In this document: in pieces, positions 1 through 64,000 of the stretch
Position numbering within the stretch: the first letter of the stretch is position 1
How the letters are laid out: each line of letters begins with the position of its first letter
Assembly: GCF_900066015.1 (NCBI RefSeq)
Contig: NZ_LN890656.1
Span: forward strand, 248,001 to 312,000
Source of the DNA: Candidatus Promineifilum breve
GTDB taxonomy: Bacteria > Chloroflexota > Anaerolineae > Promineifilales > Promineifilaceae
Direction: 5' to 3'
Length of the DNA: 64,000 bases
Notes under the pieces: model-generated
Database searches by the model: none
What the model was told of the DNA's origin: nothing
The model's input: the letters and a program-made list of their open reading frames with translations, nothing else
Position numbers and translations under genes: made by a program

Positions 1-1
1 T

Positions 2-649
2 GTGACGGCGACGATTACCCCGACCGCTACGCCGCTGCCGGCCCGCGCGACCACGGCCACCACCGGGACAACGGCCGCGCCCGCCGGGGTTGCCTCGGCC
101 ACACCGGCGGCCACTGTCGCGCCGCCGACTGCGGCCCCGGCCAACCCGGTTGGCCCCACGACGCTGCTGGGCTTCGAGGCGTTCGGCAATTGGCGGCGGG
201 GCGATCAGGCGAACGGCGAGTTCACCCAGTCGAGCGAGCAATCACGCAGTGGCTTCGCGGCCAAGTACGCCTACAACTTTCCCGGCCCGGACAATGATTT
301 CGTCGTCTTCAGCCAATTCCACGACGTGGCCGGCCGGCCGAACGCGCTGACGTTGTGGGTCTACGGCGACAATTCAGGCAACTATCTCAACGCCTGGATC
401 ATCGACGCCGAGGGCCAGGCGTGGTCGGCCCCATTCGGCCGCATCCAGCATACCGGCTGGCAGCAGATGACGGCGCGCATCGATCCGGAGCAGGGCTGGC
501 CGGGCGGCCACGTCTATGGCCCTGACAACGGCCAGATCGATTACCCCATCCAATTCAGCTCGTTTGTGCTCGACGACGCGGCCAACGATTTCGTGGGCCA
601 GGGCACAATCTATCTGGACGATCTGGTCGTAACGACATTGGAGGAATAG
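2..649 (+). CDS. C-terminal part of a secreted or surface protein (5' end outside window)
   Basis: The frame is already open at the window edge and begins in a Thr/Pro/Ala-rich stretch (about residues 1-50) typical of a linker, so the GTG at position 2 is probably not the true start. Residues from about 54 (LLGFEAFGNW) to the end form a compact, aromatic- and Asp-rich beta-type domain ending YLDDLVVTTLEE. It resembles a carbohydrate-binding or jelly-roll module by general character only; I cannot name the family. The next gene, a kinase, starts 26 bp downstream on the same strand, and the nearby kinase at 2273 also has a Thr/Pro linker. The missing N-terminus could therefore be a kinase or another membrane-anchored sensor, which is inference. 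Confidence 0.6.
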   Translation: MTATITPTATPLPARATTATTGTTAAPAGVASATPAATVAPPTAAPANPVGPTTLLGFEAFGNWRRGDQANGEFTQSSEQSRSGFAAKYAYNFPGPDNDFVVFSQFHDVAGRPNALTLWVYGDNSGNYLNAWIIDAEGQAWSAPFGRIQHTGWQQMTARIDPEQGWPGGHVYGPDNGQIDYPIQFSSFVLDDAANDFVGQGTIYLDDLVVTTLEE

Positions 650-675
650 GAATTTAAGGAGGCCAGGGGGGAATT

Positions 676-1635
676 ATGCCGGGTGTGACAATCGGCCCTT
701 ATACCATTATCCAACCGCTGGGCAGCGGCGGTTTCAGCCAGGTTTACGCCGCCCAGCACCAGCAGGGGCAGCTGGTCGCCCTGAAGCTGCTCGACGCGAC
801 AGTGACGCAGACCGAGGAAGGGCGGCAGCGCTTTCTGCGCGAGGTGGTGGCCGCCCGCCGGCTGAACTATCGCCACGTGGTGCCGGTCTATGCCGCGGGC
901 ATCAGCGGCGGCCGGGCCTATCTGGCGATGCGGCTGATGCGCGGCGGCACGCTGGCCCAACGGCTGGCCCAGCGGCCCATCCTCAACGACGAGGCCGCGG
1001 CCCAGGTGATGCGCCACACGGCCCGCGCCCTCGACTATGCCCGGCGGCTGGGCATCGTCCACCGCGACGTGAAGCCGTCGAACATCTTCTATGATCACGA
1101 CCGCCTCGTCTGCCTGGGCGATTTCGGACTGGCCAAGGTGCGCGGGCTGGACACGGTGACCCAGTTCGGCCAGATCATCGGCTCGGTCTACTACATGGCC
1201 CCGGAGCAGGTGCGCGGCCTGCTCTATACCAATGAACTGTCCGACGTCTACTCGCTGGGGGTGGTGCTGTTCGAGATGCTGACCGGGCGCGTGCCGTTCG
1301 CCGGGCAGTCGCAGGCGAGTGTGCTCCACGCCATCGTCCACGCCGATCCGCCCCGGCCGCGGCGGATCAACGGCCGCATCACGCCCGAAGTGGAGGCGGT
1401 CATCCTGCGCGCGTTGAGCAAAGACCCCGCCCGGCGCTACGCCTCGGCCGGGCAGTTGGCCGCCGCCTATCAGAACGCGCTGCCGCGGCGGGTCTTTGCC
1501 GGCGCGGGCCAACCCGTCGGGCCGCGCATCGGCCAGGCCGTCGCCGCCCCCCGCGCCACCGAGCGGCCGGCGTTCTGGCTGGTGATCGTGGCCCTGGTGG
1601 CCTTTATTTTGTTGGCGGTCTATATGGCCGGTTAG
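676..1635 (+). CDS. Membrane-anchored Ser/Thr protein kinase (PknB-like)
   Basis: Eukaryotic-type protein kinase of 319 aa that phosphorylates Ser/Thr residues at the cytoplasmic face. Visible motifs are the Gly-rich loop GSGGFSQVY (16-24), catalytic Lys37 in VALK, HRDVKPSN (129-136), DFG (149-151), the APE motif (175-177) and the helix-F segment DVYSLGVVLFEMLTGR. A single C-terminal hydrophobic helix (about 297-317) follows the kinase domain. Only two residues lie beyond it, so there is no extracellular sensor domain, which is shorter than the usual PknB layout. The ATG follows a purine-rich stretch (aggaggccagggggga). It lies upstream of an FHA protein and a second kinase. The stop codon lies at the first unit of a heptamer repeat. 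Confidence 0.93.
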   Translation: MPGVTIGPYTIIQPLGSGGFSQVYAAQHQQGQLVALKLLDATVTQTEEGRQRFLREVVAARRLNYRHVVPVYAAGISGGRAYLAMRLMRGGTLAQRLAQRPILNDEAAAQVMRHTARALDYARRLGIVHRDVKPSNIFYDHDRLVCLGDFGLAKVRGLDTVTQFGQIIGSVYYMAPEQVRGLLYTNELSDVYSLGVVLFEMLTGRVPFAGQSQASVLHAIVHADPPRPRRINGRITPEVEAVILRALSKDPARRYASAGQLAAAYQNALPRRVFAGAGQPVGPRIGQAVAAPRATERPAFWLVIVALVAFILLAVYMAG

Positions 1636-1770
1636 TGGGTAGTGGACAGTGGGCAGTGGTCAGTGGGCCGCTATCGCTGTCGCAATCGCAATCGTTCTTC
1701 AGTCGTCAGTCGTCAGTGGTCAGTGGTCTTCATTCGTCATTCGTCATTCGTAATTCTTAATTCGTAATTG
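1636..1770 (+). repeat. Heptamer-phased intergenic repeats (GTGGGCA/GTCAGTG then CATTCGT/TAATTCG)
   Basis: Immediately after the kinase stop codon come imperfect 7-bp tandem units of GTGGGCA/GTCAGTG type. A second block of 7-bp units of the CATTCGT / AATTCGT type runs to the start of the FHA gene. The same unit types recur at 15836-15916, 45278-45346, 57052-57118 and 59450-59480. They resemble the short tandemly repeated sequences described in cyanobacteria; the function is unknown. Confidence 0.75.
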
Positions 1771-1773
1771 TCC

Positions 1774-2256
1774 ATGAACGATACAACCGGCATCTTTTTG
1801 TTTTTCATCCTGGTGAGCGGGATCGTGCTCATCCTGTTGCTGCTGACCAAGGACAAAGGCAGCGGTGTGCTCAAATTCGGCCGCGCCGAGTTGCGCATCG
1901 ACTTCGATAACGCCAAAGGCTGGGTGAAAAGCAGCCGCCAACCGCCCGGACGACCGCGGGCCGCCTGTTATCTGGCGGTGAAGGGCACGGATTGGACCTT
2001 CCCGCTGCCCCAGCGGCCGGTGCTTTTCGGCACCGGCCCCGAGTGCGAGGTGCGTCTGGCCGACCGGACGGCCGGCAGCCGGCAGGCCGTCATCTATTGG
2101 CAGGACGGGCGCTATAAAATCGCCAACCGGTCGAACAACCGCCGTTTCCAGACATGGGTGAATGACAACCACATCATCAACCACGACCAGAAACTAGGCG
2201 AGGGCAACACGATCCAAATGGGCCGCAACAGGTTTATCTTCCGCGACGAGCGCTAA
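1774..2256 (+). CDS. FHA domain protein with N-terminal membrane segment
   Basis: A 160-aa protein with one N-terminal transmembrane helix (TGIFLFFILVSGIVLILLLL, about residues 4-23), then a cytoplasmic forkhead-associated fold from about residue 80 (RPVLFGTGPECEVRL) through RQAVIYW, YKIANRSNNRRFQTWVN and the final GNTIQMGRNRFIF strand. FHA domains bind phosphothreonine peptides. Lying between two Ser/Thr kinase genes, it is a likely phospho-dependent partner or substrate of one of them. A TTG lies two codons upstream in frame, but ATG 1774 is preferred. No strong ribosome-binding site is visible, because the upstream DNA is repeat. Several canonical FHA residues (the SRxH motif) are replaced by SRQA, so phosphopeptide binding is likely but not certain. 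Confidence 0.85.
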   Translation: MNDTTGIFLFFILVSGIVLILLLLTKDKGSGVLKFGRAELRIDFDNAKGWVKSSRQPPGRPRAACYLAVKGTDWTFPLPQRPVLFGTGPECEVRLADRTAGSRQAVIYWQDGRYKIANRSNNRRFQTWVNDNHIINHDQKLGEGNTIQMGRNRFIFRDER

Positions 2257-2272
2257 AGGAGGCAAGGGCGAC

Positions 2273-3955
2273 ATGGCCCAACCGGATAACCTGATCGGGC
2301 TGCAAATCAACAACTTCGTCATTCGCCGCCATCTGGCGCGTGGCGGCATGGCCGACGTCTACGTGGCCGAGAACGTCCGCCTGCAGCGCGAGGTGGTGCT
2401 GAAGGTGCTGTTGGCGGTGCTGGTCGATAATCAGGCCCTGGTGGAGCGCTTCCGGCGCGAGGCGTTGTCGATGGCCCGGCTGCAACACGCCAACATCGTG
2501 CAGGTCTACGACACGGGGGACACGCCCGACGGCCGGCCGTTCATCGCCATGCAATACGTGCGCGGCGGCACGCTGGAAATGCTGCTGGATGAGCTGGAGC
2601 AAAAAGGGCAGGTGATGACCCCGGCCTTCGCCCTGGCCCTGGCCCGGCAGGTGGCCGCCGCGCTCAGCGCCGCCCATGCCGCCGGCATCATCCACCGCGA
2701 CCTGAAGCCCAGCAACATCCTGCTCGACGAGCAGCGCCGGCCGCTGCTGACCGATCTGGGCATCGCCTTCGTGCAGGACACGCAACGGCTGACGCGCACC
2801 GACACGTTCATCGGCACACCCCACTACATGGCCCCGGAACAGGCCAAGGGGGTGGCGCTGGACGCCCGCAGCGACATCTATTCGCTGGGGGTGGTGCTGT
2901 TCGAGATGCTGGCCGGGCGGCGGCCGTTTCCCGGCGATTCGCACTGGGCGCTCATCCACGCCCATACCAGCGTGCCCGCTCCGGCGCTGAGCAGCGTGCG
3001 GCCCGGTCTGCCGCGGGCCATCAATCAGGTCGTGGCCCGCTGTCTGGAGAAAGAGCCGGCCCGCCGCTACCAGACGGCGGCCGAACTGGCCGTGGCCCTC
3101 GACCGAGCGCTGGGCGAAGAGGGGCAGGCGGGCACGCTGACGGCCTCGGGCGAGTGGCAATGGCGACCGCGCCAATCGGGCGAGCTGTTCGTGGAGCGCA
3201 CCGGGCGGGTGCGGCCGGCCACCGCGGCCGGCAAGCGCCGGATGGGCTGGGGGCTGCCGCTGGGGTTATTGGTGTTGGGCGTCGTCGTGCTGATGGCCTG
3301 GTGGCTGTTGCGGCCGTCCCCGTCGCCCCCGGCCACGCCAACCGGGACGGCCCAATCCATCGCCGCCGCCGCAACCGGGTTGACGGAAACCGCGCCGGCG
3401 GATGCGCCGACCGACTCCGCGTCTACCTCGACCCCGGCGGTCACGGTTGCGCCGGCAACGGCCGCGCCCGTTGACGACCCGGCCACGGTCGCGCCGCCCA
3501 CCGCCACGCCGCCGGCCACATCCACCCCGGAACCGGCCGCGCCCGACGCCATCACCGCCCGCGTCACCAGCAACGTCTTTACCCGCGGCGGGCCGGGCCT
3601 GAGCTATATCCAACAAGGCGCTCTCAGCCGCGACGAGGTTGTGACCGTGTTGGGCAGCGATGGCGGCGGCGACTGGCTGGTGGTGCAGCCGGAACGGGGC
3701 GGGCCGGTGTGGGTGTCGGTCGGGTTCGTGGACTTCCTGTCCGGGGCGCTGACCGACGTGCCCGTGGCGGCCACCATCCCGCCGCCGCCCACGGCCACGC
3801 CGACCTTGACGCCGCCGCCGCCGAGCGCGCCGACCTCGCCGCCGGCCGGTGATGACGACGGCCCCAGCGACGGGCCGACCGCGCACACGCCCACGGCGAG
3901 CAATACGCCCTTCCGGCCGCCTGACCCGACGAACACGCCGTACACGCCACCCTAA
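2273..3955 (+). CDS. Transmembrane Ser/Thr protein kinase with extracellular SH3b domain
   Basis: A 560-aa PknB-type kinase. The catalytic domain covers about residues 15-280: the loop ARGGMADVYVAE, Lys44 in VVLK, HRDLKPSN near 141, DLG in place of DFG near 161, MAPEQ and DIYSLGVVLFEML. A single transmembrane helix lies at about 323-346. It is followed by a Thr/Pro/Ala-rich linker, a bacterial SH3-like domain (about 426-492, AITARVTSNVFTRGGPG to VWVSVGFVDFL) and a Pro/Thr tail. SH3b domains commonly bind peptidoglycan or peptides, so a cell-envelope sensor role is inferred. GGAGG precedes the ATG, which lies 16 bp after the FHA gene, consistent with one operon. DLG still keeps the metal-binding Asp, so activity is expected. 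Confidence 0.93.
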   Translation: MAQPDNLIGLQINNFVIRRHLARGGMADVYVAENVRLQREVVLKVLLAVLVDNQALVERFRREALSMARLQHANIVQVYDTGDTPDGRPFIAMQYVRGGTLEMLLDELEQKGQVMTPAFALALARQVAAALSAAHAAGIIHRDLKPSNILLDEQRRPLLTDLGIAFVQDTQRLTRTDTFIGTPHYMAPEQAKGVALDARSDIYSLGVVLFEMLAGRRPFPGDSHWALIHAHTSVPAPALSSVRPGLPRAINQVVARCLEKEPARRYQTAAELAVALDRALGEEGQAGTLTASGEWQWRPRQSGELFVERTGRVRPATAAGKRRMGWGLPLGLLVLGVVVLMAWWLLRPSPSPPATPTGTAQSIAAAATGLTETAPADAPTDSASTSTPAVTVAPATAAPVDDPATVAPPTATPPATSTPEPAAPDAITARVTSNVFTRGGPGLSYIQQGALSRDEVVTVLGSDGGGDWLVVQPERGGPVWVSVGFVDFLSGALTDVPVAATIPPPPTATPTLTPPPPSAPTSPPAGDDDGPSDGPTAHTPTASNTPFRPPDPTNTPYTPP

Positions 3956-3985
3956 TCGCGCAATCCGGTTTCCAGGAGTGAACGT

Positions 3986-5482
3986 ATGGCACTGTCATTC
4001 AAGCGGATCGGATTATTCCTGGCCCTGGCCGGCGGGCTGGGTTGGCTGTTGTGGCTGGGCACAGGCGCGGCCACCAGCCGCCCGGCGGCCGTCCCCTTTG
4101 TGGCCCTGGAGCCGTTCGTGAGCGATCTGGACCAGCCGGTCCACGTCGTCGGCAGCGGCGTGGCCGGCGATGGGCGGCTGTTCGTCGTGCAGCAGCGGGG
4201 CAAAATCCGGGTCGTCAACCCCAACGGCACGCTGCGGGCGGCGCCTTTTCTGGACATCAGCGAGCGCGTCGACCAGACCACCGGCCGCACCGGCCTGTTC
4301 GGGCTGGCCTTCCACCCCAATTACGCCGCCAACGGCACTTTCTTCGTCTACTATCTCCAGCGCGCCGGCGACGTGTTCACCGCCCGCCTGTCGCGCTTCC
4401 GGGTGACGGCCGACCCCAACGTGGCCGACCCGACCAGCGAGAACATCCTGCTGGCCGTGACCAAGGATCACGCCGGGCACAACGCCGGCGATCTGCTGTT
4501 TGGGCCGGATGGCTATCTCTATTGGCCGCTGGGCGACGGCGACAGTCGGGTCATCGGCCCCCGGCCGCAAGACCCGACGACCGTGCTGGGCAAGATCGTG
4601 CGTATCAACGTGGATGACCTGCCGAGCGAGGGAGCGGCCGACTGTAAAGGGTCGGGCAGCGGCGACTACTCCATCCCGCCGTCGAATCCGTTGGCCGGGT
4701 CGCCGGCGGCCTGCGACGAAATCTGGGCGTTCGGCCTGCGCAACCCGTGGCGGCTCAGCTTCGACCGGCAGACGGGCGGCCTCTACCTGACCGACGTGGG
4801 CGAGGATGCCTGGGACGAGTTGAACTATGCCGCGCCGGGGGCGGGCGGCGGCCGGAACTACGGCTGGCCGTGCTACGAGGGGGACGCCGTCTTCGAGGCC
4901 GCCCAATGGCCGGCGCGCGGCTGCGACGCGGCCACGCCCTTCACCTTGCCCATCCTCACCCAGGCCATCCACGTCAACAACGATTGCTCGATCATCGGCG
5001 GCTACGTCTACCGGGGGACGCGCTACCCGGCGCTGATTGGCCGCTACTTTATGACCGACTACTGCTCCGGCAATCTGCGCAGCCTGACGCGCGAGGGGGG
5101 CGAATGGGTCGTCACGCTCCACGACGCCCTGGCCCCGTTCGGCGCCGTCTCCTTCGGCCAGGGCAACGATGGCGAACTGTACGTGGTCAACCTGCTGGGC
5201 AACGAAATCCTGCATCTGGTGGGCGACGAAGAGGCCGCCACGGCCACCCCGACGGCGACCACGCCGCCCGGCGCGACCGCCACACCCACCACCACGCCGA
5301 CTACCACCCCCGACCCGACCGGAACCGTAACCGTGACGGCCACCGTGGCCCCTACGGCCACGCCGGTTTGGTCGCATAGGGGCTATCTACCGGCCGCGCT
5401 GGGCAGCCCGGCCGATGAGCCGCCGCCCATGCCGGCGGCCGGCCGCGGTGGCCCCACCGGCCACCAGGGAGGAAGAAGATGA
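3986..5482 (+). CDS. Exported PQQ-dependent sugar dehydrogenase-like protein (GSDH/sorbosone family)
   Basis: A 498-aa protein with an N-terminal signal or anchor segment (about 1-30) and a six-bladed propeller of the glucose/sorbosone dehydrogenase type (about 35-405). Signature stretches include GLFGLAFHPNYA, DLLFGPDGYLYWPLGDGDS, EIWAFGLRNPWRLSFD, DVGEDAWDELNY and NYGWPCYEG. Such enzymes oxidise aldoses outside the cytoplasm using PQQ and calcium; substrate and cofactor are not proven here. A Thr/Pro linker (about 415-455) leads to the hydrophobic motif YLPAAL and a short Pro/Gly tail. An AGGAG lies 8 nt before the ATG. The stop overlaps the next start (ATGA at 5479-5482), indicating translational coupling. 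Confidence 0.9.
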   Translation: MALSFKRIGLFLALAGGLGWLLWLGTGAATSRPAAVPFVALEPFVSDLDQPVHVVGSGVAGDGRLFVVQQRGKIRVVNPNGTLRAAPFLDISERVDQTTGRTGLFGLAFHPNYAANGTFFVYYLQRAGDVFTARLSRFRVTADPNVADPTSENILLAVTKDHAGHNAGDLLFGPDGYLYWPLGDGDSRVIGPRPQDPTTVLGKIVRINVDDLPSEGAADCKGSGSGDYSIPPSNPLAGSPAACDEIWAFGLRNPWRLSFDRQTGGLYLTDVGEDAWDELNYAAPGAGGGRNYGWPCYEGDAVFEAAQWPARGCDAATPFTLPILTQAIHVNNDCSIIGGYVYRGTRYPALIGRYFMTDYCSGNLRSLTREGGEWVVTLHDALAPFGAVSFGQGNDGELYVVNLLGNEILHLVGDEEAATATPTATTPPGATATPTTTPTTTPDPTGTVTVTATVAPTATPVWSHRGYLPAALGSPADEPPPMPAAGRGGPTGHQGGRR

Positions 5483-7572
5483 TGAAACCCCGTATGACGC
5501 CCATTGTTCGTTGGCTTGGGCCGGTTGTGCTGTTGCTGGTCATGGTCGCCCGGGCCGGTTCGGCCGCGCCCGAGGCGCCCCAGGCCCCGGCGGCGGTCAG
5601 CTTCATCTACTGGACCGACCAATCGACCGGCTCGGCCAACGGCGAGATCTGGCGCTCGAACCCCGACGGCACGGGGGCCGACGCGCCGCTGGTGACCGGC
5701 CTGACCAACCCGCGCGGCCTGGCCCTCGATGAGGCCAACAACCAGATGTATTGGGTCGATCGCGCCACCGACAAGCTACAATGGGCCCCGCTCGCCGGCG
5801 GCTCCGCGGTTAATTTCTGCAATGGTCTGTTCAGCCCCGACGATATGAAGCTCGACCTGGAATCGCGTTGGGTCTACTGGTCGGAGCCGGTCCAGAACCG
5901 CATCCGCCGCTCGCCGCTGACCGCCTGTAACCCGCAGACGGTGCTCGATGCCGACGATGGGTTGGGCGACGTGGTGGGCATCGCCCTCGACCTGGCTAAT
6001 AACCAGATCTACTGGACGGAATTCGGCGCGAAGCGGGTGCGCCGCGCCAATCTGGACGGCACGGGCGTGGTAACGCTGATCGAAACCGGGTTGGGCGGGC
6101 CGCTGGAGATCGCCCTCGATCTGGACGGGGCCGACAAGTACCTGTACATCACCGACAGCCCCAACAACACGCCGGGCTATGGCGGCCGGGTGCTGCGCGC
6201 CCCGCTGTCGGGGGGCAACATGACCCAGAACGGCCCCGAACTGGATAACCCGCGCGGCCTGGCCCTCGACCTGGCGGCGGGCCAACTCTACGTCATCGAC
6301 GCCGAGGCCAAGACCCTCAAGCGCTGGGACCTGGACGGCCAGAATGCCGTCACCCTGAAGTCGGGCGGGGTTACGCTGAATGACCCGCGCGCCGTGGCCC
6401 TGCGTTTCGGCGGCCAGACCTGCTACACCCTGAGCCGGCAACATACCGGCAACGGCAGCAACCCCACGGCCAATCCGCCCAACTCGACCGGCTGCCCGAA
6501 CGACCAGTACACCGAAAACGCCACGATCAGCGTGTCGGCCGTGCCCTCGGCCGGCTGGGCGGTCAGCGGTTGGAGCGGCACGATCAACAACAACAGCACC
6601 GGCCCGACCAACACGGTCGTCATGCCGGCCAATAACCACACGGTCATCGTCCACTATGACCAGCCGTGCTATATGCTGGATCGCCAGCACACCGGCCAGG
6701 GCAGCAACCCGACGGCCACGCCGGCCAACTCGACCGGCTGCCCGGCCGGCCAGTACGCGCCCGGCACGGTCATCACCCTGACCGCCGCGCCGGCCGCCAA
6801 CTGGATCGTCGATAGCTGGAGCGGCGCGGACAACGGGGCGGCGATTCTGGTGAACACGGTCACCATGCCCGACGGCCACCATACCGTGATTGTCAATTAC
6901 GTCTTCGATGACACGACCTGCTACACGCTGACCCGCCGGCACACCGGCCAGGGGGCCGACCCCATCGCCTCGCCGCCCAGTTCCAACGGCTGTGACACCC
7001 TCGGTCAATATAAGCAAGGGGCGGTCATCACGCTGACGGCCGATCCGGCCCCTAATTGGCGTGTGGACGGCTGGAGCGGCACAGACAACGACAACAGCCC
7101 GGCGACGATCAATACGGTCACCATGCAGACGGGCGACCGTACCGTGAGCGTCTTCTACGAAGTGACGGCACACTCATTGGCCCACATCCCGATGATCGTT
7201 GACATCCCCCCACCGCCGTGCTTCGCCGGGCCGAACGAGGTGGAAGACAACAATTCCTTCGCCACGGCCAACGGGCAGTTGTGCGCCGCCGGAGTCTTCA
7301 ACGGCCTGCCCCAAGACCGGCTGGATTTCTTCTCGTTCGATACGACGACCGCCGGCCACGTGGCGGTGACGGTCAGCGATCACCACGGCGGGGGGGTGCA
7401 GCTGCAATTGTGGCACAACGGGGTATCCATCGCCGACGACACCAATCAGAACGACGGTCTGAGCGTGGCGGTTCCCAACGCCGCGCCGGGCCGCTACTAC
7501 GTGCTGATCTACGCCGAGACGCCCAAACCGGGCGAGACGCGCGCCTATGCCATGCAGGTTGTCTGGCCCTAG
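5479..7572 (+). CDS. Secreted beta-propeller protein with three B-repeats and C-terminal PPC-like domain
   Basis: A 697-aa protein with a signal peptide (about 1-27). Residues about 35-310 form YWTD/NHL-like propeller repeats (NPRGLALDEANNQMYWVD, DLANNQIYWTE). Three repeats of about 80 aa follow, each opening CYxLxRxHTG and containing WSGT/WSGA, of the InlB B-repeat / Listeria-Bacteroides type. The last 120 residues (CFAGPNEVEDNNSFATANG onwards) resemble the bacterial pre-peptidase C-terminal (PPC) domain. No enzyme active site is visible, so an adhesive or binding role is inferred. GGAGG lies 6 nt before ATG 5479; ATG 5482 is an alternative. It is coupled by a 4-bp overlap to the dehydrogenase gene upstream. 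Confidence 0.88.
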   Translation: MMKPRMTPIVRWLGPVVLLLVMVARAGSAAPEAPQAPAAVSFIYWTDQSTGSANGEIWRSNPDGTGADAPLVTGLTNPRGLALDEANNQMYWVDRATDKLQWAPLAGGSAVNFCNGLFSPDDMKLDLESRWVYWSEPVQNRIRRSPLTACNPQTVLDADDGLGDVVGIALDLANNQIYWTEFGAKRVRRANLDGTGVVTLIETGLGGPLEIALDLDGADKYLYITDSPNNTPGYGGRVLRAPLSGGNMTQNGPELDNPRGLALDLAAGQLYVIDAEAKTLKRWDLDGQNAVTLKSGGVTLNDPRAVALRFGGQTCYTLSRQHTGNGSNPTANPPNSTGCPNDQYTENATISVSAVPSAGWAVSGWSGTINNNSTGPTNTVVMPANNHTVIVHYDQPCYMLDRQHTGQGSNPTATPANSTGCPAGQYAPGTVITLTAAPAANWIVDSWSGADNGAAILVNTVTMPDGHHTVIVNYVFDDTTCYTLTRRHTGQGADPIASPPSSNGCDTLGQYKQGAVITLTADPAPNWRVDGWSGTDNDNSPATINTVTMQTGDRTVSVFYEVTAHSLAHIPMIVDIPPPPCFAGPNEVEDNNSFATANGQLCAAGVFNGLPQDRLDFFSFDTTTAGHVAVTVSDHHGGGVQLQLWHNGVSIADDTNQNDGLSVAVPNAAPGRYYVLIYAETPKPGETRAYAMQVVWP

Positions 7573-7611
7573 GCGCGGCGGCGCGGCAAATTTTGAGGGG
7601 AGCTTATGAGT

Positions 7612-9288
7612 ATGAATCGATGGACGCGCGGCCTGGGGCTGGTGGGCTTGTTGGTTGGGCTGGTGGCGGGGGTGGGGGCGGCGGCCGGGCCGGACGAGCC
7701 GGCGGCGGCCCGGGCCAATGCCGGGTGGGAAGAGATGGGGGTGGGGTCGGCGTCGGGCGAGGGGATCAGTGACCAGAGTTTCCTGTCGCGCAATCCGGCG
7801 CTGGCCGTGGGGCCGGGCGGGCCGCTCGTTGCCTGGTGGGATAACAGTGCCAGCGATGGCGGTATCTACGTCCGGCGCTGGGACGGCGCGGCCTGGGTCA
7901 GACTGGACGACTCAACCGGCGACGACGACATCACCACCACCAGCACCGAATCGTTTACGCCGTCGATCGCTGTCGGCCCCGCTAATGCGCCCATCGTCGC
8001 CTGGGAAGAGCAACAGGTTGGCGAAATCTATGCCCGGCAGTGGAACGGTACGGCCTGGGTCGCGTTGCGCGGCCCGGCGGCCGATGGGGGCATCAGCGCC
8101 AACGCGGGCCAATCGCTGGAGCCGCAAGTGGCGATCACCCCGGCCGGGCCGATCATCGTCTGGCAGGACGACAGCCAGGGCAATTGGGAGATCTACGTCC
8201 GGCGCTGGGATGGGGCGGCCTGGGTCGAGATGGGCAGCGGCTCGGCCGGCGGCGGCGGCATCAGCAACAACAGCGGCGGTTCAGCCCATCCCGTGGTGGC
8301 CGTCGCGCCGGACGGGACGCCCTTTATCGCCTGGAGCGATGGGTCGAACACCCTGTATTCCGATATCTTCCTGCGACGCTGGGACGGCGCGGCCTGGGTC
8401 GAAGTGGGCGGCTCGGCCAGCGGCGGCGGCGTCAGCCAGAACGGGGGGTCATGGGCGCCGGCGCTGGACATCGACCCATCCGGCGCGCCGATTGTCGCCT
8501 ACGTGCGCGGCGTCATGAACGATGGCGACATCCACGCCCGGCGCTGGGACGGCGCGGTCTGGGTGGATATGGGCGAGGGGGTCAGTAACAACGACGGCCA
8601 GTCTTGGTGGCCGGTATTGGCGGTCAATCAAGTAGGCGCGCCGATCATCGCCTGGATGGACGACAGCAGCGGCCAGTTCCAGATCTACGTCCGGCGCTGG
8701 GACGGTACGGCCTGGGTTGAGTTCGACAGCGGCTCGGCCACGGCCGGCGGCATCAGCGAGACGCCGGATTACAGCGGCCAACCGTCGTTGGCGATCGCGG
8801 CCGATGGCCGGGCGATTGTGGCCTGGCACCGCTCCAATAGTGAGATGTTCGATGACAACATCTACGTGCGGCAGAGTCCGGCGCCGGCGATGCACCTGTT
8901 CTTCATCCCGACCATCCTGCATCAACCCTTCCTCTGCTTCGCCGGCCCCGACGAGCAGGAAGACAACGACGACCAGGCGCAGGCCAACGGCCCGCTGTGC
9001 AACGGCCAATCCTATCGCGGCCGGCCGGACGACAACTACGACGTGTTCTCCTTCGTTATGGTTGCCGCCGGGCCGGTCACCATTGAACTCAACGACTTCG
9101 CCGCCGGCGGTGGGCAACTGGGGCTGTTGTCGGCCGACTTCGTGCCCATCGCCTACGACTTGACGCCGGGCGACGGCTTCCGCATCAGCCGGGCCAATGA
9201 GCCGGCCGGGGGGTATTACATCGTTGTCCATACTCCCGCGCCGGACGTTGGGGCGGGGCAATATGCGCTGCGGGCGACATGGGAATAG
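7612..9288 (+). CDS. Secreted WDGxAWV-repeat protein with C-terminal PPC-like domain
   Basis: About 558 aa: an N-terminal signal peptide, then about eight repeats of 50-60 residues with the core IYVRRWDGAAWVEMG...GGISxN...PxxAVxPxGPxxAW. These look like beta-propeller blades. After the motif FIPTIL comes the PPC-like domain CFAGPDEQEDNDDQ to the end. ATG 7612 sits 9 nt after GGGGAG; ATG 7606 is in frame but has only 3 nt spacing. The repeat type is shared with the gene at 11728. The last 250 bp are almost the same as the end of the next gene, suggesting recent duplication or gene conversion. The function is unknown; surface binding is plausible. Confidence 0.87.
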   Translation: MNRWTRGLGLVGLLVGLVAGVGAAAGPDEPAAARANAGWEEMGVGSASGEGISDQSFLSRNPALAVGPGGPLVAWWDNSASDGGIYVRRWDGAAWVRLDDSTGDDDITTTSTESFTPSIAVGPANAPIVAWEEQQVGEIYARQWNGTAWVALRGPAADGGISANAGQSLEPQVAITPAGPIIVWQDDSQGNWEIYVRRWDGAAWVEMGSGSAGGGGISNNSGGSAHPVVAVAPDGTPFIAWSDGSNTLYSDIFLRRWDGAAWVEVGGSASGGGVSQNGGSWAPALDIDPSGAPIVAYVRGVMNDGDIHARRWDGAVWVDMGEGVSNNDGQSWWPVLAVNQVGAPIIAWMDDSSGQFQIYVRRWDGTAWVEFDSGSATAGGISETPDYSGQPSLAIAADGRAIVAWHRSNSEMFDDNIYVRQSPAPAMHLFFIPTILHQPFLCFAGPDEQEDNDDQAQANGPLCNGQSYRGRPDDNYDVFSFVMVAAGPVTIELNDFAAGGGQLGLLSADFVPIAYDLTPGDGFRISRANEPAGGYYIVVHTPAPDVGAGQYALRATWE

Positions 9289-9311
9289 GGTCTGGGGCCA
9301 GGTTTGAAGGG

Positions 9312-9335
9312 CCAGGGAGGAGCGTTCTTCCCTGG
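9312..9335. other. Hairpin with 7-bp stem between secreted-protein genes
   Basis: CCAGGGA and TCCCTGG enclose a GAGCGTTC core. The reverse complement of the hairpin at 14035-14058 is the same element with paired changes (C-G to T-A) in the stem. No poly-U tract follows, so it is not a classical intrinsic terminator. Confidence 0.6.
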
Positions 9336-9418
9336 AACCGGCAATCGAATACCCATACAGAGGGCGGCCACCGTTGGCGCGGTACAATGGGCCACCATGG
9401 CCGGCGCGAGGAGTGATA

Positions 9419-11710
9419 ATGGACGAATCCAACCAATACCCCAATGAATCTGCAAGGCGACGCCGCTGGCTGGCGAGCCTGCTGATGCGCCGCGACAGCC
9501 GGGTGTGGCCCCGTTATGCTCGTCTCATCGAGCGACTGGGGCGACGGCCGCGCGGCCGGCGGCGGCCGTGGCAGCGACGGCTGGTTGCCACCCTGACCGG
9601 CGCGGGGCTGTTGCTGGCGCTGGCCGGCTTCGGCGCGTGGGCGGCCCCGGACAATGTGATCTCGGTGGTCGATGGCGAGGTCGGTATCGCCAACAACGGC
9701 AAGTGCTCGCTCCACGAGGCCATCATTACCGCCAACGATACGTATGACGGCCGGCCAATTTCCGATTGCGCCGCCGGCAACTACAACGGCGCCGATACCA
9801 TCATCCTGCCGGCCGGCGGCCTGTTCACCATCACGGGGGCTGGCAATTCCAACCCAAAATATGGCGACACGGGCCTGCCCTGGATCGAGAGCGCGGTCAT
9901 CATCGAGGGCAACGGGGCGACCATCCAGCGGCCATTTTCGGCCGGCGCTTTCCGCCTGCTGGCCGTCAGCCCCAGCGGGGATATTAACCTGAAAAACGTG
10001 ACGCTATCGGGCGGCTATGCCTACCTGAATAGCCCCTATATCTATGAGGGGAACTATTATCACTACGCCGGGATGGGTGGCGGCATTCTCAACCTGGGCG
10101 CACTGACCCTGAGCGGGGTCACAGTCAGGGACAACATCGCCTACTCTTATTACGACTCGGGCATGGGCGGGGGAATCGCCAATCTGGACACGCTGGTGAT
10201 CTCCGCCAGTAATATTCTGAACAACACCGCCACCGGCGCCTATGGTGGGGTTGGCGGTGGCATCTGGAACGACGATAGCCTGACTATCCTGAATAGCACC
10301 GTATCGGGCAACCGGGCCACGGGCGAGTATACGTCCGGCGGGGGCATCGACAACCGAGGCTATCTTGAAATCGATGGGACGCAACTGATCTATAACGCGG
10401 CTACGGGTTATACCGCCTGGGGCGGGGGCATCGATAATTCGTATTACGCGATCATCACCACCAGCCTCATCGCCGGCAATTCCGCCGGGATCGGTTCGGA
10501 TTTGTATGGTTTCGCCTATGGCGGCGGTATCAACAACGGCTATGTGTTAGAGATGACGAACACGACGGTCAGCGGTAACGTCGTAAGGAAAGGCGCCGGC
10601 GGAGGTATTAACAATCTATATCAAGTCACGATCACCAATAGCACGATAACCGGCAATGCCAACGACGGCATCGACGCCGGTTGCACGAGTGCCGACGATG
10701 AACATAAAACAATTGTGCGCCGTTCACTCGTATCGGGCAACGCCGGCCACAATATCGACAGTCAAGACCCGCTCGTCAACTATGCCGGTTGCCAGCCGGT
10801 CGTGACCCTCGATAGCCACAACCTGATCGGTAATTTCGGCGACCCGGCTACCCGGGGCGTGACGCCGGGCTTCTCCGACATTGTGCCGCCCGGCGGCTTG
10901 GGGTCAATTCTCGGCGTGCTGGGCGCGCACGGCGGGCCGACCTGGAGCCACGCCCTGCCGGCGGGCAGCCCGGCCATCGACCGCGCGCCCAGCAGCGTGT
11001 GTAGCGCGGCCCCGGTGGGTGGCGTCGATCAGCGCGGCCAGCCGCGCAACCGCAACGGCGACGGCGCTTCGTCGAACAACGAATGCGACATCGGCGCTTA
11101 CGAATTCCAGCCCCAAGTCCTGCCCGATACCTCAACCCCCACATCGACGGTTACCCCGACGCGAACGTTGACAGCCACGCCAACGCCAACCCGAACACGC
11201 ACCCCAGCAGGTACCGCCACGGCTACATCGACTGGAACGTTGACATCGGCTACACCAACAGCAACCGTCACGCCAACACCCACCGGCACGCGGCCGTCCG
11301 TGGCTGCCTTCCGCGCTCTTGTCCCCCTGGCGCTCTATGTGCCGCCGACCTGCTTTGCCGGCCCCAACGAGGAGGACCCCAACAACCTCCAGACCGAAGC
11401 CAACGGCCCGCTCTGTAACGGCCAGACCTACCACGGCCGGCCGGAGGATAACTACGACGTGTTCTACTTCGATATGGCCGCCGCCGGGCCGATTGCCGTT
11501 GAACTGAACGACATCGCCGTGGCCGGGGGGCAGTTGGGGCTGTTGTCGGCCGGCTTCACGCCCATCGCCTACGACGTGACGCCGGGCGACGGCTTCCGCA
11601 TCAGCCGGGCCAATGAGCCGGCCGGGCGGTATTACATCGTTGTCCACACCCCCGCGCCGGACGGTGGGGCGGGGCCGTATGCGCTGCGGGTGACGTTTGC
11701 CACACGGTAG
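9419..11710 (+). CDS. Secreted CSLREA-type right-handed beta-helix protein with PPC-like domain
   Basis: ATG 9419 is chosen because GCGAGGAG lies just upstream; it gives 763 aa and drops 15 codons of the longer frame. A long Arg-rich cytoplasmic N-region (about 1-55) precedes a signal helix (about 57-77). The motif KCSLHEAIITAND (about 90-105) matches the CSLREA motif of secreted beta-helix proteins. Residues about 110-510 are Gly/Asn-rich parallel beta-helix rungs with many GGGIxN and NSTVSGN units, ending in the PAIDRA...DQRG...CDIGAYEF motif. A Thr/Pro linker, the motif LVPLALYVP and a PPC-like domain (CFAGPNEEDPNN onwards) complete it. Beta-helices usually bind or cleave polysaccharide, but no lyase residues can be assigned. 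Confidence 0.88.
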   Translation: MDESNQYPNESARRRRWLASLLMRRDSRVWPRYARLIERLGRRPRGRRRPWQRRLVATLTGAGLLLALAGFGAWAAPDNVISVVDGEVGIANNGKCSLHEAIITANDTYDGRPISDCAAGNYNGADTIILPAGGLFTITGAGNSNPKYGDTGLPWIESAVIIEGNGATIQRPFSAGAFRLLAVSPSGDINLKNVTLSGGYAYLNSPYIYEGNYYHYAGMGGGILNLGALTLSGVTVRDNIAYSYYDSGMGGGIANLDTLVISASNILNNTATGAYGGVGGGIWNDDSLTILNSTVSGNRATGEYTSGGGIDNRGYLEIDGTQLIYNAATGYTAWGGGIDNSYYAIITTSLIAGNSAGIGSDLYGFAYGGGINNGYVLEMTNTTVSGNVVRKGAGGGINNLYQVTITNSTITGNANDGIDAGCTSADDEHKTIVRRSLVSGNAGHNIDSQDPLVNYAGCQPVVTLDSHNLIGNFGDPATRGVTPGFSDIVPPGGLGSILGVLGAHGGPTWSHALPAGSPAIDRAPSSVCSAAPVGGVDQRGQPRNRNGDGASSNNECDIGAYEFQPQVLPDTSTPTSTVTPTRTLTATPTPTRTRTPAGTATATSTGTLTSATPTATVTPTPTGTRPSVAAFRALVPLALYVPPTCFAGPNEEDPNNLQTEANGPLCNGQTYHGRPEDNYDVFYFDMAAAGPIAVELNDIAVAGGQLGLLSAGFTPIAYDVTPGDGFRISRANEPAGRYYIVVHTPAPDGGAGPYALRVTFATR

Positions 11711-11727
11711 GCTGAGGTATGAGAACG

Positions 11728-14010
11728 ATGACACAATTCATGCGCTTTTTGTTGTTTGTTTTTCTGCTGAGTGGGTTGGTGGTGGGGGTAGGAGTGGCGG
11801 CCGGCCTGCCTGGTGATTCGATGGTCAATGCCGGCTGGGAAGAGTTGGGCGCCGGCTCGGCTACCGGTGGCGGCATCAGTGATAACGACGGCTTGTCCTA
11901 CGCTCCCGCGCTGGCTATCGGGCCGGACGGGCCAGTCATTGCCTGGACAGATGGCAGCAATGGCGACCATGAGATCTACGTCCGGCGCTGGGACGGCGCG
12001 GCCTGGGTCGAGATTGGTCCCGGCTCCGCCTCCGGCGGCGGCATCAGCGCCAATGATGGTCTATCTCAAATTCCATCAGTGGCCGCTGGGCCGGACGGGC
12101 CAATCGTCGCCTGGGAAGACATGAGCAGCGGCAACATCGAGATCTACGTCCGGCGCTGGGACGGGTCGGCCTGGGTCGAGATGGGCGACTCGGCCTCCGG
12201 CGGCGGCATCAGCCATATGATTAGCTGGTCAGGCGATCCCGCGCTGGCTGTCGGGTCGGAGGGGCCAGTCGTCGCCTGGAGCCAGAATACCGGCGGTGAG
12301 GACTCCGAGATCTACGTCCGTCGCTGGGATGGCGCGGCCTGGGTCGAGATGGGCGGCTCGGCCTCCGGCGGCGGCATCAGCCATATGCCCGGCAGGTCCG
12401 GAGATCCCGCGCTGGCAGTTGGGTCGGATGGGCCGGTCGTCGCCTGGAGCCAGGAAACCGACGGCGATGACCCCGAGATCTACGTTCGGCGCTGGGATGG
12501 CGCGGACTGGGTCGAGATGGGGGCCGGTTCGGCTTCCGGCGGTGGCATCAGCGACAATGACAGTGGGTCATTGCACCCCTCGCTGGCCGTCGGGCCTGAC
12601 GGGCCGATTGTCGCCTGGGAAGACTATGACGACGGTGACGACGGGGAAATCTACGTGCGGGGCTGGGACGGGTCGGCCTGGGTCGAGATGGGCGGTTCCG
12701 CTTCCGGAGGCGGTATCAGCGACAATGACGGCTGGTCGGAATCCACGACGCTGGCCGTTGGGCCGGACGGCCCCATCGTCGCCTGGCATTATATAAGCGA
12801 CGACAATGTGGAAATCTACGCCCGGCGCTGGGATGGGTCGGCCTGGGTTGGGATGAACGGCTCGGCCTCCGGCGGCGGCATCAGCGACAATGACATCATG
12901 TCCCTTGATCCGTCGCTGGCCGTGGGACCGTACGGGCCGATCATCGCCTGGCACGATTACAGCGACGGCGACAGTGAAATCTACGTCCGCGCCTTCCTGG
13001 AGTGCCATGCCCTGGCGCTCGACCACACCGGCAACGGCAGCGACCCCGACCCCGGCCTGGACCACTCGATCGGCTGCGGCCTGGATCAATACCTGGCCGG
13101 GGATTTGATCACGCTGACCGCCAATCCAGCCCCCGGCTGGCACGTGGCCGGCTGGAGCGGCACGGACAATGATGCCAGCAAGGCGCTGACGAATACGGTT
13201 ACCATGCCGACCGGTGACCACACCGTCTCTGTGGCCTACGAGGAAAATCCGTTCTATTTGGCCTTCATGGCGATGGTAACCAACATCCCGCCGCCCTGCT
13301 TCCCCGGCCCCAACGAGCGGGAACCCAATAACGGCTTTACCGAAGCCGTGGCCAATGGGCATTTTTGCCTGGACGTTGAATTCCTGGGGCGGCCGACCGA
13401 CGAGTGGGACGTGTTCGCCTTCGACGTAAGCGCGGCCGACACGCTGACCGTGCGCGTCGAGAACCATCGCGGGCAGAACGCGCTGTTGCAGCTGCACAAT
13501 AGCGCCCAGAATTTGCTGGAGTACGATAACAATTCAGCCGACGGCTTCCAGGTGAGCCGCGCCGTGACGCCGGGGCGCTACTTTGTGTCGCTCTTTGTCA
13601 AAAACCCCAACGTTAACGAGACGGAGCAGTATAGGCTGAAGGGGATGCTGTTGTGCACCTCCTTCCCCAACGAGCAGGAGCCGAACAATACTCAGTCCGG
13701 AGCCAATGGCCCGCTCTGCAACAGCCGCGCCTCCACTGGCTTACCCACCGACGCCTTCGACATCTTCTACTTCGACGTAGGCCAAACGGCCGACGTGACT
13801 GCGACCCTGGACAACCACGCCGGCAGCGGCGTCCAGTTGGCCCTGCACTATCAGGCCATCACCGCCAACCCGCTCGACGTGGATTACATTGCCGCCGACG
13901 GCTTCCACGTCAGCGCCGCCAACGCCGCGCCGGGCCGCTATTACGTCGTCATCTACGCCGCGACGCCGGGGCCGGCCACGCCGTATACGCTGCGGGCGGA
14001 ATGGGAGTAG
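11728..14010 (+). CDS. Secreted WDGxAWV-repeat protein with B-repeat and two PPC-like domains
   Basis: About 760 aa. ATG 11728 fits the upstream GAGG better than ATG 11719. A signal peptide is followed by seven or more repeats with the core EIYVRRWDGSAWVEMGxSASGGGISxN, nearly identical to one another at DNA level. One B-repeat (CHALALDHTGNGSDP...WSGTDND) and two consecutive PPC-like domains (CFPGPNEREPNNGF and CTSFPNEQEPNNTQ) follow. It combines modules of the genes at 5479 and 7612, so the cluster looks like a set of shuffled modules. The repeat number may vary between strains. No catalytic motif is visible; surface attachment is a reasonable guess. Confidence 0.87.
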   Translation: MTQFMRFLLFVFLLSGLVVGVGVAAGLPGDSMVNAGWEELGAGSATGGGISDNDGLSYAPALAIGPDGPVIAWTDGSNGDHEIYVRRWDGAAWVEIGPGSASGGGISANDGLSQIPSVAAGPDGPIVAWEDMSSGNIEIYVRRWDGSAWVEMGDSASGGGISHMISWSGDPALAVGSEGPVVAWSQNTGGEDSEIYVRRWDGAAWVEMGGSASGGGISHMPGRSGDPALAVGSDGPVVAWSQETDGDDPEIYVRRWDGADWVEMGAGSASGGGISDNDSGSLHPSLAVGPDGPIVAWEDYDDGDDGEIYVRGWDGSAWVEMGGSASGGGISDNDGWSESTTLAVGPDGPIVAWHYISDDNVEIYARRWDGSAWVGMNGSASGGGISDNDIMSLDPSLAVGPYGPIIAWHDYSDGDSEIYVRAFLECHALALDHTGNGSDPDPGLDHSIGCGLDQYLAGDLITLTANPAPGWHVAGWSGTDNDASKALTNTVTMPTGDHTVSVAYEENPFYLAFMAMVTNIPPPCFPGPNEREPNNGFTEAVANGHFCLDVEFLGRPTDEWDVFAFDVSAADTLTVRVENHRGQNALLQLHNSAQNLLEYDNNSADGFQVSRAVTPGRYFVSLFVKNPNVNETEQYRLKGMLLCTSFPNEQEPNNTQSGANGPLCNSRASTGLPTDAFDIFYFDVGQTADVTATLDNHAGSGVQLALHYQAITANPLDVDYIAADGFHVSAANAAPGRYYVVIYAATPGPATPYTLRAEWE

Positions 14011-14083
14011 GTGCTAGGTGCTAGGGGCTAGGGGCTAGGGAAGAACGCTCTTCCCTAGAACCTAGAACCTAGCCCCTAGTCCC
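14011..14083. repeat. GCTAGGG heptamer inverted repeat between convergent genes
   Basis: Units of GTGCTAG / GGGCTAG on the left mirror CCTAGAA / CCCCTAG on the right. The hairpin CTAGGGAAGAACGCTCTTCCCTAG would be 24 nt, so it is given by position: 14035-14058. The block lies between the stops of two convergent genes and could act as a bidirectional transcription barrier. The last codons (Asn-Arg-Asp-stop) of the MFS gene are written in the right arm. Confidence 0.75.
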
Positions 14084-15380
14084 TATTCCCAAAGAACGCC
14101 TTTTCGACGACGATCGCCGTGGCATAGAGGGCCGTGACGCCGGCGAAGACGTAGGCGAAACCGGCCGGGCCGTGGGTCACCTGGAGACGGCCGCTGACCT
14201 GGGGCATGATGAACCAGCCGACCTGGAACACCAGATTGGTCAGACTGATCGCCAGGGCCTGGGCCTGCTCCGGCACGCGCTCCAGGATGAAGGTTTGGTA
14301 GATGGGGTTGCTGAGGTTCATCAGCGCCAGCCGGAAGATGTAGGCCAGCCCGGCCAGGTAGAAGAACAGTTCCGGCCGAACCAGCCCCGCCGGAACCAGC
14401 CACGCCCCCAGCCCCAGGATGATCAGAAACGGGATCGATAGCGCCTGGGTCAGCATCACCGTCTGAATCTTGCCCAGCCGGTCGGCCAGCGGCGGGCCGA
14501 GGAAGAAGGCCACCGCCATGGCCAGCCCGCCCAGCGCGAAGACGACGCCAATGGCCGCGTCGGGCTTCTGGTAGACGTTGCGGAAGTAGACGTTCATAAA
14601 CGGCTGCATGAGGCCCGCGCCCAGGCCGATGATGAGCGACGGCAGCAAGATGATGGCGAACAAGCGCCAGTCGTGCCGCAGTTGCACCCAGGGCAGCTCC
14701 GGCGGCGGCCCGGTGGGCGCGGCCGTGCGGCGGATGAAAAAGAGGGGGATGATGGCCAGGGCGCTGAGGGCGACCATCGACCCCAGCGCCAACTGGTAGC
14801 TCAGCGTGTCGGTCGGCCCCGCGCCGAACAGCGCCCCCAACCGGCCGGGCAGGAAGCCGGCCATCAGATTGCCGAAGAAGCTGGCGACGGTCGATAGGCC
14901 GGCCTGAAAGCTGAACACCCATTGCCGCTCGCGCTCGCCGCTGTTGGCCATCAGGAAGGGGGCCGCGGCCACCCCGCCCAGGCTCATCGACGCCCCGGCC
15001 AACATGCGAAAGGCCACCAGCGGTCCGGCCGCCGGGAAGAGCACGATGCCCAGATAGGCCACCGCGCCGATGAGGCCGCCCGCGATCATCACCCACTTGG
15101 GCGGGTAGCGCTGGGCGACCCAGGCCGCGGGCAGGGCCAGGGCGATGGTGGCGAATGAGGCCGCCGATTGCAGCGTGCCCAGAAAAGCCTCGTCGTAGCG
15201 CGGCCCCAGGCTGAGAACGTAGAAGTTGAAGGTGAACAGGAAGACGCCGAACGTCAGGCCGCTGCCCATGCCGAACAGCAACACCAGCCAGACGTTGCGC
15301 GAGAACAGCCGGACGTTGGCGAGATAGGCCGCCGCGCCGCGCTGGGCGCGGGCGGTCAATGTGGGCGTGGGTGAAGACAT
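14076..15380 (-). CDS. Major facilitator superfamily transporter
   Basis: A 434-aa integral membrane protein with about 12 hydrophobic segments in two halves separated by a hydrophilic loop (about residues 210-235, RRTAAPTGPPPELPWVQLRHDW). A short cytoplasmic N-tail precedes the first helix. The general layout and GPPLADRLGK (an MFS loop 8-9-like Gly-Asp-Arg motif) indicate an MFS secondary transporter. The substrate cannot be predicted, but drug or metabolite export is common for this type. The start ATG follows GGGAG at good spacing. It is convergent with the secreted-protein gene upstream on the map, and its stop codon is supplied by a CTAG heptamer repeat. Confidence 0.88.
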   Translation of the reverse strand: MSSPTPTLTARAQRGAAAYLANVRLFSRNVWLVLLFGMGSGLTFGVFLFTFNFYVLSLGPRYDEAFLGTLQSAASFATIALALPAAWVAQRYPPKWVMIAGGLIGAVAYLGIVLFPAAGPLVAFRMLAGASMSLGGVAAAPFLMANSGERERQWVFSFQAGLSTVASFFGNLMAGFLPGRLGALFGAGPTDTLSYQLALGSMVALSALAIIPLFFIRRTAAPTGPPPELPWVQLRHDWRLFAIILLPSLIIGLGAGLMQPFMNVYFRNVYQKPDAAIGVVFALGGLAMAVAFFLGPPLADRLGKIQTVMLTQALSIPFLIILGLGAWLVPAGLVRPELFFYLAGLAYIFRLALMNLSNPIYQTFILERVPEQAQALAISLTNLVFQVGWFIMPQVSGRLQVTHGPAGFAYVFAGVTALYATAIVVEKAFFGNRD

Positions 15381-15565
15381 GCAAGCTCCCGGTGGCGATT
15401 ATACCTGACCGGTGGGCGATCTTTCGATCCTCGATGGCATGACAGACTGTGGCCGCCCACCTGTCAGGCAGGTCTGGGGTAGCCGGTTAGACAATTATCT
15501 AACCGAGAGTTTAGCCGATTAACGGCCAAAAGGCGAACTGGATAAAACGAGATAGGCCGGATGCG
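15381..15565. promoter_or_regulatory. Upstream region of MFS gene with a 22-bp operator-like palindrome
   Basis: At 15484-15505 there is a perfect inverted repeat with arms CGGTTAGA and TCTAACCG around CAATTA. It is about 105 bp before the MFS start, a common position for a dimeric repressor. A weaker hairpin around CCACCTG...CAGG lies at about 15459-15476. No regulator gene is adjacent. Confidence 0.4.
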
Positions 15566-15707
15566 CCGATGGGTTTAGGCGATGGGTTCAGGCGATGGGT
15601 TCAGGCGATGGGTTCAGGCGATGGGTTCAGGCGATGGGTTCAGGCGATGGGTTCAGGCGATGGGTTCAGGCGACGGGTCAGCCGATTGGTTCAGCCGATG
15701 GGTTCAA
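15566..15707. repeat. 13-bp tandem repeat array (GCGATGGGTTCAG), about 11 units
   Basis: Near-perfect direct repeats of 13 bp; units at the left and right ends are degenerate (TTTAG, CGACGGGTCAG, CGATTGGTTCAG). Any frame repeats every 39 bp, so an apparent small ORF here encodes a 13-aa periodic peptide. I do not regard it as a gene. Confidence 0.85.
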
Positions 15708-15822
15708 ACCCATCGCTGCTACACAAAACCCGGCTGAAGCCGGTTAAAGAAATCGCGCCTCTCTTCAACCGGCTTTAGCCGGGTTTCGTGTAGCTGCGGC
15801 GGGTTTGAACCCGCCGTGAACC
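15698..15822. repeat. REP-like palindrome cluster
   Basis: Contains GATGGGTTCAAACCCATC, an inverted pair of CCGGCTGAAGCCGG / CCGGCTTTAGCCGG hairpins flanked by CTACACAAAA and TTTCGTGTAG, and GGCGGGTTTGAACCCGCC. The same hairpin types recur at 20931-20992, 35792-36220 and 36770-36990. Confidence 0.85.
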
Positions 15823-15908
15823 CGCGGTCAGTTGTCCGCCGTCCGCGGTCGGCCGTCGCTCTTCATTCGTCATTTCGTCGGACGACAGGAGTCGTCATTC
15901 GTAATTCG

Positions 15909-16328
15909 TCATTCGACAGGATAGCCCGCCTCTTCCCAGGCCACAATTCCCCCTTCCATATTATGGACGTTGGTGAAGCCCTGCTCGCGCAGGAAATCGG
16001 CCACCTGGCCGCTGCGGTTGCCGGTGCGGCAGGTGACGATGATCTCCTTGTCCTTGGGTAGCTCGCTCAGCCGCGCGGCCACTTCGCCCATGGGGATGAG
16101 GGTGATGCCGGCGATGTGGCCGGAGGCGTATTCGTCCGGCTCGCGCACGTCGAGCAGGAAGACGTTGGGGTTGTCCTGCACGGCGCGGACGGTGTCCACG
16201 TCGACGGCGGGGGCCAGGCTGCTCAAATCGATCTCCTCGACGACGGGCGCGGCCGTTTCGTTCGCGCCGCCGCCGCACGCCGCCAACAGCGCGGCTAGAA
16301 TCAGGATGGCAATTGCTAGGACTTTCAT
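15909..16328 (-). CDS. Rhodanese-domain lipoprotein
   Basis: 139 aa. The N-terminal hydrophobic segment ends in the lipobox LLAAC (Cys18), so the protein is predicted to be lipid-anchored outside the cytoplasmic membrane. The rhodanese fold covers about residues 40-137, with VFLLDVREPDEYASGHIAG, the active-site loop CRTGNRS (Cys100) and MEGGIVAWEEAGYPVE. Rhodaneses transfer sulfane sulfur or act as redox or regulatory domains; here a periplasmic-side sulfur-handling role is inferred. It is a single-domain protein of usual length. It lies alone between repeat-rich gaps, and the upstream gap of about 410 bp carries the promoter region of the divergent transporter gene. Confidence 0.9.
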   Translation of the reverse strand: MKVLAIAILILAALLAACGGGANETAAPVVEEIDLSSLAPAVDVDTVRAVQDNPNVFLLDVREPDEYASGHIAGITLIPMGEVAARLSELPKDKEIIVTCRTGNRSGQVADFLREQGFTNVHNMEGGIVAWEEAGYPVE

Positions 16329-16580
16329 CGTAGGTACTCCATGATTGGTTGGTGTGGAAGAGTGTAGTGTATCGCAGCGGGGGCGGCGATCCTAGTGGTA
16401 ATTCATAGGCGTCACGTTTAATTAGTTGATTTTCATCGGCGGCCACGGTGATGGCGTGGGCAGCGGCCGATTGCAATGTACCACGTCGTAGGGGCTCGGC
16501 GGCGGCGAGAGATGTGGCCTGAAACAATGGGCCTCGTCTCGCCGCCGCCTCGCCCCCTCTTCGCGCCACGGCCGCAGAAG

Positions 16581-16643
16581 GGTCAGGCAACCGGGAGAGA
16601 AGCCTGCGCGTTTCCCGGCGATGCCTATCCCGGTTGCCTGGCC
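16581..16643. other. Long hairpin upstream of the AspT-like gene
   Basis: A 16-bp stem (GGTCAGGCAACCGGGA pairing with TCCCGGTTGCCTGGCC, one G-T) with a 31-nt loop. It lies before the predicted -10 box, so it is more likely a DNA-level repeat or a terminator-like element than a riboswitch. The rest of the 16329-16742 gap shows no gene. Confidence 0.5.
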
Positions 16644-16689
16644 CCTACGCATCACTTGGTTATTTTGTTCAACCGAATCCCCCACTATT

Positions 16690-16698
16690 TGCTATACT
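16690..16698 (+). promoter_or_regulatory. Extended -10 promoter for the AspT-like transporter gene
   Basis: TGCTATACT, an extended -10 element, gives a predicted transcript start near 16705 and a leader of about 38 nt with GGAGG at 16729-16733. No good -35 box is visible. Confidence 0.5.
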
Positions 16699-16742
16699 CA
16701 TCCTTACAGCGCCCCGTAGTGGCGCGCTGGAGGATCGTCGTG

Positions 16743-18395
16743 ATGCAGTCTGTCGTCGCATTATTCGTGGAGGAGCCGCTGCTGCTGCTCTTCATCGTCG
16801 CCGGGTTGGGCTATTTGCTGGGCCACGTGCAGGTCAAGGGCATCAGCCTGGGGGTGGCGGCCGTGTTGTTCGTGGGGCTGGCCTTCGGCGCGCTCAGCCC
16901 GGAGATGGCCCTGCCGCCGGTGGTGGTCGATCTGGGGCTGATCATCTTCGTCTACACCATCGGTCTGAGCAGCGGGCCGGGCTTTTTCGCCTCGTTCAAG
17001 CGCAAGGGGCTGCGCGATAATCTGTTCGTGCTGCTCATCCTGCTGCTGGCCGCCGCCATGACGGCCGGGCTGGCCGCGCTGCTGGGGCTGCGGGCCACGG
17101 TCGCCGCCGGGATGTATGCCGGCAGCCTGACCAACACGCCCGCCCTGGCCGGTATCCTGGAGACCATCGGCCGCAGCGCCCCGGCCGACCAGTTGGCCGT
17201 GCTCAGCGCCGAGCCGGTCATCGGCTACTCGGTGGCCTACCCGATGGGCGTCATCGCCATGCTGCTGGCCGTCTACGTCATGCAGCGCGTCTTCGGCATC
17301 GATTACCGGGCCGAGGCCAAGACGCTGCGCCACTATAACGTCATCGAGCAGGAACTCTACACGCGCACCGTAGTGGTCACCAATCCCGCCGCCGCCGGGC
17401 TGCCGGTCAGCGAGCTGTTCCGCCGCAATCAGTGGGACGTCGTCCTGTCGCGCATCAAGCGCGGCGGCGACATCGCCCTGGCCGCGGGCGAGACGACCTT
17501 CGACCTGGGCGACCGGGTGGTGCTGGTGGGCGCGCCGGAAGAGGTGGACAAGGCCGTGGCCGGGCTGGGCGAGCCGGCGGCCGAACAACTGGAACTGGAT
17601 CGCAGCGACTACGATTTCCGGCGCGTCTTCGTCTCCAACCCGGCCATCGCCGGGCGCAGTCTGAGCGAGCTGGACCTGCCCCACGCCTATGGGGCCATCG
17701 TCTCCCGCGTGCGGCGGGGCGACATCGACCTGCTGGCCCACGGTGACACGGTGCTGGAGCTGGGCGACCGGGTGCGCGTGGTGGCCCGGCGCGCCGACAT
17801 GGCCGGCCTGACGGCGCTGTTCGGCGACTCCTACAAGGCGCTGAGCGAGGTCAATCTGCTGTCGCTGAGCATCGGCCTGGCCCTGGGGGTCATCATTGGC
17901 GTCATCCCCATTCCGCTGCCGGGCGGGGTGCGCATCACGTTGGGGCTGGCCGGCGGGCCGTTGCTGGTGGGGCTGCTGCTGGGGGCGCGCCGCCGCACGG
18001 GGGGCGTCGTCTGGACGATCCCCTATAGCGCCAACCTGACCCTGCGGCAGGTCGGGCTGACGCTGTTGCTGGCGGGCATCGGCGTGCGCTCCGGCTATAC
18101 CTTTTTCACCAGCTTCGCCGCCAGCGGCGGGCCGCAAGTGTTCTTCGGCGGCATGTTGATCACCTTCAGCGTGGCCTTTCTGACGCTCATCCTGGGCTAC
18201 AAGGTGCTAAAAGTGCCCTTCGGCCTGCTGACGGGGATGCTGGCCGGGCTGGGCACGCAGCCGGCCACGCTGGGCTTCGCGCTGCAACAGGCCGACAACG
18301 AACTGCCCAACCTGGGCTACGCGCTGGCCTTCCCCGTGGCGACGATCACCAAGGTCGTGGTGGCGCAGTTGTTGTTGATTATGTTGTCGGGGTAG
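16743..18395 (+). CDS. AspT/YidE-type transporter with two TrkA-C (RCK_C) domains
   Basis: 550 aa. Hydrophobic helices at about 1-165 and 385-550 flank two soluble TrkA-C domains (about 200-290 and 295-375, each with a PxxELxxxxxxDVxxxRIxRGGDI-like pattern such as LPVSELFRRNQWDVVLSRI and LSELDLPHAYGAIVSRV). This helix-RCK_C-RCK_C-helix layout is that of the aspartate:alanine exchanger / YidE-YbjL family. The substrate is unknown. ATG 16743 has GGAGG 9 nt upstream; GTG 16740 is equally possible with 6 nt spacing. A much longer in-frame extension to 16476 lacks transporter sequence and contains the promoter, so it is rejected. Confidence 0.88.
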   Translation: MQSVVALFVEEPLLLLFIVAGLGYLLGHVQVKGISLGVAAVLFVGLAFGALSPEMALPPVVVDLGLIIFVYTIGLSSGPGFFASFKRKGLRDNLFVLLILLLAAAMTAGLAALLGLRATVAAGMYAGSLTNTPALAGILETIGRSAPADQLAVLSAEPVIGYSVAYPMGVIAMLLAVYVMQRVFGIDYRAEAKTLRHYNVIEQELYTRTVVVTNPAAAGLPVSELFRRNQWDVVLSRIKRGGDIALAAGETTFDLGDRVVLVGAPEEVDKAVAGLGEPAAEQLELDRSDYDFRRVFVSNPAIAGRSLSELDLPHAYGAIVSRVRRGDIDLLAHGDTVLELGDRVRVVARRADMAGLTALFGDSYKALSEVNLLSLSIGLALGVIIGVIPIPLPGGVRITLGLAGGPLLVGLLLGARRRTGGVVWTIPYSANLTLRQVGLTLLLAGIGVRSGYTFFTSFAASGGPQVFFGGMLITFSVAFLTLILGYKVLKVPFGLLTGMLAGLGTQPATLGFALQQADNELPNLGYALAFPVATITKVVVAQLLLIMLSG

Positions 18396-18402
18396 GCGTT
18401 CC

Positions 18403-18479
18403 GATCCCTCGCCCTGCGGGAGAGGTTAGGAGAGGGTCTTCTCTGATCCCTCGCCCTGTGGGAGAGGTTAGGAGAGGGT
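18403..18479. repeat. 35-bp direct repeat, two copies
   Basis: Units at 18403-18437 and 18445-18479 differ at one base and contain CCCTCGCCCTG and GAGAGGTTAGGAGAGGG, a widespread intergenic repeat type. They lie just after the transporter stop and before the first IS630 copy. Confidence 0.75.
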
Positions 18480-18578
18480 TCCGGGTGGTTTGGCCGTTCC
18501 CGGTGGGTTGTAGGACATTAACAAATAAATCGCCATATCGGTTATACTACCGGAAGAGACAACAAGCGGAGGTAAGCG

Positions 18579-18920
18579 ATGAAACCGCGTCAGGTGACAT
18601 TGTCGGCGGCGCAGGTGGCGGAGTTGCAGGCCGTACGAGACCATGCCCCTGTGCCGTACTTGCGAGAACGAGCGGCGGCGATCCTGAAGGTGGTCGAAGG
18701 ACGGTCGGTCAGACAAGTGGCGCTGCATGGGCTGTACCGGCGGCGAGGGGAACGGACGGTGGCGGCGTGGCTCAACCGCTACCTGGCCGAGGGCGTGGCC
18801 GGGCTGGAGATTCGTCCAGGGCGGGGGCGCAAGCCGGCTTTTTCCCCCTCTGACGGCGACGGAGGCCGGCGAGGCCGTCGCCCATCTGCTGCACCAGTCG
18901 CCCCGCCAGTACGGGATTGA
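18579..18920 (+). CDS. IS630 transposase, N-terminal frame (DNA-binding part), copy 1
   Basis: 113 aa by its own frame, of which the first 86 or so are transposase: helix-turn-helix sequence with LRERAAAILKVVEGRSVRQVA and a second helical region GERTVAAWLNRYLAEGVAGL, a homeodomain-like DNA-binding region for the inverted ends. GGAGG lies 6 nt before the ATG. The frame leaves the family homology at the T5C5 run (18839-18848); a +1 shift there joins it to the DDE frame and gives a product of about 365 aa, the usual IS630 length. A TATACT -10 box lies at 18543-18548. Confidence 0.85.
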   Translation: MKPRQVTLSAAQVAELQAVRDHAPVPYLRERAAAILKVVEGRSVRQVALHGLYRRRGERTVAAWLNRYLAEGVAGLEIRPGRGRKPAFSPSDGDGGRRGRRPSAAPVAPPVRD

Positions 18921-19677
18921 CGTCACCCGCTGGCGACTGGCCGACGTGGGTCAGGTGCTGAGTTGGTTGACCAGGCGCAGCCTGCCCGGCATCTACAAGG
19001 TGCTCAAACGGCTGGGGTTCAGTCGCAAGCAGGCGCAAGCCTTCATCCGCAGCCCAGACACCGCTTATGCGCTCAAATGGCGGGCTATCCTGGCCGCTTA
19101 TCAGGACGCTGTTGAGCACCCGGAGCAGGCGGTCTTGTTGTTCGGGGATGAACTGACCTACTGGCGTCGTCCAGCGGTACGGGCCGTGCACCAACGGCGC
19201 GGACAGAAGCAGCGTCGCGTGGTTAACCGGCCAGGGGCTAACACCCAGACTCGCATCGTCGCCGTCGTCAACGCCTGTACCGGCCAGGTCACCTATCGTC
19301 AGCGGAGTCGCGTCGGGCGCTTCGAGTTGGTCGCCTTCTATGAACAGCTGCGTCAGGATTATCCCGCCGTTCCCCGGCTGTACCTCGTCCTGGATAACTG
19401 GCCCACGCACAAGCATCCGCTCGTCTTGGAAGCGGCTCAGCACCACGCCCTGCGTTTGCTCTTCCTGCCGACCTATGCTTCCTGGCTCAATCCCATCGAG
19501 AAGCTCTGGCGCTGGTTGCGGCAGGATGTGCTCCATTGCCATCCCTTCGCCGACGACCTCGACCACCTCCGCCAGGCGGTCACCCGTTGGCTCGACCGCT
19601 TCCGTTCCGGCTCGCGCCACTTGCTGTTCTTCATCGGCCTGCTCTCGCGCGACGACCTAAACCAATATGGAGATTAA
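18727..19677 (+). CDS. IS630 transposase, DDE catalytic frame, copy 1
   Basis: The catalytic half of the transposase. After the frame junction near 18840 it reads through a helical linker to LLFGDELTYW (first Asp), YLVLDNWPTHKH (second Asp) and NPIEKLWRW (Glu). There are 34 residues between the second Asp and the Glu, the DD34E signature of the IS630/Tc1-mariner superfamily. The first part of this frame (before about 18838) overlaps the N-terminal frame and is probably not translated alone. The element appears intact apart from the frame change, which may be programmed; mobility is therefore plausible. Confidence 0.85.
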   Translation: MGCTGGEGNGRWRRGSTATWPRAWPGWRFVQGGGASRLFPPLTATEAGEAVAHLLHQSPRQYGIDVTRWRLADVGQVLSWLTRRSLPGIYKVLKRLGFSRKQAQAFIRSPDTAYALKWRAILAAYQDAVEHPEQAVLLFGDELTYWRRPAVRAVHQRRGQKQRRVVNRPGANTQTRIVAVVNACTGQVTYRQRSRVGRFELVAFYEQLRQDYPAVPRLYLVLDNWPTHKHPLVLEAAQHHALRLLFLPTYASWLNPIEKLWRWLRQDVLHCHPFADDLDHLRQAVTRWLDRFRSGSRHLLFFIGLLSRDDLNQYGD

Positions 19678-19737
19678 TTTGTTAATGTCCTATAACGCAC
19701 TTGGTGTATCAGCGGTGGGTTTTAGGACATTAACAAA

Positions 19738-20688
19738 TTAATCTCCATATTGGTTTAGTTCAACGCGCGAGAGCAGGCCGATGAAGAACAGCAAGTGGCG
19801 CGAGCCGGAACGGAAGCGGTCGAGCCAACGGGTGACCGCCTGGCGGAGGTGGTCGAGGTCGTCGGCGAAGGGATGGCAATGGAGCACATCCTGCCGCAAC
19901 CAGCGCCAGAGCTTCTCGATGGGATTGAGCCAGGAAGCATAGGTCGGCAGGAAGAGCAAACGCAGGGCGTGGTGCTGAGCCGCTTCCAAGACGAGCGGAT
20001 GCTTGTGCGTGGGCCAGTTATCCAGGACGAGGTACAGCCGGGGAACGGCGGGATAATCCTGACGCAGCTGTTCATAGAAGGCGACCAACTCGAAGCGCCC
20101 GACGCGACTCCGCTGACGATAGGTGACCTGGCCGGTACAGGCGTTGACGACGGCGACGATGCGAGTCTGGGTGTTAGCCCCTGGCCGGTTAACCACGCGA
20201 CGCTGCTTCTGTCCGCGCCGTTGGTGCACGGCCCGTACCGCTGGACGACGCCAGTAGGTCAGTTCATCCCCGAACAACAAGACCGCCTGCTCCGGGTGCT
20301 CAACAGCGTCCTGATAAGCGGCCAGGATAGCCCGCCATTTGAGCGCATAAGCGGTGTCTGGGCTGCGGATGAAGGCTTGCGCCTGCTTGCGACTGAACCC
20401 CAGCCGTTTGAGCACCTTGTAGATGCCGGGCAGGCTGCGCCTGGTCAACCAACTCAGCACCTGACCCACGTCGGCCAGTCGCCAGCGGGTGACGTCAATC
20501 CCGTACTGGCGGGGCGACTGGTGCAGCAGATGGGCGACGGCCTCGCCGGCCTCCGTCGCCGTCAGAGGGGGAAAAAGCCGGCTTGCGCCCCCGCCCTGGA
20601 CGAATCTCCAGCCCGGCCACGCCCTCGGCCAGGTAGCGGTTGAGCCACGCCGCCACCGTCCGTTCCCCTCGCCGCCGGTACAGCCCAT
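19738..20688 (-). CDS. IS630 transposase, DDE catalytic frame, copy 2
   Basis: Same catalytic frame as copy 1 with DD34E residues (GDELTYW, LDNWPTHKH, NPIEKLW) and the same requirement for a +1 shift from the N-terminal frame. The C-terminus reads SRVELNQYGD. Transcribed towards copy 1, so the two elements end tail to tail. Confidence 0.85.
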   Translation of the reverse strand: MGCTGGEGNGRWRRGSTATWPRAWPGWRFVQGGGASRLFPPLTATEAGEAVAHLLHQSPRQYGIDVTRWRLADVGQVLSWLTRRSLPGIYKVLKRLGFSRKQAQAFIRSPDTAYALKWRAILAAYQDAVEHPEQAVLLFGDELTYWRRPAVRAVHQRRGQKQRRVVNRPGANTQTRIVAVVNACTGQVTYRQRSRVGRFELVAFYEQLRQDYPAVPRLYLVLDNWPTHKHPLVLEAAQHHALRLLFLPTYASWLNPIEKLWRWLRQDVLHCHPFADDLDHLRQAVTRWLDRFRSGSRHLLFFIGLLSRVELNQYGD

Positions 20689-20836
20689 GCAGCGCCACTT
20701 GCCTGACCGACCGTCCTTCGACCACCTTCAGGATCGCCGCCGCTCGTTCTCGCAAGTACGGCACAGGGGCATGGTCTCGTACGGCCTGCAATTCCGCCAC
20801 CTGCGCCGCCGACAATGTCACCTGACGCGGTTTCAT
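20495..20836 (-). CDS. IS630 transposase, N-terminal frame, copy 2
   Basis: Identical protein to the N-terminal frame of copy 1 (113 aa, MKPRQVTLSAAQVAELQAV start), with the same ribosome-binding site and the same T5C5 junction. One silent difference from copy 1 is visible. Confidence 0.85.
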   Translation of the reverse strand: MKPRQVTLSAAQVAELQAVRDHAPVPYLRERAAAILKVVEGRSVRQVALHGLYRRRGERTVAAWLNRYLAEGVAGLEIRPGRGRKPAFSPSDGDGGRRGRRPSAAPVAPPVRD

Positions 20837-20930
20837 CGCTTACCTCCGCTTGTTGTCTCTGCCGGTAGTATAACCGATATGGCGATTTATTTGTTAATGT
20901 CCTAAAACGCACTAAGAGCGCGGCTCCCCC

Positions 20931-20992
20931 TCTGCAACCGGCTTCAGCCGGGTTTTGGGTAACAGGCGCGGGTTTGAACCCGCGCTGCCTGT
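20931..20992. repeat. REP-like hairpins beside IS630 copy 2
   Basis: AACCGGCTTCAGCCGGGTT followed by GCGCGGGTTTGAACCCGCGC, the same family as the large cluster at 35792-36990. It ends just before the stop codon of the nucleotidyltransferase gene. Confidence 0.8.
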
Positions 20993-21000
20993 CCCGGTTT

Positions 21001-21834
21001 CTAAAAGCCCTGCTCCCCCAACCACTCCTCCAACCGATCCAACAGCCGATCCACCACCGCGGCCAATTCATCCGGGGCCGCGCCGGCGGCGACGAGCGCG
21101 TCGCCCACGTCGGCGGCCATCGCCTCGGGCAGGCTGGGGCAGAGGGCCACGGCCAGGGCCAGCAATCGCTTCTCGCCGGGGTGGGGCAGGCGGTTGGCGG
21201 CGAAGAGGATGTCGAAGTAACTCGCCAGCAGCGCCGCCAGCCGGTGATTGAGGCTGACCACGTCGCCGCGCGCGGCGGCCTTGCCGATCTGCGCCCGGTA
21301 GCTGGAGATGAGGCCGCGCAGGACGGGCCGGTTGTGGGCGATGATGGCCCGCCGGAGCGCTTCGGGGTAAGGCTGGGCGGCCTCGGCCTGGAGGGCGGCG
21401 AACCAGCCGGTCGGGTCATGGAGCGGCCGCGCGTTGCGGATCGTGTGCCAGAAGGCGGTGGTGTAGCCCAGGCTGGGCGCATGGTCGACCAGGACGCGCC
21501 GCAATTGCCCGGCCATCCAGCCGGCGTCGAAGGTGGCCGCATCCACGTGGCTGCCCGTCGCCGCGTCGATCCATTCGTCGCCGCCGCCCCAATAGACGTG
21601 GCCGATGTCGCCCCGGCGCGCGCCGCCGGCCCGGTCGACGATGGCCTGCCGCGCGCTCAAGGGCAGGTCGCCGCTGGTGTATATTTCGAGATCGATGTCG
21701 GACGATGCATCGGCCACGCCGCCGGCGGCCGAACCGCCCAGGGCCACGGCCACCACTTGCGGCTGTTCGGCATAGAGGGCGGTGAGGCGGGTGATGAAGG
21801 CTTTGGTTTCAGGTGGCAGGATGGGGTCAGGCAT
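21001..21834 (-). CDS. Nucleotidyltransferase-domain protein (Pol-beta superfamily)
   Basis: 277 aa from ATG 21834, which overlaps the stop region of the zinc-finger gene by 8 bp; the longer frame to 21909 is not preferred. Residues about 20-50 contain VALGGSAAGGVADASSDIDLEIY, the GSxxxG...SDxD nucleotidyltransferase signature with the two metal-binding Asp residues. The C-terminal two thirds are helical (RRAIIAHNRPVLRGL, LNHRLAALLASYFDILFAANRLPHPGEK), like DUF4037 or aminoglycoside-adenylyltransferase-type proteins. It probably transfers a nucleotide to a small molecule, RNA or protein; the target is unknown. Position behind a zinc-finger and a ribbon-helix-helix gene raises a toxin-antitoxin possibility. 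Confidence 0.82.
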   Translation of the reverse strand: MPDPILPPETKAFITRLTALYAEQPQVVAVALGGSAAGGVADASSDIDLEIYTSGDLPLSARQAIVDRAGGARRGDIGHVYWGGGDEWIDAATGSHVDAATFDAGWMAGQLRRVLVDHAPSLGYTTAFWHTIRNARPLHDPTGWFAALQAEAAQPYPEALRRAIIAHNRPVLRGLISSYRAQIGKAAARGDVVSLNHRLAALLASYFDILFAANRLPHPGEKRLLALAVALCPSLPEAMAADVGDALVAAGAAPDELAAVVDRLLDRLEEWLGEQGF

Positions 21835-22084
21835 ATGCAACGGTAGGCACGTTGAGATATTCATCCGGTTCTTCCAGATGACCTTGAATGGCAAAGAATC
21901 GTCGTTCAATTTCCTTCAACACGGCGGCATCATAATAAACCATGCCGCAGGCAAGGCACACTTCCATCGGTGTGTTGGGAACAAGGAGATAGCTGCCGTC
22001 ATGGCTGTACAAGTAATCGACTCGCCGTTCCTCGAACCCATCGCCTCCGCAGAATGAACATAGATCTTTGCGTTGGTTATTCAT
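21827..22084 (-). CDS. YgiT-type zinc-finger protein
   Basis: 85 aa from ATG 22084, preceded by GAGGGAG; the longer frame to 22138 has no site. Two Cys pairs (CSFCGGDG near residue 9 and CLACGMVYYDAAV near residue 44) match the YgiT/MqsA-type zinc ribbon, with the usual intervening LVPNTPMEVC. In MqsA the zinc domain binds a toxin and a helix-turn-helix part binds DNA; here only the zinc part is present. No MqsR or DUF4258 toxin is adjacent. The gene is 78 bp after the RHH gene and overlaps the nucleotidyltransferase start, so the three probably form one operon. Confidence 0.82.
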   Translation of the reverse strand: MNNQRKDLCSFCGGDGFEERRVDYLYSHDGSYLLVPNTPMEVCLACGMVYYDAAVLKEIERRFFAIQGHLEEPDEYLNVPTVAYA

Positions 22085-22162
22085 CGTCAAGTCTCCCTCG
22101 TGTCCACGGATCGCTGAATTTCGGCGGTTGTGGAACATAGCAGGACAATGAATCGATACCCG

Positions 22163-22567
22163 TCACATGGATATTCTTGATAGCGAATGAACTTCAAAGC
22201 CACGTTCAGCCAACAACGCCGCCGCCTCGGCCCGAATGAGCATCACTTGTTGGGCATGGCGTTGCAGAACGTCGGCATCTTCCTCGTCGGTCGGGGTCAA
22301 TCCTTCGGCTTGCAGTTTCCAGACCAACTCCTGCATCCGTTGCGCCTTGTCATCGGCCACCCGCGTTCGGGCCGCTTGCCACAAGTCGTCGTCGTCCAGG
22401 TAGGCCAATTGGGTCAGCAGATCGATCTCCGACGACTTAACCTCTTCCTCAAGCGCATTTTCCAACACCCGGGCTACCACATCCTCAACGGAGTGATTGC
22501 GCGCGTGGGCCAGCCGGCGCATCCGCTGGTATATCTGATCAGGCAGTTGGACAGTTACCGATTGCAT
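22163..22567 (-). CDS. Ribbon-helix-helix type regulator or antitoxin-like protein
   Basis: 134 aa from ATG 22567, which has GGAGG upstream. The N-terminus (SVTVQLPDQIYQRMRRLAHARNHSVEDVVARVLENAL) has the strand-helix-helix pattern of RHH antitoxins. The remainder is acidic and helical (SSEIDLLTQLAYLDDDDLWQAARTRV...RAEAAALLAERGFEV). It resembles proteins often found in antitoxin-like contexts, but no classical toxin follows. The spacer of its predicted promoter is itself an inverted repeat (CCATG...CATGG), a possible autoregulatory operator. Confidence 0.72.
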   Translation of the reverse strand: MQSVTVQLPDQIYQRMRRLAHARNHSVEDVVARVLENALEEEVKSSEIDLLTQLAYLDDDDLWQAARTRVADDKAQRMQELVWKLQAEGLTPTDEEDADVLQRHAQQVMLIRAEAAALLAERGFEVHSLSRISM

Positions 22568-22597
22568 CCTGTATCGCCTCCGCTCAGTGTCGAGACC

Positions 22598-22626
22598 ATT
22601 ATACCATGCCGGAAACATGGATTGCA
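22598..22626 (-). promoter_or_regulatory. Promoter of the RHH operon with palindromic spacer
   Basis: Reading leftward: TGCAAT, 17-bp spacer CCATGTTTCCGGCATGG, TATAAT. The spacer carries CCATG/CATGG arms, which would suit a dimeric RHH repressor. Confidence 0.5.
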
Positions 22627-22629
22627 GCC

Positions 22630-22657
22630 TTGTCTATATCGCTAGTTCCAGTATAAC
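22630..22657 (+). promoter_or_regulatory. Possible promoter of the LivK-like gene
   Basis: TTGTCT, 16-bp spacer, TATAAC. The transcript would carry the hairpin at 22670-22703 in its leader, just before AGGAGG and the ATG. It lies back to back with the RHH promoter. Confidence 0.4.
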
Positions 22658-22669
22658 CTTAGGAAAGAT

Positions 22670-22703
22670 AGAAACCGAGTTTCGAAGAAGAAACTCGGTT
22701 TCT
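22670..22703. repeat. AGAAACCGAGTTTC hairpin repeat, copy 1
   Basis: 14-bp perfect stem, 6-nt loop GAAGAA. Member of a dispersed family with further copies at 41893-41924, 41953-41990, 42282-42303 plus 43756-43777 (split by an IS) and 49105-49142. Confidence 0.85.
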
Positions 22704-22728
22704 AAGAAAGAGTGTAGGAGGCAATTCC

Positions 22729-23907
22729 ATGAAGGCGACGGCAAAGCGCATTGGCTGGGGGGCCATGATCGTGCTGGCGGCGTTGGGGCTGGTTGGCTGC
22801 GGCGGCGCGGCCGAGGCCGAACCCATCACCATCGGCCTCAATCTGGAGATCAGCGGCGACATCCCCAAGGTCGGCGAGCATTCCCGCGAGGCGGCCGAAC
22901 TGTTCGTGGAGACGATCAACGCCGCCGGCGGCGTGCTGGTGGGGGACGAGCGGCGGACGCTGGCCCTCGACCTGGCCGACAATGGCGGCGCGGCCGACGG
23001 GGCCACGACCGCCGCCCAACGCCTCATCGCCGACGGCGCGCTGCTGCTCATCGGCCCCAACGCCAGCGTGGCCGCCGTGCCCGCCGGGGCCGTGGCCGAC
23101 GACGCGGCCACGCCGATGATCAGTCCCTGGTCGACCAACCCGGCCACCACCGCCGGCCGCCCGTGGGTCTTCCGCGTGCCCTTCATCGACTCCTTCCAGG
23201 GGCCGATCCTGGCCGGGTTCGCCGCCGAGGAGTTCGGCGCGACGCGGGCCTGTGTGCTCTATGCCGCCGACAGCGACGCCCCGCGCGGCGTGGCCGAGCA
23301 GTTTCGCGATGCCTGGCTGGAAACCCACGGCCCCGAGTCGGTCGTCGCCTTCGAATCATTCGCCACCGGCGACGAAGATTTCAGCACGCAGTTGGACGCC
23401 ATCGGCAAGGCCGCCTGCGAGGTGCTCTTCACGCCGCAATATTATAATGAAGTGCCGCTCATCGTGGCCCAGGCCCACGCCGCCGGGCTGACCATGCCCA
23501 TCATCGGCAACGACGGCTGGAGCGACCCGCAACTGCTGGAGCTATGCGGCACGGAGTGCGACGGCGCGTTCTTCGGGGCGCACTACATCGCCGCCGGGGC
23601 CACCGGGGCCACGGCCGAATTCATCCGCCGCTTCGAGGAGCGCACCGGCGAAATCCCGTCCGACGTGGGCGCGCTGACCTGGGACGCCATGCAACTGGCG
23701 GCGCTGGCGATTGAGGGCTGTGGCGCGCTGACCGGCGACATCGCCGCCGACCGGGCCTGCGTGCGCGACGCGCTGGCCGCCGTGCGCGACTTCGAGGGCA
23801 TTACCGGCCGCATGACCTTCAACGGCAGCGGCGACCCGGTGAAGTGTATGGTCATCGCCACCATCCGCGAGGGGACGGCGCTGTATCATCGGTCGGCTTG
23901 TCCGTAG
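22729..23907 (+). CDS. LivK-like ABC transporter substrate-binding lipoprotein
   Basis: 392 aa with the lipobox LVGC (Cys24) after a short signal peptide, so it is lipid-anchored outside the membrane. The mature part is a two-lobed periplasmic-binding fold of the branched-chain amino acid type: ITIGLNLEISGDIPKVGEHSREAAELFVETINAAGGV, then LLIGPNASVAAVPAGAVAD, TPMISPWSTNP and RVPFIDSFQGPILAGFAAE. It binds a small ligand, possibly an amino acid, amide or urea. No permease or ATPase genes lie next to it, so it is an orphan binding protein or serves a transporter or sensor encoded elsewhere. AGGAGG precedes the ATG. Confidence 0.9.
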   Translation: MKATAKRIGWGAMIVLAALGLVGCGGAAEAEPITIGLNLEISGDIPKVGEHSREAAELFVETINAAGGVLVGDERRTLALDLADNGGAADGATTAAQRLIADGALLLIGPNASVAAVPAGAVADDAATPMISPWSTNPATTAGRPWVFRVPFIDSFQGPILAGFAAEEFGATRACVLYAADSDAPRGVAEQFRDAWLETHGPESVVAFESFATGDEDFSTQLDAIGKAACEVLFTPQYYNEVPLIVAQAHAAGLTMPIIGNDGWSDPQLLELCGTECDGAFFGAHYIAAGATGATAEFIRRFEERTGEIPSDVGALTWDAMQLAALAIEGCGALTGDIAADRACVRDALAAVRDFEGITGRMTFNGSGDPVKCMVIATIREGTALYHRSACP

Positions 23908-23915
23908 AGGTAATC

Positions 23916-25079
23916 ATGTCTAAACCAGCCCACTTCCACCCCACCGACCTCCACGCCCTGGCCCGCATCGCCACCGACGCGACCACGGGGGTCATCGACA
24001 TGGTGGAAACGATCCACGGCACGATCCTGCCGCCGGGCGTCGTGGGCGCGGGCGAGCTGCGGCCGCTGACCTATCGCGCTCTGCGCGGGGCGGCGCGGCT
24101 GCTGGGCGACGGCGCGGGGCTGACGCTGGCCCAGGTGGGCGACGTACTCGGCCGGCGCGACGACTCGCCCCAGCGCCGGGCGGTGCTGTCGGCACTCAAC
24201 GGTCTGTGGGGCGACTACCTGGACGAGATCGATAGCCCGCTGGCCCTGCCCATGTCGTTCCAGTTGGGCGAGGCGGCCGAACCGACGGGCAAACTGGCCG
24301 TGCTGGTGCATGGCCTGTGCATGAACGGCGCGGGCTGGGCGCGGGCGGACGGTAACGGCGGCGTGGTCGACCACGGCGCGGCGCTGGCCCGCGACCTGGG
24401 CTATACGCCGGTCTATCTGACCTACAACAGCGGCCTCCACGTTTCCACCAACGGCCGCGCCCTGGCGACGATGCTCGACGCGCTGGTTGGCGTGTGGCCG
24501 CGGCCGGTCGAGGAGCTGGTGCTCATCGGCCACAGCATGGGCGGGCTGGTCATTCGCAGCGCCGGCTTCTATGGCACGGCGGCCGACCTGGGCTGGCTCG
24601 ACCGGCTGCGGGCGGTCATCTTCCTGGGCACGCCCCACCACGGCGCGGATTGGGAGCGGCGCGGCAATCTGCTCAACGTCATGCTCGATGCCACGCCCTA
24701 CGCCGCCCCCTTCGGCCGCCTGGGCAAACGGCGCAGCGCGGGCATCACCGATCTGCGCTACGGCAATATCGTCGATGAGGATTGGCTCGACCGCGACCGC
24801 TTCGCCCACGGGCCGGACGACCGCTGCCTGGTGCCGCCGCTGCCCGGCGTGGAACATTACGCCATCGCCGCCACGCTGGGCCTCTCGACCGACTCGCTGC
24901 GCCACCGGCTGCTGGGCGACGGCCTGGTGCCGCTCGACAGCGCCCTGGGCCGCCACGCCTCGGCCGAGCGCTGCCTGACCTTCGACGAGGCCCATCGCTG
25001 GATCGGCTACGGCATGAGCCACCTGGATTTGCTGCGGCTGCCGGCGGTCTATGAGCGGCTGGTGACGTGGTTACGGTGA
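23916..25079 (+). CDS. Alpha/beta hydrolase (lipase/PGAP1-like)
   Basis: 387 aa from ATG 23916, 8 bp after the LivK-like stop; upstream codons of the longer frame overlap that gene and are rejected. The first 120 residues are helical and of unknown role (TGVIDMVETIHGTILPPG, also seen in putative lipases). The hydrolase core begins at KLAVLVHGLCMNGAGW; the nucleophile elbow is GHSMGG (Ser about 207), followed by VIFLGTPHHGADWERRGN, typical of triacylglycerol-lipase and PGAP1-like folds. A catalytic His may be in the HLDLLRLP region. No signal peptide, so probably cytoplasmic. The natural substrate is unknown. Confidence 0.85.
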   Translation: MSKPAHFHPTDLHALARIATDATTGVIDMVETIHGTILPPGVVGAGELRPLTYRALRGAARLLGDGAGLTLAQVGDVLGRRDDSPQRRAVLSALNGLWGDYLDEIDSPLALPMSFQLGEAAEPTGKLAVLVHGLCMNGAGWARADGNGGVVDHGAALARDLGYTPVYLTYNSGLHVSTNGRALATMLDALVGVWPRPVEELVLIGHSMGGLVIRSAGFYGTAADLGWLDRLRAVIFLGTPHHGADWERRGNLLNVMLDATPYAAPFGRLGKRRSAGITDLRYGNIVDEDWLDRDRFAHGPDDRCLVPPLPGVEHYAIAATLGLSTDSLRHRLLGDGLVPLDSALGRHASAERCLTFDEAHRWIGYGMSHLDLLRLPAVYERLVTWLR

Positions 25080-25095
25080 GTGATATGAAGAAAAG

Positions 25096-25168
25096 AGAAT
25101 CCACAGATTACACAGATTTCACAGATTGAAGCATTAAATCTGTGAAATCTGTGTAATCTGTGGATTCT
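25096..25168. repeat. Perfect 32-bp-arm palindrome of CACAGATT type
   Basis: Arms 25096-25127 and 25137-25168 are exact reverse complements around a 9-nt loop. The core motif ACAGATT occurs three times per arm. It lies between two same-strand hydrolase genes. Relatives occur at 46971-47074 and 57119-57155. Confidence 0.9.
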
Positions 25169-25192
25169 TCTTCTCTCCTCTTGAGGTACAGC

Positions 25193-26101
25193 ATGAATTC
25201 ACAATCCGGGACGGCCAATCTGAACGGGACGACGTTTGTCTATGAGATCGCCGGCGAGGGCACGCCGCTGGTGGGCGCGGCGGCAGCCACGACGCCGGCC
25301 ACCGACCGCGCGCCGGTGGTGCTCATCCATGCCGGGATCGCCGACAGCCGTATGTGGCAATTCGCCACCAAGAGCGCCCAATTTCCGGCGCTGGCCGAAG
25401 CGTTCACGGTGGTGATGTATGACCTGCGCGGCTTCGGCCGCACGCCGCCGCTGACCGACCCGCCGCCCGGCGCATCAATGACCGGCGCGCAACCGCCCAC
25501 GACCTTTGCCCACCACGAGGATTTGGCCGCGCTGCTGCTCCATCTGGGGCTGGCGCGGGTGGCGCTGGTCGGCTGCTCCCAGGGCAGCCGCGTGGCCCTC
25601 GATTTCGCGCTGCAATACCCGGAGCGCGTTGACCGGCTGGTGCTGGCCTCGCCGACGATGAGCGGCTGGCGCTATGACGGCCCGCCCCCGGCGGAGGCGG
25701 CCGAACTGGAAGCGGCCGACGCGGCGGGCGACCTGGATCGGGTGAACGAGCTGGAGATGCAGATCTGGGTCGATGGCCCCCACCGCCGCCCCGACGAGGT
25801 GAACCCCCTGGTGCGCTTCCTGGCCCGGACGATGAACGCCATTGCCCTGGCGAACGAAGGCGCGGCGCTGGCGGAACGGCCGCTCACGCCCCCGGCCATC
25901 GAGCGGCTGGGCGAGGTGGGTGTGCCGGTGCTGATCATTGCCGGCCAAGTGGACCAGGCCCGGACGCGGGCCGCCGCCGGCCACCTGGCCGTCAAGCTGC
26001 CCAACGCGCGGCTGGAGATCATCCCCGGCGCGGCCCATCTGCCGAATATGGAGCGGCCGGCGGAGTTCAATCGCTTGTTGCTGGAATTTCTGAAGCAGTA
26101 A
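25193..26101 (+). CDS. Alpha/beta hydrolase
   Basis: 302 aa from ATG 25193 with GAGG upstream; the longer frame begins inside the palindrome and is rejected. Canonical alpha/beta hydrolase order: VVLIHAGIADSRMW (oxyanion region), VVMYDLRGFGRT, LVGCSQGSR (nucleophile Ser about 128 in GCSQG), PVLIIAGQVDQ (acid strand) and IPGAAHLPNMERPAEFN (catalytic His). This fits the 3-oxoadipate enol-lactonase / epoxide-hydrolase-like group, but the substrate is unknown. Probably cytoplasmic. The insert TPLVGAAAATTPATDRAP near the N-terminus is longer than usual. Confidence 0.9.
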   Translation: MNSQSGTANLNGTTFVYEIAGEGTPLVGAAAATTPATDRAPVVLIHAGIADSRMWQFATKSAQFPALAEAFTVVMYDLRGFGRTPPLTDPPPGASMTGAQPPTTFAHHEDLAALLLHLGLARVALVGCSQGSRVALDFALQYPERVDRLVLASPTMSGWRYDGPPPAEAAELEAADAAGDLDRVNELEMQIWVDGPHRRPDEVNPLVRFLARTMNAIALANEGAALAERPLTPPAIERLGEVGVPVLIIAGQVDQARTRAAAGHLAVKLPNARLEIIPGAAHLPNMERPAEFNRLLLEFLKQ

Positions 26102-26115
26102 AGGAGGGGGGGAGC

Positions 26116-26787
26116 ATGAGCCGCTGGTTTTCGCGCTTTTGGGCGTGGCTGAGCCAACTGTTCGACTTTGACCGCCGGCCGCCCGGCTACGGCCGCCGCG
26201 AAACGGATGGGCTACCGCGGGCTAACCAGAGACGACAGACCACGGACGATAGACCGCCGACCGCGGCCGACACGCCGCCCGCTCTGAGCGCGGCACCCAC
26301 GCCGCCCGTTGCACCATCCATTCCGCCGCCCATTGCCCCGCCCCTGCCGCTGGAAACCGACGAGCCGCCACGTTATGTTAAAAGCAAGTCGGTGCTGACC
26401 TATCAGGAGCGCCGCCTCTATCTCGGCCTGCTGCGGGCCGTGGAGAACCGCTATCAGATATTAGCCAAGGTGCGGCTGGCCGATATTGTCTATCTGGCGA
26501 ATTTGCCCCGCGACAGCAAAATGCACCGCAACCGGGTGCTGTGCAAGCACGTCGATTTCCTCATCTGCCAGCCGGGCACGCTGGCCCCGCTGCTGGTGAT
26601 TGAACTGGACGACAGCAGCCACGCCTACCCCGACAGTATGGCCCGCGACGCCTTCAAGAACGAACTGTTCGCCGCCGTGGGCTTGCCGCTGCTGCGGCTG
26701 AAGATTCAGTCCGGCTACACGGCTCGTTATTTGCGGGAAGAGATTGACGCTCGGTTGAATGTGGTTGAACCGCCTTTTTCCGAGTGA
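26116..26787 (+). CDS. DUF2726-domain protein (predicted nuclease-like)
   Basis: 223 aa. An N-terminal aromatic and basic segment (MSRWFSRFWAWLSQLFDFDRR) could be membrane-associated. It is followed by a Pro/Ala-rich disordered stretch (about 40-85). The DUF2726 domain runs from about 88 to 215: SVLTYQERRLYLGLLRAVE, RNRVLCKHVDFLICQ, LLVIELDDSSHA and AVGLPLLRLK. The D...E-x-D pattern (VDFLI, VIELDD) and following helix fit a restriction-endonuclease-like core, so DNA or RNA cleavage is possible but unproven. GGAGGGGGGAGC precedes the ATG, 14 bp after the hydrolase stop. Confidence 0.82.
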   Translation: MSRWFSRFWAWLSQLFDFDRRPPGYGRRETDGLPRANQRRQTTDDRPPTAADTPPALSAAPTPPVAPSIPPPIAPPLPLETDEPPRYVKSKSVLTYQERRLYLGLLRAVENRYQILAKVRLADIVYLANLPRDSKMHRNRVLCKHVDFLICQPGTLAPLLVIELDDSSHAYPDSMARDAFKNELFAAVGLPLLRLKIQSGYTARYLREEIDARLNVVEPPFSE

Positions 26788-26807
26788 CAACTGACGGGTG
26801 CGGAACG

Positions 26808-26882
26808 CGATCTGTTACCCGCCACCCGCCACCCGCCACCCATCCATCCGCCGGTCGCGGTGGGTTGTAGGACATTAACAAA
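26808..26882. repeat. ACCCGCC heptamer repeats and an IS630-end remnant
   Basis: CCCGCCA heptamers (26816-26842) precede CGGTGGGTTGTA (26858-26869) and GGACATTAACAAA (26870-26882). The latter matches the end and the outside flank of IS630 copy 1 over 25 bp, then departs. The block lies between convergent genes. Confidence 0.7.
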
Positions 26883-26896
26883 CGTGTTCGCGATTT

Positions 26897-28240
26897 CTAG
26901 CCTCTCGCTTCCAGCCTCACCGGCATTCCCCCATGATTCGACAATGTCACCTGCGCGTTGAGGTCTTCCCCCACGCCGGGCAGCAGCCGCAGCCGGAAGC
27001 GCCGGGCCACGGCGGTGACGATGAGGTGGGCCTCCATCAGGGCGAAGCCGTTGCCGATGCACACCCGCGGCCCGCCGCCGAAGGGCATGTAGGCATATTT
27101 GGGCAGCGCCCGCTCGCGCTCCGGCGTCCAGCGGTCGGGGTCGAAGCGCTCCGGGTCGGGGAAGAACGCCGGCCGGCGGTGCATGACGAAGGGGGAGATC
27201 CACAGCCGCTCACCGCGCCGGATGGGGTAGGGGCCAAGCGTCGTGTCGGCCGCCGCCCGCCGAATGTTGACCACCCAGGCCGGCGGATAGAGGCGCATGG
27301 CCTCCTTGATGACCTGTAGCGTATAGGGCAGGCGGGGCAGGTCGGCCAGCGCCGGCGGCCTGTGGCCCAGCACGGCGTCGATTTCGGCGTGCAGCCGCGC
27401 CTCCTCGGCCGGGTGCTGGCCCAGCAGGAACCACGTCCAGGCCAGGGCGTTGCTGGTCGTCTCGTGGCCGGCCACGAACAGGGTCAGCAGTTGGTCGCGC
27501 ACCTCGGCGTCGCTCATGCGGTCGCCGCTCTCGTCTTGCGACAGCAGTAGCATCGACAGCAGGTCGCCCCTATCGGCCGTGTTGGCCCGCCGCTCAGTGA
27601 TCAGCCGGTCGATGGTGTCGTCGAGCACGGCCTTGGCCGCGCGGCGGCGGCGGTTCATGGCCGTGGGCAGCCAGGTGGGCAGGACGAGCGGCGCGCTGAA
27701 CTCGCTGTTGGCGACATCCTGGAGGGTGTGGATGGCCGCGCCGACACGCTCGGCGGTGGCGCGCATGGTCACCCGGTCGGCCCCGAACAGTGTTTGGGCG
27801 ACGATGTACATGGTCAGTTCGCGCATGGCCTCGGCCGCGTCCAGCGTGCGGCCGTCGGCCCATTCGTCAACCATGGCCTCGGTATAATCGACCATCGTCC
27901 CGGCGTAGGCGTCGATGCGTTTGGTGTGGAAGGCGGGTTGGGTCAGGCGGCGCTGGCGTTTGTGGGCCTCGCCGTTGGTCGTCACGAGGCCGTGGCCGAT
28001 CATCCGGCTCAGGATCATGACGTCGCGCTCGTCCTTGGGGAAGTTGGCCGCCTGGGTCACCAGCGCCTCGCGGGCCAGTTCGGGGTCGGCGATGAGGTAG
28101 AAGTGGTTGGCGAAGACGGAGAAGCGGACGATGGGGCCATACTCGTCGGCCAGCCGGCTGGTGAAGCGCGGCGCGCCGGCGATGAGTTCGCGGGCCTGGC
28201 CGATGAGGGGTGGGCCTTTGGGGGAGGGGATGGTCATCAT
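26897..28240 (-). CDS. Cytochrome P450
   Basis: 447 aa from ATG 28240 (ATG 28237 is next to it), starting PSPKGPPLIG as in CYP102/CYP4-like enzymes. The I-helix oxygen-binding motif AGHETTSNALAW, the K-helix EAMRLYPP (ExxR), the meander FDPDRW and the haem loop FGGGPRVCIGNGFA (haem-ligand Cys about 393) are all intact. It inserts one oxygen atom into an organic substrate, typically a fatty acid or terpenoid. There is no N-terminal membrane helix and no fused reductase, so it needs a ferredoxin or flavodoxin partner, none of which is nearby. It starts 3 bp after the toxin stop codon. The upstream 32 codons of the longer frame overlap the toxin gene. Confidence 0.94.
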   Translation of the reverse strand: MMTIPSPKGPPLIGQARELIAGAPRFTSRLADEYGPIVRFSVFANHFYLIADPELAREALVTQAANFPKDERDVMILSRMIGHGLVTTNGEAHKRQRRLTQPAFHTKRIDAYAGTMVDYTEAMVDEWADGRTLDAAEAMRELTMYIVAQTLFGADRVTMRATAERVGAAIHTLQDVANSEFSAPLVLPTWLPTAMNRRRRAAKAVLDDTIDRLITERRANTADRGDLLSMLLLSQDESGDRMSDAEVRDQLLTLFVAGHETTSNALAWTWFLLGQHPAEEARLHAEIDAVLGHRPPALADLPRLPYTLQVIKEAMRLYPPAWVVNIRRAAADTTLGPYPIRRGERLWISPFVMHRRPAFFPDPERFDPDRWTPERERALPKYAYMPFGGGPRVCIGNGFALMEAHLIVTAVARRFRLRLLPGVGEDLNAQVTLSNHGGMPVRLEARG

Positions 28241-28242
28241 CG

Positions 28243-28509
28243 TTAAAAAAGATCGGCGTGGGAACCGAGACGAACGAGAGTAACCTCTTCCTCGGTCAGG
28301 CGATAGATCAGTAGCCAATCCGGCTGGACGTGGCACTCTCTCGTACCGCTATAGCGACCCATCAGCGCATGATCACGATAGCGGACATCAAGCGGTTGAT
28401 CATTTGCCAGGGCCGTCAATATTTCCTTGAACAGTTTGATATTCCGGCCGCGACGTTGCGCCAGCTTGAAGTCTTTCTTGAATTGCGCCGTATAGCGAAT
28501 GGTGCGCAC
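28243..28509 (-). CDS. YafQ/RelE-type mRNA interferase toxin
   Basis: 88 aa with GTG start. Sequence pattern YTAQFKKDFKLAQRRGRNI...LFKEILTALANDQPLDVRYRDHALMGRYSGTRECHVQPDWLLIYRL...LVRLGSHADLF matches the YafQ subgroup of the RelE/ParE superfamily, including the C-terminal GSHADLF, where His is catalytic in YafQ. It cleaves mRNA on the ribosome when free of antitoxin. The start overlaps the antitoxin stop by one base (TAGTG), the usual coupled arrangement. Confidence 0.93.
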   Translation of the reverse strand: MRTIRYTAQFKKDFKLAQRRGRNIKLFKEILTALANDQPLDVRYRDHALMGRYSGTRECHVQPDWLLIYRLTEEEVTLVRLGSHADLF

Positions 28510-28769
28510 TAGCTCTCCAGCGCGGCAAACAGGTCGTCAACGTTGGCATAGGCAGGCAGCGCCTGGTAGTTTTCGCTCTCCTCCAGCGCGGCGATCGTTT
28601 CCGCGCTGAAGACGCGAACCGCAAACGGCAGCCCCTTGTACATCTCGACTTGCCGGAAGAAGAGCGTGATCGCTTGAGCGGTCGTCAGGCCCAATCGATC
28701 AAATATAACTTCGACATTCTCCTTGAGTTCAGGCTCAATACGCGCCGTAACGCTGGTGGTTTTAGACAT
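28509..28769 (-). CDS. RelB/DinJ-type antitoxin
   Basis: 86 aa from ATG 28769. The N-terminus SKTTSVTARIEPELKENVEVIFDRLGLTTAQAITLFFRQV is the ribbon-helix-helix DNA-binding and dimerisation part of RelB/DinJ. The C-terminal half (ESENYQALPAYANVDDLFAALES) is the flexible toxin-wrapping part. Paired with the YafQ-type toxin directly downstream; autorepression of the promoter at 28803-28830 is expected. The 11 codons before ATG 28769 have no conservation pattern. Confidence 0.92.
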   Translation of the reverse strand: MSKTTSVTARIEPELKENVEVIFDRLGLTTAQAITLFFRQVEMYKGLPFAVRVFSAETIAALEESENYQALPAYANVDDLFAALES

Positions 28770-28802
28770 GGTTGGCCTCATTTGTATGGTAGATGTAGGC
28801 AC

Positions 28803-28830
28803 ATTGTATTACGAAAATCCCAAACCACAA
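28803..28830 (-). promoter_or_regulatory. Promoter of the RelB/YafQ pair
   Basis: Leftward TTGTGG, 16-bp spacer, TACAAT, about 35 bp before the antitoxin start. Confidence 0.5.
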
Positions 28831-28874
28831 GTTTAGTATTTGAAACCGGTGTCTTACTGAAGATTGAATGATTA

Positions 28875-28962
28875 AACACGGATAGGACACGGATTAAACG
28901 GATGAACACGGATTGAATGCTCTCAATCCGTGTTCATCCGTCCCATCCGTGTAAATCCGTGG
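28875..28962. repeat. ACACGGATT-type imperfect palindrome
   Basis: Arms with four ACGGAT(T) cores each face one another across GCTC at about 28919. The rest of the 28803-28998 gap shows only the antitoxin promoter. Confidence 0.8.
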
Positions 28963-28998
28963 CTAAAAGATTGATCCGCCAGAACAAACCGGTTTCTA

Positions 28999-31143
28999 TC
29001 AGCGCGTCACTATCGGCAACAGGACGTGGCGATCCAGCAGCCGGATCTCCCGCGTCCATAGGTTCAGGCTGCTGCGGTAATGGGTCAGCAGGCGCGGCTG
29101 CCCGTCGTGGCCCATCAGCAGGGCGCTGTCCTCGCCCGTGCCCCACGTCTCGGCCACGCTCTGCCACACCCCGGCGGCGTCCCGCTGCCGCAGATGGAGA
29201 TCGCCCATCACGTCGCGATAGACCACGTAGACCTCGCCCTGGTCACTCACGGCCAGCGTCGCCCGCGGGTTCGACCAGGCGGTATAGGTCGCCAGCGGCG
29301 TCTCCAGCCAGGCCGCGCCCACTTGCTCGGCCAGCCGGAGCGTCGATTGCGCGTAATCAACCCCGCTGCGGCCGCCGGTGGCCGTGACGTGCAAGAGATA
29401 GGGCTTATCCCCCGGCCCCAGCGCCAACCCGCCCACGCTGTTGAACGGCAGGGTTTCCACGGCCCAACCGCCGTCGGGCAGGCGCACGGCATAGGTCGCC
29501 GCCGCGCCGCCGGAGTAGACGACGTGCGGCCGATTGAGGCTATCGAGGGCCAGCCAGGCGTTGCTGACCATCACGTTCGGCCCGCCGGCCGGCTCGCTTT
29601 GCCACTCATCGCCGTCCTTGAACCAGTAGACTACGTCCCCATCCCGCACCAGGATCAGCTGCGGCCGGTCGTCGCTGCCCACGGCCAGGGCCAGATGTGT
29701 CCCGGCGGCGCTATCGTCCACTGTCGCCCACGACCACGCGCCCACCTCGCGGACGCCGGCCACCAGTTGCCCGGCCCCGGCGTCGAGGTAGGCCACGTGC
29801 GGCCGGTTTTGGGTGTCCACGGCCGCGGCGATCTCCAGATTCAGCGTCGCCACCTCGGCCAGCCGTTCGGTCGTCCAGCCGGGTTCGGTCTTCGTGCCCC
29901 ACCACAATTCGCCGGCCTCGGCCTTATCGTAGAAGACGTAGGGCGTATCGGCCGAATCGAGGCCCAGCGCGTTATGCGTCCCGGCCGTCTCCGGCGCGGC
30001 CAGGGGTGTCGTCTGCCACGCGCCGCCGGCGTTGCTGGTGTAGAGCAGGTCGCCATCGATAGCGGCGATGTGGGCCACCGGGTGGGCCACAGGTGGGGCC
30101 GCGCCGGCCGCGTCGAGCAGCAAAGTATTGTGCAACTCTGGATTCACGCCCGGCCGGATCACCGTTGTTTCCCAACCGGCGTCGGTCAACACGGCATAGA
30201 CCTGGCCCGTGTCCAGCACGCCATAGACCACGTGCGGCCGGCCGGCGGCGTCGAGCGCCAGACTGGGCCAGACGCCATCGTCAGCCAATAGCGCCACGTC
30301 CCAATCCTCTTCCAGCTCGCGGGCGTAACTCAGCCGCCGGTCGCAATGTTCGCTATAGACGACGTGGGCCATGTCCTGCCCGTCGAGGGCCAGCGACTTG
30401 CTGGAGATGATGCAGCCCTGGGCCACCGCCTCGCGCTGCCACCCGCCGCCATCGTCTTGCCGCGCCAGCCACAGCGTATTATCGGCCGCGCCCGACGACA
30501 CCTGGCCGTAGAGCAGCACCGGCCGGTCGTGGCTGTCCAGCGCCAGCCGGACGGCGGCGGCAACGATGTGGCCCGCGCCGGCCGGCTCTACTGTCCAACC
30601 GGCGGCCGTTTCGGCGGCCAGATAGATGGTGGATTGGGCCGGGTCGTCGCTGTAGCCGGCGGCGACGTGGGGGCGGCCGGCGCTATCCAGGGCCAGGGAG
30701 AGATCGTGCAAGCCGACCGGCAGCGGCAGGGGCAGCGCCATCGCCCATGCCCCGCCCGGCGGTCGGGCCAACACGGTCACCTGCCCGCCCGTCTCGTAGA
30801 CGACGATGATCCGCCCGGCGTCATCGATGGCAATGGCCGATTGGCCCACGATGGCCGGCGGCGCGAGCAGCGTCTCGGTCTGCCAACCGGCGGCGTCGCG
30901 CCAGGTATGGAACAGGCCGTTCTGGCCGTAGATGGCGTGGGGGCGGCCGTCGGGATCGAGGGCCAGCGACGGCACGCCTAAATAGGTGAAGGCCACCCCC
31001 GGATCTACGACTTCGTGCCGCCACACGGGCAGGGGGACGGGTTCGATGTCCAGGGGAGCAGCCGCGCCGCCGGATGGGGCTAGGCCGAGGCCGAGCGTCA
31101 GGGCGACGATCAGGGCCGCGAGCGTGGGACGAATAAGTTTCAT
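28999..31143 (-). CDS. Secreted repeat protein with propeller-like repeats
   Basis: 714 aa from ATG 31143, which has GGAGGG upstream. An N-terminal signal peptide (MKLIRPTLAALIVALTLGLG, cleavage near AAA) is present. About 12 repeats of 50-55 aa follow, with the core SLALDxxGRPHVVYxxxxxxxLxYAxxxxxxWxxExV, a BNR/kelch-like propeller pattern of exported Chloroflexota and Planctomycetota proteins. The protein ends with RHVLLPIVTR, resembling the short hydrophobic-Pro motif seen before the PPC domains of the 5-14 kb cluster. There is no lipobox and no recognisable enzyme motif. The function is unknown; it is probably released or loosely surface-bound. Confidence 0.82.
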   Translation of the reverse strand: MKLIRPTLAALIVALTLGLGLAPSGGAAAPLDIEPVPLPVWRHEVVDPGVAFTYLGVPSLALDPDGRPHAIYGQNGLFHTWRDAAGWQTETLLAPPAIVGQSAIAIDDAGRIIVVYETGGQVTVLARPPGGAWAMALPLPLPVGLHDLSLALDSAGRPHVAAGYSDDPAQSTIYLAAETAAGWTVEPAGAGHIVAAAVRLALDSHDRPVLLYGQVSSGAADNTLWLARQDDGGGWQREAVAQGCIISSKSLALDGQDMAHVVYSEHCDRRLSYARELEEDWDVALLADDGVWPSLALDAAGRPHVVYGVLDTGQVYAVLTDAGWETTVIRPGVNPELHNTLLLDAAGAAPPVAHPVAHIAAIDGDLLYTSNAGGAWQTTPLAAPETAGTHNALGLDSADTPYVFYDKAEAGELWWGTKTEPGWTTERLAEVATLNLEIAAAVDTQNRPHVAYLDAGAGQLVAGVREVGAWSWATVDDSAAGTHLALAVGSDDRPQLILVRDGDVVYWFKDGDEWQSEPAGGPNVMVSNAWLALDSLNRPHVVYSGGAAATYAVRLPDGGWAVETLPFNSVGGLALGPGDKPYLLHVTATGGRSGVDYAQSTLRLAEQVGAAWLETPLATYTAWSNPRATLAVSDQGEVYVVYRDVMGDLHLRQRDAAGVWQSVAETWGTGEDSALLMGHDGQPRLLTHYRSSLNLWTREIRLLDRHVLLPIVTR

Positions 31144-31173
31144 GGCACCCTCCAGAATGGTTGAGTGGCGCAA

Positions 31174-31453
31174 TCGTTATTCGCGTCGATCCTATTATAC
31201 TCGGTTAGGTGGGGCGGGGGAACCCCCCGGCCGCTACATGGCTTATCAGAAGTCATCCTGGGGACACAGAGTACACAGAGGAGTCACGGAGATTCACGGA
31301 GATTCATAGAGAGTCACAGAGGGAATTCCTTCTTCGCTCCGTGATCTCTGTGACTCCTCCGTGATCTCTGTGTCCGCTTTTGATAACTGAAAAGCCCTGC
31401 CGCGGGTAAGAGTATCAATTCGCCTACTGAAGAATCCTGACCTCCGGGGGCAA
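31174..31453. repeat. ACACAGAG/CACGGAG-type palindrome in the gap
   Basis: 31264-31374 forms a long imperfect inverted repeat of CACAGAG/CACGGAG units around GGAATTCC. No gene is seen in the gap. Confidence 0.75.
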
Positions 31454-32080
31454 TTACTGGGCGTCGGCCTCGTTGGCTTCGCGCCACTTGCGGCGCATCT
31501 GGTCCACCAGGCCGGCCACATCCACCATCGTTTTCAGGATAATGAAGGGCCAGACGAACCACGCTAACCGCGCGGCGGCCAGGAACATGCCGAAGAGCAC
31601 GCCGAGGTGAAGAATGGTGATGCGCCCCATGTCGCGGTTCACCAGGCGTTCGGCGTCGGCGATATCTAGTGGCCGCAGCCGGTACGCCTCCCAGCCATAG
31701 GCCACCAGTTGCAGGACGATAATGACCGCCATCGCCACCCCCACCGACCGCCACGGGATGGGCACGCCCAGCAGGCGCCACAGGGCCAGGCCCAAAAACA
31801 GGCCGATGCCCGCCGCAAAGACCAGCATGAAGAACACGTAGCTACGCGCCAGGCGGTTGCGCTCGCCGGCGATGGACACGCCGCGCTCGTCCACTGCCGG
31901 CACGATCAGGCGCACCATCGCCCCCACCAGCAGGATAACAGCCACCGTCTCCAGGTAGTAGAGCAGCATAGCCACTTCGGCCGACCACGTCTCACGCAGC
32001 CAGCCGAGAGCGGGAATGGTATTGACCCCTAGCACGGCGGCCAAACGCGGCAAGGAAGCGGCGATGGGTTTGAGGTTCAT
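31454..32080 (-). CDS. Multi-pass membrane protein, DUF6498-like
   Basis: 208 aa with about five hydrophobic helices: NTIPALGWL...EVAMLLYYLETVAVILLVGAMV, YVFFMLVFAAGIGLFLGLALW, SVGVAMAVIIVLQLVAYGWEAY, ILHLGVLFGMFLAAARL and WPFIILKTMVDVAGLV. The pattern (short N-tail, LYYLET, C-terminal FIILKTMVDV) is like DUF6498 proteins, whose function is unknown. It stands alone: upstream is a MITE-like palindrome and downstream a CACAGAG palindrome. The start ATG is near a region without a clear Shine-Dalgarno sequence. Confidence 0.75.
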   Translation of the reverse strand: MNLKPIAASLPRLAAVLGVNTIPALGWLRETWSAEVAMLLYYLETVAVILLVGAMVRLIVPAVDERGVSIAGERNRLARSYVFFMLVFAAGIGLFLGLALWRLLGVPIPWRSVGVAMAVIIVLQLVAYGWEAYRLRPLDIADAERLVNRDMGRITILHLGVLFGMFLAAARLAWFVWPFIILKTMVDVAGLVDQMRRKWREANEADAQ

Positions 32081-32108
32081 CCCTCTATTGTAGCCGCTGT
32101 CGCTGCCC

Positions 32109-32204
32109 TTTGTAGGGCGGGATGGTATCCCGCCCCCGCTACGTAGCGAAGGATGCCTTCCGGCGAAGATGTAAGAGGGCGGGTTGCCAACCCGCCCTAC
32201 AAAA
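32109..32204. repeat. MITE-like element with TTTGTAGGGCGGG ends
   Basis: About 96 bp with inverted ends TTTGTAGGGCGGG / CCCGCCCTACAAA; each end is also an internal hairpin (GGGCGGGATGGTATCCCGCCC-like left, GGGCGGGTTGCCAACCCGCCC-like right). No coding content. Confidence 0.75.
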
Positions 32205-32208
32205 CACC

Positions 32209-32263
32209 ATTGACATGGCCATTGACATGGCCATTGACATGGGGTGGAATCAATTGTTATACT
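32209..32263 (+). promoter_or_regulatory. Promoter with triplicated -35 box
   Basis: Three 12-bp units ATTGACATGGCC (last one diverging to GGGG) carry TTGACA at 32210, 32222 and 32234. The last one is 18 bp from TATACT (32258-32263), a good promoter for the lipoprotein gene at 32359. Confidence 0.7.
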
Positions 32264-32358
32264 GTTCGCGTTCCAGTTGGCGGCGCGGCTTTTGTTCCGA
32301 TTCGCGCCGTGTCAGTCGCATGTTATTTTGCCGAACCCACAACCCATAGGAGGGAAAA

Positions 32359-33051
32359 ATGTTGATCAAGATGGTTTCCACTCGGCGACTTAATCTGGTT
32401 GTTTGCCTGTTCATCAGTGGTGCGCTGCTGTTGGCGGGCGTGGCCTGCGGCGGCGGCGGGCAGTTCGTTGATGACACTGCCCGGTTGGCCGCCGCCGCGG
32501 CCCGCACCGCCGCGAAAAATGCCGATGAGGCCGCGGGCGCCGTGTCCACCGCGACCGACGAGGCGTCGCTACTAAAAGCCTTGGCCCGGGCCGATGAGGC
32601 CATGCAGGCCGCCATCCGGGCGGCCGATGAGGCGGAAAGCGCCGGCGAGACCGCCGCCGCCGCGGCCGCCCGCCTGTCGGCGGCCAATGCCCAGCGGGCG
32701 ATTACCCTCCTGCCCGAGATCGTCCAGGCGGATTTAGAGCCGTATATGATGTCCCAGGTGGATGATCTCCTCGCTCAAATGAACCTTTTTCTCTCATCTG
32801 AAGAGATGGGTGAACTGCAGGAGGCCGTCATAGACGCAACTTGCCAGACGCTTGATCTTTCCAGCCAGGTAAATGACCGCATCGTCGTTCCCCCTTTGCC
32901 GGCCGGCATTTCCGAAATCCAGGGCGTGGACGAGGAGATTGTTTACATAGCCCTTGCCACCAACAACCGGCTTTGGGCCTTGGCTGAGGAGAAAGGGGTA
33001 AATGGCGTGTTGTTGGCCTGGCAGTTCGGCTGCAAGGTGATCAAATTATGA
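32359..33051 (+). CDS. Alanine-rich putative lipoprotein
   Basis: 230 aa. N-terminal hydrophobic segment ending LLLAGVAC followed by GGGG suggests a lipoprotein (Cys30), although the residue at -3 is Gly rather than Leu. Residues about 40-115 are very Ala-rich with heptad character (DEAAGAVSTATDEASLLKALARADEAMQ), probably a coiled coil or helical bundle. The C-terminal part (about 120-230) is a mixed domain with one internal Cys pair (Cys in DATCQTLDL and FGCKVIKL) that could form a disulfide. I do not recognise a family. AGGAGG lies 7 nt before the ATG. The promoter with the triplicated -35 box is upstream. Confidence 0.7.
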   Translation: MLIKMVSTRRLNLVVCLFISGALLLAGVACGGGGQFVDDTARLAAAAARTAAKNADEAAGAVSTATDEASLLKALARADEAMQAAIRAADEAESAGETAAAAAARLSAANAQRAITLLPEIVQADLEPYMMSQVDDLLAQMNLFLSSEEMGELQEAVIDATCQTLDLSSQVNDRIVVPPLPAGISEIQGVDEEIVYIALATNNRLWALAEEKGVNGVLLAWQFGCKVIKL

Positions 33052-33071
33052 ATTGACGGATCGCCGGGGTT

Positions 33072-35771
33072 CTAAGGTCCATCCCCTGTCCGAACAACCA
33101 CCTTCGCCCGCTTCGGCAAAGCCATCGGCAATGTCGTCCGCCTGACCCCATCAAACTGATAGAGCGCGTTGGCCACGGCCGCCGCCGTCGGCACCAGCCC
33201 GATCTCGCCCACCCCCTTGGCGCCATAGGGGCCATACGGGTCGGGCACTTCGATGCCGATGATCTCCATCGGCGGCATCTCCTTGGCCCGCAGGATGCCC
33301 ATTTGCCGCAGGCGGGTGCTCTTCGGCCGCCCGCCCTCCATCGGCATGTCCTCGCTGATGGCGTAGCCCAGCCCCATGTGGAGCGAGCCTTCCAGTTGCC
33401 CCTCGAACAGCGTCGGGTTGTAGATTTTGCCCGCGTCGTGGGCGGCGGTGATCTTGGCGACGCGGCCGTCGTCGTCGAGCGTCACCAGTTGCGTGGCGTA
33501 GCTGTAGGAGTAGTGGGTCACGATCTTGCCGTCTTTCTCGTAGCCCGGCTTGGTCGTCCAATCGACCACCCACGCCCCCTCGTAGACCCGCCCGGCCAGT
33601 TCGGCCAGCGTGTGGCTCTGCAAATCGTCGCGCAGTTTGGCCGCGGCGTTGATGATGGCGTTGCCCACCAGCGACGTGGCCCGGCTGGCGGTGGTCATGC
33701 CCGCTTCCTGGCGCATGGCCGTATCGACGCGCACGCGCACGATGGCCGGGTCGATGCCCGTCTCGTGGCACAACGTCTGCACGGCCACGGTATGCACGCC
33801 CTGGCCCATCTCCGTCCAGCCGTGGTCGACGATGACCCGCTCGGCCGATTCGATGGTGATGCTGACCTGCGAGGCGTCGGGCATGCCGTTGCCGATGCCG
33901 GTGTTCTTGATGCCACAGGCGATGCCGGCGTATTTGGCGGCGTAGAAGGCATCCTTCACGGCCAGCAGCGTCTCGCGCACGCCCGCCCCGCCCTCGATGA
34001 TCTGGCCGGTGGAGGTCACGTCGCCGTTTTGCAGGGCGTTGTCGTAGCGGAACTGCCAACGGTCGAAGCCGGCTTGTTGACATAACTCGTCCAGACAACT
34101 CTCCAGCCCAAAGACGGCCTGATTGACGCCGAAGCCGCGCATGGCCCCGCAGGGGATGTTGTTGGTGTAAGCGGCCAGCGCCTCCACGTCGGCCGCGGGC
34201 ACGTGGTAGGCCCCGGTGGCATGGCCGGCGGCCCGCTCCAGCACCTTCATGCCCACCGAGGCGTAGGCCCCCGTGTCGCCCACGAACTTCACCTTGACAT
34301 AAGTCAATTTGCCGGCCGCGTCGCAGCCGACGGTGTAGTCCATCCAGATCGGGTGGCGCTTGGGGTGGATGATGATCGACTCGGCGCGCGTCAGCGTCAC
34401 CTTCACCGGCCGCCCGGTCAGGTGGGCCATGAGCGCCGCGTGCCCCTGCACCGACAGGTCTTCCTTGCCGCCGAAGCCGCCGCCGTTGGGCACCAGCGTC
34501 ACCCGCACCGCCTCCAGCGGCAGCCCCAGCAGCGCCGCGATCTGGATGCGGTCATCGTAGACGCCCTGGCTTTGAGACAGGACGTGGATAACCTCGTTCG
34601 TAGTCGCCACTTTAGTGGCGTCTTCTCTTGTTTCACCCTCGGCATAGACCTGGCGGAAATCCTGCTCGTCGATAGATGGACGACTAAAGTCGTCACTACG
34701 AACGGCTGTCGGTATCCCAATGGCGCATTCCGGCTCCATATAGCCGTGCTCGATGCGTTGCGTCTGGAAGATGCCGTGGGCCGTGTGGGCGGTGGCGGCG
34801 ACGGCGGCGGCCATGTCGCCGCGAACGAAGGCGGTGCGCGACAGCAGATTGCCGGCCGGGTGGATGGGCGGCGCGTCGGGCAGCAGCGCGGCGTGGGGGT
34901 CGGTCACCGGCGTCAGCACCTCATACTCGACGCGGATCAGTTCGGCCGCGGCGCGGGCGATGGCCTCGGTCTCGGCCACGACGCCGGCCAGCGCGTCGCC
35001 CACGTAGCGCGTCTCTTCGCCGGCGGCCACGTACAGCGGCCAATCCTGGCGGATGAGGCCCACGAAGCGCCGGCCGGGCACGTCGGCCGCGGTCAGCACG
35101 CGGCTGACACCGGGCACGGCCTCGGCCGCGCTGGTGTCGATGCTGAGAACGCGCGCCCGTGGGTGGTCGCTCAATCGCAGCGCCCCGTGCACCATGCCCG
35201 GCAGCGTGATGTCGGCCACGTAGTCATGGCGGCCGAGCACCAGATCTTCGGCGCGGTACTTGGGATGGCGGCCACCGACACGGCCGTCGGCCGCGGGCGG
35301 CAGCACTTCCTCTTCCTTGCGAATGGCCGCCGCGGCGACCTCGATGGCGTCGATGATCTTCTTGTACCCGGTGCAGCGGCACAGGTGGTGGGTCAGCGCC
35401 TGGGCGATGTCGTCGCGCGTCGGCTCGGCGTTCTTGTTGATCAGGCAGTTGGCCGAGATGACCATGCCGGGGATGCAGAAGCCGCACTGCACGCCCCCCT
35501 TGGCGACGAAGGCGTTGGCGAAGACGCTCTGGCGGTAGTCGCCCAAGCCCTCGATGGTCGTGACCCGGCCGCCGGCGACCTTCTTCATGGGCGTGACGCA
35601 GGCCAGCGTCGATTTGCCGTTCACGTCCACGGCGCAGCAGCCGCAGGCCGCCTGAGGCGCGCAGCCGTCCTTAGGGGAGGTAATGCCCTCGTTCAGCCGT
35701 AGATAGCTCAGCAAGGGCAACTCCGGGTCGCCGTCGTAGTGTCGCGTTTCGCCGTTTAGTTGGAAATCCAT
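33072..35771 (-). CDS. Fused 2Fe-2S / molybdopterin hydroxylase (xanthine dehydrogenase family)
   Basis: 899 aa, close to the Desulfovibrio aldehyde oxidoreductase layout: plant-type 2Fe-2S domain (CAPQAACGCC near 37-46), second helical 2Fe-2S domain (CGFCIPGM near 96 and CRCTGY near 131), then the molybdopterin-binding large domain (about 175-890) with GGGFGGKEDLSVQ, AMRGFGVNQAVFGLE, TEMGQGVHTVAVQ and the terminal GVGEIGL, which holds the catalytic Glu. It hydroxylates aldehydes or purine-like substrates. No FAD subunit is adjacent. Residues about 355-393 (TAVRSDDFSRPSIDEQDF and following) have no counterpart expected in the family and are written by a palindromic repeat inserted in frame. 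Function may persist if the insert loops out. Confidence 0.9.
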   Translation of the reverse strand: MDFQLNGETRHYDGDPELPLLSYLRLNEGITSPKDGCAPQAACGCCAVDVNGKSTLACVTPMKKVAGGRVTTIEGLGDYRQSVFANAFVAKGGVQCGFCIPGMVISANCLINKNAEPTRDDIAQALTHHLCRCTGYKKIIDAIEVAAAAIRKEEEVLPPAADGRVGGRHPKYRAEDLVLGRHDYVADITLPGMVHGALRLSDHPRARVLSIDTSAAEAVPGVSRVLTAADVPGRRFVGLIRQDWPLYVAAGEETRYVGDALAGVVAETEAIARAAAELIRVEYEVLTPVTDPHAALLPDAPPIHPAGNLLSRTAFVRGDMAAAVAATAHTAHGIFQTQRIEHGYMEPECAIGIPTAVRSDDFSRPSIDEQDFRQVYAEGETREDATKVATTNEVIHVLSQSQGVYDDRIQIAALLGLPLEAVRVTLVPNGGGFGGKEDLSVQGHAALMAHLTGRPVKVTLTRAESIIIHPKRHPIWMDYTVGCDAAGKLTYVKVKFVGDTGAYASVGMKVLERAAGHATGAYHVPAADVEALAAYTNNIPCGAMRGFGVNQAVFGLESCLDELCQQAGFDRWQFRYDNALQNGDVTSTGQIIEGGAGVRETLLAVKDAFYAAKYAGIACGIKNTGIGNGMPDASQVSITIESAERVIVDHGWTEMGQGVHTVAVQTLCHETGIDPAIVRVRVDTAMRQEAGMTTASRATSLVGNAIINAAAKLRDDLQSHTLAELAGRVYEGAWVVDWTTKPGYEKDGKIVTHYSYSYATQLVTLDDDGRVAKITAAHDAGKIYNPTLFEGQLEGSLHMGLGYAISEDMPMEGGRPKSTRLRQMGILRAKEMPPMEIIGIEVPDPYGPYGAKGVGEIGLVPTAAAVANALYQFDGVRRTTLPMALPKRAKVVVRTGDGP
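34593..34709. repeat. Palindromic MITE-like insertion inside the molybdopterin hydroxylase gene
   Basis: Inverted ends CGTTCGTAGT at 34595-34604 and ACTACGAACG at 34695-34704, with inner palindromes CGCCACTTTAGTGGCG and CGACTAAAGTCG. The block is read through in frame as about 39 extra residues. Confidence 0.8.
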
Positions 35772-35791
35772 GGTTTATCCCGACTCCTTCT

Positions 35792-36220
35792 GTGGGATAA
35801 ATCCCACAGCTGTTATCCGAAACCGGCTGAAGCCGGTTTTGCTTATCAGCGGCGGGTTTGAACCCGCCTGGCGTTCGTTCACCCCGACCGTGGGATGAAT
35901 CCCACGTCTGTTATCCGAAACCGGCTGAAGCCGGTTTTGCTTATCAGCGGCGGGTTTGAACCCGCCTGGCGTTCGTTCACCCCGACCGTGGGATGAATCC
36001 CACAGCTGTTACCCGAAACCGGCTTCAGCCGGTTGGCGCTATGCCGTGGGATAAATCCCACGTCTGTTACCCAAAACCTACTTCAGCCGGTTGGCGCTTT
36101 GCCGTGGGATAAATCCCACGTCTGTTACCCGAAACCGGCTGAAGCCGGTTGGCGCGAATCCACCTCTTTAACCGGCTTCAGCCGGTTTTGCTTATCAGCG
36201 GCGGGTTTGAACCCGCTTGG
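35792..36220. repeat. Large REP-like array (98-bp and 58-bp periods)
   Basis: Composite units of three hairpins: GTGGGATGAATCCCAC, AACCGGCTGAAGCCGGTT and GGCGGGTTTGAACCCGCC. Starts at 35792, 35890 and 35988 give a 98-bp period, then 36046 and 36104 a 58-bp period without the third hairpin. It fills the gap between the hydroxylase start and the transposase stop. Confidence 0.92.
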
Positions 36221-36225
36221 CTTTA

Positions 36226-36729
36226 TTAGAACGGCAATTCATCGAAGGCCTGATACACAGCTCGTTCTTCGCGAATTTGGCGGAATGGGGACGGCGATGT
36301 CGCCTCGTCTTGTTCTTCATCCTCGTCTACCCTCTCCAGCCAGCTATTTGTTGAGTTCAATTGATGGTGTTGCTTTTGGTTTTCGACGTAGGCCACCGCT
36401 TGAGCGCATTGGCTCTCTCCTAATGAGAGGTAACCATAGCCACGCTGCCATGCAAATGGCTCCGGCCTGGGCGTCAATTCATGGTTGACGAAATGGGAAC
36501 TGCTCCCCTTCATGTTTTTCACGACGTCAGACACGCTCAGCTTCGGCGGAATCGAGATAACCACATGCACATGGTCGGCCATACCGTTGACTGCATGGAC
36601 ATAGCAACCCATTTCAGCCGCCCTGGATACCAGACAGGCATAGAGAGCACCTTCGATTTGGGGCCGGATAAGCGGCCGGCGATTTTTGGTTGTCCATACC
36701 AGATGTGCAAAACTGCGCCAAAACGGCAT
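36226..36729 (-). CDS. REP-associated tyrosine transposase (RayT / IS200-like Y1)
   Basis: 167 aa. The HUH motif is DHVHVVISIP (His53, His55); the catalytic Tyr lies in QRGYGYLSLGES (about 98-100), followed by VAYVENQKQHH, all as in Y1 transposases of the IS200/RAYT type. Such enzymes cut and rejoin single-stranded hairpin DNA. There is no accompanying TnpB, and the gene is flanked on both sides by the densest REP-like hairpin clusters of the window, the usual genomic setting of RAYT genes. GGGAGG lies 6 nt before the ATG. The C-terminal 45 residues are acidic and less conserved. The stop codon touches a repeat. Confidence 0.9.
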   Translation of the reverse strand: MPFWRSFAHLVWTTKNRRPLIRPQIEGALYACLVSRAAEMGCYVHAVNGMADHVHVVISIPPKLSVSDVVKNMKGSSSHFVNHELTPRPEPFAWQRGYGYLSLGESQCAQAVAYVENQKQHHQLNSTNSWLERVDEDEEQDEATSPSPFRQIREERAVYQAFDELPF

Positions 36730-36769
36730 GATGTGCCTCCCAATTTCCTGTGGGATATATTCTTATGCC

Positions 36770-36990
36770 GTGGGATGAATCCCACGTCTGTTACTATGCC
36801 GTGGTGTGAATCCCACGTCTGTTACGATGCCGTGGGATGAATCCCACGTCTGTTATCCGAAACCGGCTGAAGCCGGTTGGCGCCGCTCTCCGTAACCTGA
36901 TTTATCAGGTTTTGGGTAGCAGCGGCGGATTTGAATCCGCCTCTATTGCGCGGCGGATTTGAATCCGCCCTCATTTTTGCGGCGGATTTG
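36770..36990. repeat. REP-like array upstream of the transposase gene
   Basis: Three GTGGGATGAATCCCAC-type hairpins (one with GTGGTGTGAATCCCAC), one AACCGGCTGAAGCCGGTT, AACCTGATTTATCAGGTT, and three GGCGGATTTGAATCCGCC types. The last unit reaches into the 3' end of the next gene and writes its last residues. Confidence 0.9.
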
Positions 36991-37693
36991 AATACGCCAC
37001 CACATGCGGCGGGTCACCGCCCGCTGCCCGCCAAGCGAAAACCGTCAACAACACCAACATCACCCCCACCCCCAACGCCATCAATTCATGCGGCAACCCG
37101 CGAGCCACCAGAGCCAACACCGCCAGCACCGCCGGCAACACCACCACGGGCGCCACCCACCGCCACCGGCCGGGCAAGCCGCGAAAATAGACGGCGATGA
37201 GCAGGCCATAGAGCGCCAGCCCGCCCCACTTGAGCCAGGTATAAAAGCGCAGGCGGCCGAGCAGCGGCGACAGTTGGCCCAGGATCGGCGCGATCTCCCC
37301 GTCGCCCAGCAGACGGGTGATGCCCAGCAATTGCACGTTCTCAAGCGCGTCGGCGGCCAGGATGACCAGCGCCAGGGCGGCGGGGATATAGAAGAAGCGC
37401 CGCCCGCTGTGGCGCGCCGCGGCCAGGGCGAACACGCCCAGGAAGGCGTTGTAGAGGGCCATATATAGGAAGTCCCAACGGTTGACGCGATCCATCGCCG
37501 CGGCCGAACCTTCGGGACGAAACAGCGTTTGAACCTCGGCCGGAGTCTCGGCGAACTCGAAAGCCATGACCGGCGTGATGAAGCCGGGCGGCAGCGGCCC
37601 GATTTGGCGTGGGCCGATGAGCGCCAGGACGAGCGTCATGGCGATAGTTCCCAGACCCAGGATGCCGGCGATGAGAAAGAACCGGTCGCGCAT
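36971..37693 (-). CDS. Multi-pass membrane protein of unknown function
   Basis: 240 aa from ATG 37693 (a TTG is directly upstream). Six hydrophobic helices, the first at residues 7-25, others about 82-99, 105-123, 158-172, 180-200 and 205-222. The extracytoplasmic loop between helices 1 and 2 contains GFITPVMAFEFAETPAEVQTLF, a conserved-looking amphipathic segment. I do not recognise a named family. The last 14 residues (DPPHVVAYSNPPQK) are encoded by REP-like repeat DNA, so the original stop was probably lost or displaced by repeat insertion. Confidence 0.75.
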   Translation of the reverse strand: MRDRFFLIAGILGLGTIAMTLVLALIGPRQIGPLPPGFITPVMAFEFAETPAEVQTLFRPEGSAAAMDRVNRWDFLYMALYNAFLGVFALAAARHSGRRFFYIPAALALVILAADALENVQLLGITRLLGDGEIAPILGQLSPLLGRLRFYTWLKWGGLALYGLLIAVYFRGLPGRWRWVAPVVVLPAVLAVLALVARGLPHELMALGVGVMLVLLTVFAWRAAGGDPPHVVAYSNPPQK

Positions 37694-37863
37694 CAACCCT
37701 ACCCGACAGCCCGGCCCATGGCAGACGGCGATCCCCGCTCAAGCGTCGCCGGACTAGTCGGTAGGAATACTACCCCGTTCGCGGCCGTCTGTAAATCCGT
37801 GGGCAGTGGGCAGTTGGCACTGCCCACATTCCACTGCCCACTATCCACTAATCTGTGGATTTC
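37694..37863. repeat. GGGCAGTG heptamer hairpin in intergenic gap
   Basis: GTGGGCAGTGGGCAGTTGG pairs with CCACATTCCACTGCCCAC at 37799-37846. No gene is seen in the gap. Confidence 0.65.
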
Positions 37864-38475
37864 TTATTTCTCCGTCGCCGCCCCGCCGGCCAACAACTCC
37901 TGGGCCAGCTTCTCGATGGCGGCGATGACTTCATCGGTCGGTTCGTTATCCCCCTCGCCGTTGAAGACGATGCTGATAGACATGGCGTCGGCCGTGGCGG
38001 CGTCGGCGTTCTCGTGCTCGAAGGTGCGCAGTTCCTCCAGCCAGGTCAACACCTGCTGCGACTGGTCGGCCGTCAGGGTCACCTCGCCGAGGATCGACGG
38101 CGGCTCGGTGGCGCACGATCCGATGGTCGCCGTGCCGGCCAGCACCGTCACCACGTCGCAGAAGCCGGCGATGCCGCCCTCGCGCCGGTAGACGAAGCCG
38201 CCGCCCAGCTCTTCCAGCGTCTCGTCCTTGCTGCCCTCGGCCTCGCCCTCGGTCGTCTCATCCCCTTCCGTAGCTTCCTCGCCCTGGTCGGGGTCTTCGC
38301 CCGTGGTTTCCTGGGCGGCTTCTTCCAGCGTCTCGTTATCGTTCTCAGCGGCAGTGCCGGCGGCCGTCGTTCCGTCGGTAGCGCCCGGCTCGTCGCCGCC
38401 CGCCCCGCCGCAGGCCGCCAACCCGATCACCAACAGCCCCACCACCCCCCACACCACCACGCGCCATCTGTTCAT
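37864..38475 (-). CDS. Lipoprotein with acidic linker
   Basis: 203 aa from ATG 38475, with GGAGGAG 6 nt upstream. Signal peptide ends in the lipobox LAAC (Cys22). A low-complexity Glu/Thr/Gly linker (about 23-85) leads to a small domain (about 88-200) beginning LGGGFVYRREGGIAGFCDVVTVLAGTATIGSC and ending in helices, with a probable disulfide between FCD and GSC. I do not recognise the family. The design (lipid anchor, acidic spacer, small domain) suggests a cell-surface binding protein. The repeats at 38499-38737 lie directly upstream. Confidence 0.75.
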   Translation of the reverse strand: MNRWRVVVWGVVGLLVIGLAACGGAGGDEPGATDGTTAAGTAAENDNETLEEAAQETTGEDPDQGEEATEGDETTEGEAEGSKDETLEELGGGFVYRREGGIAGFCDVVTVLAGTATIGSCATEPPSILGEVTLTADQSQQVLTWLEELRTFEHENADAATADAMSISIVFNGEGDNEPTDEVIAAIEKLAQELLAGGAATEK

Positions 38476-38498
38476 GTGTCTCCTCCGAAGAAATGGGA

Positions 38499-38737
38499 AT
38501 TGGCTACGGATTTTGACGGACAAGACTGATAAAAAATCCGTTCTCTCCGTCTAACGCCGTAGCTATTCTTAACGTAACCAAATTGGCTACGGACTTCCAC
38601 GGACAAGACGGATAAAAAATCCGTTGTCTCCGTCTTTATCCGTAGCCAATTCTTAACATAACCAAATTGGCTACGGATTTTGACGGACAAGACGGATAAA
38701 AAATCCGTTTTCTCCGTCTTCATCCGTAGCCAATTCT
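38499..38737. repeat. 84-bp tandem palindromic repeats (GGCTACGGAT...ATCCGTAGCC)
   Basis: Three units starting at about 38499, 38583 and 38667. Each has TTGGCTACGGA, a GACGGACAAGACGG core, AAAAAATCCGT and CGTAGCCAA. The same family appears as a 100-bp array at 56071-56451. Confidence 0.88.
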
Positions 38738-38738
38738 T

Positions 38739-41700
38739 TCATAACAACTCATACGCCGAAACCTCAAACCACCCACCATCCCACTCATCGCTCAGCCAGC
38801 GCCCCGTGAGGCGCATCGGCCGCCACACCGGCCAGCGCACCTTTTGCTCGGCCAACGCCTTGTCCGGCCGGGCGATGACGAACGTGTCGCCATCCCCGGC
38901 GAAGAAGCCCGCGCCGCCCGGCCAGCCCAGCACGCGCACCGCCGGCACAATGACCACCCGGCCCGGCCGCTCCGGCAGCCGCCGCAAGGTCACATCGCCC
39001 CGCCGCGCCCGCGCCAGCCGCAACGGGTGCACGCTGACCGGCCGGCCGAGAATTTCTGTCTCCCAGCTTACCCGATCGGCCTCACTTTCCGCCTGTATCG
39101 CGGATACATTCATAAAGTCGAAACTCATTTGCCCCGCCCCGGCCGACCGCCCCGCCGCCCCGGCCGCGGCCAACAGCGCCGCCCGGCTGGCCCCCAACCC
39201 GTCCAGTGCCCCACAGCGGACGAGGTTGGCGATCTCCTTCGTTGACAGCGCCACGCGGCCGAGCAAATCCGCGGCCCCGGCGAACGGCCCGGCGGCGCGC
39301 GCGGCCACGATGGCCCGGATCGACGCCTGCCGCAGGTCGCGCACCTCGCCCAGCCCCAGCCACAGCACCGGCTGGTCCTCGTCGCCGTCGTACTCGTAGG
39401 TCAGCGTGAAGGCCGCGCCGCTGTAGTTGACGTGGGGCGGCCGCACGGCGATGCCCAACCGCTGGGCCTCGGCCACGTAGACCGCCGGGTGGTGGAAGCC
39501 GCCGGCGTCGGCCAGCCGGGCGCACAGGAATTCGGCCGGCCAATGGGCCTTGACGTAGGCCGAGCGGTAGCTGACGTCGGCGTAGGCCGTGGCGTGCCCC
39601 TGGTTGAAGCCGTAGCCGGCGAAGGCCATGACCTGCTCCCACAGCCGGGCGGCCTGCTCGCGGCCGAAGCCGGGGCCGAGCGGCGCGGGGCGGCAACAGC
39701 CATCGGCGAAGGCGGCGGCCAGCGCGTCCATCTCGGCCGCCTGGAATTTGCTCATGCCCCGTCGCAGCCGGTCGGCCTGGGCCCAATCCAGCCCGGCGAT
39801 CTCCGTCGCCACGCGCAACACCTGCTCCTGGAACAGCAGCACCCCCTTCGTGCGGCCGAGGATAGGTTCCAGCGCCGGGTGCAAATAGGTGACGCGCTCC
39901 TCGCCCCGGTAGCGGCGAATGAAGGCGCGGGCCATGCCGCCGGTGGCCGGGCCGGGCTTGAAGAACGCTCCGGCCACGGCCAGATCGGCCACGTTGGCCG
40001 CCCGCAATTGCCGCAGCGTGCGCCGCGCCCCATCCGATTCGCATTGGAACACGCCGATGGTGTCCCCCGCCCGCAACATGGCCGCCGTGGTCGGGTTGTC
40101 GGGCGGGATGTCCTCCAGCCGAAAATCGGGCGCGCGACGCAGGCGCACCAGCTCGGCGGCGTCGGCCAACACCGTCAGGGCGCGGATGCCCAGCAGGTCG
40201 AGCTTGGGCAGGCCGATGGCTTCCACGTCCCCGTGCTCGTACTGCGTTGCCAGATACCCCTTGGGCGACAGCAACAGCGGCACGGTGTCGGTCAGCGGGC
40301 CGGGGGTGATGACCAGCCCGCCGGGATGCAGCCCGGCGTGGTGGGGAAAGCCGACCAGCCGGTAGGCCTCGCGCAGCGCCGCTTGCCATTGCGGGTCGTC
40401 CAGCCCGGCGATCACGTCGTCGATGGTTTCGGTCGGGCGGCGGCGCGGGTCGGGATGCCAGCCCTGGGGCAGCAGCGCCACCAGCGCGTCTATGGTCGCC
40501 TCGGGCAGGCCGCGCGCCTTGGCCGTCTCGCGCACCGCTGAGCGCGGTTGCAGCGTGTTCATCGTGCTCACCAGCGCCACGCGGTCGGGGCCATACGTCC
40601 GGCGGGCGTAATCGAGCACCTCGTCGCGGCGGCGGCTGCAAAAATCGAGGTCGATGTCGGGCGGGTTGCGCCGCGCCGGGTTCAGGAAGCGCTCGAACAA
40701 GAGGTCGTGGGCCACGGGATCGACGGTGGTGATGCCCAGGCAGTAGGCGGCCAGCGAATTGGCGACGCTGCCCCGCGTGCTGACCGGGATGCCCTCGGCG
40801 CGGGCATAGCGCACCAGATCGGCCACCACCAGGAACAGCGGCGCAAAACCGGCGGCGACGATGACCGCCGTCTCGCGGGCCAAGCGCTCGGCCACCGGCG
40901 ACGGGGACGGGTCGCCATAGCGGGCGGCCAGCCCGACGGCGGCGGCGCGTCGCAACTCGTCGGCCGGGGACGCCACGGGCAGCGCCGGCCACAGGGGGCG
41001 GCCGTCGGGCAAGGCCTCGCCGCATTCCGCCGCCACCTCGCCCGCCGCGGCCAACAGATCGGGGTGCGCGGCGTAGCGGGCGGCGAAGGTGTCCGGGGCG
41101 GGCCACTCGACGGGCACGGCCGCGTCGCCGCAATCGGGCAGCGCGCCGGGATCGACGTCGGCCACGCGCCGGTTGGCGTCCAGGGCGGCCATCAGGCGCA
41201 GCAACGGCCGGTCGTCGGGCGACAGGCAGAAGATGGGCTGCACGGCCGCCGCCCGCAGGCCGAAGCGCCCGGCCAGAGCGACGATCTGATCGGCCACCGG
41301 CCGCAGCGCCCCATCCAACAGTTCCGGGCCGACGGCCAGGGCGCAGCGCTCGCCGAACAGGCCGCCCAACCGGGCCACGTAGCGCCCGGCGGCGGCCGTC
41401 TGCCCGGCGCGCAGATAGCGCTCCAGCCAGCAGGCCCGGCCGCCCGTCAGGCAGACCAGCCCGGCGGCGTCGCTGCCCAACCCGTCGCGCAATTCGTCCC
41501 AGCCCAACCCGGCGCGGGCGCGGCGAGCGCGGTCGGGGTCGCATTGGACAAGCGACGACAGGCGGCACAGGGCGCGATAACCGGCCGGGCCGGCGGCCAG
41601 CAGCACCAGGCGGCCGAGGGCGCTGCTGCGGTCGGGCGGCATGTCTTCCGGCGGTGGGGCCATCGCCACAGTCAGGCCAATGATCGGCCGCACCCCCACG

Positions 41701-41882
41701 GCGCGGCAGGCGCGAGCAAAGGCCACCGCGCCGAACAGCGCCGTGTCGGCCAGGGCCAGCGCCCCCAGCCCATCGGCCGCCGCCCGCGCTGCCAACGCCG
41801 CCGGCGCGTCGGCCCCGCCCAGCAGTGAATAGTGGGAGTGGACGTGTAGATGGGTGAAATCGGCCGGCAGATCGTTTGTCAT
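38739..41882 (-). CDS. dnaE2: DNA polymerase III alpha subunit, DnaE2/ImuC-like
   Basis: 1047 aa from ATG 41882; the longer frame passes through hairpin repeats and is rejected. PHP domain at the N-terminus (FTHLHVHSHYSLLGGA), polymerase core with PPDIDLDFCSRRRDEVLDYA and QPRSAVRETAK, FPHHAGLHPGGLVI, the finger motif FFKPGPATGGMARAFIRR, RRGMSKFQAAEMDAL, and GYGFNQGHATAYADVSYRSAYVKAHWPAEF. Length and the RSAVR motif point to the error-prone DnaE2 branch rather than the replicative DnaE1. The PHP motif ALTDH reads ALADT, so the PHP metal site looks degenerate. No imuA/imuB genes are nearby. Likely role: translesion synthesis after DNA damage. Confidence 0.88.
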   Translation of the reverse strand: MTNDLPADFTHLHVHSHYSLLGGADAPAALAARAAADGLGALALADTALFGAVAFARACRAVGVRPIIGLTVAMAPPPEDMPPDRSSALGRLVLLAAGPAGYRALCRLSSLVQCDPDRARRARAGLGWDELRDGLGSDAAGLVCLTGGRACWLERYLRAGQTAAAGRYVARLGGLFGERCALAVGPELLDGALRPVADQIVALAGRFGLRAAAVQPIFCLSPDDRPLLRLMAALDANRRVADVDPGALPDCGDAAVPVEWPAPDTFAARYAAHPDLLAAAGEVAAECGEALPDGRPLWPALPVASPADELRRAAAVGLAARYGDPSPSPVAERLARETAVIVAAGFAPLFLVVADLVRYARAEGIPVSTRGSVANSLAAYCLGITTVDPVAHDLLFERFLNPARRNPPDIDLDFCSRRRDEVLDYARRTYGPDRVALVSTMNTLQPRSAVRETAKARGLPEATIDALVALLPQGWHPDPRRRPTETIDDVIAGLDDPQWQAALREAYRLVGFPHHAGLHPGGLVITPGPLTDTVPLLLSPKGYLATQYEHGDVEAIGLPKLDLLGIRALTVLADAAELVRLRRAPDFRLEDIPPDNPTTAAMLRAGDTIGVFQCESDGARRTLRQLRAANVADLAVAGAFFKPGPATGGMARAFIRRYRGEERVTYLHPALEPILGRTKGVLLFQEQVLRVATEIAGLDWAQADRLRRGMSKFQAAEMDALAAAFADGCCRPAPLGPGFGREQAARLWEQVMAFAGYGFNQGHATAYADVSYRSAYVKAHWPAEFLCARLADAGGFHHPAVYVAEAQRLGIAVRPPHVNYSGAAFTLTYEYDGDEDQPVLWLGLGEVRDLRQASIRAIVAARAAGPFAGAADLLGRVALSTKEIANLVRCGALDGLGASRAALLAAAGAAGRSAGAGQMSFDFMNVSAIQAESEADRVSWETEILGRPVSVHPLRLARARRGDVTLRRLPERPGRVVIVPAVRVLGWPGGAGFFAGDGDTFVIARPDKALAEQKVRWPVWRPMRLTGRWLSDEWDGGWFEVSAYELL

Positions 41883-41892
41883 GCAGCATCTC

Positions 41893-41924
41893 GAAACCGG
41901 GTTTTTTCTTGAAAACCCGGTTTC
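41893..41924. repeat. GAAACCGGGTTTT hairpin repeat, copy 2
   Basis: 13-bp stem with loop TTCTTG, a member of the AAACCGAGTTTT family, located just upstream of the DnaE2 gene. Confidence 0.8.
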
Positions 41925-41952
41925 TAGGATTGAGTACAGGCCGCTATCATAT

Positions 41953-41990
41953 CTAGAAACCGAGTTTTCAGGAAAAAACTCGGTTTCTAG
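41953..41990. repeat. CTAGAAACCGAGTTTT hairpin repeat, copy 3
   Basis: Perfect 16-bp stem with loop CAGGAA. A TATAAT box (41993-41998) follows directly and may serve the gene at 42010. Confidence 0.85.
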
Positions 41991-42009
41991 GATATAATAC
42001 ACCCTTATT

Positions 42010-42285
42010 ATGAGTTCCAACCTTGATGAGGTGCGCCGCTTCGCCGACACATTGCACGCCGCCAACCAACCCTGGACCGGCGAACTGTTCGGCTGGAGCG
42101 CCGAATATAACCCGGAGCTTGCCGAGCCACCGATCGATTCCCGTCTGTCCTTCACCCCGGCCGACTTCTGCATCGGTGAGAGCGGCGTCTGGTTCTTCTC
42201 GCGCCAATGGGAGAACTGCCGTGACGCCGCGCCGGTCGAATTCCTGGATGAGCGCAACGTTGTTCGAGAAACTTTTAGGAGCTAG
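42010..42285 (+). CDS. Small protein of unknown function
   Basis: 91 aa, starting MSSNLDEVRRFADTLHAANQPWTGELFGW and containing LSFTPADFCIGESGVWFFSRQWENC. Two Cys and several Trp residues suggest a small folded domain. I do not recognise the family. The TATAAT at 41993-41998 gives only a very short leader. The stop codon TAG is part of the CTAG that begins the split hairpin repeat at 42282, so the last residues may be shaped by that repeat. It was probably followed by the gene at 43795 before the IS4-type element inserted. Confidence 0.55.
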   Translation: MSSNLDEVRRFADTLHAANQPWTGELFGWSAEYNPELAEPPIDSRLSFTPADFCIGESGVWFFSRQWENCRDAAPVEFLDERNVVRETFRS

Positions 42286-42303
42286 AAACCGAGTTTTCAA
42301 GAA

Positions 42304-43755
42304 TAATACCTTCGCCAAATCACGAAGGGCAAAGGGCAGGTTGAGGGGGATGAATCCTGCCCAACCTGGAAATCCGGTCGAAAATTGCTTCCGTAAAAAC
42401 CGGGTCTGGTTTTTGCGGAAGCAATTTTAGCACTTCGGCCACGTATTTATGGCCGCGATAATGAGCTTTCAAATCCAGCACGTTGACCGCTGGGTCTTCA
42501 CGCCGCAGGTCCTGTAACAACACCTGAGAAACGTTGACCATCAGGAAGGACAGATTGATGGCATTGGTCACCGGGGTCTTTTTGACGTTCATAAAGTCCT
42601 CTAAACCCCAGTATTGTTTGGCGTCGCGGAAATTGAACTCGATTTGAAAACGCAGTTGATAATACTCTAGCACCTGCGACCAGTTCAGGGCCAGGTCGCT
42701 GGTGAACAACAACACACGGGCCTGCGCGCCGGTGGTCGGCCTTGTTTTGAGCAGGATGACCACATTGAGCGGCTGGGCGAACGCCTTGTGGCGCAGGGTA
42801 GCCTGATAGATGTCGGTGTGGACGCCGTCGTCGATGATCGTCTGCTGCCAGCAGCTGGCCGGGAGGTTGTCATAGGCGACCTTAGCGCCGTACTTACAAC
42901 GTTTGTTGTCCCCCTGGTAGGGGAAATACAGGGCGGCATCGTGACGCAATTTGGAAACCAGGTGCAGCCCGCACTGCCGAACCATTTGCAGGGCATTGTT
43001 GTTGCCGAAGTGGCCGTCCAAGACCAGATAGGTCAATTTGAGTCGTTGGTCAACCACCGCCAAAAACTGCTTGACCATCGTTTGGATGCGGGTCAGTTCG
43101 GGCGTTAAGGTCACCTCGGTTTTGATGCTGTTGCGACGCCCCGGCGGGCGGCCGGGGCGGCCCGCGCTACTTTGGGCGGCGGCTTTCTTGCGCCGCGTCC
43201 GCGGCTTGACCTCTCTGTTTACCCCTTCCTGGCTGGGCACTTGTTCGCTCATCACCGGATACGACCGCCGTTCCCGCGGGTTGACCAACGACAAGGCAAA
43301 CAGGGCCACGCTGGACACTGGCCGGCCCCATAACGGCGCATAGAAGCGTCCCAAGCCGTGCGTCTCCTTGCCCGATTTGCTGACGACACATTCATCCCCC
43401 ACTAACAGGTACTCGTCCCCGGCCTGGTGCAGATGGTCACGGAAGAAGGCCCACATGACTTGTGTCCAGGGAATGGTGGTCTGGAAAAAACGTTGTACGC
43501 TCCGATAGCTGCCCCCTTTATCCGTCCAGCGCGCCATGCCCAACATCGTTACTCGTCCAGTCATGGCTAACATCGCCCCCATGAGTACGCTCATCTGCCG
43601 CATGGTCGTTTGGCTAACAATAGGACGCAATGGTTGTAATAGTGCTAGAATATTCATCGTGGGTGGTTGTGTCGACGGTTCCTTTTCCTTGGTCGGTAAA
43701 GTTTCCTATCTTACACGCCCACCCACTTTTTGCTATTTTTTTGGCGAAGGTATTA
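42304..43755 (-). mobile_element. IS4-family insertion sequence in a hairpin loop
   Basis: 1452 bp with inverted ends TAATACCTTCGCCAAA (16 bp), flanked on both sides by CAAGAA (42298-42303 and 43756-43761), a likely 6-bp target duplication. The flanks CTAGAAACCGAGTTTT and AAAACTCGGTTTCCAG are the two arms of one hairpin repeat, with the target duplication equal to the loop. Confidence 0.88.
42320..43657 (-). CDS. IS4-family transposase
   Basis: 445 aa. DDE catalytic residues can be placed at LLVGDECVVSKSGK (Asp), LTYLVLDGHFGNNN (Asp) and in YQLRFQIEFNFRDAKQYWG. The last matches the IS4 signature Y-(2)-R-(3)-E-(6)-K exactly. The N-terminal part (RQMSVLMGAMLAMTGRVTMLGMARW...SVQRFFQTTIPW) is the usual DNA-binding region of such transposases, and a basic insert (KPRTRRKKAAAQSSAGRPGRPPGRR) sits before the second Asp. 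The frame is intact and of normal length, so the element may be active. It fills most of the 1452-bp element in reverse orientation to the flanking small genes. Confidence 0.92.
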   Translation of the reverse strand: MNILALLQPLRPIVSQTTMRQMSVLMGAMLAMTGRVTMLGMARWTDKGGSYRSVQRFFQTTIPWTQVMWAFFRDHLHQAGDEYLLVGDECVVSKSGKETHGLGRFYAPLWGRPVSSVALFALSLVNPRERRSYPVMSEQVPSQEGVNREVKPRTRRKKAAAQSSAGRPGRPPGRRNSIKTEVTLTPELTRIQTMVKQFLAVVDQRLKLTYLVLDGHFGNNNALQMVRQCGLHLVSKLRHDAALYFPYQGDNKRCKYGAKVAYDNLPASCWQQTIIDDGVHTDIYQATLRHKAFAQPLNVVILLKTRPTTGAQARVLLFTSDLALNWSQVLEYYQLRFQIEFNFRDAKQYWGLEDFMNVKKTPVTNAINLSFLMVNVSQVLLQDLRREDPAVNVLDLKAHYRGHKYVAEVLKLLPQKPDPVFTEAIFDRISRLGRIHPPQPALCPS

Positions 43756-43794
43756 CAAGAAAAAACTCGGTTTCCAGGACACAATTTAAGCCTG

Positions 43795-44220
43795 ATGATC
43801 CCCCTTTCTTTGGCCCAACAACTCAAATCCGCCGGTCTAATATGGCGCACCAACAACTACGACTTCTTCGCCATCCCCGAGCGCGGCCTCGACGACCGCG
43901 TGTTCGTGCTGGCCGACATGATGGCCTATACCGAACTGGTGCAGGGCTGGCCGGTGGTGGCTTTCCACGGCACGGCCGAGTGGGCGCTCGACTACATCCT
44001 GACCAGCGAGGTGGTCTGGGTGCCAACCGAGGAGCAACTGCGCCTGGCGCTGCTGGAACAGTTGCGCGCCGCCGGCGACGAGGCCGAGTTTTCGCTGGAA
44101 GCCGGGGCCGAGGGCTACCGGCTCATCATCCCCGGGCACGGCGAACCGCTGTTCATCGCCGCGCCGACGGCCGGCGAAGCCTATGGCCAAGCGCTGCTCC
44201 ACCTGTTGCGCCAACCGTGA
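43795..44220 (+). CDS. Conserved-looking small protein of unknown function
   Basis: 141 aa from ATG 43795; the longer frame runs into the IS end and the hairpin and is rejected. Sequence MIPLSLAQQLKSAGLIWRTNNYDFFAIPERGLDDRVFVL, then WPVVAFHGTAEWALDYILTSEVVWVPTEEQLR, and a C-terminal GYRLIIPGHGEPLFIAAPTAGEAYGQALLHLL. It is soluble, mixed alpha/beta, with no catalytic motif that I can name. Similar proteins are, to my memory, common in Chloroflexota and Cyanobacteria near pilus or unlinked genes, but I cannot assign a role. Its promoter may have been changed by the IS4 insertion 40 bp upstream. Confidence 0.7.
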   Translation: MIPLSLAQQLKSAGLIWRTNNYDFFAIPERGLDDRVFVLADMMAYTELVQGWPVVAFHGTAEWALDYILTSEVVWVPTEEQLRLALLEQLRAAGDEAEFSLEAGAEGYRLIIPGHGEPLFIAAPTAGEAYGQALLHLLRQP

Positions 44221-44237
44221 AATTATTCACAAGCCCC

Positions 44238-44266
44238 TTGACCAACCCCTACCCATCCACTATAAT
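44238..44266 (+). promoter_or_regulatory. Sigma-70 type promoter of the polyprenyl synthase gene
   Basis: TTGACC (44238-44243), 17-bp spacer, TATAAT (44261-44266), giving a leader of about 45 nt. Confidence 0.75.
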
Positions 44267-44317
44267 GAGCACAACATTTCGTTCAAAAAAATTTGAAAGT
44301 TGTGAACGAGGCAAGGC

Positions 44318-45274
44318 ATGGATTTAACTCTGACGCAAGACGGCCTGCGGGCCATCGAAACGCTCTTGCACGATTCGATTGACAGTGAAGTTGAGCTATT
44401 GAACGACGCCAGCCGCCACATCCTCTCGTCGGGCGGCAAGCATCTGCGGCCCCACGTGGCGCTGTTGGCCTATCTGGCCGCCGGCGGCGACGACCTCCAC
44501 GAGGCGGTGTCGATGGCCGCGGCGATTGAGATGGTGCACACGGCTACCCTCGTCCACGACGACATCAACGACCACGCCCTGCTGCGCCGCGGCCGGCCGT
44601 CGGTCCATGCCCGCTGGGGGCGCACCTTTGCCCTGCTGTGCGGCGATTATATGTTCGCCAAGGTCTATGAGTTGATGGCCCCCTATGGCCCGACCTACAA
44701 CGTCATCATGGCCCGCGCCTGCACCCAACTGGTGGAGGGCGAGACGCTGCAAGCCGTGGCGGCCAAGGCCGGGGCCATCGACCGCGAGACCTATAAGCGC
44801 ATCGTGGCCCTGAAGACGGCCAGCCTGTTCGAGGGCGCGGCGCGGATGGGCGCGCTGTTGGGCGGCGGCGACGAGCGCACGGTCGAGGCGCTGGCCGTCT
44901 ATGCCTACAATCTGGGCATCGCCTTCCAGATGGTCGATGACATTCTCGACGTGGTGGGCGACCCGGCGGCGCTGGGCAAGCCGGTGGGCACCGACCTGGC
45001 CCAGGGGCGCGGCGCGTTCGTGGCCCAGAACGGCAAGACGATCCTGGGGCTGCAACCGGCGGCCGACGGCGCGGCCGTGGCCGAGGTCGACGAAGAAGAT
45101 CCCATCGCCCGCATGATGAGCAAACTGCGCTCCTCCGGGGCCATCGAGGCCGCCCGCCTCCAGGCGCTGGAGATGATCGACCGGGCCCGGCTGGCCCTCG
45201 ACGACGTGCCCCCCTCCCCCGCCCGCGATGAGCTGTTGTCGCTGACCAATGATGTGTTGAATCGGGATCATTAG
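44318..45274 (+). CDS. Polyprenyl diphosphate synthase
   Basis: 318 aa. Condenses isopentenyl diphosphate with an allylic diphosphate to make a long-chain prenyl diphosphate for quinone or carrier-lipid synthesis. First Asp-rich motif DDIND (about 80-84, in TLVHDDINDHALLRRGRPS), second VDDILD (about 206-211), plus GGKHLRPHVALL and KTASLFEGAARMG. The first motif DDxxD with small residues before it (HTATLVHDD) suggests a long-chain (C30-C50) product, but chain length is not certain. A strong promoter lies just upstream and a GTCAGTG hairpin just downstream. Residues 225-260 contain an unusual insert (FVAQNGKTILGLQPAADGAAV). Confidence 0.93.
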   Translation: MDLTLTQDGLRAIETLLHDSIDSEVELLNDASRHILSSGGKHLRPHVALLAYLAAGGDDLHEAVSMAAAIEMVHTATLVHDDINDHALLRRGRPSVHARWGRTFALLCGDYMFAKVYELMAPYGPTYNVIMARACTQLVEGETLQAVAAKAGAIDRETYKRIVALKTASLFEGAARMGALLGGGDERTVEALAVYAYNLGIAFQMVDDILDVVGDPAALGKPVGTDLAQGRGAFVAQNGKTILGLQPAADGAAVAEVDEEDPIARMMSKLRSSGAIEAARLQALEMIDRARLALDDVPPSPARDELLSLTNDVLNRDH

Positions 45275-45277
45275 GAA

Positions 45278-45346
45278 TAGTGGTCAGTGGTCAGTGGTCA
45301 GTGGTCAGTGGTCAGTTCAGATACTGACCACTGACCACTGACCACT
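45278..45346. repeat. GTCAGTG heptamer hairpin between convergent genes
   Basis: Five TGGTCAG units on the left pair with CTGACCA units on the right around ATA, near-perfect. It separates the convergent polyprenyl synthase and mgtE genes, a suitable place for a bidirectional terminator, but there is no U-tract. Confidence 0.8.
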
Positions 45347-45353
45347 CTCTGCT

Positions 45354-46703
45354 TCAAATCGCCAGGATAATGCCGGCCACGGTGAAGTAGATAAACAACC
45401 CCGTCGCGTCCACCAGCGTGCTCATGGCCGGGCCGGAGACGACTGTCGGGTCGATCTTCAGCCGCGAGGCCAGGATGGGCAGCACCGAGCCGAGCACGTT
45501 GGCCCAGATGACGATGGCGAAGATCGCCACGGCCACGGTCAGGGCCACCGCCTCGCCCGTGCCCCACAGGATGGCCCGGCCATAGGCCACCACGGCCAGG
45601 ATAGTGCCCAGCACCACCCCCACCATCAATTCATGCAGCAACGGCCGCAACAGCCCGCGCTTGTCCAGATCTTCCACGGCCAGGGCGCGGATGATCGTAC
45701 TGGTTGTCTGCGAGCCGGCGTTGCCGCCCGTGCCGATGAGCAGGGGAATGAAAAAGGCCAATGAGACCACGGCCGCCATCTGCTCCTCGAAATGGCGCAG
45801 CACGCTGCCGGTCAGCGTCTCGGTGATGAACAGCAGCAACAGCCAGCCGACCCGCTTGCGCACCACGGTCAGCACGCCCGACTCCAGGTAGGGGCGATCC
45901 AGCGGCTCGCCGCCGCCGAAGCGCTGGAAGTCCTCGGTGGCTTCCTCTTCCAGCACGTCGATCACGTCATCGACGGTGATGACGCCGACCAGCACGCCCT
46001 GAGTGTCGATAACCGGCAGCGAGGCCAGGTCATAGCGCGACATGAGCCGGGCGGCCTCTTCCTGATCGGCGGCCACGGACACGAAAACCGTCTCCGGGTC
46101 GATGACATCGTTGAGGATGAGTTCCGGCTGCTGCATGAGCAGTTGGCGCATCCCGATCATGCCCACCAGCCGGCCAAAGCGATCCACGGCGTAGACCTCG
46201 TGGATGTCCTCGGCGTCGGGCTTCCAGGTGCGCAGCGCGGCCAGGGCGTCGGCCACGCTCATGCGCCGCCCCAGGGCCAGGAACTCGCTGGTCATCACGC
46301 CGCCGGCGGTGTCCTCGGGGTGGAGCAAGAGCGGCCGCACCTCGGCCTGGTCTTCCAGTTTTGCCAGCACGTACTCCTGATGCTCCGGCTCCAGTTCGCC
46401 GATCAGGTCGGCGGCCTCGTCCGGCTCCATCTCGTCGATGATGCGCACTGCCTCCTCGCGGGTCAGGGTGGCGACGATACGGGCCGCGTCTTCGTCTTCC
46501 AACTCTTCCAGGATGTCGGCCGAGTCCTCCGGGTCGAGGCGGGGCAGCAGCGCCGTCTGGTGCTCGTCTTCCAGTTCGTGGAACAGGTCGGCCTGGTCGG
46601 GGGCGCGCAGGGCCTCAATGGCCGCCACCGCGCCGGCGACGTCTTCCATCTCCAGCGAGGCGCGAACCTTGCCCAGGATATCTTCCAGGTCTGTGTACAG
46701 CAT
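45354..46703 (-). CDS. mgtE: MgtE magnesium transporter
   Basis: 449 aa from ATG 46703 with GGAGG 6 nt upstream. Order: MgtE N domain (about 1-125, repeated LxxLDPEDSADILEELEDEDAARIV units), two CBS domains (about 130-250, PEDTAGGVMTSEFLALGRRMS and PETVFVSVAADQEEAARLMSRYD...GVITVDDVIDVL), a connecting helix and five transmembrane helices (about 275-449) with FFIPLLIGTGGNAGSQTTSTIIRALA, the pore signature. The CBS and N domains close the channel when internal Mg2+ is high. Typical length and intact motifs. A promoter and a leader of about 225 nt lie upstream. Confidence 0.95.
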   Translation of the reverse strand: MLYTDLEDILGKVRASLEMEDVAGAVAAIEALRAPDQADLFHELEDEHQTALLPRLDPEDSADILEELEDEDAARIVATLTREEAVRIIDEMEPDEAADLIGELEPEHQEYVLAKLEDQAEVRPLLLHPEDTAGGVMTSEFLALGRRMSVADALAALRTWKPDAEDIHEVYAVDRFGRLVGMIGMRQLLMQQPELILNDVIDPETVFVSVAADQEEAARLMSRYDLASLPVIDTQGVLVGVITVDDVIDVLEEEATEDFQRFGGGEPLDRPYLESGVLTVVRKRVGWLLLLFITETLTGSVLRHFEEQMAAVVSLAFFIPLLIGTGGNAGSQTTSTIIRALAVEDLDKRGLLRPLLHELMVGVVLGTILAVVAYGRAILWGTGEAVALTVAVAIFAIVIWANVLGSVLPILASRLKIDPTVVSGPAMSTLVDATGLFIYFTVAGIILAI

Positions 46704-46928
46704 GGGACACCTCCAGGGTACTAAGCCCACCGGAGGCGGAACGGGGTCGGTCAACCGGGGGGCGGGTTATTCGGTTGACAGGGGCGGCGTCTGTCTATGA
46801 CTACCGCCGGATTCAGCTTTTTCGTTCACTCAGTTCTCCGTCTGGGCGCGATGGATCGATTTTGCGGGTCGGAACCCGTTGGCGGTTCAAAAACCGCTGC
46901 GTAGGGGCCCATCGTTCGCCGGACGCGA
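46704..46928 (-). promoter_or_regulatory. Structured 5' leader of mgtE, type unknown
   Basis: About 225 nt between the predicted transcript start and the mgtE ATG, with local inverted repeats CGGTTTTTGAACCG, CGGGTTCCGACCCG, GGCGGTAGTC...GACGCCGCC and CCGGTTGACCG. The last hairpin lies close to the Shine-Dalgarno sequence. I could not match the M-box consensus. Confidence 0.4.
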
Positions 46929-46934
46929 TCTCGG

Positions 46935-46962
46935 ATTATAGTCCCTTGGTTATTATTGTCAA
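46935..46962 (-). promoter_or_regulatory. Strong sigma-70 type promoter for mgtE
   Basis: Leftward TTGACA (46957-46962), 16-bp spacer, TATAAT (46935-46940). Confidence 0.75.
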
Positions 46963-46970
46963 AGAAGGAG

Positions 46971-47074
46971 AATCCACAGATTTCACAGATTTCACCGATT
47001 AATGGGCAGTGGGCAGTGGGCTAACCACTGCCCACTATTCTTCAATCAGTGAAATCTGTGAAATCTGTGGATTC
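46971..47074. repeat. Nested palindrome: CACAGATT arms around a GGGCAGT hairpin
   Basis: Outer arms AATCCACAGATTTCACAG and CTGTGAAATCTGTGGATT enclose GTGGGCAGTGGGC...CACTGCCCAC. Two repeat families are combined, one inside the other. The right arm overlaps the 3' end of the ABC permease gene. Confidence 0.88.
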
Positions 47075-47902
47075 TCTTCTCCGCCACGTCCAACCGCGCT
47101 CCCCACCGACGCGGATGTCGCGCCGCCGAAAGAGCAGCCAGGCCCCGGCCGCCAACAGAAAGGCTACGGCCGTCAGCCCGACGATCCAGCCCCAGTTCAG
47201 ATCGGTGAGCGCCTCGCCCGCCTGGAAGAAGGCGAACGGCGTCAGATCCATGATCGGCCGCAGGGCCTCGTTCAGATTCGCCAGCCCGACGAGCAGGAAG
47301 TTGGCCGCCAGCAGCCCGCCGGCCACCGTCATCGCCAGCCGGGCCGAAGGCAGGATCATACTGAGCAGCAGCGACAGCCCGCCGAACAGCAGCAACAGGG
47401 CCAGGATGGGCAGGTGCGCCCCCAGCAGGGCGGCAAAGGTCACCTCCATGCCGGTCAGCGGCAACGTGACCGCCCAGCCGAGGTAACCGATGAACATGAC
47501 CAGCGCCGCGGCGACGACAAACCCCAGCCAGCGGCCCCAGAACAGCGCCGTACGGCCGACGGGATAGGCCAGGGTCAGGTCGAGCGTGCCGCGCTCTTCG
47601 TCGCCGGCCAGCAGCCCGGCGGCGGCGGCCACGGCGAAGATGCCGATGATGAGCGGCATGTAGCTGCTGTAGTAGGTGCCGAAGTAGCCGGCCGGGGTGT
47701 TGAAGTTCGCCAGATCGCCGAAGAAGGCGGCCAGTTCGGGCGGGTAGCCGGCCAGCATCTCCTGCAAGCCGGTCATGTTCTGGACGGTGTCGTACATCGC
47801 CCCCATCGCCAGGCCGTAGAGGGCCAGGCCGCTGCCCCAGCCCAGGATTTGCCCGCGCAAGCGGCGCAGGGTGTGGATGAATTCAGTCCAGAAGCCACGC
47901 AT
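47042..47902 (-). CDS. ABC-2 type transporter permease
   Basis: 286 aa with six hydrophobic helices: LGWGSGLALYGLAMGAMY, YMPLIIGIFAVAAAAGLLAG, WLGFVVAAALVMFIGYLGWAV, LLGAHLPILALLLLFGGLSLLL, LAMTVAGGLLAANFLLVGLA and WGWIVGLTAVAFLLAAGAWLLF. GDEERGTLDLTLAYPVGR before helix 3 is typical of ABC-2 exporters (antibiotic, polymer or lipid export). It pairs with the ATPase gene 14 bp upstream. The last ten residues (ESTDFTDFTD) are encoded by the CACAGATT repeat, so the reading frame has run into a repeat. Confidence 0.88.
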   Translation of the reverse strand: MRGFWTEFIHTLRRLRGQILGWGSGLALYGLAMGAMYDTVQNMTGLQEMLAGYPPELAAFFGDLANFNTPAGYFGTYYSSYMPLIIGIFAVAAAAGLLAGDEERGTLDLTLAYPVGRTALFWGRWLGFVVAAALVMFIGYLGWAVTLPLTGMEVTFAALLGAHLPILALLLLFGGLSLLLSMILPSARLAMTVAGGLLAANFLLVGLANLNEALRPIMDLTPFAFFQAGEALTDLNWGWIVGLTAVAFLLAAGAWLLFRRRDIRVGGERGWTWRRRESTDFTDFTD

Positions 47903-47916
47903 GTGGTAGACCTCAG

Positions 47917-48807
47917 CTAACGATAGAGCGTTAAAAACAACTCCTCTAAAGACGGCCGCTCCGTCTCCAGATCGATGACCGTATACGCCCCCAGGGCCTT
48001 GATCAGCGCGTCCATCTCCCCCTCGATCTCCAGCGTCACCGTCGCGCCGTCGCGTTCGATCTGGGTCGCGCCCAATACGCCGGCCAGCGCCCCGTCGGGC
48101 AGCGGCTGGCGCAGGCGCAGGCGCACCCGCCGCTTGCCCAGGGCGACCAATTCGCGCGGGTCGAGGACGCCGGCGATGCGGCCGTCGCGGATGATCGCCA
48201 CGCGTTCGGCGATGGCCTCCACCTCGGCGATGATGTGGGACGAGAAGAAGACCGTCGCCCCGCCGTCGCGGGCCTCGCGCACCAGCCGGTAGACCTCCTG
48301 CTGCATCAGCGGGTCCAGGCCGCTGGTCGGCTCGTCGAGCAGCAGCAGTTCGGCCGGGGCCATGAACGCCTGCACCACGCCGACCTTCTGCTTGTTGCCC
48401 TTGGACATATTCTTGATCGGCGTGCGCAGGTCAAGATGGAGGCGGCCGGCCAATTCGCGGACGCGCTCGAAGCCGACGGCCGCGCCGCGCAATTCGGCCA
48501 GATAGCGCAGGATGCCCTCGGCGGTCAGGTTGGCCTCCAGGCTCAACTCGCCCGGCAGATAGGCCACGCGCCGCCGCACGGCGGCCGCGTCGGCCTGCGG
48601 GTCGAGGCCCAGCACGCGGGCCGTGCCGCCGTCGGGCCGGATGAGATCGAGCAGGCAGCGGATGGTCGTCGTCTTGCCCGCGCCGTTGGGACCGAGGAAG
48701 CCGAAGATTTCGCCCCGTTGCACTTCCAGATCGACGCCGCGTAGGGCGGGGATGCGGCCGTAGGATTTGGTGAGGCCGTGGAGGGAGATGGCTGGATCAG
48801 CGGTCAT
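47917..48807 (-). CDS. ABC transporter ATP-binding protein
   Basis: 296 aa. Walker A GPNGAGKTTT (about 39-48), Q-loop, signature MSKGNKQKVG (a degenerate LSGGQ, common in drug-type exporters), Walker B LLLLDEP (about 152-158) with GLDPLMQ, and H-loop in FFSSHIIAEVE. A C-terminal accessory domain (about 215-296) ends LEELFLTLYR as in CcmA/NatA-like export ATPases. Energises the permease encoded directly downstream. ATG 48807 overlaps the end of the DUF433 gene by 11 bp, so the three genes are probably co-transcribed. Confidence 0.95.
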   Translation of the reverse strand: MTADPAISLHGLTKSYGRIPALRGVDLEVQRGEIFGFLGPNGAGKTTTIRCLLDLIRPDGGTARVLGLDPQADAAAVRRRVAYLPGELSLEANLTAEGILRYLAELRGAAVGFERVRELAGRLHLDLRTPIKNMSKGNKQKVGVVQAFMAPAELLLLDEPTSGLDPLMQQEVYRLVREARDGGATVFFSSHIIAEVEAIAERVAIIRDGRIAGVLDPRELVALGKRRVRLRLRQPLPDGALAGVLGATQIERDGATVTLEIEGEMDALIKALGAYTVIDLETERPSLEELFLTLYR

Positions 48808-49084
48808 TGATGAAGTCGCCGTATTCAGCGATCAGGCGCTCTTCGGAATCGGCCGCCAGGTCAGTCTCGATCTCTTCCGAATGCAGATGGTAATACGTGA
48901 GGGCGGCGTAAACCTGGGCGAGGGTTAGCGGCAATTCACCGGCGATTTCTTCCGGGCCTAGGCCAAGTTTGTACAGGGCGGCAATGGCGCGGACTGAGGT
49001 AGCGGTGCCGGCGAGAATCGGCCGCCCGTTGTGCAGGAGTGGATCGTGAACGATGAGGCCATCCAGAGTGGCGGTAGCGGTCAT
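48797..49084 (-). CDS. DUF433 antitoxin-like protein
   Basis: 95 aa. Sequence LIVHDPLLHNGRPILAGTATSVRAIAALYKLGLGPEEIAGELPLTLAQVYAALTYYHLHSEEI is the typical DUF433 winged-helix pattern; such genes usually precede a DUF5615 or PIN-type toxin. No such toxin follows: the next gene is an ABC ATPase that overlaps it by 11 bp. It is an orphan antitoxin or a regulator of the exporter. The start ATG has GGCAACACC upstream, a weak ribosome-binding site. The hairpin repeat 49105-49142 lies immediately upstream. Confidence 0.88.
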   Translation of the reverse strand: MTATATLDGLIVHDPLLHNGRPILAGTATSVRAIAALYKLGLGPEEIAGELPLTLAQVYAALTYYHLHSEEIETDLAADSEERLIAEYGDFINDR

Positions 49085-49104
49085 TGGTGTTGCCTCGCAA
49101 ACGC

Positions 49105-49142
49105 CTAGAAACCGAGTTTTTCTGAAAAACTCGGTTTCTAAG
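49105..49142. repeat. CTAGAAACCGAGTTTT hairpin repeat, copy 5
   Basis: 17-bp stem with a 3-nt CTG loop, between the CoA-binding gene stop and the DUF433 gene. Confidence 0.85.
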
Positions 49143-49143
49143 A

Positions 49144-49560
49144 TTATACCACATCCAAATGCTTATGCTCCACCATCATACACCGGTCCATGACCACCAA
49201 CAGCCCGGCGGCGCGGGCGCGGGCGGCGGCGGCCTCGTCGACCACGCCGATGGGCAGCCACACCGCTTTGGCTCCGGCGGCGATGGCCTCATCGACCAAC
49301 GGCCCGACGCGCTCGCCGGCGGCGTAGATTAGGGCCACGTCGATGGGGCCGGGGGCATCAGCCAGCGTCGGGTAGGCCGGGCGGTTGAGGCCCGTCGTCA
49401 GCCGCGGGTTGATGGGCAGGATGGTATAGCCGTGGCCCTTCAGATAGGCCGGGGCATAGAACGCCGCCTTGCGCCGGTCGCGGTCTGAGAAGCCGACGAC
49501 GGCGACGGTGCGGTAGGTGGTCAGGATGTGGTGGATTGTTTCGGCTTGGGGGTCGGTCAT
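49144..49560 (-). CDS. CoA-binding domain protein (YccU-like)
   Basis: 138 aa from ATG 49560; the longer frame to 49719 lacks homology. Rossmann-type CoA-binding fold: TYRTVAVVGFSDRDRRKAAFYAPAYLKGHGYTILPINPRL, then VDEAIAAGAKAVWLPIGVVDEAAAARARAAGLLVVMDRCMMVEHKHL. The Cys of MDRCMMVEH is conserved in this family. The members bind CoA or acyl-CoA; the cellular role is unclear. The stop codon is 2 bp from the hairpin repeat at 49105-49142. It is divergent from the nitronate-monooxygenase-like gene. Confidence 0.9.
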   Translation of the reverse strand: MTDPQAETIHHILTTYRTVAVVGFSDRDRRKAAFYAPAYLKGHGYTILPINPRLTTGLNRPAYPTLADAPGPIDVALIYAAGERVGPLVDEAIAAGAKAVWLPIGVVDEAAAARARAAGLLVVMDRCMMVEHKHLDVV

Positions 49561-49875
49561 GGGGGGATTATAGCAGAGAAGCCGGGGAGTAGGGGAGAAA
49601 GGGCGCAGGTCAGAAATGGATCGCCGTCCTCCCGACGGCCCTCTTGGGATGAACGAACAAGTCCCCCGCCAGGCAGGGCAATGCGGGCTGCACCTGTAGG
49701 TGTTCGCACAGCCGAACATCTGCTATACTACCCCTATCATCCACAAGCCGAAGAGCAGGCTGATAGCGGCTACCATCCTTCCTCTTCCCCGGAGCGCACG
49801 CTCACTATTTCCACTTCCCACTGGAACCGCTGGTGCGTTTTACCGGCTTGGCGCCGGACGAAAAGAATAGTGCTC
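49561..49875. promoter_or_regulatory. Divergent intergenic region
   Basis: Between the CoA-binding and NMO genes. CTATACT (-10-like) occurs at about 49722-49728, reading rightward, without a clear -35. A GTTCGCACAGCCGAAC inverted repeat lies at 49700-49715. No gene is visible. Confidence 0.35.
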
Positions 49876-51417
49876 ATGGAAATCCTTGAACCCATCAGGC
49901 TCATTCAGGGTGGAATGGGAGTGTACGTGTCCAATTGGCGGCTGGCCCGCGCCGTGGCCCAGCAACGACCGGGCGAGACGGCCGGCACGGTGTCGGGCAC
50001 GGCGCTCGATGTCGTCTACGTGCGGCTGCTGCAATTGGGCGACCCCGGCGGCCATGCCCGGCGGGCGCTGCGGGCGCTCGACGAGACCTTTGGCGTCACC
50101 ATCGGCCGCGCCATCTGCGACCGCTATTTCATCGAAGGCGGCAAAGCGCCCGGCGCCCGCTTTCGCAGCGCCCCCATGCACATTGTCCACGCCGCCGACG
50201 ACCGGCGGGACTTCCCCATGCCCAACGGCGCGCCCGTGACGGTGCCGTTCAAATTGGAAGACGCCAATATTGAACTGCTGATCGCCACCGGCTTTGCCGA
50301 GGTCTGGCTGGCTAAGGAAGGGCATTCCGGCAAGGTATTCATCAACTTTCTCAACAAGATCGAGTTGCCGCTGATCTACGTCCTCTATGGGGCCATGCTG
50401 GCCGGGGTGGACGGCGTCGTCGTCGGCGCGGGTAATCCGGAGGGGCTGCCGGCCCTGTCGCGGCAATTGGCGAATCATGCCGCCGTGGGCCACAAAATCT
50501 CGTTGCTATACCGCGAAACCGGCGAAGATTTCGTGCTGGCCTTCGATCCGCAGCAGGTGGCGGACGGCGGCTTCACCGCGCGGCCGTTGGCGACCCCGGC
50601 CTTTCTGGCGATTGTGTCGCTGGAAGATCTGGTGAAAGTCCTGGCCGAGAGCAACAGCGCCCCGCCCGATGGCTTCATCATTGAGCACCACACCGCCGGC
50701 GGCCACAACGCCAACCCGGCCGGGCCGATGGTCAGGGACACGCTGGGCCAACCCATCTATGGCGCGCGGGATGAGGCCGATCTGGCGGCCATTCGCGCCG
50801 TGGGCATTCCCTTCTGGCTGGCCGGCGGCTATGGCAGCGGCCCCGGCCTACAGACGGCGTTGGACGCCGGGGCCAACGGCGTGCAGGCCGGCACCGTCTT
50901 CGCCCTGGCCGAAGAGTCGGGCATGAAGCCGGAGTATCGCACGGCCATCCTGACGGCGATCAAGAGCGGCACGGCCGACGCCGACCTGGTGCGTACGACG
51001 ACCTTCTCGCCCACCGGCTTTGCCTTCAAGGTCGTGCAACTCCAGGACACGCTGGCCGATGACGACGTCTACAACGACCGGGCGCGCATCTGCGACATCG
51101 GCATCTTGCAGCAGCGCGGCTTCAACAAGCCGGACGAACAGGGCCAGCGCACGCTCTTTCAGCGCTGCCCGGCCGGCCCGGTCGCCACCTACGTCGATAA
51201 GCGCGGGCTGGCGAACAACACCGATGAGCGGCGCTGTCTGTGCAATGGCTTGCTGGCCTGCGTCGGGCTGGGGCAGGTGAAGGAGATTCGGGGCGAGCTG
51301 GTGGAGGAACCGGCCATCGTGACCCTGGGCAACCATCTCGACGGGGTGCGCCGCCTCTCCCGCCAGGGGCAGACGGGTTATCACGTGGAGGATGTGGTGG
51401 CGGATATTTTGGGGTAG
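49876..51417 (+). CDS. Nitronate monooxygenase / 2-nitropropane dioxygenase family flavoprotein
   Basis: 513 aa from ATG 49876. TIM-barrel FMN enzyme: PIRLIQGGMGVYVSNWRLARAV at the N-terminus, FINFLNKIELPLIYVLYGAMLAGVDGVVVGAGNPEG, then EHHTAGGHNANPAGPM (the His near the FMN) and WLAGGYGSGPGLQTALDAGANGVQAGTVFALAEESG. This is longer than classical NMO (about 350 aa): a C-terminal extension with a Cys pattern (RCPAGP, RRCLCNGLLACVGLGQ) makes it like the PfaD-type enoyl-reductase subgroup. The reaction is therefore uncertain: oxidative denitrification or an enoyl reduction. No PUFA or polyketide synthase genes are nearby. Confidence 0.85.
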   Translation: MEILEPIRLIQGGMGVYVSNWRLARAVAQQRPGETAGTVSGTALDVVYVRLLQLGDPGGHARRALRALDETFGVTIGRAICDRYFIEGGKAPGARFRSAPMHIVHAADDRRDFPMPNGAPVTVPFKLEDANIELLIATGFAEVWLAKEGHSGKVFINFLNKIELPLIYVLYGAMLAGVDGVVVGAGNPEGLPALSRQLANHAAVGHKISLLYRETGEDFVLAFDPQQVADGGFTARPLATPAFLAIVSLEDLVKVLAESNSAPPDGFIIEHHTAGGHNANPAGPMVRDTLGQPIYGARDEADLAAIRAVGIPFWLAGGYGSGPGLQTALDAGANGVQAGTVFALAEESGMKPEYRTAILTAIKSGTADADLVRTTTFSPTGFAFKVVQLQDTLADDDVYNDRARICDIGILQQRGFNKPDEQGQRTLFQRCPAGPVATYVDKRGLANNTDERRCLCNGLLACVGLGQVKEIRGELVEEPAIVTLGNHLDGVRRLSRQGQTGYHVEDVVADILG

Positions 51418-51520
51418 GGCTCACGGCGAGGGCCATTGACCGACGGCCAAATTAGCCGATATAATTGCGAGCAAGATGTCTTTAATGTAGGCTATTTGTC
51501 CTTGCCGCAGGGGTTGAGCT

Positions 51521-51709
51521 ATGCCAAAAACCGTTTCGGTCAGTGAGGCCAAAAACCAATTGAGCGCCCTGATGGATTGGGCGGTGGAGACCGGCGATGA
51601 AGTCGTCATCACCCGCCGGGGTGAGCCAAGGGCCGTGATCATCTCGTACAGCACGTACCAGGAATATCTGGCGTTCAGGGAGCAGGCCCGCCGTCAGGTT
51701 GAATCCTGA
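51521..51709 (+). CDS. Phd/YefM-type antitoxin (orphan)
   Basis: 62 aa: MPKTVSVSEAKNQLSALMDWAVETGDEVVITRRGEPRAVIISYSTYQEYL, the canonical Phd/YefM DNA-binding N-domain. Usually followed by a Doc, RelE or PIN toxin; here no toxin frame follows in the 145 bp before the next gene, so the partner is missing or elsewhere. A weak purine stretch precedes the ATG. Confidence 0.88.
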   Translation: MPKTVSVSEAKNQLSALMDWAVETGDEVVITRRGEPRAVIISYSTYQEYLAFREQARRQVES

Positions 51710-51854
51710 CCATGCGTGCTCTCCTCGTCACCAACCCATGCGGTTCAGTAATCTTCCGGCGGCCAGGCCGTAGCATCCGCGCGTGAGCCGCGTCCGACCC
51801 GGCGACCTACATCAATCCCCAATCCACCCAATCCAACAGATACAAAGAGGCAAC

Positions 51855-54104
51855 ATGCGCAAGGTGCTCAAAATCATCGCTATCCTCATCGCCGCCATTG
51901 TGGCCTTGTTACTGCTGGCCTTCGCCACGGCCGCCGCCGTGCCGGCCATCCAGGACCCGCCCATCGACATGGACAATCACGGCGCGGGTTCCAGCAGCGT
52001 GGCCCCGGCCACCTCCGGCCTGCTGCGCGAGTTTCCGCCCACGACCGAAACGGCCGACAACCCGACCACGCCGGAGCGCGTGGCCCTGGGCCGGCTGCTC
52101 TTCTTCGACCCGCTGCTGTCGCAAAACGACGACGTGGCCTGCGCCACCTGCCACCATCCCGACCTGGGCTTCGGCGACGGCCGGGCGACGAGCGTGGGCA
52201 TGAGCGGCGTGGCCCTGCCGCGCAACGCCCTGACCCTGTGGAACGTGGCCTTTGCCCAGAGCCTGTTCTGGGACGGGCGCGCCGCGTCGCTGGAAGACCA
52301 GGCCCTCGTGCCTCTGACCCACGCCGATGAGATGGGCGTGGGCGACACGGCCGACATGGCCGGCGACCTGGCCGCGATCCCGGAGTACGTGACCCTGTTC
52401 GACGCGGCTTTCGGCGGCGGGGCGGGCGGGGTGTCGCCGGAGAACGTCGGCCGCGCCCTGGCCGCCTTCCAGCGCACGCTGATCAGTGACGACGCGCCCT
52501 TCGACCGCTACGCCGCCGGCGATTTCGACGCCCTGACGCCCCAACAGCGGCGCGGGCTGGCCCTGTTCCGCTCCGGGGCCACGCGCTGCTTCGAGTGCCA
52601 CGGCGCGCCGACCTTCGCGTCCGACACCTTCCGCGTCACCGGCGTGGACAGCGACGATCCCGGCCGGGCGGCGGTGGTCGATGACGGCGTGGCCGGGGCC
52701 TTCAAAGTGCCCACCCTGCGCAATATCGTCCTGACCGCGCCCTACATGCACAACGGCTCGATGGCGACGCTGGCCGAGGTGATCGACTTCTACGCCGCGG
52801 GCGGCGGTCGGGCGCATGGCTTTGCCCAGGTGGACGTGTTCGTGAACCCGTTCGATCTCAATGACCAGGAGCGGGCCGACCTGATCGCCTTCCTTTATGC
52901 TCTGACCGATGAGAGCGGCCTGCCGGAGATACCCGCGGCCGTGCCCTCCGGCCTGCCCGTTGTCGGTCGGGTTGACAACCCGACCCGCGCCGAGGTCGCT
53001 TTACATAACACGGTATCCAGCATTGCCGCAACCACGACCGGACGCCCGCCCCAGACCATCACCGTTCAGCCCGGCGAAACCATCCAGACCGCCGTCGACC
53101 GCGCCCGGCCCGGCGACACCATCGAAATCGCCTATGGCGTCTACCATGAGCGGGTCGTGGTGGACATGAGCGACATCACTCTGCGCGGCGTGCCCAACGC
53201 GACGGGCGAATTCCCCATCCTGGACGGCGAGAACCGGCTGCCCGAGGGCGTCATCGCCAGCGGCAACAATTTCACCGTCGGCAATCTGGTGACGCGCAAC
53301 TTCACCGACAACGGCGTATTGGTCGAGGGGGCCACCGGCGTCCATTTCCACGACATCGTGGCCGAAAACACCGGCACCTACGGCATCTATCCCGTGCGCA
53401 GCACCGACGTGGTCATCGAGCGGGTGACGGTCAGCGGGGTCAACGACGCCGGCATCTACGCCGGGCAGAGCGAAAACGTCACCGTGCGCGACTCGACGGC
53501 CTTCGGCAACGTCATCGGCATCGAACTGGAGAACACGCTGGGCGGCGAGGTCTATAACAACCATCTGCATGATAACAGCAACGGCATCCTGCTGGTGCTG
53601 CTGCCGCAACTGACGTCGAAGATCTCGTCCGGGGCGCGGGTCTTTGACAATATGGTGGAGAACAACAATCTGGCTAACTTCGCGCCGGAGGACGCCACGG
53701 CCCGCATCGTGCCGCCGGGGACGGGCATCCTGATCATCGGCTCCGACAACAACGAGGTGTTCCACAACACCATCACCGGCAACAAGACGGCCGGCATCGC
53801 CATCTTCAGCCTGACCGGCACCGGCGCGTTCAACGCCAACGAACTGGACGTGGGGCCGCTGGCCGAGGGCAACTGGGTCTATGACAACACCTTCAGCAAC
53901 AACGGCTTCGACCCCGATCCGGCGGTGGCCGAGCTGGGCATTCCCGCCGGCGACATCCTGTGGGAGACGACGGGGGCCAATAACCGCTTCGACGAGAGCG
54001 GGGCGACGAGCTTCCCGCCGCTGTTGCCGGGCGACAATTGGCCCGAATTCGTGCGCAACGCCTATGGCAATACGTGGCGGGTGCTGCTGAGTCTGCTGGG
54101 CTAG
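51855..54104 (+). CDS. Di-haem cytochrome c peroxidase (MauG-like) fused to a right-handed beta-helix
   Basis: 749 aa from ATG 51855; upstream codons are not coding. A signal anchor (about 5-30) is followed by two c-type haem domains with CATCH (96-100) and CFECH (245-249), plus LWNVAFAQSLFWDGRAASLEDQ and PTLRNIVLTAPYMHNGSMATL, as in bacterial cytochrome c peroxidases and MauG. After residue 390 a right-handed parallel beta-helix begins (PGETIQTAVDRARPGDTIEIAYGVY) and continues with NVTVRDS/NVIGIELENT rungs to the C-terminus, like NosD-type domains. Exported. The peroxidase part removes peroxide or oxidises a protein partner; the beta-helix may bind polysaccharide. The stop overlaps the next, convergent gene by 4 bp. 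Confidence 0.88.
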   Translation: MRKVLKIIAILIAAIVALLLLAFATAAAVPAIQDPPIDMDNHGAGSSSVAPATSGLLREFPPTTETADNPTTPERVALGRLLFFDPLLSQNDDVACATCHHPDLGFGDGRATSVGMSGVALPRNALTLWNVAFAQSLFWDGRAASLEDQALVPLTHADEMGVGDTADMAGDLAAIPEYVTLFDAAFGGGAGGVSPENVGRALAAFQRTLISDDAPFDRYAAGDFDALTPQQRRGLALFRSGATRCFECHGAPTFASDTFRVTGVDSDDPGRAAVVDDGVAGAFKVPTLRNIVLTAPYMHNGSMATLAEVIDFYAAGGGRAHGFAQVDVFVNPFDLNDQERADLIAFLYALTDESGLPEIPAAVPSGLPVVGRVDNPTRAEVALHNTVSSIAATTTGRPPQTITVQPGETIQTAVDRARPGDTIEIAYGVYHERVVVDMSDITLRGVPNATGEFPILDGENRLPEGVIASGNNFTVGNLVTRNFTDNGVLVEGATGVHFHDIVAENTGTYGIYPVRSTDVVIERVTVSGVNDAGIYAGQSENVTVRDSTAFGNVIGIELENTLGGEVYNNHLHDNSNGILLVLLPQLTSKISSGARVFDNMVENNNLANFAPEDATARIVPPGTGILIIGSDNNEVFHNTITGNKTAGIAIFSLTGTGAFNANELDVGPLAEGNWVYDNTFSNNGFDPDPAVAELGIPAGDILWETTGANNRFDESGATSFPPLLPGDNWPEFVRNAYGNTWRVLLSLLG

Positions 54105-55864
54105 GCGGGGCTGAGGCGCGGGTCGAGCAGCATCGCCAGGTTCAGGAACGACAGCGTTTCATTGCCGTCGTAGAGCCGTGTCCGCCCGGCGCGCACGTCG
54201 TTGAAAAAGGCGCGCACGGCGTCGGGGGCGAAGAAATGGGCTTGGTCCAGGAAGGCGCGCTCATACTGCGCCAGCCGGTCGCCGCCGCGCACCCATTGGT
54301 CGAAATTGATCCAACTGGTCGGGCGATTATGCCGCCAGATGTGCCAGGCGCGGATCAGTTCGACGCGCACCTGCGACTGATCGACGCTCGTGCCCAGATT
54401 GTTGACCCGCACGCGGGCCAGGCGGGGATAGAGGCGGCGTATGACGCGATAGTAGAGGTGATGGTCATATTTGACGCCTGGAGGCAGGTTGCTGATGAAG
54501 GCCAATAGATCGCGGTCGTAGGTGGGCATGACGACCTGACCATAGGGGCGCAATTGCCGCTCCTGCATGTGGGTGGTTTGGCGCAGCCAATGGTCATAGG
54601 TGAAGCGTTCCAGGATTTGGGGCGCGGTGGGCGTCGTGGCGGCGATGGTCGCCAGCCGCTCCTGGAATTCCTCTGCGATGGCCGGCAGGGCATCCAGCAC
54701 CAGGGCGCGATATGGCTCGGCCAGCAGGAAGCCGTAATTGCGCCCTCGCTTGCGGGCGTCTTTATGGATAGCGCCGGCGATTTGTTGTAAGTCTTCGGCC
54801 GTGGCGGGCCGGTGGCGGGCCGGGCCGATGAGCGATTGGCGCAGATTTTTGAGCAGGCGGCGGCGCGGGTTGCCGTCTTTCTGGCCGCCGAAGATCTCGT
54901 CGAAACCGGCCCCGGTGGTGAAATGGGTCAGGCCGGCGGCCGACAACAGTTGGCCGCTGCTGCTCCAGATGGGATTGAAGAAGAGCTCGGCCTGCCGGTT
55001 GGCCCCGGCCAGCCCCAGGCGGTCGAAGGGGAAGGTGTCGTCGAGGCCGTTGGTCAGGTGGCGCGCGCCGAGTACGGCGGCCACTTCGCCGGCGGTGGCG
55101 GCCTCATCGCTGTGGAGATTGCCGTGGGTCAGGGCGACGATGGTTTTGCCGCGCTCGGCCAGCCCGCCGCCCACCAGACGCGAGTCCAGCCCGCCGCTCA
55201 GCATCAGGCCGATGGGGGCGTCGATGGGGTCAAAGTGGCGGCGCAGCGACGTGGCCCATAGTTCGCCGAAGCGGTCGACGAACGACCGGGTGTCGCCGTC
55301 GAGGGTTTCCGTCCACGTGCGGGCCAGGCGGGTGGCGGTGGGTGGCGCGCCGCCGGCGAGGTCGAAACGGTACTCCGTGCCGCCGGCCGCCCGCCGCCCG
55401 TCGCGCAGGATCGTCCGTTCGTAGACGGCCCAGCCGAGCAGCAGGTAGTTCTGGGCGATGCCCAGTTCGTCGGGCGGCAGGCCGGCCGCCCGGCCCAGCA
55501 GGCGCAGCGAGTTGGACACGCGCAACACGCCGCCAACCGTCGTGAAGTAGACCGGCCAGACGCCCAGCGTGTCGTTGTCCAGCCGGGCCTCGGCCGCGGC
55601 GGCGTCCACGATGAGCCGGTTGTAGGCGCCCGATAGGAGCTGGTTGTCGTCGCCGGTGGGCAGGGGCGCGCCCTCGGTGATGATCAGCCGGCGCGGGGCC
55701 TGGGTGGTGTCGATGGACACAGCCTCGGCCACTGGGCCGTCGGGCGTGTCGATGGTGACGCAATAGGAGCCGATGGCATAGGCGGCGTGGCGCGCGGCGG
55801 GGTCGGCCGAAGCCGGAACCTGTTCCGCCTGCCGCGTGACGGTGATGAGATAACGACCGAACAT
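54101..55864 (-). CDS. Asparagine-synthase-like protein lacking the glutaminase Cys
   Basis: 587 aa from ATG 55864 (a TTG 9 bp upstream has no spacing to the ribosome-binding site). The N-terminal region (1-200) has the shape of a class-II glutaminase domain, but the residue after Met is Phe (MFGRYL), not the catalytic Cys2. The C-terminal synthase domain contains the PP-loop LSGGLDSRLVGGGL (about 221-234), used to adenylate a carboxylate, followed by GNLHSDEAATAGEVAAVLG. Without glutaminase, such enzymes use ammonia or act as beta-lactam-synthetase or lasso-peptide-cyclase-like amide formers. The substrate is unknown; no peptide precursor or peptidase gene is nearby. GGGAGG lies upstream. 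Confidence 0.82.
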   Translation of the reverse strand: MFGRYLITVTRQAEQVPASADPAARHAAYAIGSYCVTIDTPDGPVAEAVSIDTTQAPRRLIITEGAPLPTGDDNQLLSGAYNRLIVDAAAAEARLDNDTLGVWPVYFTTVGGVLRVSNSLRLLGRAAGLPPDELGIAQNYLLLGWAVYERTILRDGRRAAGGTEYRFDLAGGAPPTATRLARTWTETLDGDTRSFVDRFGELWATSLRRHFDPIDAPIGLMLSGGLDSRLVGGGLAERGKTIVALTHGNLHSDEAATAGEVAAVLGARHLTNGLDDTFPFDRLGLAGANRQAELFFNPIWSSSGQLLSAAGLTHFTTGAGFDEIFGGQKDGNPRRRLLKNLRQSLIGPARHRPATAEDLQQIAGAIHKDARKRGRNYGFLLAEPYRALVLDALPAIAEEFQERLATIAATTPTAPQILERFTYDHWLRQTTHMQERQLRPYGQVVMPTYDRDLLAFISNLPPGVKYDHHLYYRVIRRLYPRLARVRVNNLGTSVDQSQVRVELIRAWHIWRHNRPTSWINFDQWVRGGDRLAQYERAFLDQAHFFAPDAVRAFFNDVRAGRTRLYDGNETLSFLNLAMLLDPRLSPA

Positions 55865-56466
55865 AGTCCCCAACCTCCCTGGCGCGATCCGGTTCAGTAA
55901 CTACTGACGCTAGTATAGAGGAAATCGGCCGTAAACTCTAACAAGAGGACGTAAAAATATCAGGCGGTGGGGAATATGGACGGCAAGTGAGAAGGGGCGG
56001 TAATTCTTGCGAGATCGGGGCTTTTTTGCCATGATCCCGGCCTTATCCGTAGCCATTGCCTTAAAGAGTTGGCTACGGATTGAAACGGACAAGACGGATT
56101 TCATTTCCGTTCTTAATCCGTATTGTCCGTGAAATCCGTAGCCATTATCTTTAAGAGTTGGCTACGGGTTGAAACGGATGTTACGGATTAAGAACGGAAA
56201 AGAAATCCGTTCTTAATCCGTATTGTCCGTGAAATCCGTAGCCATTATCTTTAAGAGTTGGCTACGGGTTGAAACGGATGTTACGGATTAAGAACGGAAA
56301 AGAAATCTGTTCTTAATCCGTATTGTCCGTGAAATCCGTAGCCATTATCTTTAAGAGTTGGCTACGGGTTGAAACGGATGTTACGGATTAAGAACGGAAA
56401 AGAAATCCGTTCTTAATCCGTATTGTCCGTGAAATCCGTCGCCATTATCTTGAGGAGAAGCAACAC
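55865..56466. repeat. Intergenic region with 100-bp palindromic tandem array
   Basis: Between divergent genes. The array at 56071-56451 has GGCTACGG starts at 56071, 56160, 56260 and 56360; the last three give an exact 100-bp period. Each unit is one long palindrome (GGCTACGGGTTGAAACGGA ... TCCGTGAAATCCGTAGCC). The rest of the gap (55865-56070) shows no gene; TAGTATAGAGG may be a weak -10. Confidence 0.88.
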
Positions 56467-57054
56467 ATGGGCGCAGCGCGCAGCCGGAAGAAGCCGGCCG
56501 GAAAGAAAAACGTTAAACAAGAGGAATCATCATCGAACCGCTGGCTGTTGATTGGCGGGTTGGGGGTGGTGGTCGTGGCCGTATTGGGTGGGCTGCTGTG
56601 GCTGAGCCTGCGGCCGGAGCCGGGCATCGAGGGCGTGGTGGAGTTCCCCGCGCCGGCCCGCGGCCACGAGGCCAATCTGACCATCCCCTTCGGCGAGTTG
56701 CCTCCCGCGGGCGGCACCCACGACCCGGCCTGGCAGACCTGCGGCGTCTATGACCAGCCGATCAACACCGCCAACGCCATCCATTCGCTGGAGCACGGCG
56801 CGGCCTGGGTCACCTACCGGCCCGACCTGCCGGCCGAGGAGATCGCCGCCCTCGTGGAGCATTTCGAGGGGCAGACCTACACCCTGATCAGCCCCTACCC
56901 GGAGCAGCGCAGCCCCATCGTGCTGACGACCTGGGGGGTGCAGCTGGAAGTGGACAGCATCGACGATGATCGCGTCGATAGCTTCATCGAGCGCTACCGT
57001 CTGGGGCCGAACACGCCGGAGCGCGGCGCATCCTGCACCAATGGCGTCGGATAG
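56467..57054 (+). CDS. DUF3105 domain membrane protein
   Basis: 195 aa. A basic N-tail (RSRKKPAGKKNVKQ), one transmembrane helix (about 26-48), then the DUF3105 domain: HEANLTIPFGELPPAGGTHDPAWQTCGVYDQPI, NAIHSLEHGAAWVTYRPDLP, LISPYPEQRSPIVLTTWGVQLE. The conserved pattern GGTHD, HSLEHGAVW with two His, and a Cys suggests metal or ligand binding, but function is unknown. Exported C-terminus. GAGGAG lies upstream of the ATG, at the end of the repeat array; the stop TAG begins the next heptamer repeat (TAGTGGGCAGTGG). Confidence 0.88.
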   Translation: MGAARSRKKPAGKKNVKQEESSSNRWLLIGGLGVVVVAVLGGLLWLSLRPEPGIEGVVEFPAPARGHEANLTIPFGELPPAGGTHDPAWQTCGVYDQPINTANAIHSLEHGAAWVTYRPDLPAEEIAALVEHFEGQTYTLISPYPEQRSPIVLTTWGVQLEVDSIDDDRVDSFIERYRLGPNTPERGASCTNGVG

Positions 57055-57155
57055 TGGGCAGTGGGCAGTGGGCAGTGGGCAGTGGGCAGTATCCAGACTG
57101 ACCACTGACCACTGACCACGGTCTTAAATCTGTGAAATCTGTGTAATCTGTGGAT
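57052..57155. repeat. GGGCAGT heptamers plus half of a CACAGATT palindrome
   Basis: Five GTGGGCA units followed by CTGACCACTGACCACTGACC, then AAATCTGTGAAATCTGTGTAATCTGTGG. It lies between convergent genes. Only one arm of the CACAGATT-type palindrome is present. Confidence 0.78.
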
Positions 57156-57165
57156 TCTCTTATTC

Positions 57166-58098
57166 TTACTCTACGGACACGAGTTCGGTCAGGTTATCCC
57201 CCGCGCCGGTGTCGCCGAAGAGGCCGCTGAAGTCCTGGCGCACCACGCCGACACCCTCGACGTACCACGACGTGTAGGCGATGGTGATCTCGGTCGCCGG
57301 TTGGGCTGTTTCGCCGGTGCTCATGATCATGCTCATCGTCCCGGCCGTATCGACGCGGATGGCGTCGGGGAAGTCGCCGGCCGGCACGGTGACGGCCTCA
57401 GTGCCCACGACGGTATTCTCCAGATCGATGGTCTGTTCCATTTCCATCGGCCCCGCGCCCATGTCGGGCATGTTGGCGATGGCGACGTAGTGGGTCGTCC
57501 ACGAGCCGCCATTGCGCAGCGTGTCCTCGGACGGGATGCTGACGCCCGACGCCTCGGTGAACTCGATCTCGATGCCCTCCAGCCCGCCCGGCATCTGGGT
57601 GAATTCGGGCGACAACATGCCCTCGCCGGTGCATTGCCACGTCTGCACCATCATCTGGCCGTCGCCGAGGTCGGTGGTGTTGGTGAATGACGAGTCGCTC
57701 ACGTCACTATAGATGGTGGTGTAGCTCGTTTCGCCCAGACCCATGACGTTGCTGCGAAAGGTGAGGGCGCGCCCTTCGACCACGGGATAGAAGGCGTTGC
57801 CGCAATCGCCGGTGCCGAAGGCGGCGGCGGGTGGATTGTCGGGGGCGGCCGTGGCTTCGGCGGTCGGTTCGGCCGTGGCCGCAGGAGCGGTCGGCGGCGC
57901 GGTTGGCTCGGCGGCCGGGGCGTCGGTCGGCGCGGCGGCGGGTTGTTCGGCTGTGGTCTCGTCGACCGCCGCGGCTTCGGTGGGGGCGATCTCGGCCTCG
58001 GCCGGGGTCTCGCCGCCGCCGCCGCAGGCCGCCAGGGCCAACAACAACAACGTAATTACCAGGTAGAAACGCGGAAGAGAAGTGATATTGGTTTTCAT
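57166..58098 (-). CDS. Lipoprotein with Ala/Thr/Pro/Glu linker
   Basis: 310 aa from ATG 58098; the frame extends further upstream but has no start signal there. Signal peptide ends LALAAC (Cys25), then GGGG and a low-complexity linker rich in Ala, Glu, Thr and Pro (about 30-90, EPTAPPTAPAATAEPT). The C-terminal domain of about 210 residues begins DCGNAFYPVVEGRALTFRS and has many beta-strand-like stretches (TTIYSDVSDSSFTNTTDLGDG, WQCTGEGMLSPEF, ITIAYTSWYVEGVGVVRQDF). One disulfide between Cys in DCG and WQC is likely. I do not recognise the family; the DNYAEVEGVG-type end occurs in other exported proteins. Role: surface binding or envelope sensing is inferred. Confidence 0.72.
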   Translation of the reverse strand: MKTNITSLPRFYLVITLLLLALAACGGGGETPAEAEIAPTEAAAVDETTAEQPAAAPTDAPAAEPTAPPTAPAATAEPTAEATAAPDNPPAAAFGTGDCGNAFYPVVEGRALTFRSNVMGLGETSYTTIYSDVSDSSFTNTTDLGDGQMMVQTWQCTGEGMLSPEFTQMPGGLEGIEIEFTEASGVSIPSEDTLRNGGSWTTHYVAIANMPDMGAGPMEMEQTIDLENTVVGTEAVTVPAGDFPDAIRVDTAGTMSMIMSTGETAQPATEITIAYTSWYVEGVGVVRQDFSGLFGDTGAGDNLTELVSVE

Positions 58099-58185
58099 GG
58101 TTGACCATTCTAAGGGATGAATGGGGCCGTGTCTACGGAGGAAATGCCCGATCCAGGGCAATTCCTTGGCTAATTCCAGGAAGGG

Positions 58186-58476
58186 GACGCGGTGTAGGCG
58201 GAACTTCCAGTTCCGCGCTGGGGGTGGAGCTGGAAGCTCCACCTACGGGTTGATTGCCTGGTTAGCGTTGTTCCACGGTGGACGCGGCGTAGGCGGAACT
58301 TCCAGTTCCGCGTTGGGGGTGGAGCTGGAAGCTCCACCTACGGGTTGATTGCCTGGTTAGCGTTGTTCCACGGTGGACGCGGCGTAGGCGGAACTTCCAG
58401 TTCCGCGTTGGGGGTGGAGCTGGAAGCTCCACCTACGGGTTGATTGACTGGTTAGCGTTGTTCCACGGTGGACGCG
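58186..58476. repeat. 95-bp tandem repeats containing the 3' end of the downstream gene
   Basis: GGTTAGCGTTGTTCCACGG starts at 58260, 58355 and 58450, exact 95-bp period, with a partial left copy. Each unit holds GGCGGAACTTCCAGTTCCGC and GGAGCTGGAAGCTCC hairpins. The block carries the last 9 codons and stop of the GIN-domain gene three times. Confidence 0.85.
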
Positions 58477-59189
58477 CCGGTGGTATTGATGTTGCCCAGC
58501 GTTGGGCTGCCCAGATACAACACGTTCGACGCGCCGGTGGCTGTGGCGTCGAGGCGGCCGGTCAGGTTGACGGTGACGCTGCTGGCCCCGTTGGCGACGA
58601 CGTTGGCATCGACGGCGGCGAACTCTTCCAGGTCGATGGTGCTGGCCCCCGTGGCTTCGGCGGTCACTACATTGCCCTCGCCGGCCAGAGAGATGGTGCT
58701 GGCCCCGGTGGCGCGCAGGGTCAGGTTGCCGGCGGCGATGTCGCCGTGGATGCGGCTGGCCCCGGTGGCCTCGGCGGCGAAGTCGTCGGCCGCGGCGAAA
58801 CCGTTCAGTTGGGCCGTGGCCGCCCCGCTGGCGTTCAGGCGGGTCAGGGCGGGCAGGGTGACGTCGGCCTCCAGCGTGGCCTGGCCGAGGAGGGTGTTCT
58901 GCACCAGCCCGATGCTGATCCGGTTGCCATCCTGTACCACCAGCAGGCGATCGACGAGGTTATCATCAATGCGCACGACGACGCTGTAGGTGTCGCCGCG
59001 GGTGATGGTGGCCTGGAAAGCCTGGCTCAGTTCGATCTCGCTGAAGTCGCTGAAATCGTACGCCTGACTGGCGATGACGCCGGAGCCGTCGAGGCCATTG
59101 CCGGGCACGTTGTCGATGACGTTGCAGCCGGCTAGGGCGACGGCCAGCAGCAGGGCCGTCAGCAGCCATAGGGTCATTTTTTTGTTCAT
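58452..59189 (-). CDS. DUF2807 (GIN domain) lipoprotein
   Basis: 245 aa. Signal peptide with lipobox LAGC (Cys22). The mature part (about 38-240) is a right-handed beta-solenoid of the GIN/DUF2807 family, rich in GASxxxL repeats (SGAATAQLNGFAAADDF, ATGASRIHGDI, ATGASTISLAGEG, ATGASTIDLEEF, ANGASSVTVNL). Such proteins are surface or periplasmic beta-helices of unknown function, common in Chloroflexota and Bacteroidota. The start ATG is followed by a hydrophobic stretch of normal length. Its 3' end lies in the 95-bp tandem array, so the true end before amplification is the same in all copies. Confidence 0.88.
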   Translation of the reverse strand: MNKKMTLWLLTALLLAVALAGCNVIDNVPGNGLDGSGVIASQAYDFSDFSEIELSQAFQATITRGDTYSVVVRIDDNLVDRLLVVQDGNRISIGLVQNTLLGQATLEADVTLPALTRLNASGAATAQLNGFAAADDFAAEATGASRIHGDIAAGNLTLRATGASTISLAGEGNVVTAEATGASTIDLEEFAAVDANVVANGASSVTVNLTGRLDATATGASNVLYLGSPTLGNINTTGASTVEQR

Positions 59190-59506
59190 GGCGAATACTC
59201 CTGTTTGAAAGCGAACGAAGATTGAGCCGATAGTCTGCGAGTTTAGGCGTAGCCTACCCTGTGGCTCTCGTTAATCAGTACGTGCGGGCGAACGGTTCGG
59301 TTCCATCGCCGCCGGCAGTGGGGGCGCGCCTTGTCCATTCCGGGTCCATCCCTCCGGGCCAGGCGCGCCGGAGCACCACATCATAACACAGCGGGGAAAA
59401 TGTGACATTTGTCACGTGACGGGAGTGGGGCGGCGGGTGTATGCTGTCATTACGAATGACGAATGACGAATGACGAATCATGTTTGACGTTGATGGAGGT
59501 GTCATC
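59190..59506. promoter_or_regulatory. Intergenic region with palindromic operator and CATTCGT heptamers
   Basis: At 59401-59420 TGTGACATTTGTCACGTGAC contains the perfect inverted repeat GTGACA-TT-TGTCAC. Nearly the same sequence occurs on the opposite strand at 60322-60346. Further right, ACGAATG heptamers (59450-59480) precede the next gene. Confidence 0.5.
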
Positions 59507-59872
59507 GTGAGTTCGACAACGCGCAACGTATTGTATTGGTCGCCGCGCATTCTGGGGCTGCTCTATGCCGTGTTCATCAGTCTGTTTGCCCTGGACGTGT
59601 GGGGCACGGGGGCGGGGTTTTGGGCGGAGTTGGCCGCGTTCATCGTCCACCTGCTGCCGACCTTCCTCATTCTGGCCGCGCTGATTGTGGCCTGGAGCCG
59701 GCCGCGGCTGGGCGGCATGTTGTTTTTGCTGCTGGCGACGGGCTTCGGGCTGTTCTTCGGCTGGAACGAGCCGGCGACGCTGCTGCTGATGGCCCTGCCG
59801 CCGACGGCCACGGGGCTGCTGTTCATCGCCGATGAGTGTGTGGAGCGGGTGGCGTGGCGGCCACGGATGTAA
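59507..59872 (+). CDS. Small four-helix membrane protein
   Basis: 121 aa from GTG 59507, which has GGAGGT 6 nt upstream; the ATG at 59480 is in frame but sits in the heptamer repeat. Four hydrophobic helices: LYWSPRILGLLYAVFISLFALDV, LAAFIVHLLPTFLILAALIVAW, GGMLFLLLATGFGLFFGW and ATLLLMALPPTATGLLFIADEC. Short polar N-terminus (SSTTRN) and C-terminus (VERVAWRPRM). It resembles DUF7670-like Chloroflexota membrane proteins; the function is unknown. The motif-bearing region upstream suggests regulation by a DNA-binding protein. Confidence 0.72.
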   Translation: MSSTTRNVLYWSPRILGLLYAVFISLFALDVWGTGAGFWAELAAFIVHLLPTFLILAALIVAWSRPRLGGMLFLLLATGFGLFFGWNEPATLLLMALPPTATGLLFIADECVERVAWRPRM

Positions 59873-60360
59873 GGGGGTGGCGGGTGGCGAGTGGCGGGTG
59901 GCGCGTGGCGGGTAGCGGGTGGCGTGTGCCGCGTGCCGACCGGCGAGGGCTGAGGGCCGACCGCCGGTGAGCGCGGTAGGTTGAGGCGATTTGACGAAAT
60001 AATTCGGACATCCCGACAACGCCGCCCCGGGCTAAAGCCGCGGGGCTAGTGAACAACGGCCCGTGAACGGGCCTGAAGCGTCGCGCGCCGCCTCTTAAGC
60101 CGGCCTCGGCCGGCGCCGTGGGCCTTTAGGCTCGGGCGGCCCGGTGGAACGCACCATCCCCGGAACAAATAATCAAAACGCAACAGCCGGTTCTCGTGTG
60201 TCGGCAGCGACTCTGCGCCACCCGCCACCCGCCACCCGCCACTCACCACCCGCCTTGCCCCTTTCTCCCCTGCTCCCCAATCCCCCCTGCTCCCCCGCCT
60301 CCCCATGACATTCATCACCAAAATGACATGACAAACGTCACTTGAGACACTGAGTAATTT
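59873..60360. repeat. Repeat-rich intergenic region before the giant beta-helix gene
   Basis: GTGGCGG heptamers (59876-59937) and the opposite CCACCCG heptamers (60213-60256) are inverted. Between them are GCCCCGGGCTAAAGCCGCGGGGC and CCGGCCTCGGCCGG-type palindromes (60025-60142). At 60322-60346 the strand-reversed copy of the 59401 motif occurs. No gene is visible. Confidence 0.7.
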
Positions 60361-60374
60361 GTCTATCCTTTATA

Positions 60375-60491
60375 GGAGGAGGAGTTTACCTTTTGTCCGT
60401 TGGCCAAGCGGGTAAAAGAGAATCATCCGCCGCGCCTCCGCCCAACCGAGAACTCCCCCCGGAAAATACAACCTGTTTGCGTTTGGAGTAA
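60375..60491 (+). promoter_or_regulatory. Leader region with a possible short upstream ORF
   Basis: GGAGGAGGAG (60375-60384) sits 8 nt before TTG 60393, which opens a 32-codon frame ending TAA at 60489-60491, 13 bp before the ATG of the beta-helix gene. The second Shine-Dalgarno AAGGAG (60490-60495) overlaps the stop codon. A leader peptide is possible but the composition is not convincing. Confidence 0.3.
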
Positions 60492-60504
60492 GGAGCCAAA
60501 CATC

Positions 60505-63500
60505 ATGCACACCAAGCGTATCGTTAGATGGAGTATCGTGCTGCTCCTGTTGCTGGCGCTGCCGGTGGTGGCGGCGGTGCTGGCCCAGGGGCCGGAGCAA
60601 CCGCAAGTGCCGGGATGCGATTTAATCGTCGCCCATACCGGCAATTACAACTATTACAGTATCAACGACGCCCTCAACGCCCTCAAGGCGATCCCCCAGG
60701 ATTTGCCCTACGGCTATACCATCTGCCTGCGCGCTGGCGTCTACAATGAAAAAGTGTGGATCCAGGATGACAACCAGGACCAGTATTATCAGTTAAGGGG
60801 CTTAAGGTTGGTCGCCGAGCCGGGCAGCGACGATGACGTGCCGACCATCGACGGCACCGGCATCTACTTTCGCTCCTGGTATGATGGCCTGATCATGATC
60901 CGGGAGAGCGGCATCACCCTTGAGGGGCTGGAAGTTAGAAACTCGCACGGCCGCGGCATCTTCATCTATGGCGAGGATGCCCATCTCGCTTACAATGGGG
61001 ATGAACCCCACCCTGATCCCGATGAAATGCAAGGCGACGCCATCTATGACGTCCTGTTGAGCAATCTGTCGGTTCATCATAACTGGACCGACGGTATTGT
61101 GGCCAATGGACAAGATCAGCCGGAAGTTGGGCTTAATGGCTACGTCTTTGAACCCAAAGTAGTTCATCGCTATTACCCCACGAACATCGTCGTGCGCGAC
61201 AGCGTAATCTATGACAACGCGCAGAAGGCGCGGGCCATGCCGGTTGTCTTTGAGGGGCGGCGCATCGCCGGCGTTCAAGATGCCAGCGCCTGGGAGTTTA
61301 TCAATGCCCAACTAGACCCGTGGAACAACCCGTTTTGGCAGGGGAAGTACGTTCGCGATCCTCATGGGGTCGCGGCCGTTAACGGCGACATGTCTTTCTT
61401 TCCCGATGAAGATTTGGATGCCATTTCCGTTATGCTAAATGGCGCCGACGGGCTGGATCGGATGCTGATCAGCGCGCCGGCCAGCCAGAATGGATCGAGG
61501 AAGATCCCCGCTGCCCATGTTACGGGTAACGGGGGGGCGGAGTTGGTTTATGACGGGGATGATATCCTCGAATACAATCCGGCCACGGGGTTGTGGAGCT
61601 TTTACTTCAACGGCGACTTTTTGAAGACAGAATCCTCTTGTTCCAGCCTAACCGTCGATGGTTTTGAGGTGATCGCGACCGGGCAACTGCTCCTCTCCTT
61701 CAATGGCTGCGCCTCTTTCACCATGACGAGCATGGGAGCTACTACCCTCTATCCTAGCGACTTATTCCTCTTCAATGGGACACTGGGGGCGAACACGAGT
61801 GGCACGTTCAGCCGCTACCTGGACCGAGACTACACAAAATGGAGCCTTGGAACAGAGGATAACCTGCTGGATTTCGCTTTTGATCCGTCAGGAGCACTGG
61901 TTGGCCGTATCAAGCGGAAGGGTTCCGATGATAAGGAGGATAAGGAACTCTTCTGGTTCGATGAGTCAGGTAAGGTATGGCTCCCTTATATGCACATGGA
62001 ACTGAAGTACCCCGCCGTCGAGGGCCAGCCGCTCACCTACCAGTTCAATCCGATGGGCAACGGGATCATGGCGGTATCGATTCGGGGCACGGGCGGTAAC
62101 CCGCGCTTGTTCATCGGCGGCAAGGTCGAGGGGACGGTGGGGTTAGGCTTCACGGCGACCGGCAGTTCGTCGGCCATACACAACCACGTCTACCAGAATT
62201 ATGGCGAAGGGCTGTCATCGTTCTTCAATGCCCGGAACGTGACCGTCAGGGATAACGTCGTCTACGATAACATCCACGCCAATCTCTACGTGAACGACGT
62301 GCAATCGGCCGTAGTCGATTCAAATATCGCCTATTGCTCCAACGACCGGCGTTTCTGGCAGATGGGAGAAAATCCGTTGGGGCGGGAAAATGGCTATCAA
62401 CCATCACGCGGCCTCGCCATTCAGGATGAAACGCCGGCTAAGAAGCAGGAGGATAAGTTAGACGCAGCTTCCAAGACCCAACCCAGCAGCCACATCACGA
62501 TCGCCAACAACATCGCTGCCGGCTGCATGAACAACTTCTATTTTTCGAAAAACAGTGGTAGCCCTGGGAAAGACGCACCGGCGAACGATATAAGGGTGTT
62601 CCACAATACGCTGGTGGAGGCCCGCGGCGATGTCGTCGACGCGTATTCCAACGTGCTTTTTACCAATAAGATAAACCCAGACGCTGACTATTTTGTGAAT
62701 AGTCTATTTGCCAATAACCTGATCGCCCAATGGCCGTCTGGTAAGCCCGATCACATTATCTCCACCTGGGACAAGAAAAACGACCTGTCTTTTCCGCCCC
62801 CGGGCCTGGAGATGAGGAATAACCTCTATCAGTTCGCTCCGCCGGCTAATTTTCTGTCCGAACCCGGCCAGGTGATCGCCGACCCGCTGCTGTTCAATGC
62901 CGGCGGCGCGCTGGTCGCGGGGCTGGTCAATCCAGACTGGTATAATATCCAGCCCAATTCACCGGCGCGAAACAGCGGTTTCTTATCAACCGTGGTCTGG
63001 ACGCCCTTTGACTTCTATGGCATCGCCCGGCAGGACGGCCAGCCGGACATCGGCGCGTATGAGCGGCCGGCTCCCAACGACAATCCCAGCATGAGTCTGG
63101 GGGAAACCGTCACCGGAACCGCCTGGTCAGAGACAGAGCCTACCGGCACTTTTCAGGTGGGCATTGAGGAATTCCGGCTGCTAAGACCCACCCTGGTCCT
63201 GATTGACGTACTCGTCACCGGCGGTTCCCCCGAGCCACCGATCGATGAGGTCAGGTTATCCCATGATTGTACGTGGTATGCCAACGACACCATCGCCAGT
63301 ATCGGATCGATAGACATCAATAAGAGGGGCTATATCCTCTACGACTTGCCGGCCGGGGATTACTGCATTTCCATCTGGCCGCAAATATGGTCGGCTGAGT
63401 CGACGAATGCCGATTATACCCTGTCGCTGAGCAGCCCCTTGTTGCTCAGCGCGGCAGCGGCCGGGTTGGCGGCGGGCGGCGACGTGGGCGGTATCCACTT

Positions 63501-64000
63501 CTACTCCGAAGACATTCTGGCCTACTCCAAAATGAAGAACGGCCCGGATCAGTGGCGGATGATCTTCGACGGGTCGGACGTGGGCATCACCCCCAACGTC
63601 AGCAATATCGCCGTTGACCGGGGCAACCGCATCTTGCTGACCTTGCGCGCCCAACAGAACCTGCCCACTATCGGCGTCGTCGGCCCCCACGACATTCTGG
63701 CCTTCGACCCCGAGCGGCTGGGGCCGGACACGGCGGGAACGCTTAGCCTGGTATTCGAGGGCGTTGATCAGGAATTCACGACGGTCGGCGAGCGGCTGGA
63801 CGGCATCGATGGCCGCGTGGACGTTGGCCAACAGGAGTATGACCTCATTGTCAGCACCGAAGGCGTGGCCAGAGGTGACCCATGGTCCGGCCCGATGAAA
63901 CATGACAATGAAGACGTCTTCGGTCTGATCGAGGACTGGGGCGGCTCATTTGATTGGTATCGGTTCTTCGACGTGAAGGGCATTCGGAATGCCCAGCCCG
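60505..64000 (+). CDS. Giant secreted right-handed beta-helix protein (3' end outside window)
   Basis: At least 1165 codons, open to the right edge with no stop. ATG 60505 has AAGGAG 9 nt upstream. The signal peptide is MHTKRIVRWSIVLLLLLALP (cleavage near AQG). Residues about 35-310 are beta-helix (SINDALNALKAIPQDLPYG, TICLRAGVYNEKVWIQDD, GITLEGLEVRNSHGRGIFIYGE, NIVVRDSVIYDNAQ). A middle domain with Trp, Cys and Phe (about 370-530) follows. A second beta-helix section (about 550-850) contains SAIHNHVYQNYGEG, VTVRDNVVYDNIHANLYVND, ITIANNIAAGCMNNF and ends DIGAYERP as in related proteins. A beta-rich C-terminal part follows. It belongs to the pectate-lyase-like / NosD-like surface proteins; no active site is visible. 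Confidence 0.87.
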   Translation, partial: MHTKRIVRWSIVLLLLLALPVVAAVLAQGPEQPQVPGCDLIVAHTGNYNYYSINDALNALKAIPQDLPYGYTICLRAGVYNEKVWIQDDNQDQYYQLRGLRLVAEPGSDDDVPTIDGTGIYFRSWYDGLIMIRESGITLEGLEVRNSHGRGIFIYGEDAHLAYNGDEPHPDPDEMQGDAIYDVLLSNLSVHHNWTDGIVANGQDQPEVGLNGYVFEPKVVHRYYPTNIVVRDSVIYDNAQKARAMPVVFEGRRIAGVQDASAWEFINAQLDPWNNPFWQGKYVRDPHGVAAVNGDMSFFPDEDLDAISVMLNGADGLDRMLISAPASQNGSRKIPAAHVTGNGGAELVYDGDDILEYNPATGLWSFYFNGDFLKTESSCSSLTVDGFEVIATGQLLLSFNGCASFTMTSMGATTLYPSDLFLFNGTLGANTSGTFSRYLDRDYTKWSLGTEDNLLDFAFDPSGALVGRIKRKGSDDKEDKELFWFDESGKVWLPYMHMELKYPAVEGQPLTYQFNPMGNGIMAVSIRGTGGNPRLFIGGKVEGTVGLGFTATGSSSAIHNHVYQNYGEGLSSFFNARNVTVRDNVVYDNIHANLYVNDVQSAVVDSNIAYCSNDRRFWQMGENPLGRENGYQPSRGLAIQDETPAKKQEDKLDAASKTQPSSHITIANNIAAGCMNNFYFSKNSGSPGKDAPANDIRVFHNTLVEARGDVVDAYSNVLFTNKINPDADYFVNSLFANNLIAQWPSGKPDHIISTWDKKNDLSFPPPGLEMRNNLYQFAPPANFLSEPGQVIADPLLFNAGGALVAGLVNPDWYNIQPNSPARNSGFLSTVVWTPFDFYGIARQDGQPDIGAYERPAPNDNPSMSLGETVTGTAWSETEPTGTFQVGIEEFRLLRPTLVLIDVLVTGGSPEPPIDEVRLSHDCTWYANDTIASIGSIDINKRGYILYDLPAGDYCISIWPQIWSAESTNADYTLSLSSPLLLSAAAAGLAAGGDVGGIHFYSEDILAYSKMKNGPDQWRMIFDGSDVGITPNVSNIAVDRGNRILLTLRAQQNLPTIGVVGPHDILAFDPERLGPDTAGTLSLVFEGVDQEFTTVGERLDGIDGRVDVGQQEYDLIVSTEGVARGDPWSGPMKHDNEDVFGLIEDWGGSFDWYRFFDVKGIRNAQP

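Follow-up and report, generated by a model that had tools for sequence, protein, structure and literature searches.

The question raised by this locus is how four neighbouring genes whose products differ in their front parts came to carry the same C-terminal domain, and what that shared domain may be for. The genes lie in a 64,000-nucleotide stretch of the Candidatus Promineifilum breve genome, referred to here as the window. A sequence-only reading had proposed that gene conversion and module exchange keep a family of surface proteins diverse and uniform at once. The reading that we favour, at about even odds (roughly 0.5), is that the cluster encodes tail-sharing modular proteins whose interchangeable heads would be docked near membrane kinases, and that it grew by pasting of the tail.

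Modules of the four genes

Genes A to D were delimited as co-directional open reading frames on the forward strand (5479-7572, 7606-9288, 9374 or 9419-11710, and 11719-14010), and domain profiles bear out the description of the locus as a module-sharing cluster in which B-repeats, WDG repeats and PPC-like tails are differently combined. The tail is present in all four genes, the WDG repeats in two and the B-repeats in two. Gene A encodes a YWTD (LDL-receptor class B) propeller (PF00058, E 2.9e-10), three InlB B-repeats matched by profile (6421..7164; PF18998, E 3.8e-26 over 3 stretches), a hydrophobic IPMIV box read from the sequence (7177..7209) and one tail placed by profile and alignment (7210..7569). 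Gene B encodes a seven-bladed WDG propeller (7720..8871), a FIPTIL box (8893..8928) and one tail (8926..9285). Gene C, which starts at 9374 or 9419, encodes a beta-helix-like part that we take to be of the CSLREA type, a Pro/Thr linker, a VPLAL box (11309..11341) and a tail (11342..11707) related by alignment and tree to that of B; it has neither B-repeat nor WDG repeat, and no Pfam match above cut-off. Gene D encodes seven WDG blades with a mean identity of 66% (11830..12990), one B-repeat (13003..13245; PF18998, E 6.3e-12) and two tandem tails (13288..14007). The PF18998 scores of A (91.3 bits) and D (45.7 bits) exceed the Pfam cut-off of 23.6 bits, and B and C have no match. All four proteins are most likely exported, as suggested by their hydrophobic N-termini. 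A glucose/sorbosone dehydrogenase-like gene on the same strand (3986..5482; PF07995, E 1.9e-42) neighbours the cluster, and its membership is uncertain.

The boxes that precede the tails were first suspected by eye to form a common LPxhh pattern, so any counts made afterwards are post hoc. A role of the pattern as a C-terminal signal across the genome was not supported, with 3 of 78 predicted secreted genes carrying it and 2.3 expected from shuffles (464 kb, crude gene finder).

The tail itself is PPC/collagen-binding-like. A profile built from 11 tails hits the collagen-binding domains found in clostridial collagenases with E 1.2e-22. With the Pfam PPC model PF04151 (gathering score 25.9) gene D scores 44.5 bits and A 17.1 bits, and B and C give no match at E 0.1. 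When the 11 tails are aligned with ColG/ColH-type chains, the tail columns E10, N14, D36 and D39 are invariant and E12 and N15 nearly so; the calcium-binding residues are presumably among these acidic and Asn columns. The tail resembles the domain of ColG and ColH in that the profile match spans most of the domain and the E-x-E-x-N-N and D..D columns are kept, and tandem domain copies as in gene D also occur in the collagenase chain 5iku. The difference is that the tails of the window are joined to propellers and to a beta-helix-like part, whereas the collagenase domain is joined to a peptidase. A protein search with the B tail against its own 5.03-Mb genome found six places at E <=0.001, five of them inside the cluster, which puts the likeness of the window tails above chance. 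Elsewhere the same tail follows other heads, which include EPTP, SBBP, PD40 and FG-GAP propellers, cadherin, lamin-tail, DUF11 and Calx-beta domains.

The heads of B and D each contain seven WDG repeats, as a seven-bladed beta-propeller requires. Modelled with AlphaFold2 (mean pLDDT 77.8, pTM 0.70), B shows a successive four-stranded pattern, and its fold-search lists are headed by propellers, which fill the match list so that the tail part was hardly probed. The top fold match of the B propeller among the matches listed is the CylK beta-propeller (PDB 7ron; Z 37.2, 337 residues, rmsd 2.7); the fold is common, the identity is 9%, and the fold alone says nothing on function. By sequence, the WDG propeller has no match among PDB chains at E 0.01. 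Repeat number across relatives, which the sequence-only reading had put forward as a check, varies for the B-repeats and is mostly constrained for the WDG repeats: among 20 open reading frames with at least six detected repeats, 12 have seven, five have 14, and 13, 8 and 6 occur once each, the one with six sitting at a contig end. L077 (5 repeats), L082 (3), L078 (2) and L079 (1) were omitted from this count, L077 and L082 being cut by contig ends. A freely variable WDG array was rejected, as counts of mostly 7 or 14 are what a closed fold demands.

Kinase genes beside tail genes

Two Ser/Thr kinase genes lie upstream of the dehydrogenase-like gene on the forward strand. The first (676..1635; PF00069, E 5.5e-48) encodes a kinase with a terminal membrane helix and is near the end of an array of eight kinases at C2:227169-251076, the genome as a whole having 22 matches to PF00069 at E 1e-15. 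The second (2273..3955; PF00069, E 8.1e-45) encodes a kinase with a hydrophobic membrane helix after residue 350 and a Pro/Thr-rich C-terminal part, in which K and HRD are intact and DLG replaces DFG. It is 1.5 kb from gene A, with the dehydrogenase-like gene between, and qualifies as near a tail gene only since the distance was taken from A.

Of 36 tail loci, 22 have a gene for a membrane Ser/Thr kinase or pseudokinase no more than 5 kb from the tail gene, or 15 of 24 after similar proteins were grouped, compared with one of 32 control regions and one of 27 modular genes that lack the tail in the window's own genome. The kinase profile was that of the tail loci in both controls. In the second the threshold was likewise that of the tail loci, which catches degenerate kinases, and the single positive is a gene with a beta-helix that lies 4.9 kb from a kinase; an earlier version with kinases at Pfam E 1e-15 only, which degenerate kinases could escape, gave 0 of 27. 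The controls are few: of the 32 regions, 20 are adjoining segments of a single genome and 12 come from four relatives, on contigs that also carry a tail locus. Kinase and tail genes run in the same direction at some loci and are convergent at others, so they are not always on one transcript. In the 18 loci scanned with Pfam, the kinase beside the tail gene carries SH3_3 at eight and LysM at three. No synteny of the cluster was observed in the sister genomes, where relatives of the MFS neighbour and tail genes are on separate, short contigs.

Adjacency is not the same as interaction, and the gene neighbourhood could also arise if these were ordinary surface or matrix proteins, adhesin-like or sugar-binding, with a stabilising PPC tail, and if kinases were near them by way of cell-surface gene islands. 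The same propeller fold includes lectins and sialidases, the PPC-containing C-terminal segment of a secreted collagenase is reported to bind collagen (PMC6168687), and at 14 of the 36 tail loci the flanking sequence covered contains no kinase (a flank being shorter than 600 bp at seven of these loci), which counts against the kinase link. However, kinases are seldom found near other modular genes of the window's genome, as the second control indicates, and tail genes with unrelated heads show the same adjacency across genomes from 10 genera, with 15 of 22 gaps under 150 bp between open reading frames taken stop to stop. We regard this explanation as possible but doubtful. It is improbable that the kinases act as scaffolds for export or anchoring of the tail protein, with heads that sense no ligand. 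The degenerate K, HRD or DFG motifs in 10 of the 22 nearest kinases would fit this view, but the catalytic lysine and HRD are kept in 12, and several heads are typical binding folds. Most of the degenerate kinases resemble one recurrent pseudokinase type with the motifs V-x-L-E-V, H-[HY]-D-L-R-P-E-N and D-L-G-[IV]-P.

The favoured reading, in which tail proteins would dock near kinases, has a partial parallel. Ser/Thr kinases of the M. tuberculosis PknD type have an extracellular beta-propeller, and the window resembles them in pairing a kinase with an extracytoplasmic propeller. Unlike in PknD, kinase and propeller are encoded separately in the window and at loci L024 and L025, the propeller bears a PPC-like tail, and other folds take its place elsewhere.

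Silent-site divergence and the origin of the B and C tails

To call the B and C ends nearly the same was an overstatement, the two being 86% identical over 300 bp (8934-9233 and 11350-11649). Over the whole tail the identity is 83% at the nucleotide and 74% at the protein level, and similarity fades at the domain edges; the remaining nine pairs of window tails share 34-42% protein identity. Fourfold sites differ at 6 of 50 positions (0.12) between the B and C tails versus 91 of 199 (0.46) pooled for the nine other pairs, full saturation being expected at 0.60 from base composition. The flanks of B and C are non-homologous. The likeness is greater toward the 3' end, with silent changes in 3 of 46 same-residue codons after codon 65 and 11 of 43 before it, a cut picked after the data were seen. 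In a tree that omits four long rows, a tail of the sister species G003 branches outside B and C with moderate support (87/99 and 86/87), and a fuller 16-row tree is less resolved.

Ongoing DNA-level homogenisation was mostly not borne out. Between B and D, where tails can be set against the remainder of the genes in the way the sequence-only reading named as its refutation, the fourfold differences are strong in tails (6/20 and 9/22) and propellers alike. The WDG blades differ at 0.41 of fourfold sites within D, 0.42 within B and 0.46 between D and B, values close to that of the other tail pairs and well above that of B and C, with 5 of 19 as the lowest value of any D blade pair. Some repetitive beta-propellers were amplified from single blades, according to PMC9218822. 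Gene D resembles these propellers in that its blades are more alike within the gene (identity 0.66) than they are to blades of other genes, whether at the same position (0.52) or a different one (0.51). Differences from them are that gene B has no within-gene excess (0.45, 0.45, 0.44), that the number of blades is in most cases 7 or 14, and that the blades have diverged strongly at silent sites, so that any blade amplification would be old. At the other B-repeat cluster of the genome, C1:1687-1717 kb, two stretches were searched, and neither contained a direct repeat of at least 150 bp.

A second tail pair that looks recently copied is found in G003, where two tails 4.4 kb apart share 301 identical bp; the 34 bp just 5' of this identity (209-242) contain ten mismatches. 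Continual gene conversion that homogenises the family amid module exchange would fit this identity, the clustering of mismatches over all codons (p 5e-5), the low silent divergence of B and C, and a longest run of unchanged B-C codons above that of shuffles (p 0.012 and 0.014). Against it, silent sites have diverged strongly in the blades and in the remaining tail pairs, clustering in G003 is non-significant when only silent changes are used (2/114 changed, p 0.14), and the G003 contig has a SPAdes-type (short-read) name, such assemblies being able to collapse near-identical copies. A single, fairly recent copying of the tail would explain B and C, and we consider continual conversion unlikely.

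Module exchange is supported, as the beta-helix-like kin of C do not match the tail and yet the tail of C groups with that of B. The beta-helix-like part of C is matched by another 18 stretches of the genome, which we merged to 12 genes, and none of these 12 matches the tail in the B-tail protein search. The proposal of gene conversion with module exchange thus survives in its second half, and ongoing homogenisation mostly does not.

A tail-marked protein set as a possible sensing system

In the favoured explanation, each protein would present a variable head for binding, a WDG or YWTD beta-propeller or a beta-helix, with B-repeats acting as spacers in two of the four proteins and with a common C-terminal module made of the short hydrophobic LPxhh box and the PPC/collagen-binding-like domain. 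The set would have been enlarged as the tail was pasted behind unrelated heads, C being a beta-helix gene that shares the tail type of B, in a copying that may be later than the split from the nearest sampled sister-species tail. Tails of neighbours would occasionally be recopied, and the blades and other tails are not homogenised at the DNA level. The heads may sense or bind external ligands, and the tail would serve as a uniform docking module that keeps them at the cell surface near the kinases.

To our knowledge, the ligands and signals sensed by bacterial Ser/Thr kinases are largely an open matter, and the few Chloroflexota papers listed do not address this question in title or abstract opening. 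The frequent position of tail relatives beside membrane protein kinases hints at an undescribed surface-sensing set, in which the tail would mark a family-wide group of proteins whose neighbouring kinases or pseudokinases carry, in a number of cases, SH3 or LysM domains. More tentatively, filamentous Chloroflexota may possess a plug-in form of surface sensing, in which the LP-box and PPC tail would dock to the outer portion, often SH3 or LysM, of a neighbouring membrane kinase, and the heads (propellers, beta-helices, cadherins and others) could be exchanged. If the tail does mark the outer partners of particular kinases, these partners could be listed by sequence and tested pairwise. The cluster also illustrates how a set of surface proteins may grow by placing a single tail behind unrelated heads rather than by wholesale gene conversion.

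Module composition of the cluster

The window is located at 248001-312000 of contig C2 in a genome (G000) of 5.03 Mb and three contigs. The four genes at 5479-14010 are read as ORFs in the same direction and are designated A (5479-7572), B (7606-9288), C (9374 or 9419-11710) and D (11719-14010). Pfam and window-built profiles assign to A YWTD propeller repeats, three InlB B-repeats and one C-terminal tail, to B seven WDG repeats and one tail, to C a beta-helix-looking part followed by a tail, and to D two tails behind seven WDG repeats and one B-repeat, which bears out the sequence-only reading that the four neighbours share modules in differing combinations. Used as a profile, 11 aligned tails match clostridial collagenases in their collagen-binding domains (E 1.2e-22 to 2.1e-8 for eight distinct chain sequences). 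In the Pfam search for the PPC domain only D reached the cut-off in the window, A fell below it, and the tails of B and C gave no match.

The WDG repeat corresponds to one propeller blade. Among 20 ORFs with at least six detected blades, the number of blades is 7 in 12, 14 in five, and 13, 8 and 6 in one each. The AlphaFold2 model of B, built on a 10-row alignment, consists of successive four-stranded blades (mean pLDDT 77.8, pTM 0.70); the CylK propeller is at the top of its VIA fold list (Z 37.2), and among the rows further down, at Z 26-29, are sialidase-like enzymes, integrin alpha chains and PLL lectins. A sequence comparison of the WDG propeller to PDB chains gave no match at E 0.01. This propeller is rare, as 3 of 400 genomes of the phylum, including that of Promineifilum breve itself, match at E 1e-20, and its relatives are encoded at 21 loci of the species-wide collection, several of them in other phyla judging by the record titles. 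A Schekmanbacteria genome encodes 14-blade WDG proteins that lack the tail (L068:9245-16609 and L069:9281-13570), and Ser/Thr-kinase-like genes are found nearby there too.

The beta-helix-like part of C has 19 matching stretches in its own genome including itself, the other 18 merging to 12 genes, and the tail has six matching places, five of them within the cluster. C thus joins a dispersed head to the local tail. The same theme is found with other heads in the sister species G003, where a PD40-type propeller with a B-repeat and a tail occurs as well as a WDG head with a B-repeat and a tail. The module exchange proposed earlier is supported. The number of B-repeats in A-like genes varies (window 3, L191 6, L192 3). 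Another and larger set of B-repeat proteins, lacking this tail (ORFs up to 1668 aa), is located at G000:C1:1687824-1717185 of the same genome, and no long DNA repeats were found within the stretches searched there. The window also contains two nearly identical 316-aa transposase-like ORFs at 18579-20688, in opposite orientation (18727-19677, plus strand; 19738-20688, minus strand) and differing near the C-terminus, as well as a tandem array with a 13-bp unit (CGATGGGTTCAGG) at 15554-15708, upstream of an MFS-like gene.

Silent-site divergence of tails and blades

The ends of B and C had been described as nearly the same. This wording is too strong, as the tails are 86% identical over 300 bp and 74% identical in protein, but the pair is set apart from the remaining nine window tail pairs (34-42% protein identity). 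At fourfold degenerate sites 6/50 differ between the B and C tails, whereas the other nine pairs among the five window tails differ at 91/199 pooled (single pairs 6/20 to 16/22; Fisher p 7e-6, a guide only as the pairs share sequences), with full saturation expected at 0.60 from the base composition. Synonymous divergence, the check proposed by the sequence-only reading, is thus low for B-C and high for the other window pairs. The nearest G003 tail differs at 16/38 fourfold sites from B and at 15/42 from C. In a 12-row tail tree, which omits four long rows (a 16-row tree has less resolution), B groups with C (support 86/87), and both fall in one clade with that G003 tail (support 87/99); neither node is starred. 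On the basis of these differences and this placement, the copying between the B and C tails is probably younger than their split from the G003 tail. The B-C differences are somewhat clustered on the 5' side (p for the longest run without a change 0.012 over all codons and 0.014 over same-residue codons), which would allow partial conversion without requiring it.

Two G003 tails at locus L024, 4.4 kb apart, are identical across 301 bp (287-587 vs 4687-4987), with ten mismatches packed into 34 bp at 209-242 and identity at background before 157 and after 587. The clustering has p 5e-5 over all codons and is not significant for silent changes alone (p 0.14, 2/114 codons changed). The pattern is what recent conversion or recopying would leave, but it is no more than suggestive; the contig (NODE_2601_length_27942) has a SPAdes-type name, assemblies of this type may merge copies that are almost the same, and the contig end holds the first tail copy.

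For the WDG blades, fourfold differences are 197/480 within D, 127/302 within B and 400/874 between B and D. The blades are strongly diverged at silent sites, yet short of the 0.60 ceiling, and the within-gene values are only slightly lower than those between genes; therefore the DNA-level homogenisation claimed earlier is not visible in them. In protein, the D blades have a mutual similarity of 0.66 vs 0.52 to same-position blades of other genes, nearly equal to the 0.51 for different positions. PMC9218822 describes such a pattern for propellers arising by repeated blade amplification; B does not have it (0.45, 0.45, 0.44).

Kinase genes beside tail genes

Searched with the tail alignment across the family, 26 of 52 genomes yielded 42 matches, which were grouped into 35 loci; 36 were scanned for kinases, with the addition of L028, the weak sixth tail of the window's own genome that is below the threshold of that search, and with L064 and L200, the same contig, counted once. 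Using a profile of seven kinases (E 1e-12), a Ser/Thr-kinase-like gene was detected within 5 kb of the tail gene at 22 of the 36 loci, in genomes of 10 genera (the window, L024, L025, L026, L028, L083, L191, L193, L199, L201, L202, L204-L209, L211, L214, L215, L217 and L218). In the window the distance is 1.5 kb, measured from gene A, with one gene between. No kinase was detected within 5 kb at L064, L084, L085, L192, L194-L198, L203, L210, L212, L213 and L216, seven of which (L085, L195, L203, L210, L212, L213 and L216) have a flank of less than 600 bp on one side. PF00069 is above the cut-off in all Pfam-scanned nearest kinases but L217 (29.0 vs 31.7), and the calls at L191, L206, L211 and L214 rest on the seven-kinase profile.

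When tail proteins are grouped by similarity, a kinase is present at 15/24 groups vs 1/32 control regions of 17-20 kb in which any kinase was counted (p 1.0e-6; ungrouped loci, p 2.6e-7); 12 of these controls are hand-picked stretches of four relatives on contigs that also carry a tail locus, and the other 20 follow one another contiguously in the window's own genome. In a matched control of 27 tail-less modular genes from that genome (12 beta-helix-like, 7 B-repeat, 7 PF04151 and 1 WDG), 1 has a kinase within 5 kb by the same profile and 0 by Pfam matches at E 1e-15; the 5-kb surroundings of the latter cover 3.1% of the genome. Of the 22 kinase matches that Pfam gives in this genome at that threshold, 8 stand in a 24-kb array just upstream of the cluster (G000:C2:227169-251076, ending in the window at 676-3955). 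By title and abstract start, none of the literature found on kinase-propeller neighbourhoods or pseudokinases in Chloroflexi, SH3/LysM kinases, or Promineifilum and kinases deals with a tail-kinase association, in a coverage with subscription papers mostly outside it.

In most of the adjacent kinases the kinase domain is followed by a strong hydrophobic helix. Among 18 Pfam-scanned loci, a kinase adjoining the tail gene contains SH3_3 at 8 (L024, L025, L026, L028, L083, L193, L208 and L218) and LysM at 3 (L204, L207 and L209). The catalytic lysine and HRD are kept in 12 of the 22 nearest kinases, with DLG instead of DFG in that of the window, and the other 10 (L028, L201, L202, L204, L207, L208, L209, L215, L217 and L218) are degenerate; those of L028, L202 and L218 are cut at the start so that the lysine is unseen. 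The sole positive control region has two kinases, one likewise degenerate. A recurrent degenerate type adjoins tail genes at L201:13784-15634, L202:4759-6651, L204:13606-15375, L207:9137-11020, L208:1380-3278, L209:11381-13018 and L215:1912-3504; in it the catalytic Lys is replaced by Glu or other residues (VFLEV, AVIEV), HRDLKPEN becomes HHDLRPEN-like and DFG becomes DLGIP-like. This type is possibly a separate pseudokinase family.

The LPxhh box and a proposed docking tail

In most of the proteins a hydrophobic stretch directly precedes the tail (window 8893-8928 and equivalents), for example YLPAVLNNY, FLPVVLNNY and FIPTILHQP. The box pattern, which was written after seeing examples, occurs in 25 of 38 tail genes (43 genes minus five at the duplicate or near-duplicate loci L200, L206, L210, L211 and L214), whereas shuffling these stretches gives 4.3; IPMIVDIPP is among the variants that it does not catch. 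Some tail-less proteins (L126, L128, L119, L104 and L103) have a similar box at the very C-terminus. A 464-kb sample shows no enrichment of the box at the C-terminal ends of genes predicted to be secreted (3/78 vs 2.3).

Hydrophobic N-termini suggest that the tail proteins are exported, and gene adjacency and the domain types suggest docking to the outer part of the kinase and signalling. On the simplest account, the set consists of exported proteins whose heads are exchangeable and whose shared tail serves for docking; it would have been built by pasting the tail behind unrelated heads, in a lineage where the genes of such proteins often lie next to those of membrane kinases.

Follow-up and report, generated by a model that had tools for sequence, protein, structure and literature searches.

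We examined which kind of system is formed by a Y1 transposase gene and the dense hairpins around it in Candidatus Promineifilum breve, and if this locus was the source of related hairpins elsewhere in the genome. The window, i.e., the whole stretch of DNA analysed, covers 64,000 nucleotides (C2:248001-312000; contig NZ_LN890656.1). The initial annotation, made from the letters alone, had described a RAYT-like transposase inside its probable REP array, taken to be the source of the hairpin family. Our results support, with good confidence, an amended reading: the system is RAYT-like, but its enzyme is an IS200-related Y1 transposase of subclass 1.2 and not a canonical RAYT.

The transposase gene was surrounded by 22 hairpins, 19 of them perfect palindromes: 13 perfect (stem of at least 7) and one imperfect hairpin in the left array (35790-36216), and six perfect and two imperfect in the right array (36769-36998). 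All 19 perfect ones have a TNAA apex and lie within 1.23 kb (35780-37010); 1000 first-order Markov shuffles gave on average 0.012 such palindromes and never more than 2. Both periods noticed earlier were exact, 98 bp at 35792/35890/35988 and 58 bp at 35988/36046/36104, and these tandem arrays point to local duplication of hairpins. The dispersed copies previously placed near 15698 and 20931 were likewise found, as a complete element and a single unit, respectively; a fifth stem, AACCTGAT-TT-ATCAGGTT at 36894, had been missed. Coordinates are collected in the table.

Features of the transposase locus and of dispersed copies in the window (H1 and H2, the two hairpins of a unit; R1, covariance model of the unit)
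Feature	Coordinates	Strand	Basis
Y1/HUH transposase, TnpA-Y1 of subclass 1.2 type by motifs, 167 aa	36226-36729	-	DHVH, FAWQ, YVENQKQHH
First 98-bp repeat: + unit 35790-35839 (H1 GTGGGAT and H2 AACCGGCT), its H2 common to - unit 35820-35869 (H1 GGCGGGT)	35790-35869	.	R1, 67.5 and 58.9 bits
Second 98-bp repeat: + unit 35888-35937 overlapping - unit 35918-35967	35888-35967	.	R1, 69.6 and 58.9 bits
58-bp repeats: units 35986-36035 and 36044-36093 (H2 of the second damaged: AACCTACTTCAGCCGGTT)	35986-36093	+	R1, 54.7 and 45.1 bits
Convergent REPIN-like element directly 3' of the gene: 36102-36151 (+) and 36169-36218 (-), spacer 17 nt	36102-36218	.	R1, 70.0 and 66.9 bits; pair analysis
Solitary GTGGGAT-type H1 hairpins upstream of the gene: 36769 perfect, 36801 imperfect	36768-36817	+	Palindromes; weak R1 match at 36768-36798, 30 bits
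Convergent REPIN-like element 5' of the gene: 36830-36879 (+) and 36893-36942 (-), spacer 13 nt	36830-36942	.	R1, 70.2 and 63.2 bits
Two more H1-type hairpins GGCGGATTTGAATCCGCC, the second imperfect	36952-36998	-	
Dispersed complete REPIN-like element, H1-H2-spacer-H2'-H1', 121 bp	15696-15816	.	R1, pair analysis
Dispersed single two-hairpin unit	20935-20985	-	R1, 56.9 bits

The architecture of the hairpins was observed directly. Among palindromes with a 2-nt loop in 864 kb of the genome, the apex rule X-T-N-A-A-X' dominated (TTCAAA 25, CTGAAG 18, TTGAAA 13, ATGAAT 11 and ATAAAT 7), and shuffled sequence had none of these five among its most frequent apices. The hairpins occur in ordered pairs (H1, CTGNYACACRAA, H2, GAAGAGG), and in almost every unit 30 or 31 nt separate the apices of H1 and H2. 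The TTNA strand of the dispersed copies reads 5'-CCTCTTC-H2-TTYGTGTRYCAG-H1-3'; gene-adjacent copies have other linkers, ending in CAG. Thirty-one units, drawn from this genome and from relatives whose enzymes are 38-71% identical, aligned without gaps; 97.6% of the pair cells were paired, and two-sided changes were found at 13 of 16 pairs (109 cells in the 31 units), a level equalled in 0 of 500 shuffles. Both apices (TTNA on one strand) and the AG/CT beside H1 were invariant across the alignment, the apex being in part a selection criterion there, so that its unbiased support comes from the 864-kb census and from the flank counts given below. Because of this alignment we dropped the reading of the four stem types as four REP families: they are two positional classes of one unit (H2, linker, H1), and what had been taken for an unusually complex set amounts to a single unit whose stems are interchangeable. 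No match to the hairpins was obtained in an Rfam scan.

The two sides of a unit are distinguishable. On the complement strand the apex is TTNA and the two bases at the foot of H1 are AG (5'-..NCAG-H1). The ratio of hairpins with YAG at the 5' foot on the TTNA strand only to those with it on the other strand only was 51:5 in this genome, 17:3 in relatives, and 31:1 in Bacteroidota, where the pattern had been noticed by eye just before counting. H2 has no conserved AG foot. The foot of H1 is NCAG in this genome and ATAG, TTAG or ACAG at many Bacteroidota loci, AG alone being common to both.

A genome-wide census of units was made with model R1, which reported 101 units in 694 kb and at least 106 units in the whole genome; R1 was built partly from units of this genome, so these matches are not independent evidence. 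Dispersal itself was plainly seen. Unit pairs were convergent in 29 cases versus divergent in five, with most spacers of 12-22 nt, and the 29 convergent elements were mostly 113-126 bp long (range about 105-126 bp, with two longer). The left and right halves of many elements carry different stems, and therefore stems have been exchanged as modules. For 11 elements with unrelated flanks, likeness stopped at the outer H1 feet; the 114-bp class had near-copies on both large contigs, and eight of its left halves were near-identical. Presence or absence at orthologous sites was also observed directly: an element at C1:2196330, lying in frame within murE (639-aa ORF, TIGR01085 396 bits; L136 553-2469), was missing from the orthologous site in four congeners, and one at C1:3905703 was missing in three. 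The murE insertion consists of a REPIN and a GTAG-type palindrome and adds several dozen residues; since the palindrome was gained at the same place, the two gains are inseparable. Both marks of a REPIN, a convergent REP pair as the dispersed unit and presence or absence at orthologous sites (here two loci), were observed. Two-hairpin loci numbered 31 on the 1.0-Mb contig C2 vs 12 on the 4.0-Mb contig C1, and the unrelated REP family of the genome's RAYT was likewise denser on C2 (13 vs 12); the difference between the families was not significant (p=0.12), and hence we make no claim of replicon bias.

The part of the initial annotation that made the array the source locus was not supported. 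The GTGGGAT hairpin has seven of its eight occurrences inside the array, the main H1 of the array differs from that of the dispersed majority, and the linker TTYGTGTNNCAG of that majority (49 matches vs four for a reversed-pattern control) is absent from the array. The array and its enzyme copy are therefore a doubtful source for the dispersed copies, and the array is more plausibly a subfamily that has expanded locally.

We examined if such hairpins recur beside related enzymes, choosing the loci by protein only and counting palindromes without R1 in the near flank (within 400 nt of the gene) and the far flank (beyond 700 nt). At 27 loci, mostly of the Promineifilum order, TNAA palindromes numbered 71 near vs 2 far (3.73/kb vs 0.054/kb, 69-fold); at 33 Bacteroidota loci they numbered 67 vs 6 (2.68/kb vs 0.107/kb, 25-fold). 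The association of enzyme and hairpin was thus directly observed in two phyla. Thirteen control Y1 loci, of canonical IS200 type plus one RAYT (L003), had no TNAA hairpins in 9.6 kb of near flank. Hairpins were absent beside the W-A enzyme variants L002, L061 and L062, and one Bacteroidota subclade had hairpins with a different apex and loops of 3-5 nt. On the enzyme tree the TNAA apex label clustered, with 7 changes vs 17.4 for shuffled labels. A scan of genome contigs gave only three relatives, the named ones being Anaerolineae MAGs. Plasmid tblastn searches for Cyanobacteria gave no clear subclass 1.2 member; matches in Kovacikia and Leptolyngbya were without Y---Q--HH. One Bacteroidota subclass 1.2 gene (L105 1272-2500), well suited to biochemical study, lies within an extended and highly regular array in which hairpin units alternate.

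Among 55 genomes of the order, R1 matches were present in 47 and a subclass 1.2 gene was detected in 19. Hairpin density was 4.3/Mb in genomes with the enzyme vs 1.6/Mb in those without (Mann-Whitney p=0.0025, kinship ignored and many of the genomes being drafts), and the contrast was kept in genomes at least 90% complete (p=0.006, kinship again ignored). Equal abundance in genomes lacking the gene, named at the outset as grounds for rejecting a link, was thus not what was found: without the enzyme, hairpins are rarer but not absent. Several drafts without a detected enzyme had many units, up to at least 109, and since many enzyme-negative genomes keep hairpins, there is no strict dependence upon the enzyme. 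A gene flanked by repeats may, however, be lost from draft assemblies.

This persistence, and the unlikeness of the dispersed copies to the array, would suit a view in which the hairpins were moved by another enzyme (e.g., the RAYT of this genome) or are old relics, with the Y1 gene merely lying among them. We consider this unlikely, given that flank enrichment was found at independent subclass 1.2 genes of two phyla, that the RAYT locus is without TNAA hairpins, and that apex type tracks the enzyme tree.

The protein clearly falls within the HUH/Y1 fold family as judged from its sequence: the 167-aa ORF matched Pfam PF01797 (Y1_Tnp) with 98 bits, and the TnpA proteins of ISDra2 and IS608 are the nearest solved structures. 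As first noted, the gene has no tnpB beside it; its neighbours encode a molybdopterin oxidoreductase, the alpha chain of DNA polymerase III, and a protein that matched no Pfam family. The enzyme carries the motif set of subclass 1.2 (Y---Q--HH, W-Q and DH[IV]H), its tyrosine motif being YVENQKQHH and not the Y---NP of class 2, and Y114, Q118, H121, H122 and W94 were invariant in an alignment of 21 members from the Promineifilum order and named relatives. As to a subclass-specific C-terminal domain, a tail of about 50 aa, variable in length, was seen in close relatives. The motifs thus assign the enzyme to subclass 1.2 of TnpA-Y1 and not to the canonical RAYTs.

Could it instead be an ordinary subclass 1.1 insertion sequence of IS200 type with duplicated subterminal hairpins? 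The enzyme does pass the NCBIfam IS200 equivalog cut-off (NF033573, 85.5 bits; cut-off 55), and its closeness to ISDra2 and IS608 agrees with such a view. The genome (5.03 Mb, three contigs), however, holds only three Y1 genes, namely this one, L002 and L003, and the sole other homologue of the subclass, L002, is a diverged W-A variant without hairpins; one copy and one diverged relative in 5.03 Mb is a low copy number, and neither near-identical gene copies nor a tnpB partner, as would mark IS200/IS605, were found in this genome. Nine canonical IS200 proteins formed a clade of their own (100/99) in a tree of 64 proteins, in which the root and some deep forks were without support and the true RAYT lay far off. 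With hairpins of the TNAA type at 0 of the 13 control loci and about 100 gene-free hairpin units dispersed through the genome, we regard an IS200-type element as quite unlikely.

That the gene is a canonical RAYT (TnpA-REP, class 2) accompanied by an ordinary REP family is very improbable. The resemblance that led to the earlier RAYT-like description is real, in that REP-like hairpins are dispersed, flank the gene in convergent pairs, and likewise flank the enzymes of relatives, while gene copy number is low. The class 2 assignment itself is refuted by sequence: the REP_Tyr_transpos profile (NF047646) gave 29.1 bits against a cut-off of 80, the class 2 tetranucleotide GT[AG]G is not at the hairpin foot, where YAG is found, and each REP has two hairpins with apices about 30 nt apart instead of one. 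The genome also has a separate, bona fide RAYT (L003 at C1:556427, 81.6 bits), which is flanked by GTAG-tagged single hairpins and by none of the two-hairpin type. Equally improbable is that the hairpins are mainly transcription terminators or mRNA stabilisers spread by recombination only. Their stability, mostly perfect stems, intergenic position and local tandem duplication would agree with such a view, but they lack T-runs after them and any Rfam match, and the elements occupy single sites with unrelated flanks, one in frame inside murE.

We infer that the 167-aa enzyme of this RAYT-like system cleaves and mobilises the units. The TnpA-REP of Marinomonas needs loop bases T12, T13 and A15 but leaves N14 free; it selects strongly for the final two bases of GTAG in REPMb, and A3G4 choose the cut between C and T (Corneloup et al., PMC8266576). 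The TTNA apex and YAG foot found here match these determinants, and the strand counts given above support this orientation; the TTNA strand would thus be the substrate, with the cut likely between C and T within CCTCTTC. Alternatively, the enzyme may read the TNAA strand, with the CT beside H1 itself as the cut. The substrate would be a unit of two hairpins, and two facing units would make up a non-autonomous element (REPIN) of about 114-126 bp. The hairpins would fold once element DNA becomes single-stranded; the enzyme would be guided by the TTNA apex, together with the YAG at the H1 foot, and not by the stem sequence, and crosswise pairing of the foot AG with a C|T dinucleotide would choose the cut. 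The catalytic tyrosine, Y114, would then form a 5'-phosphotyrosine link and the strand would be joined elsewhere, so that the element could spread while the gene remains single-copy.

The proposed system shares with RAYT/REPIN systems (TnpA-REP groups 2 and 3; Marinomonas REPtron Mb, PMC8266576) a single-copy Y1 enzyme among hairpins, convergent pairs and dispersed elements, and with REPMb the TTNA apex and foot AG as the same determinants (PMC8266576); it differs in the subclass 1.2 motif Y---Q--HH instead of the class 2 Y---NP, in two same-strand hairpins 30 nt apart, in an NYAG foot vs GTAG, and in stems that are free to vary. By sequence it resembles IS200/IS605 (IS608, ISDra2) in its HUH/Y1 enzyme and in hairpin recognition via a loop T with a guide beside the foot, but its gene lacks a tnpB partner, is not bounded by element ends, and is not multiplied. 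Subclass 1.2 was described as close to IS200 and of low copy number, and was tabulated without REPs, mostly from Cyanobacteria and Bacteroidetes (Quentin et al. 2018, PMC6006769). Our enzyme agrees with that entry in Y---Q--HH, W-Q, DHVH, short core, low copy number and occurrence also in Bacteroidetes, whereas most members that we examined, including those of a Chloroflexota order, are flanked by REP-like hairpins. The published REP search required GT[AG]G beside the stem (PMC6006769), and so NYAG feet would be missed. We found no report of an association of subclass 1.2 enzymes with hairpins in the open-access papers searched.

A probable substrate can thus be given for an enzyme subclass recorded as having none, with the same code, TTNA at the apex and YAG at the foot, in a lineage apart from the known RAYTs; how hairpin transposases choose and tolerate repeats becomes testable by comparison, and surveys tied to GTAG may overlook a large set of REP systems. 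It is possible, although we would stop short of calling it probable, that subclass 1.2 enzymes, widespread in Bacteroidota and Chloroflexota, represent a second type of REP system, independently evolved or ancestral. Its enzymes would recognise a two-hairpin unit solely through apex and foot, so that stems drift or are swapped as modules while the apex geometry of about 30 nt is kept, perhaps by one dimer holding both hairpins.

Other REP-like families were seen in the window. A GTAG-tagged REPIN (CGTAGT-CGCCACTTTAGTGGCG ... GACGACTAAAGTCGTC-ACTACG) lies at 34596-34706 inside the molybdopterin oxidoreductase ORF (33072-35771), whose frame is intact. Three 95-bp repeats of the GTAG-tagged family GGTGGARCTGGAAGYTCCACC, which also flanks the RAYT at C1:556427 and has 46 exact copies genome-wide, occupy 58190-58440. 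At 32110-32205 there are GTAG-tagged palindromes (GTAGGGCGGGATGGTATCCCGCCC and related ones) similar to double-foot REPs, with another copy adjoining the murE insertion; counted with the other hairpin families, these bring the REP-like families of the genome to at least four. A two-hairpin unit of another subfamily (GGCCCGTGAACGGGCC / GCCGGCCTCGGCCGGC) was found at 60025-60120 and also at L016 and L017, and the same hairpins flank the subclass 1.2 gene of a congener (L057).
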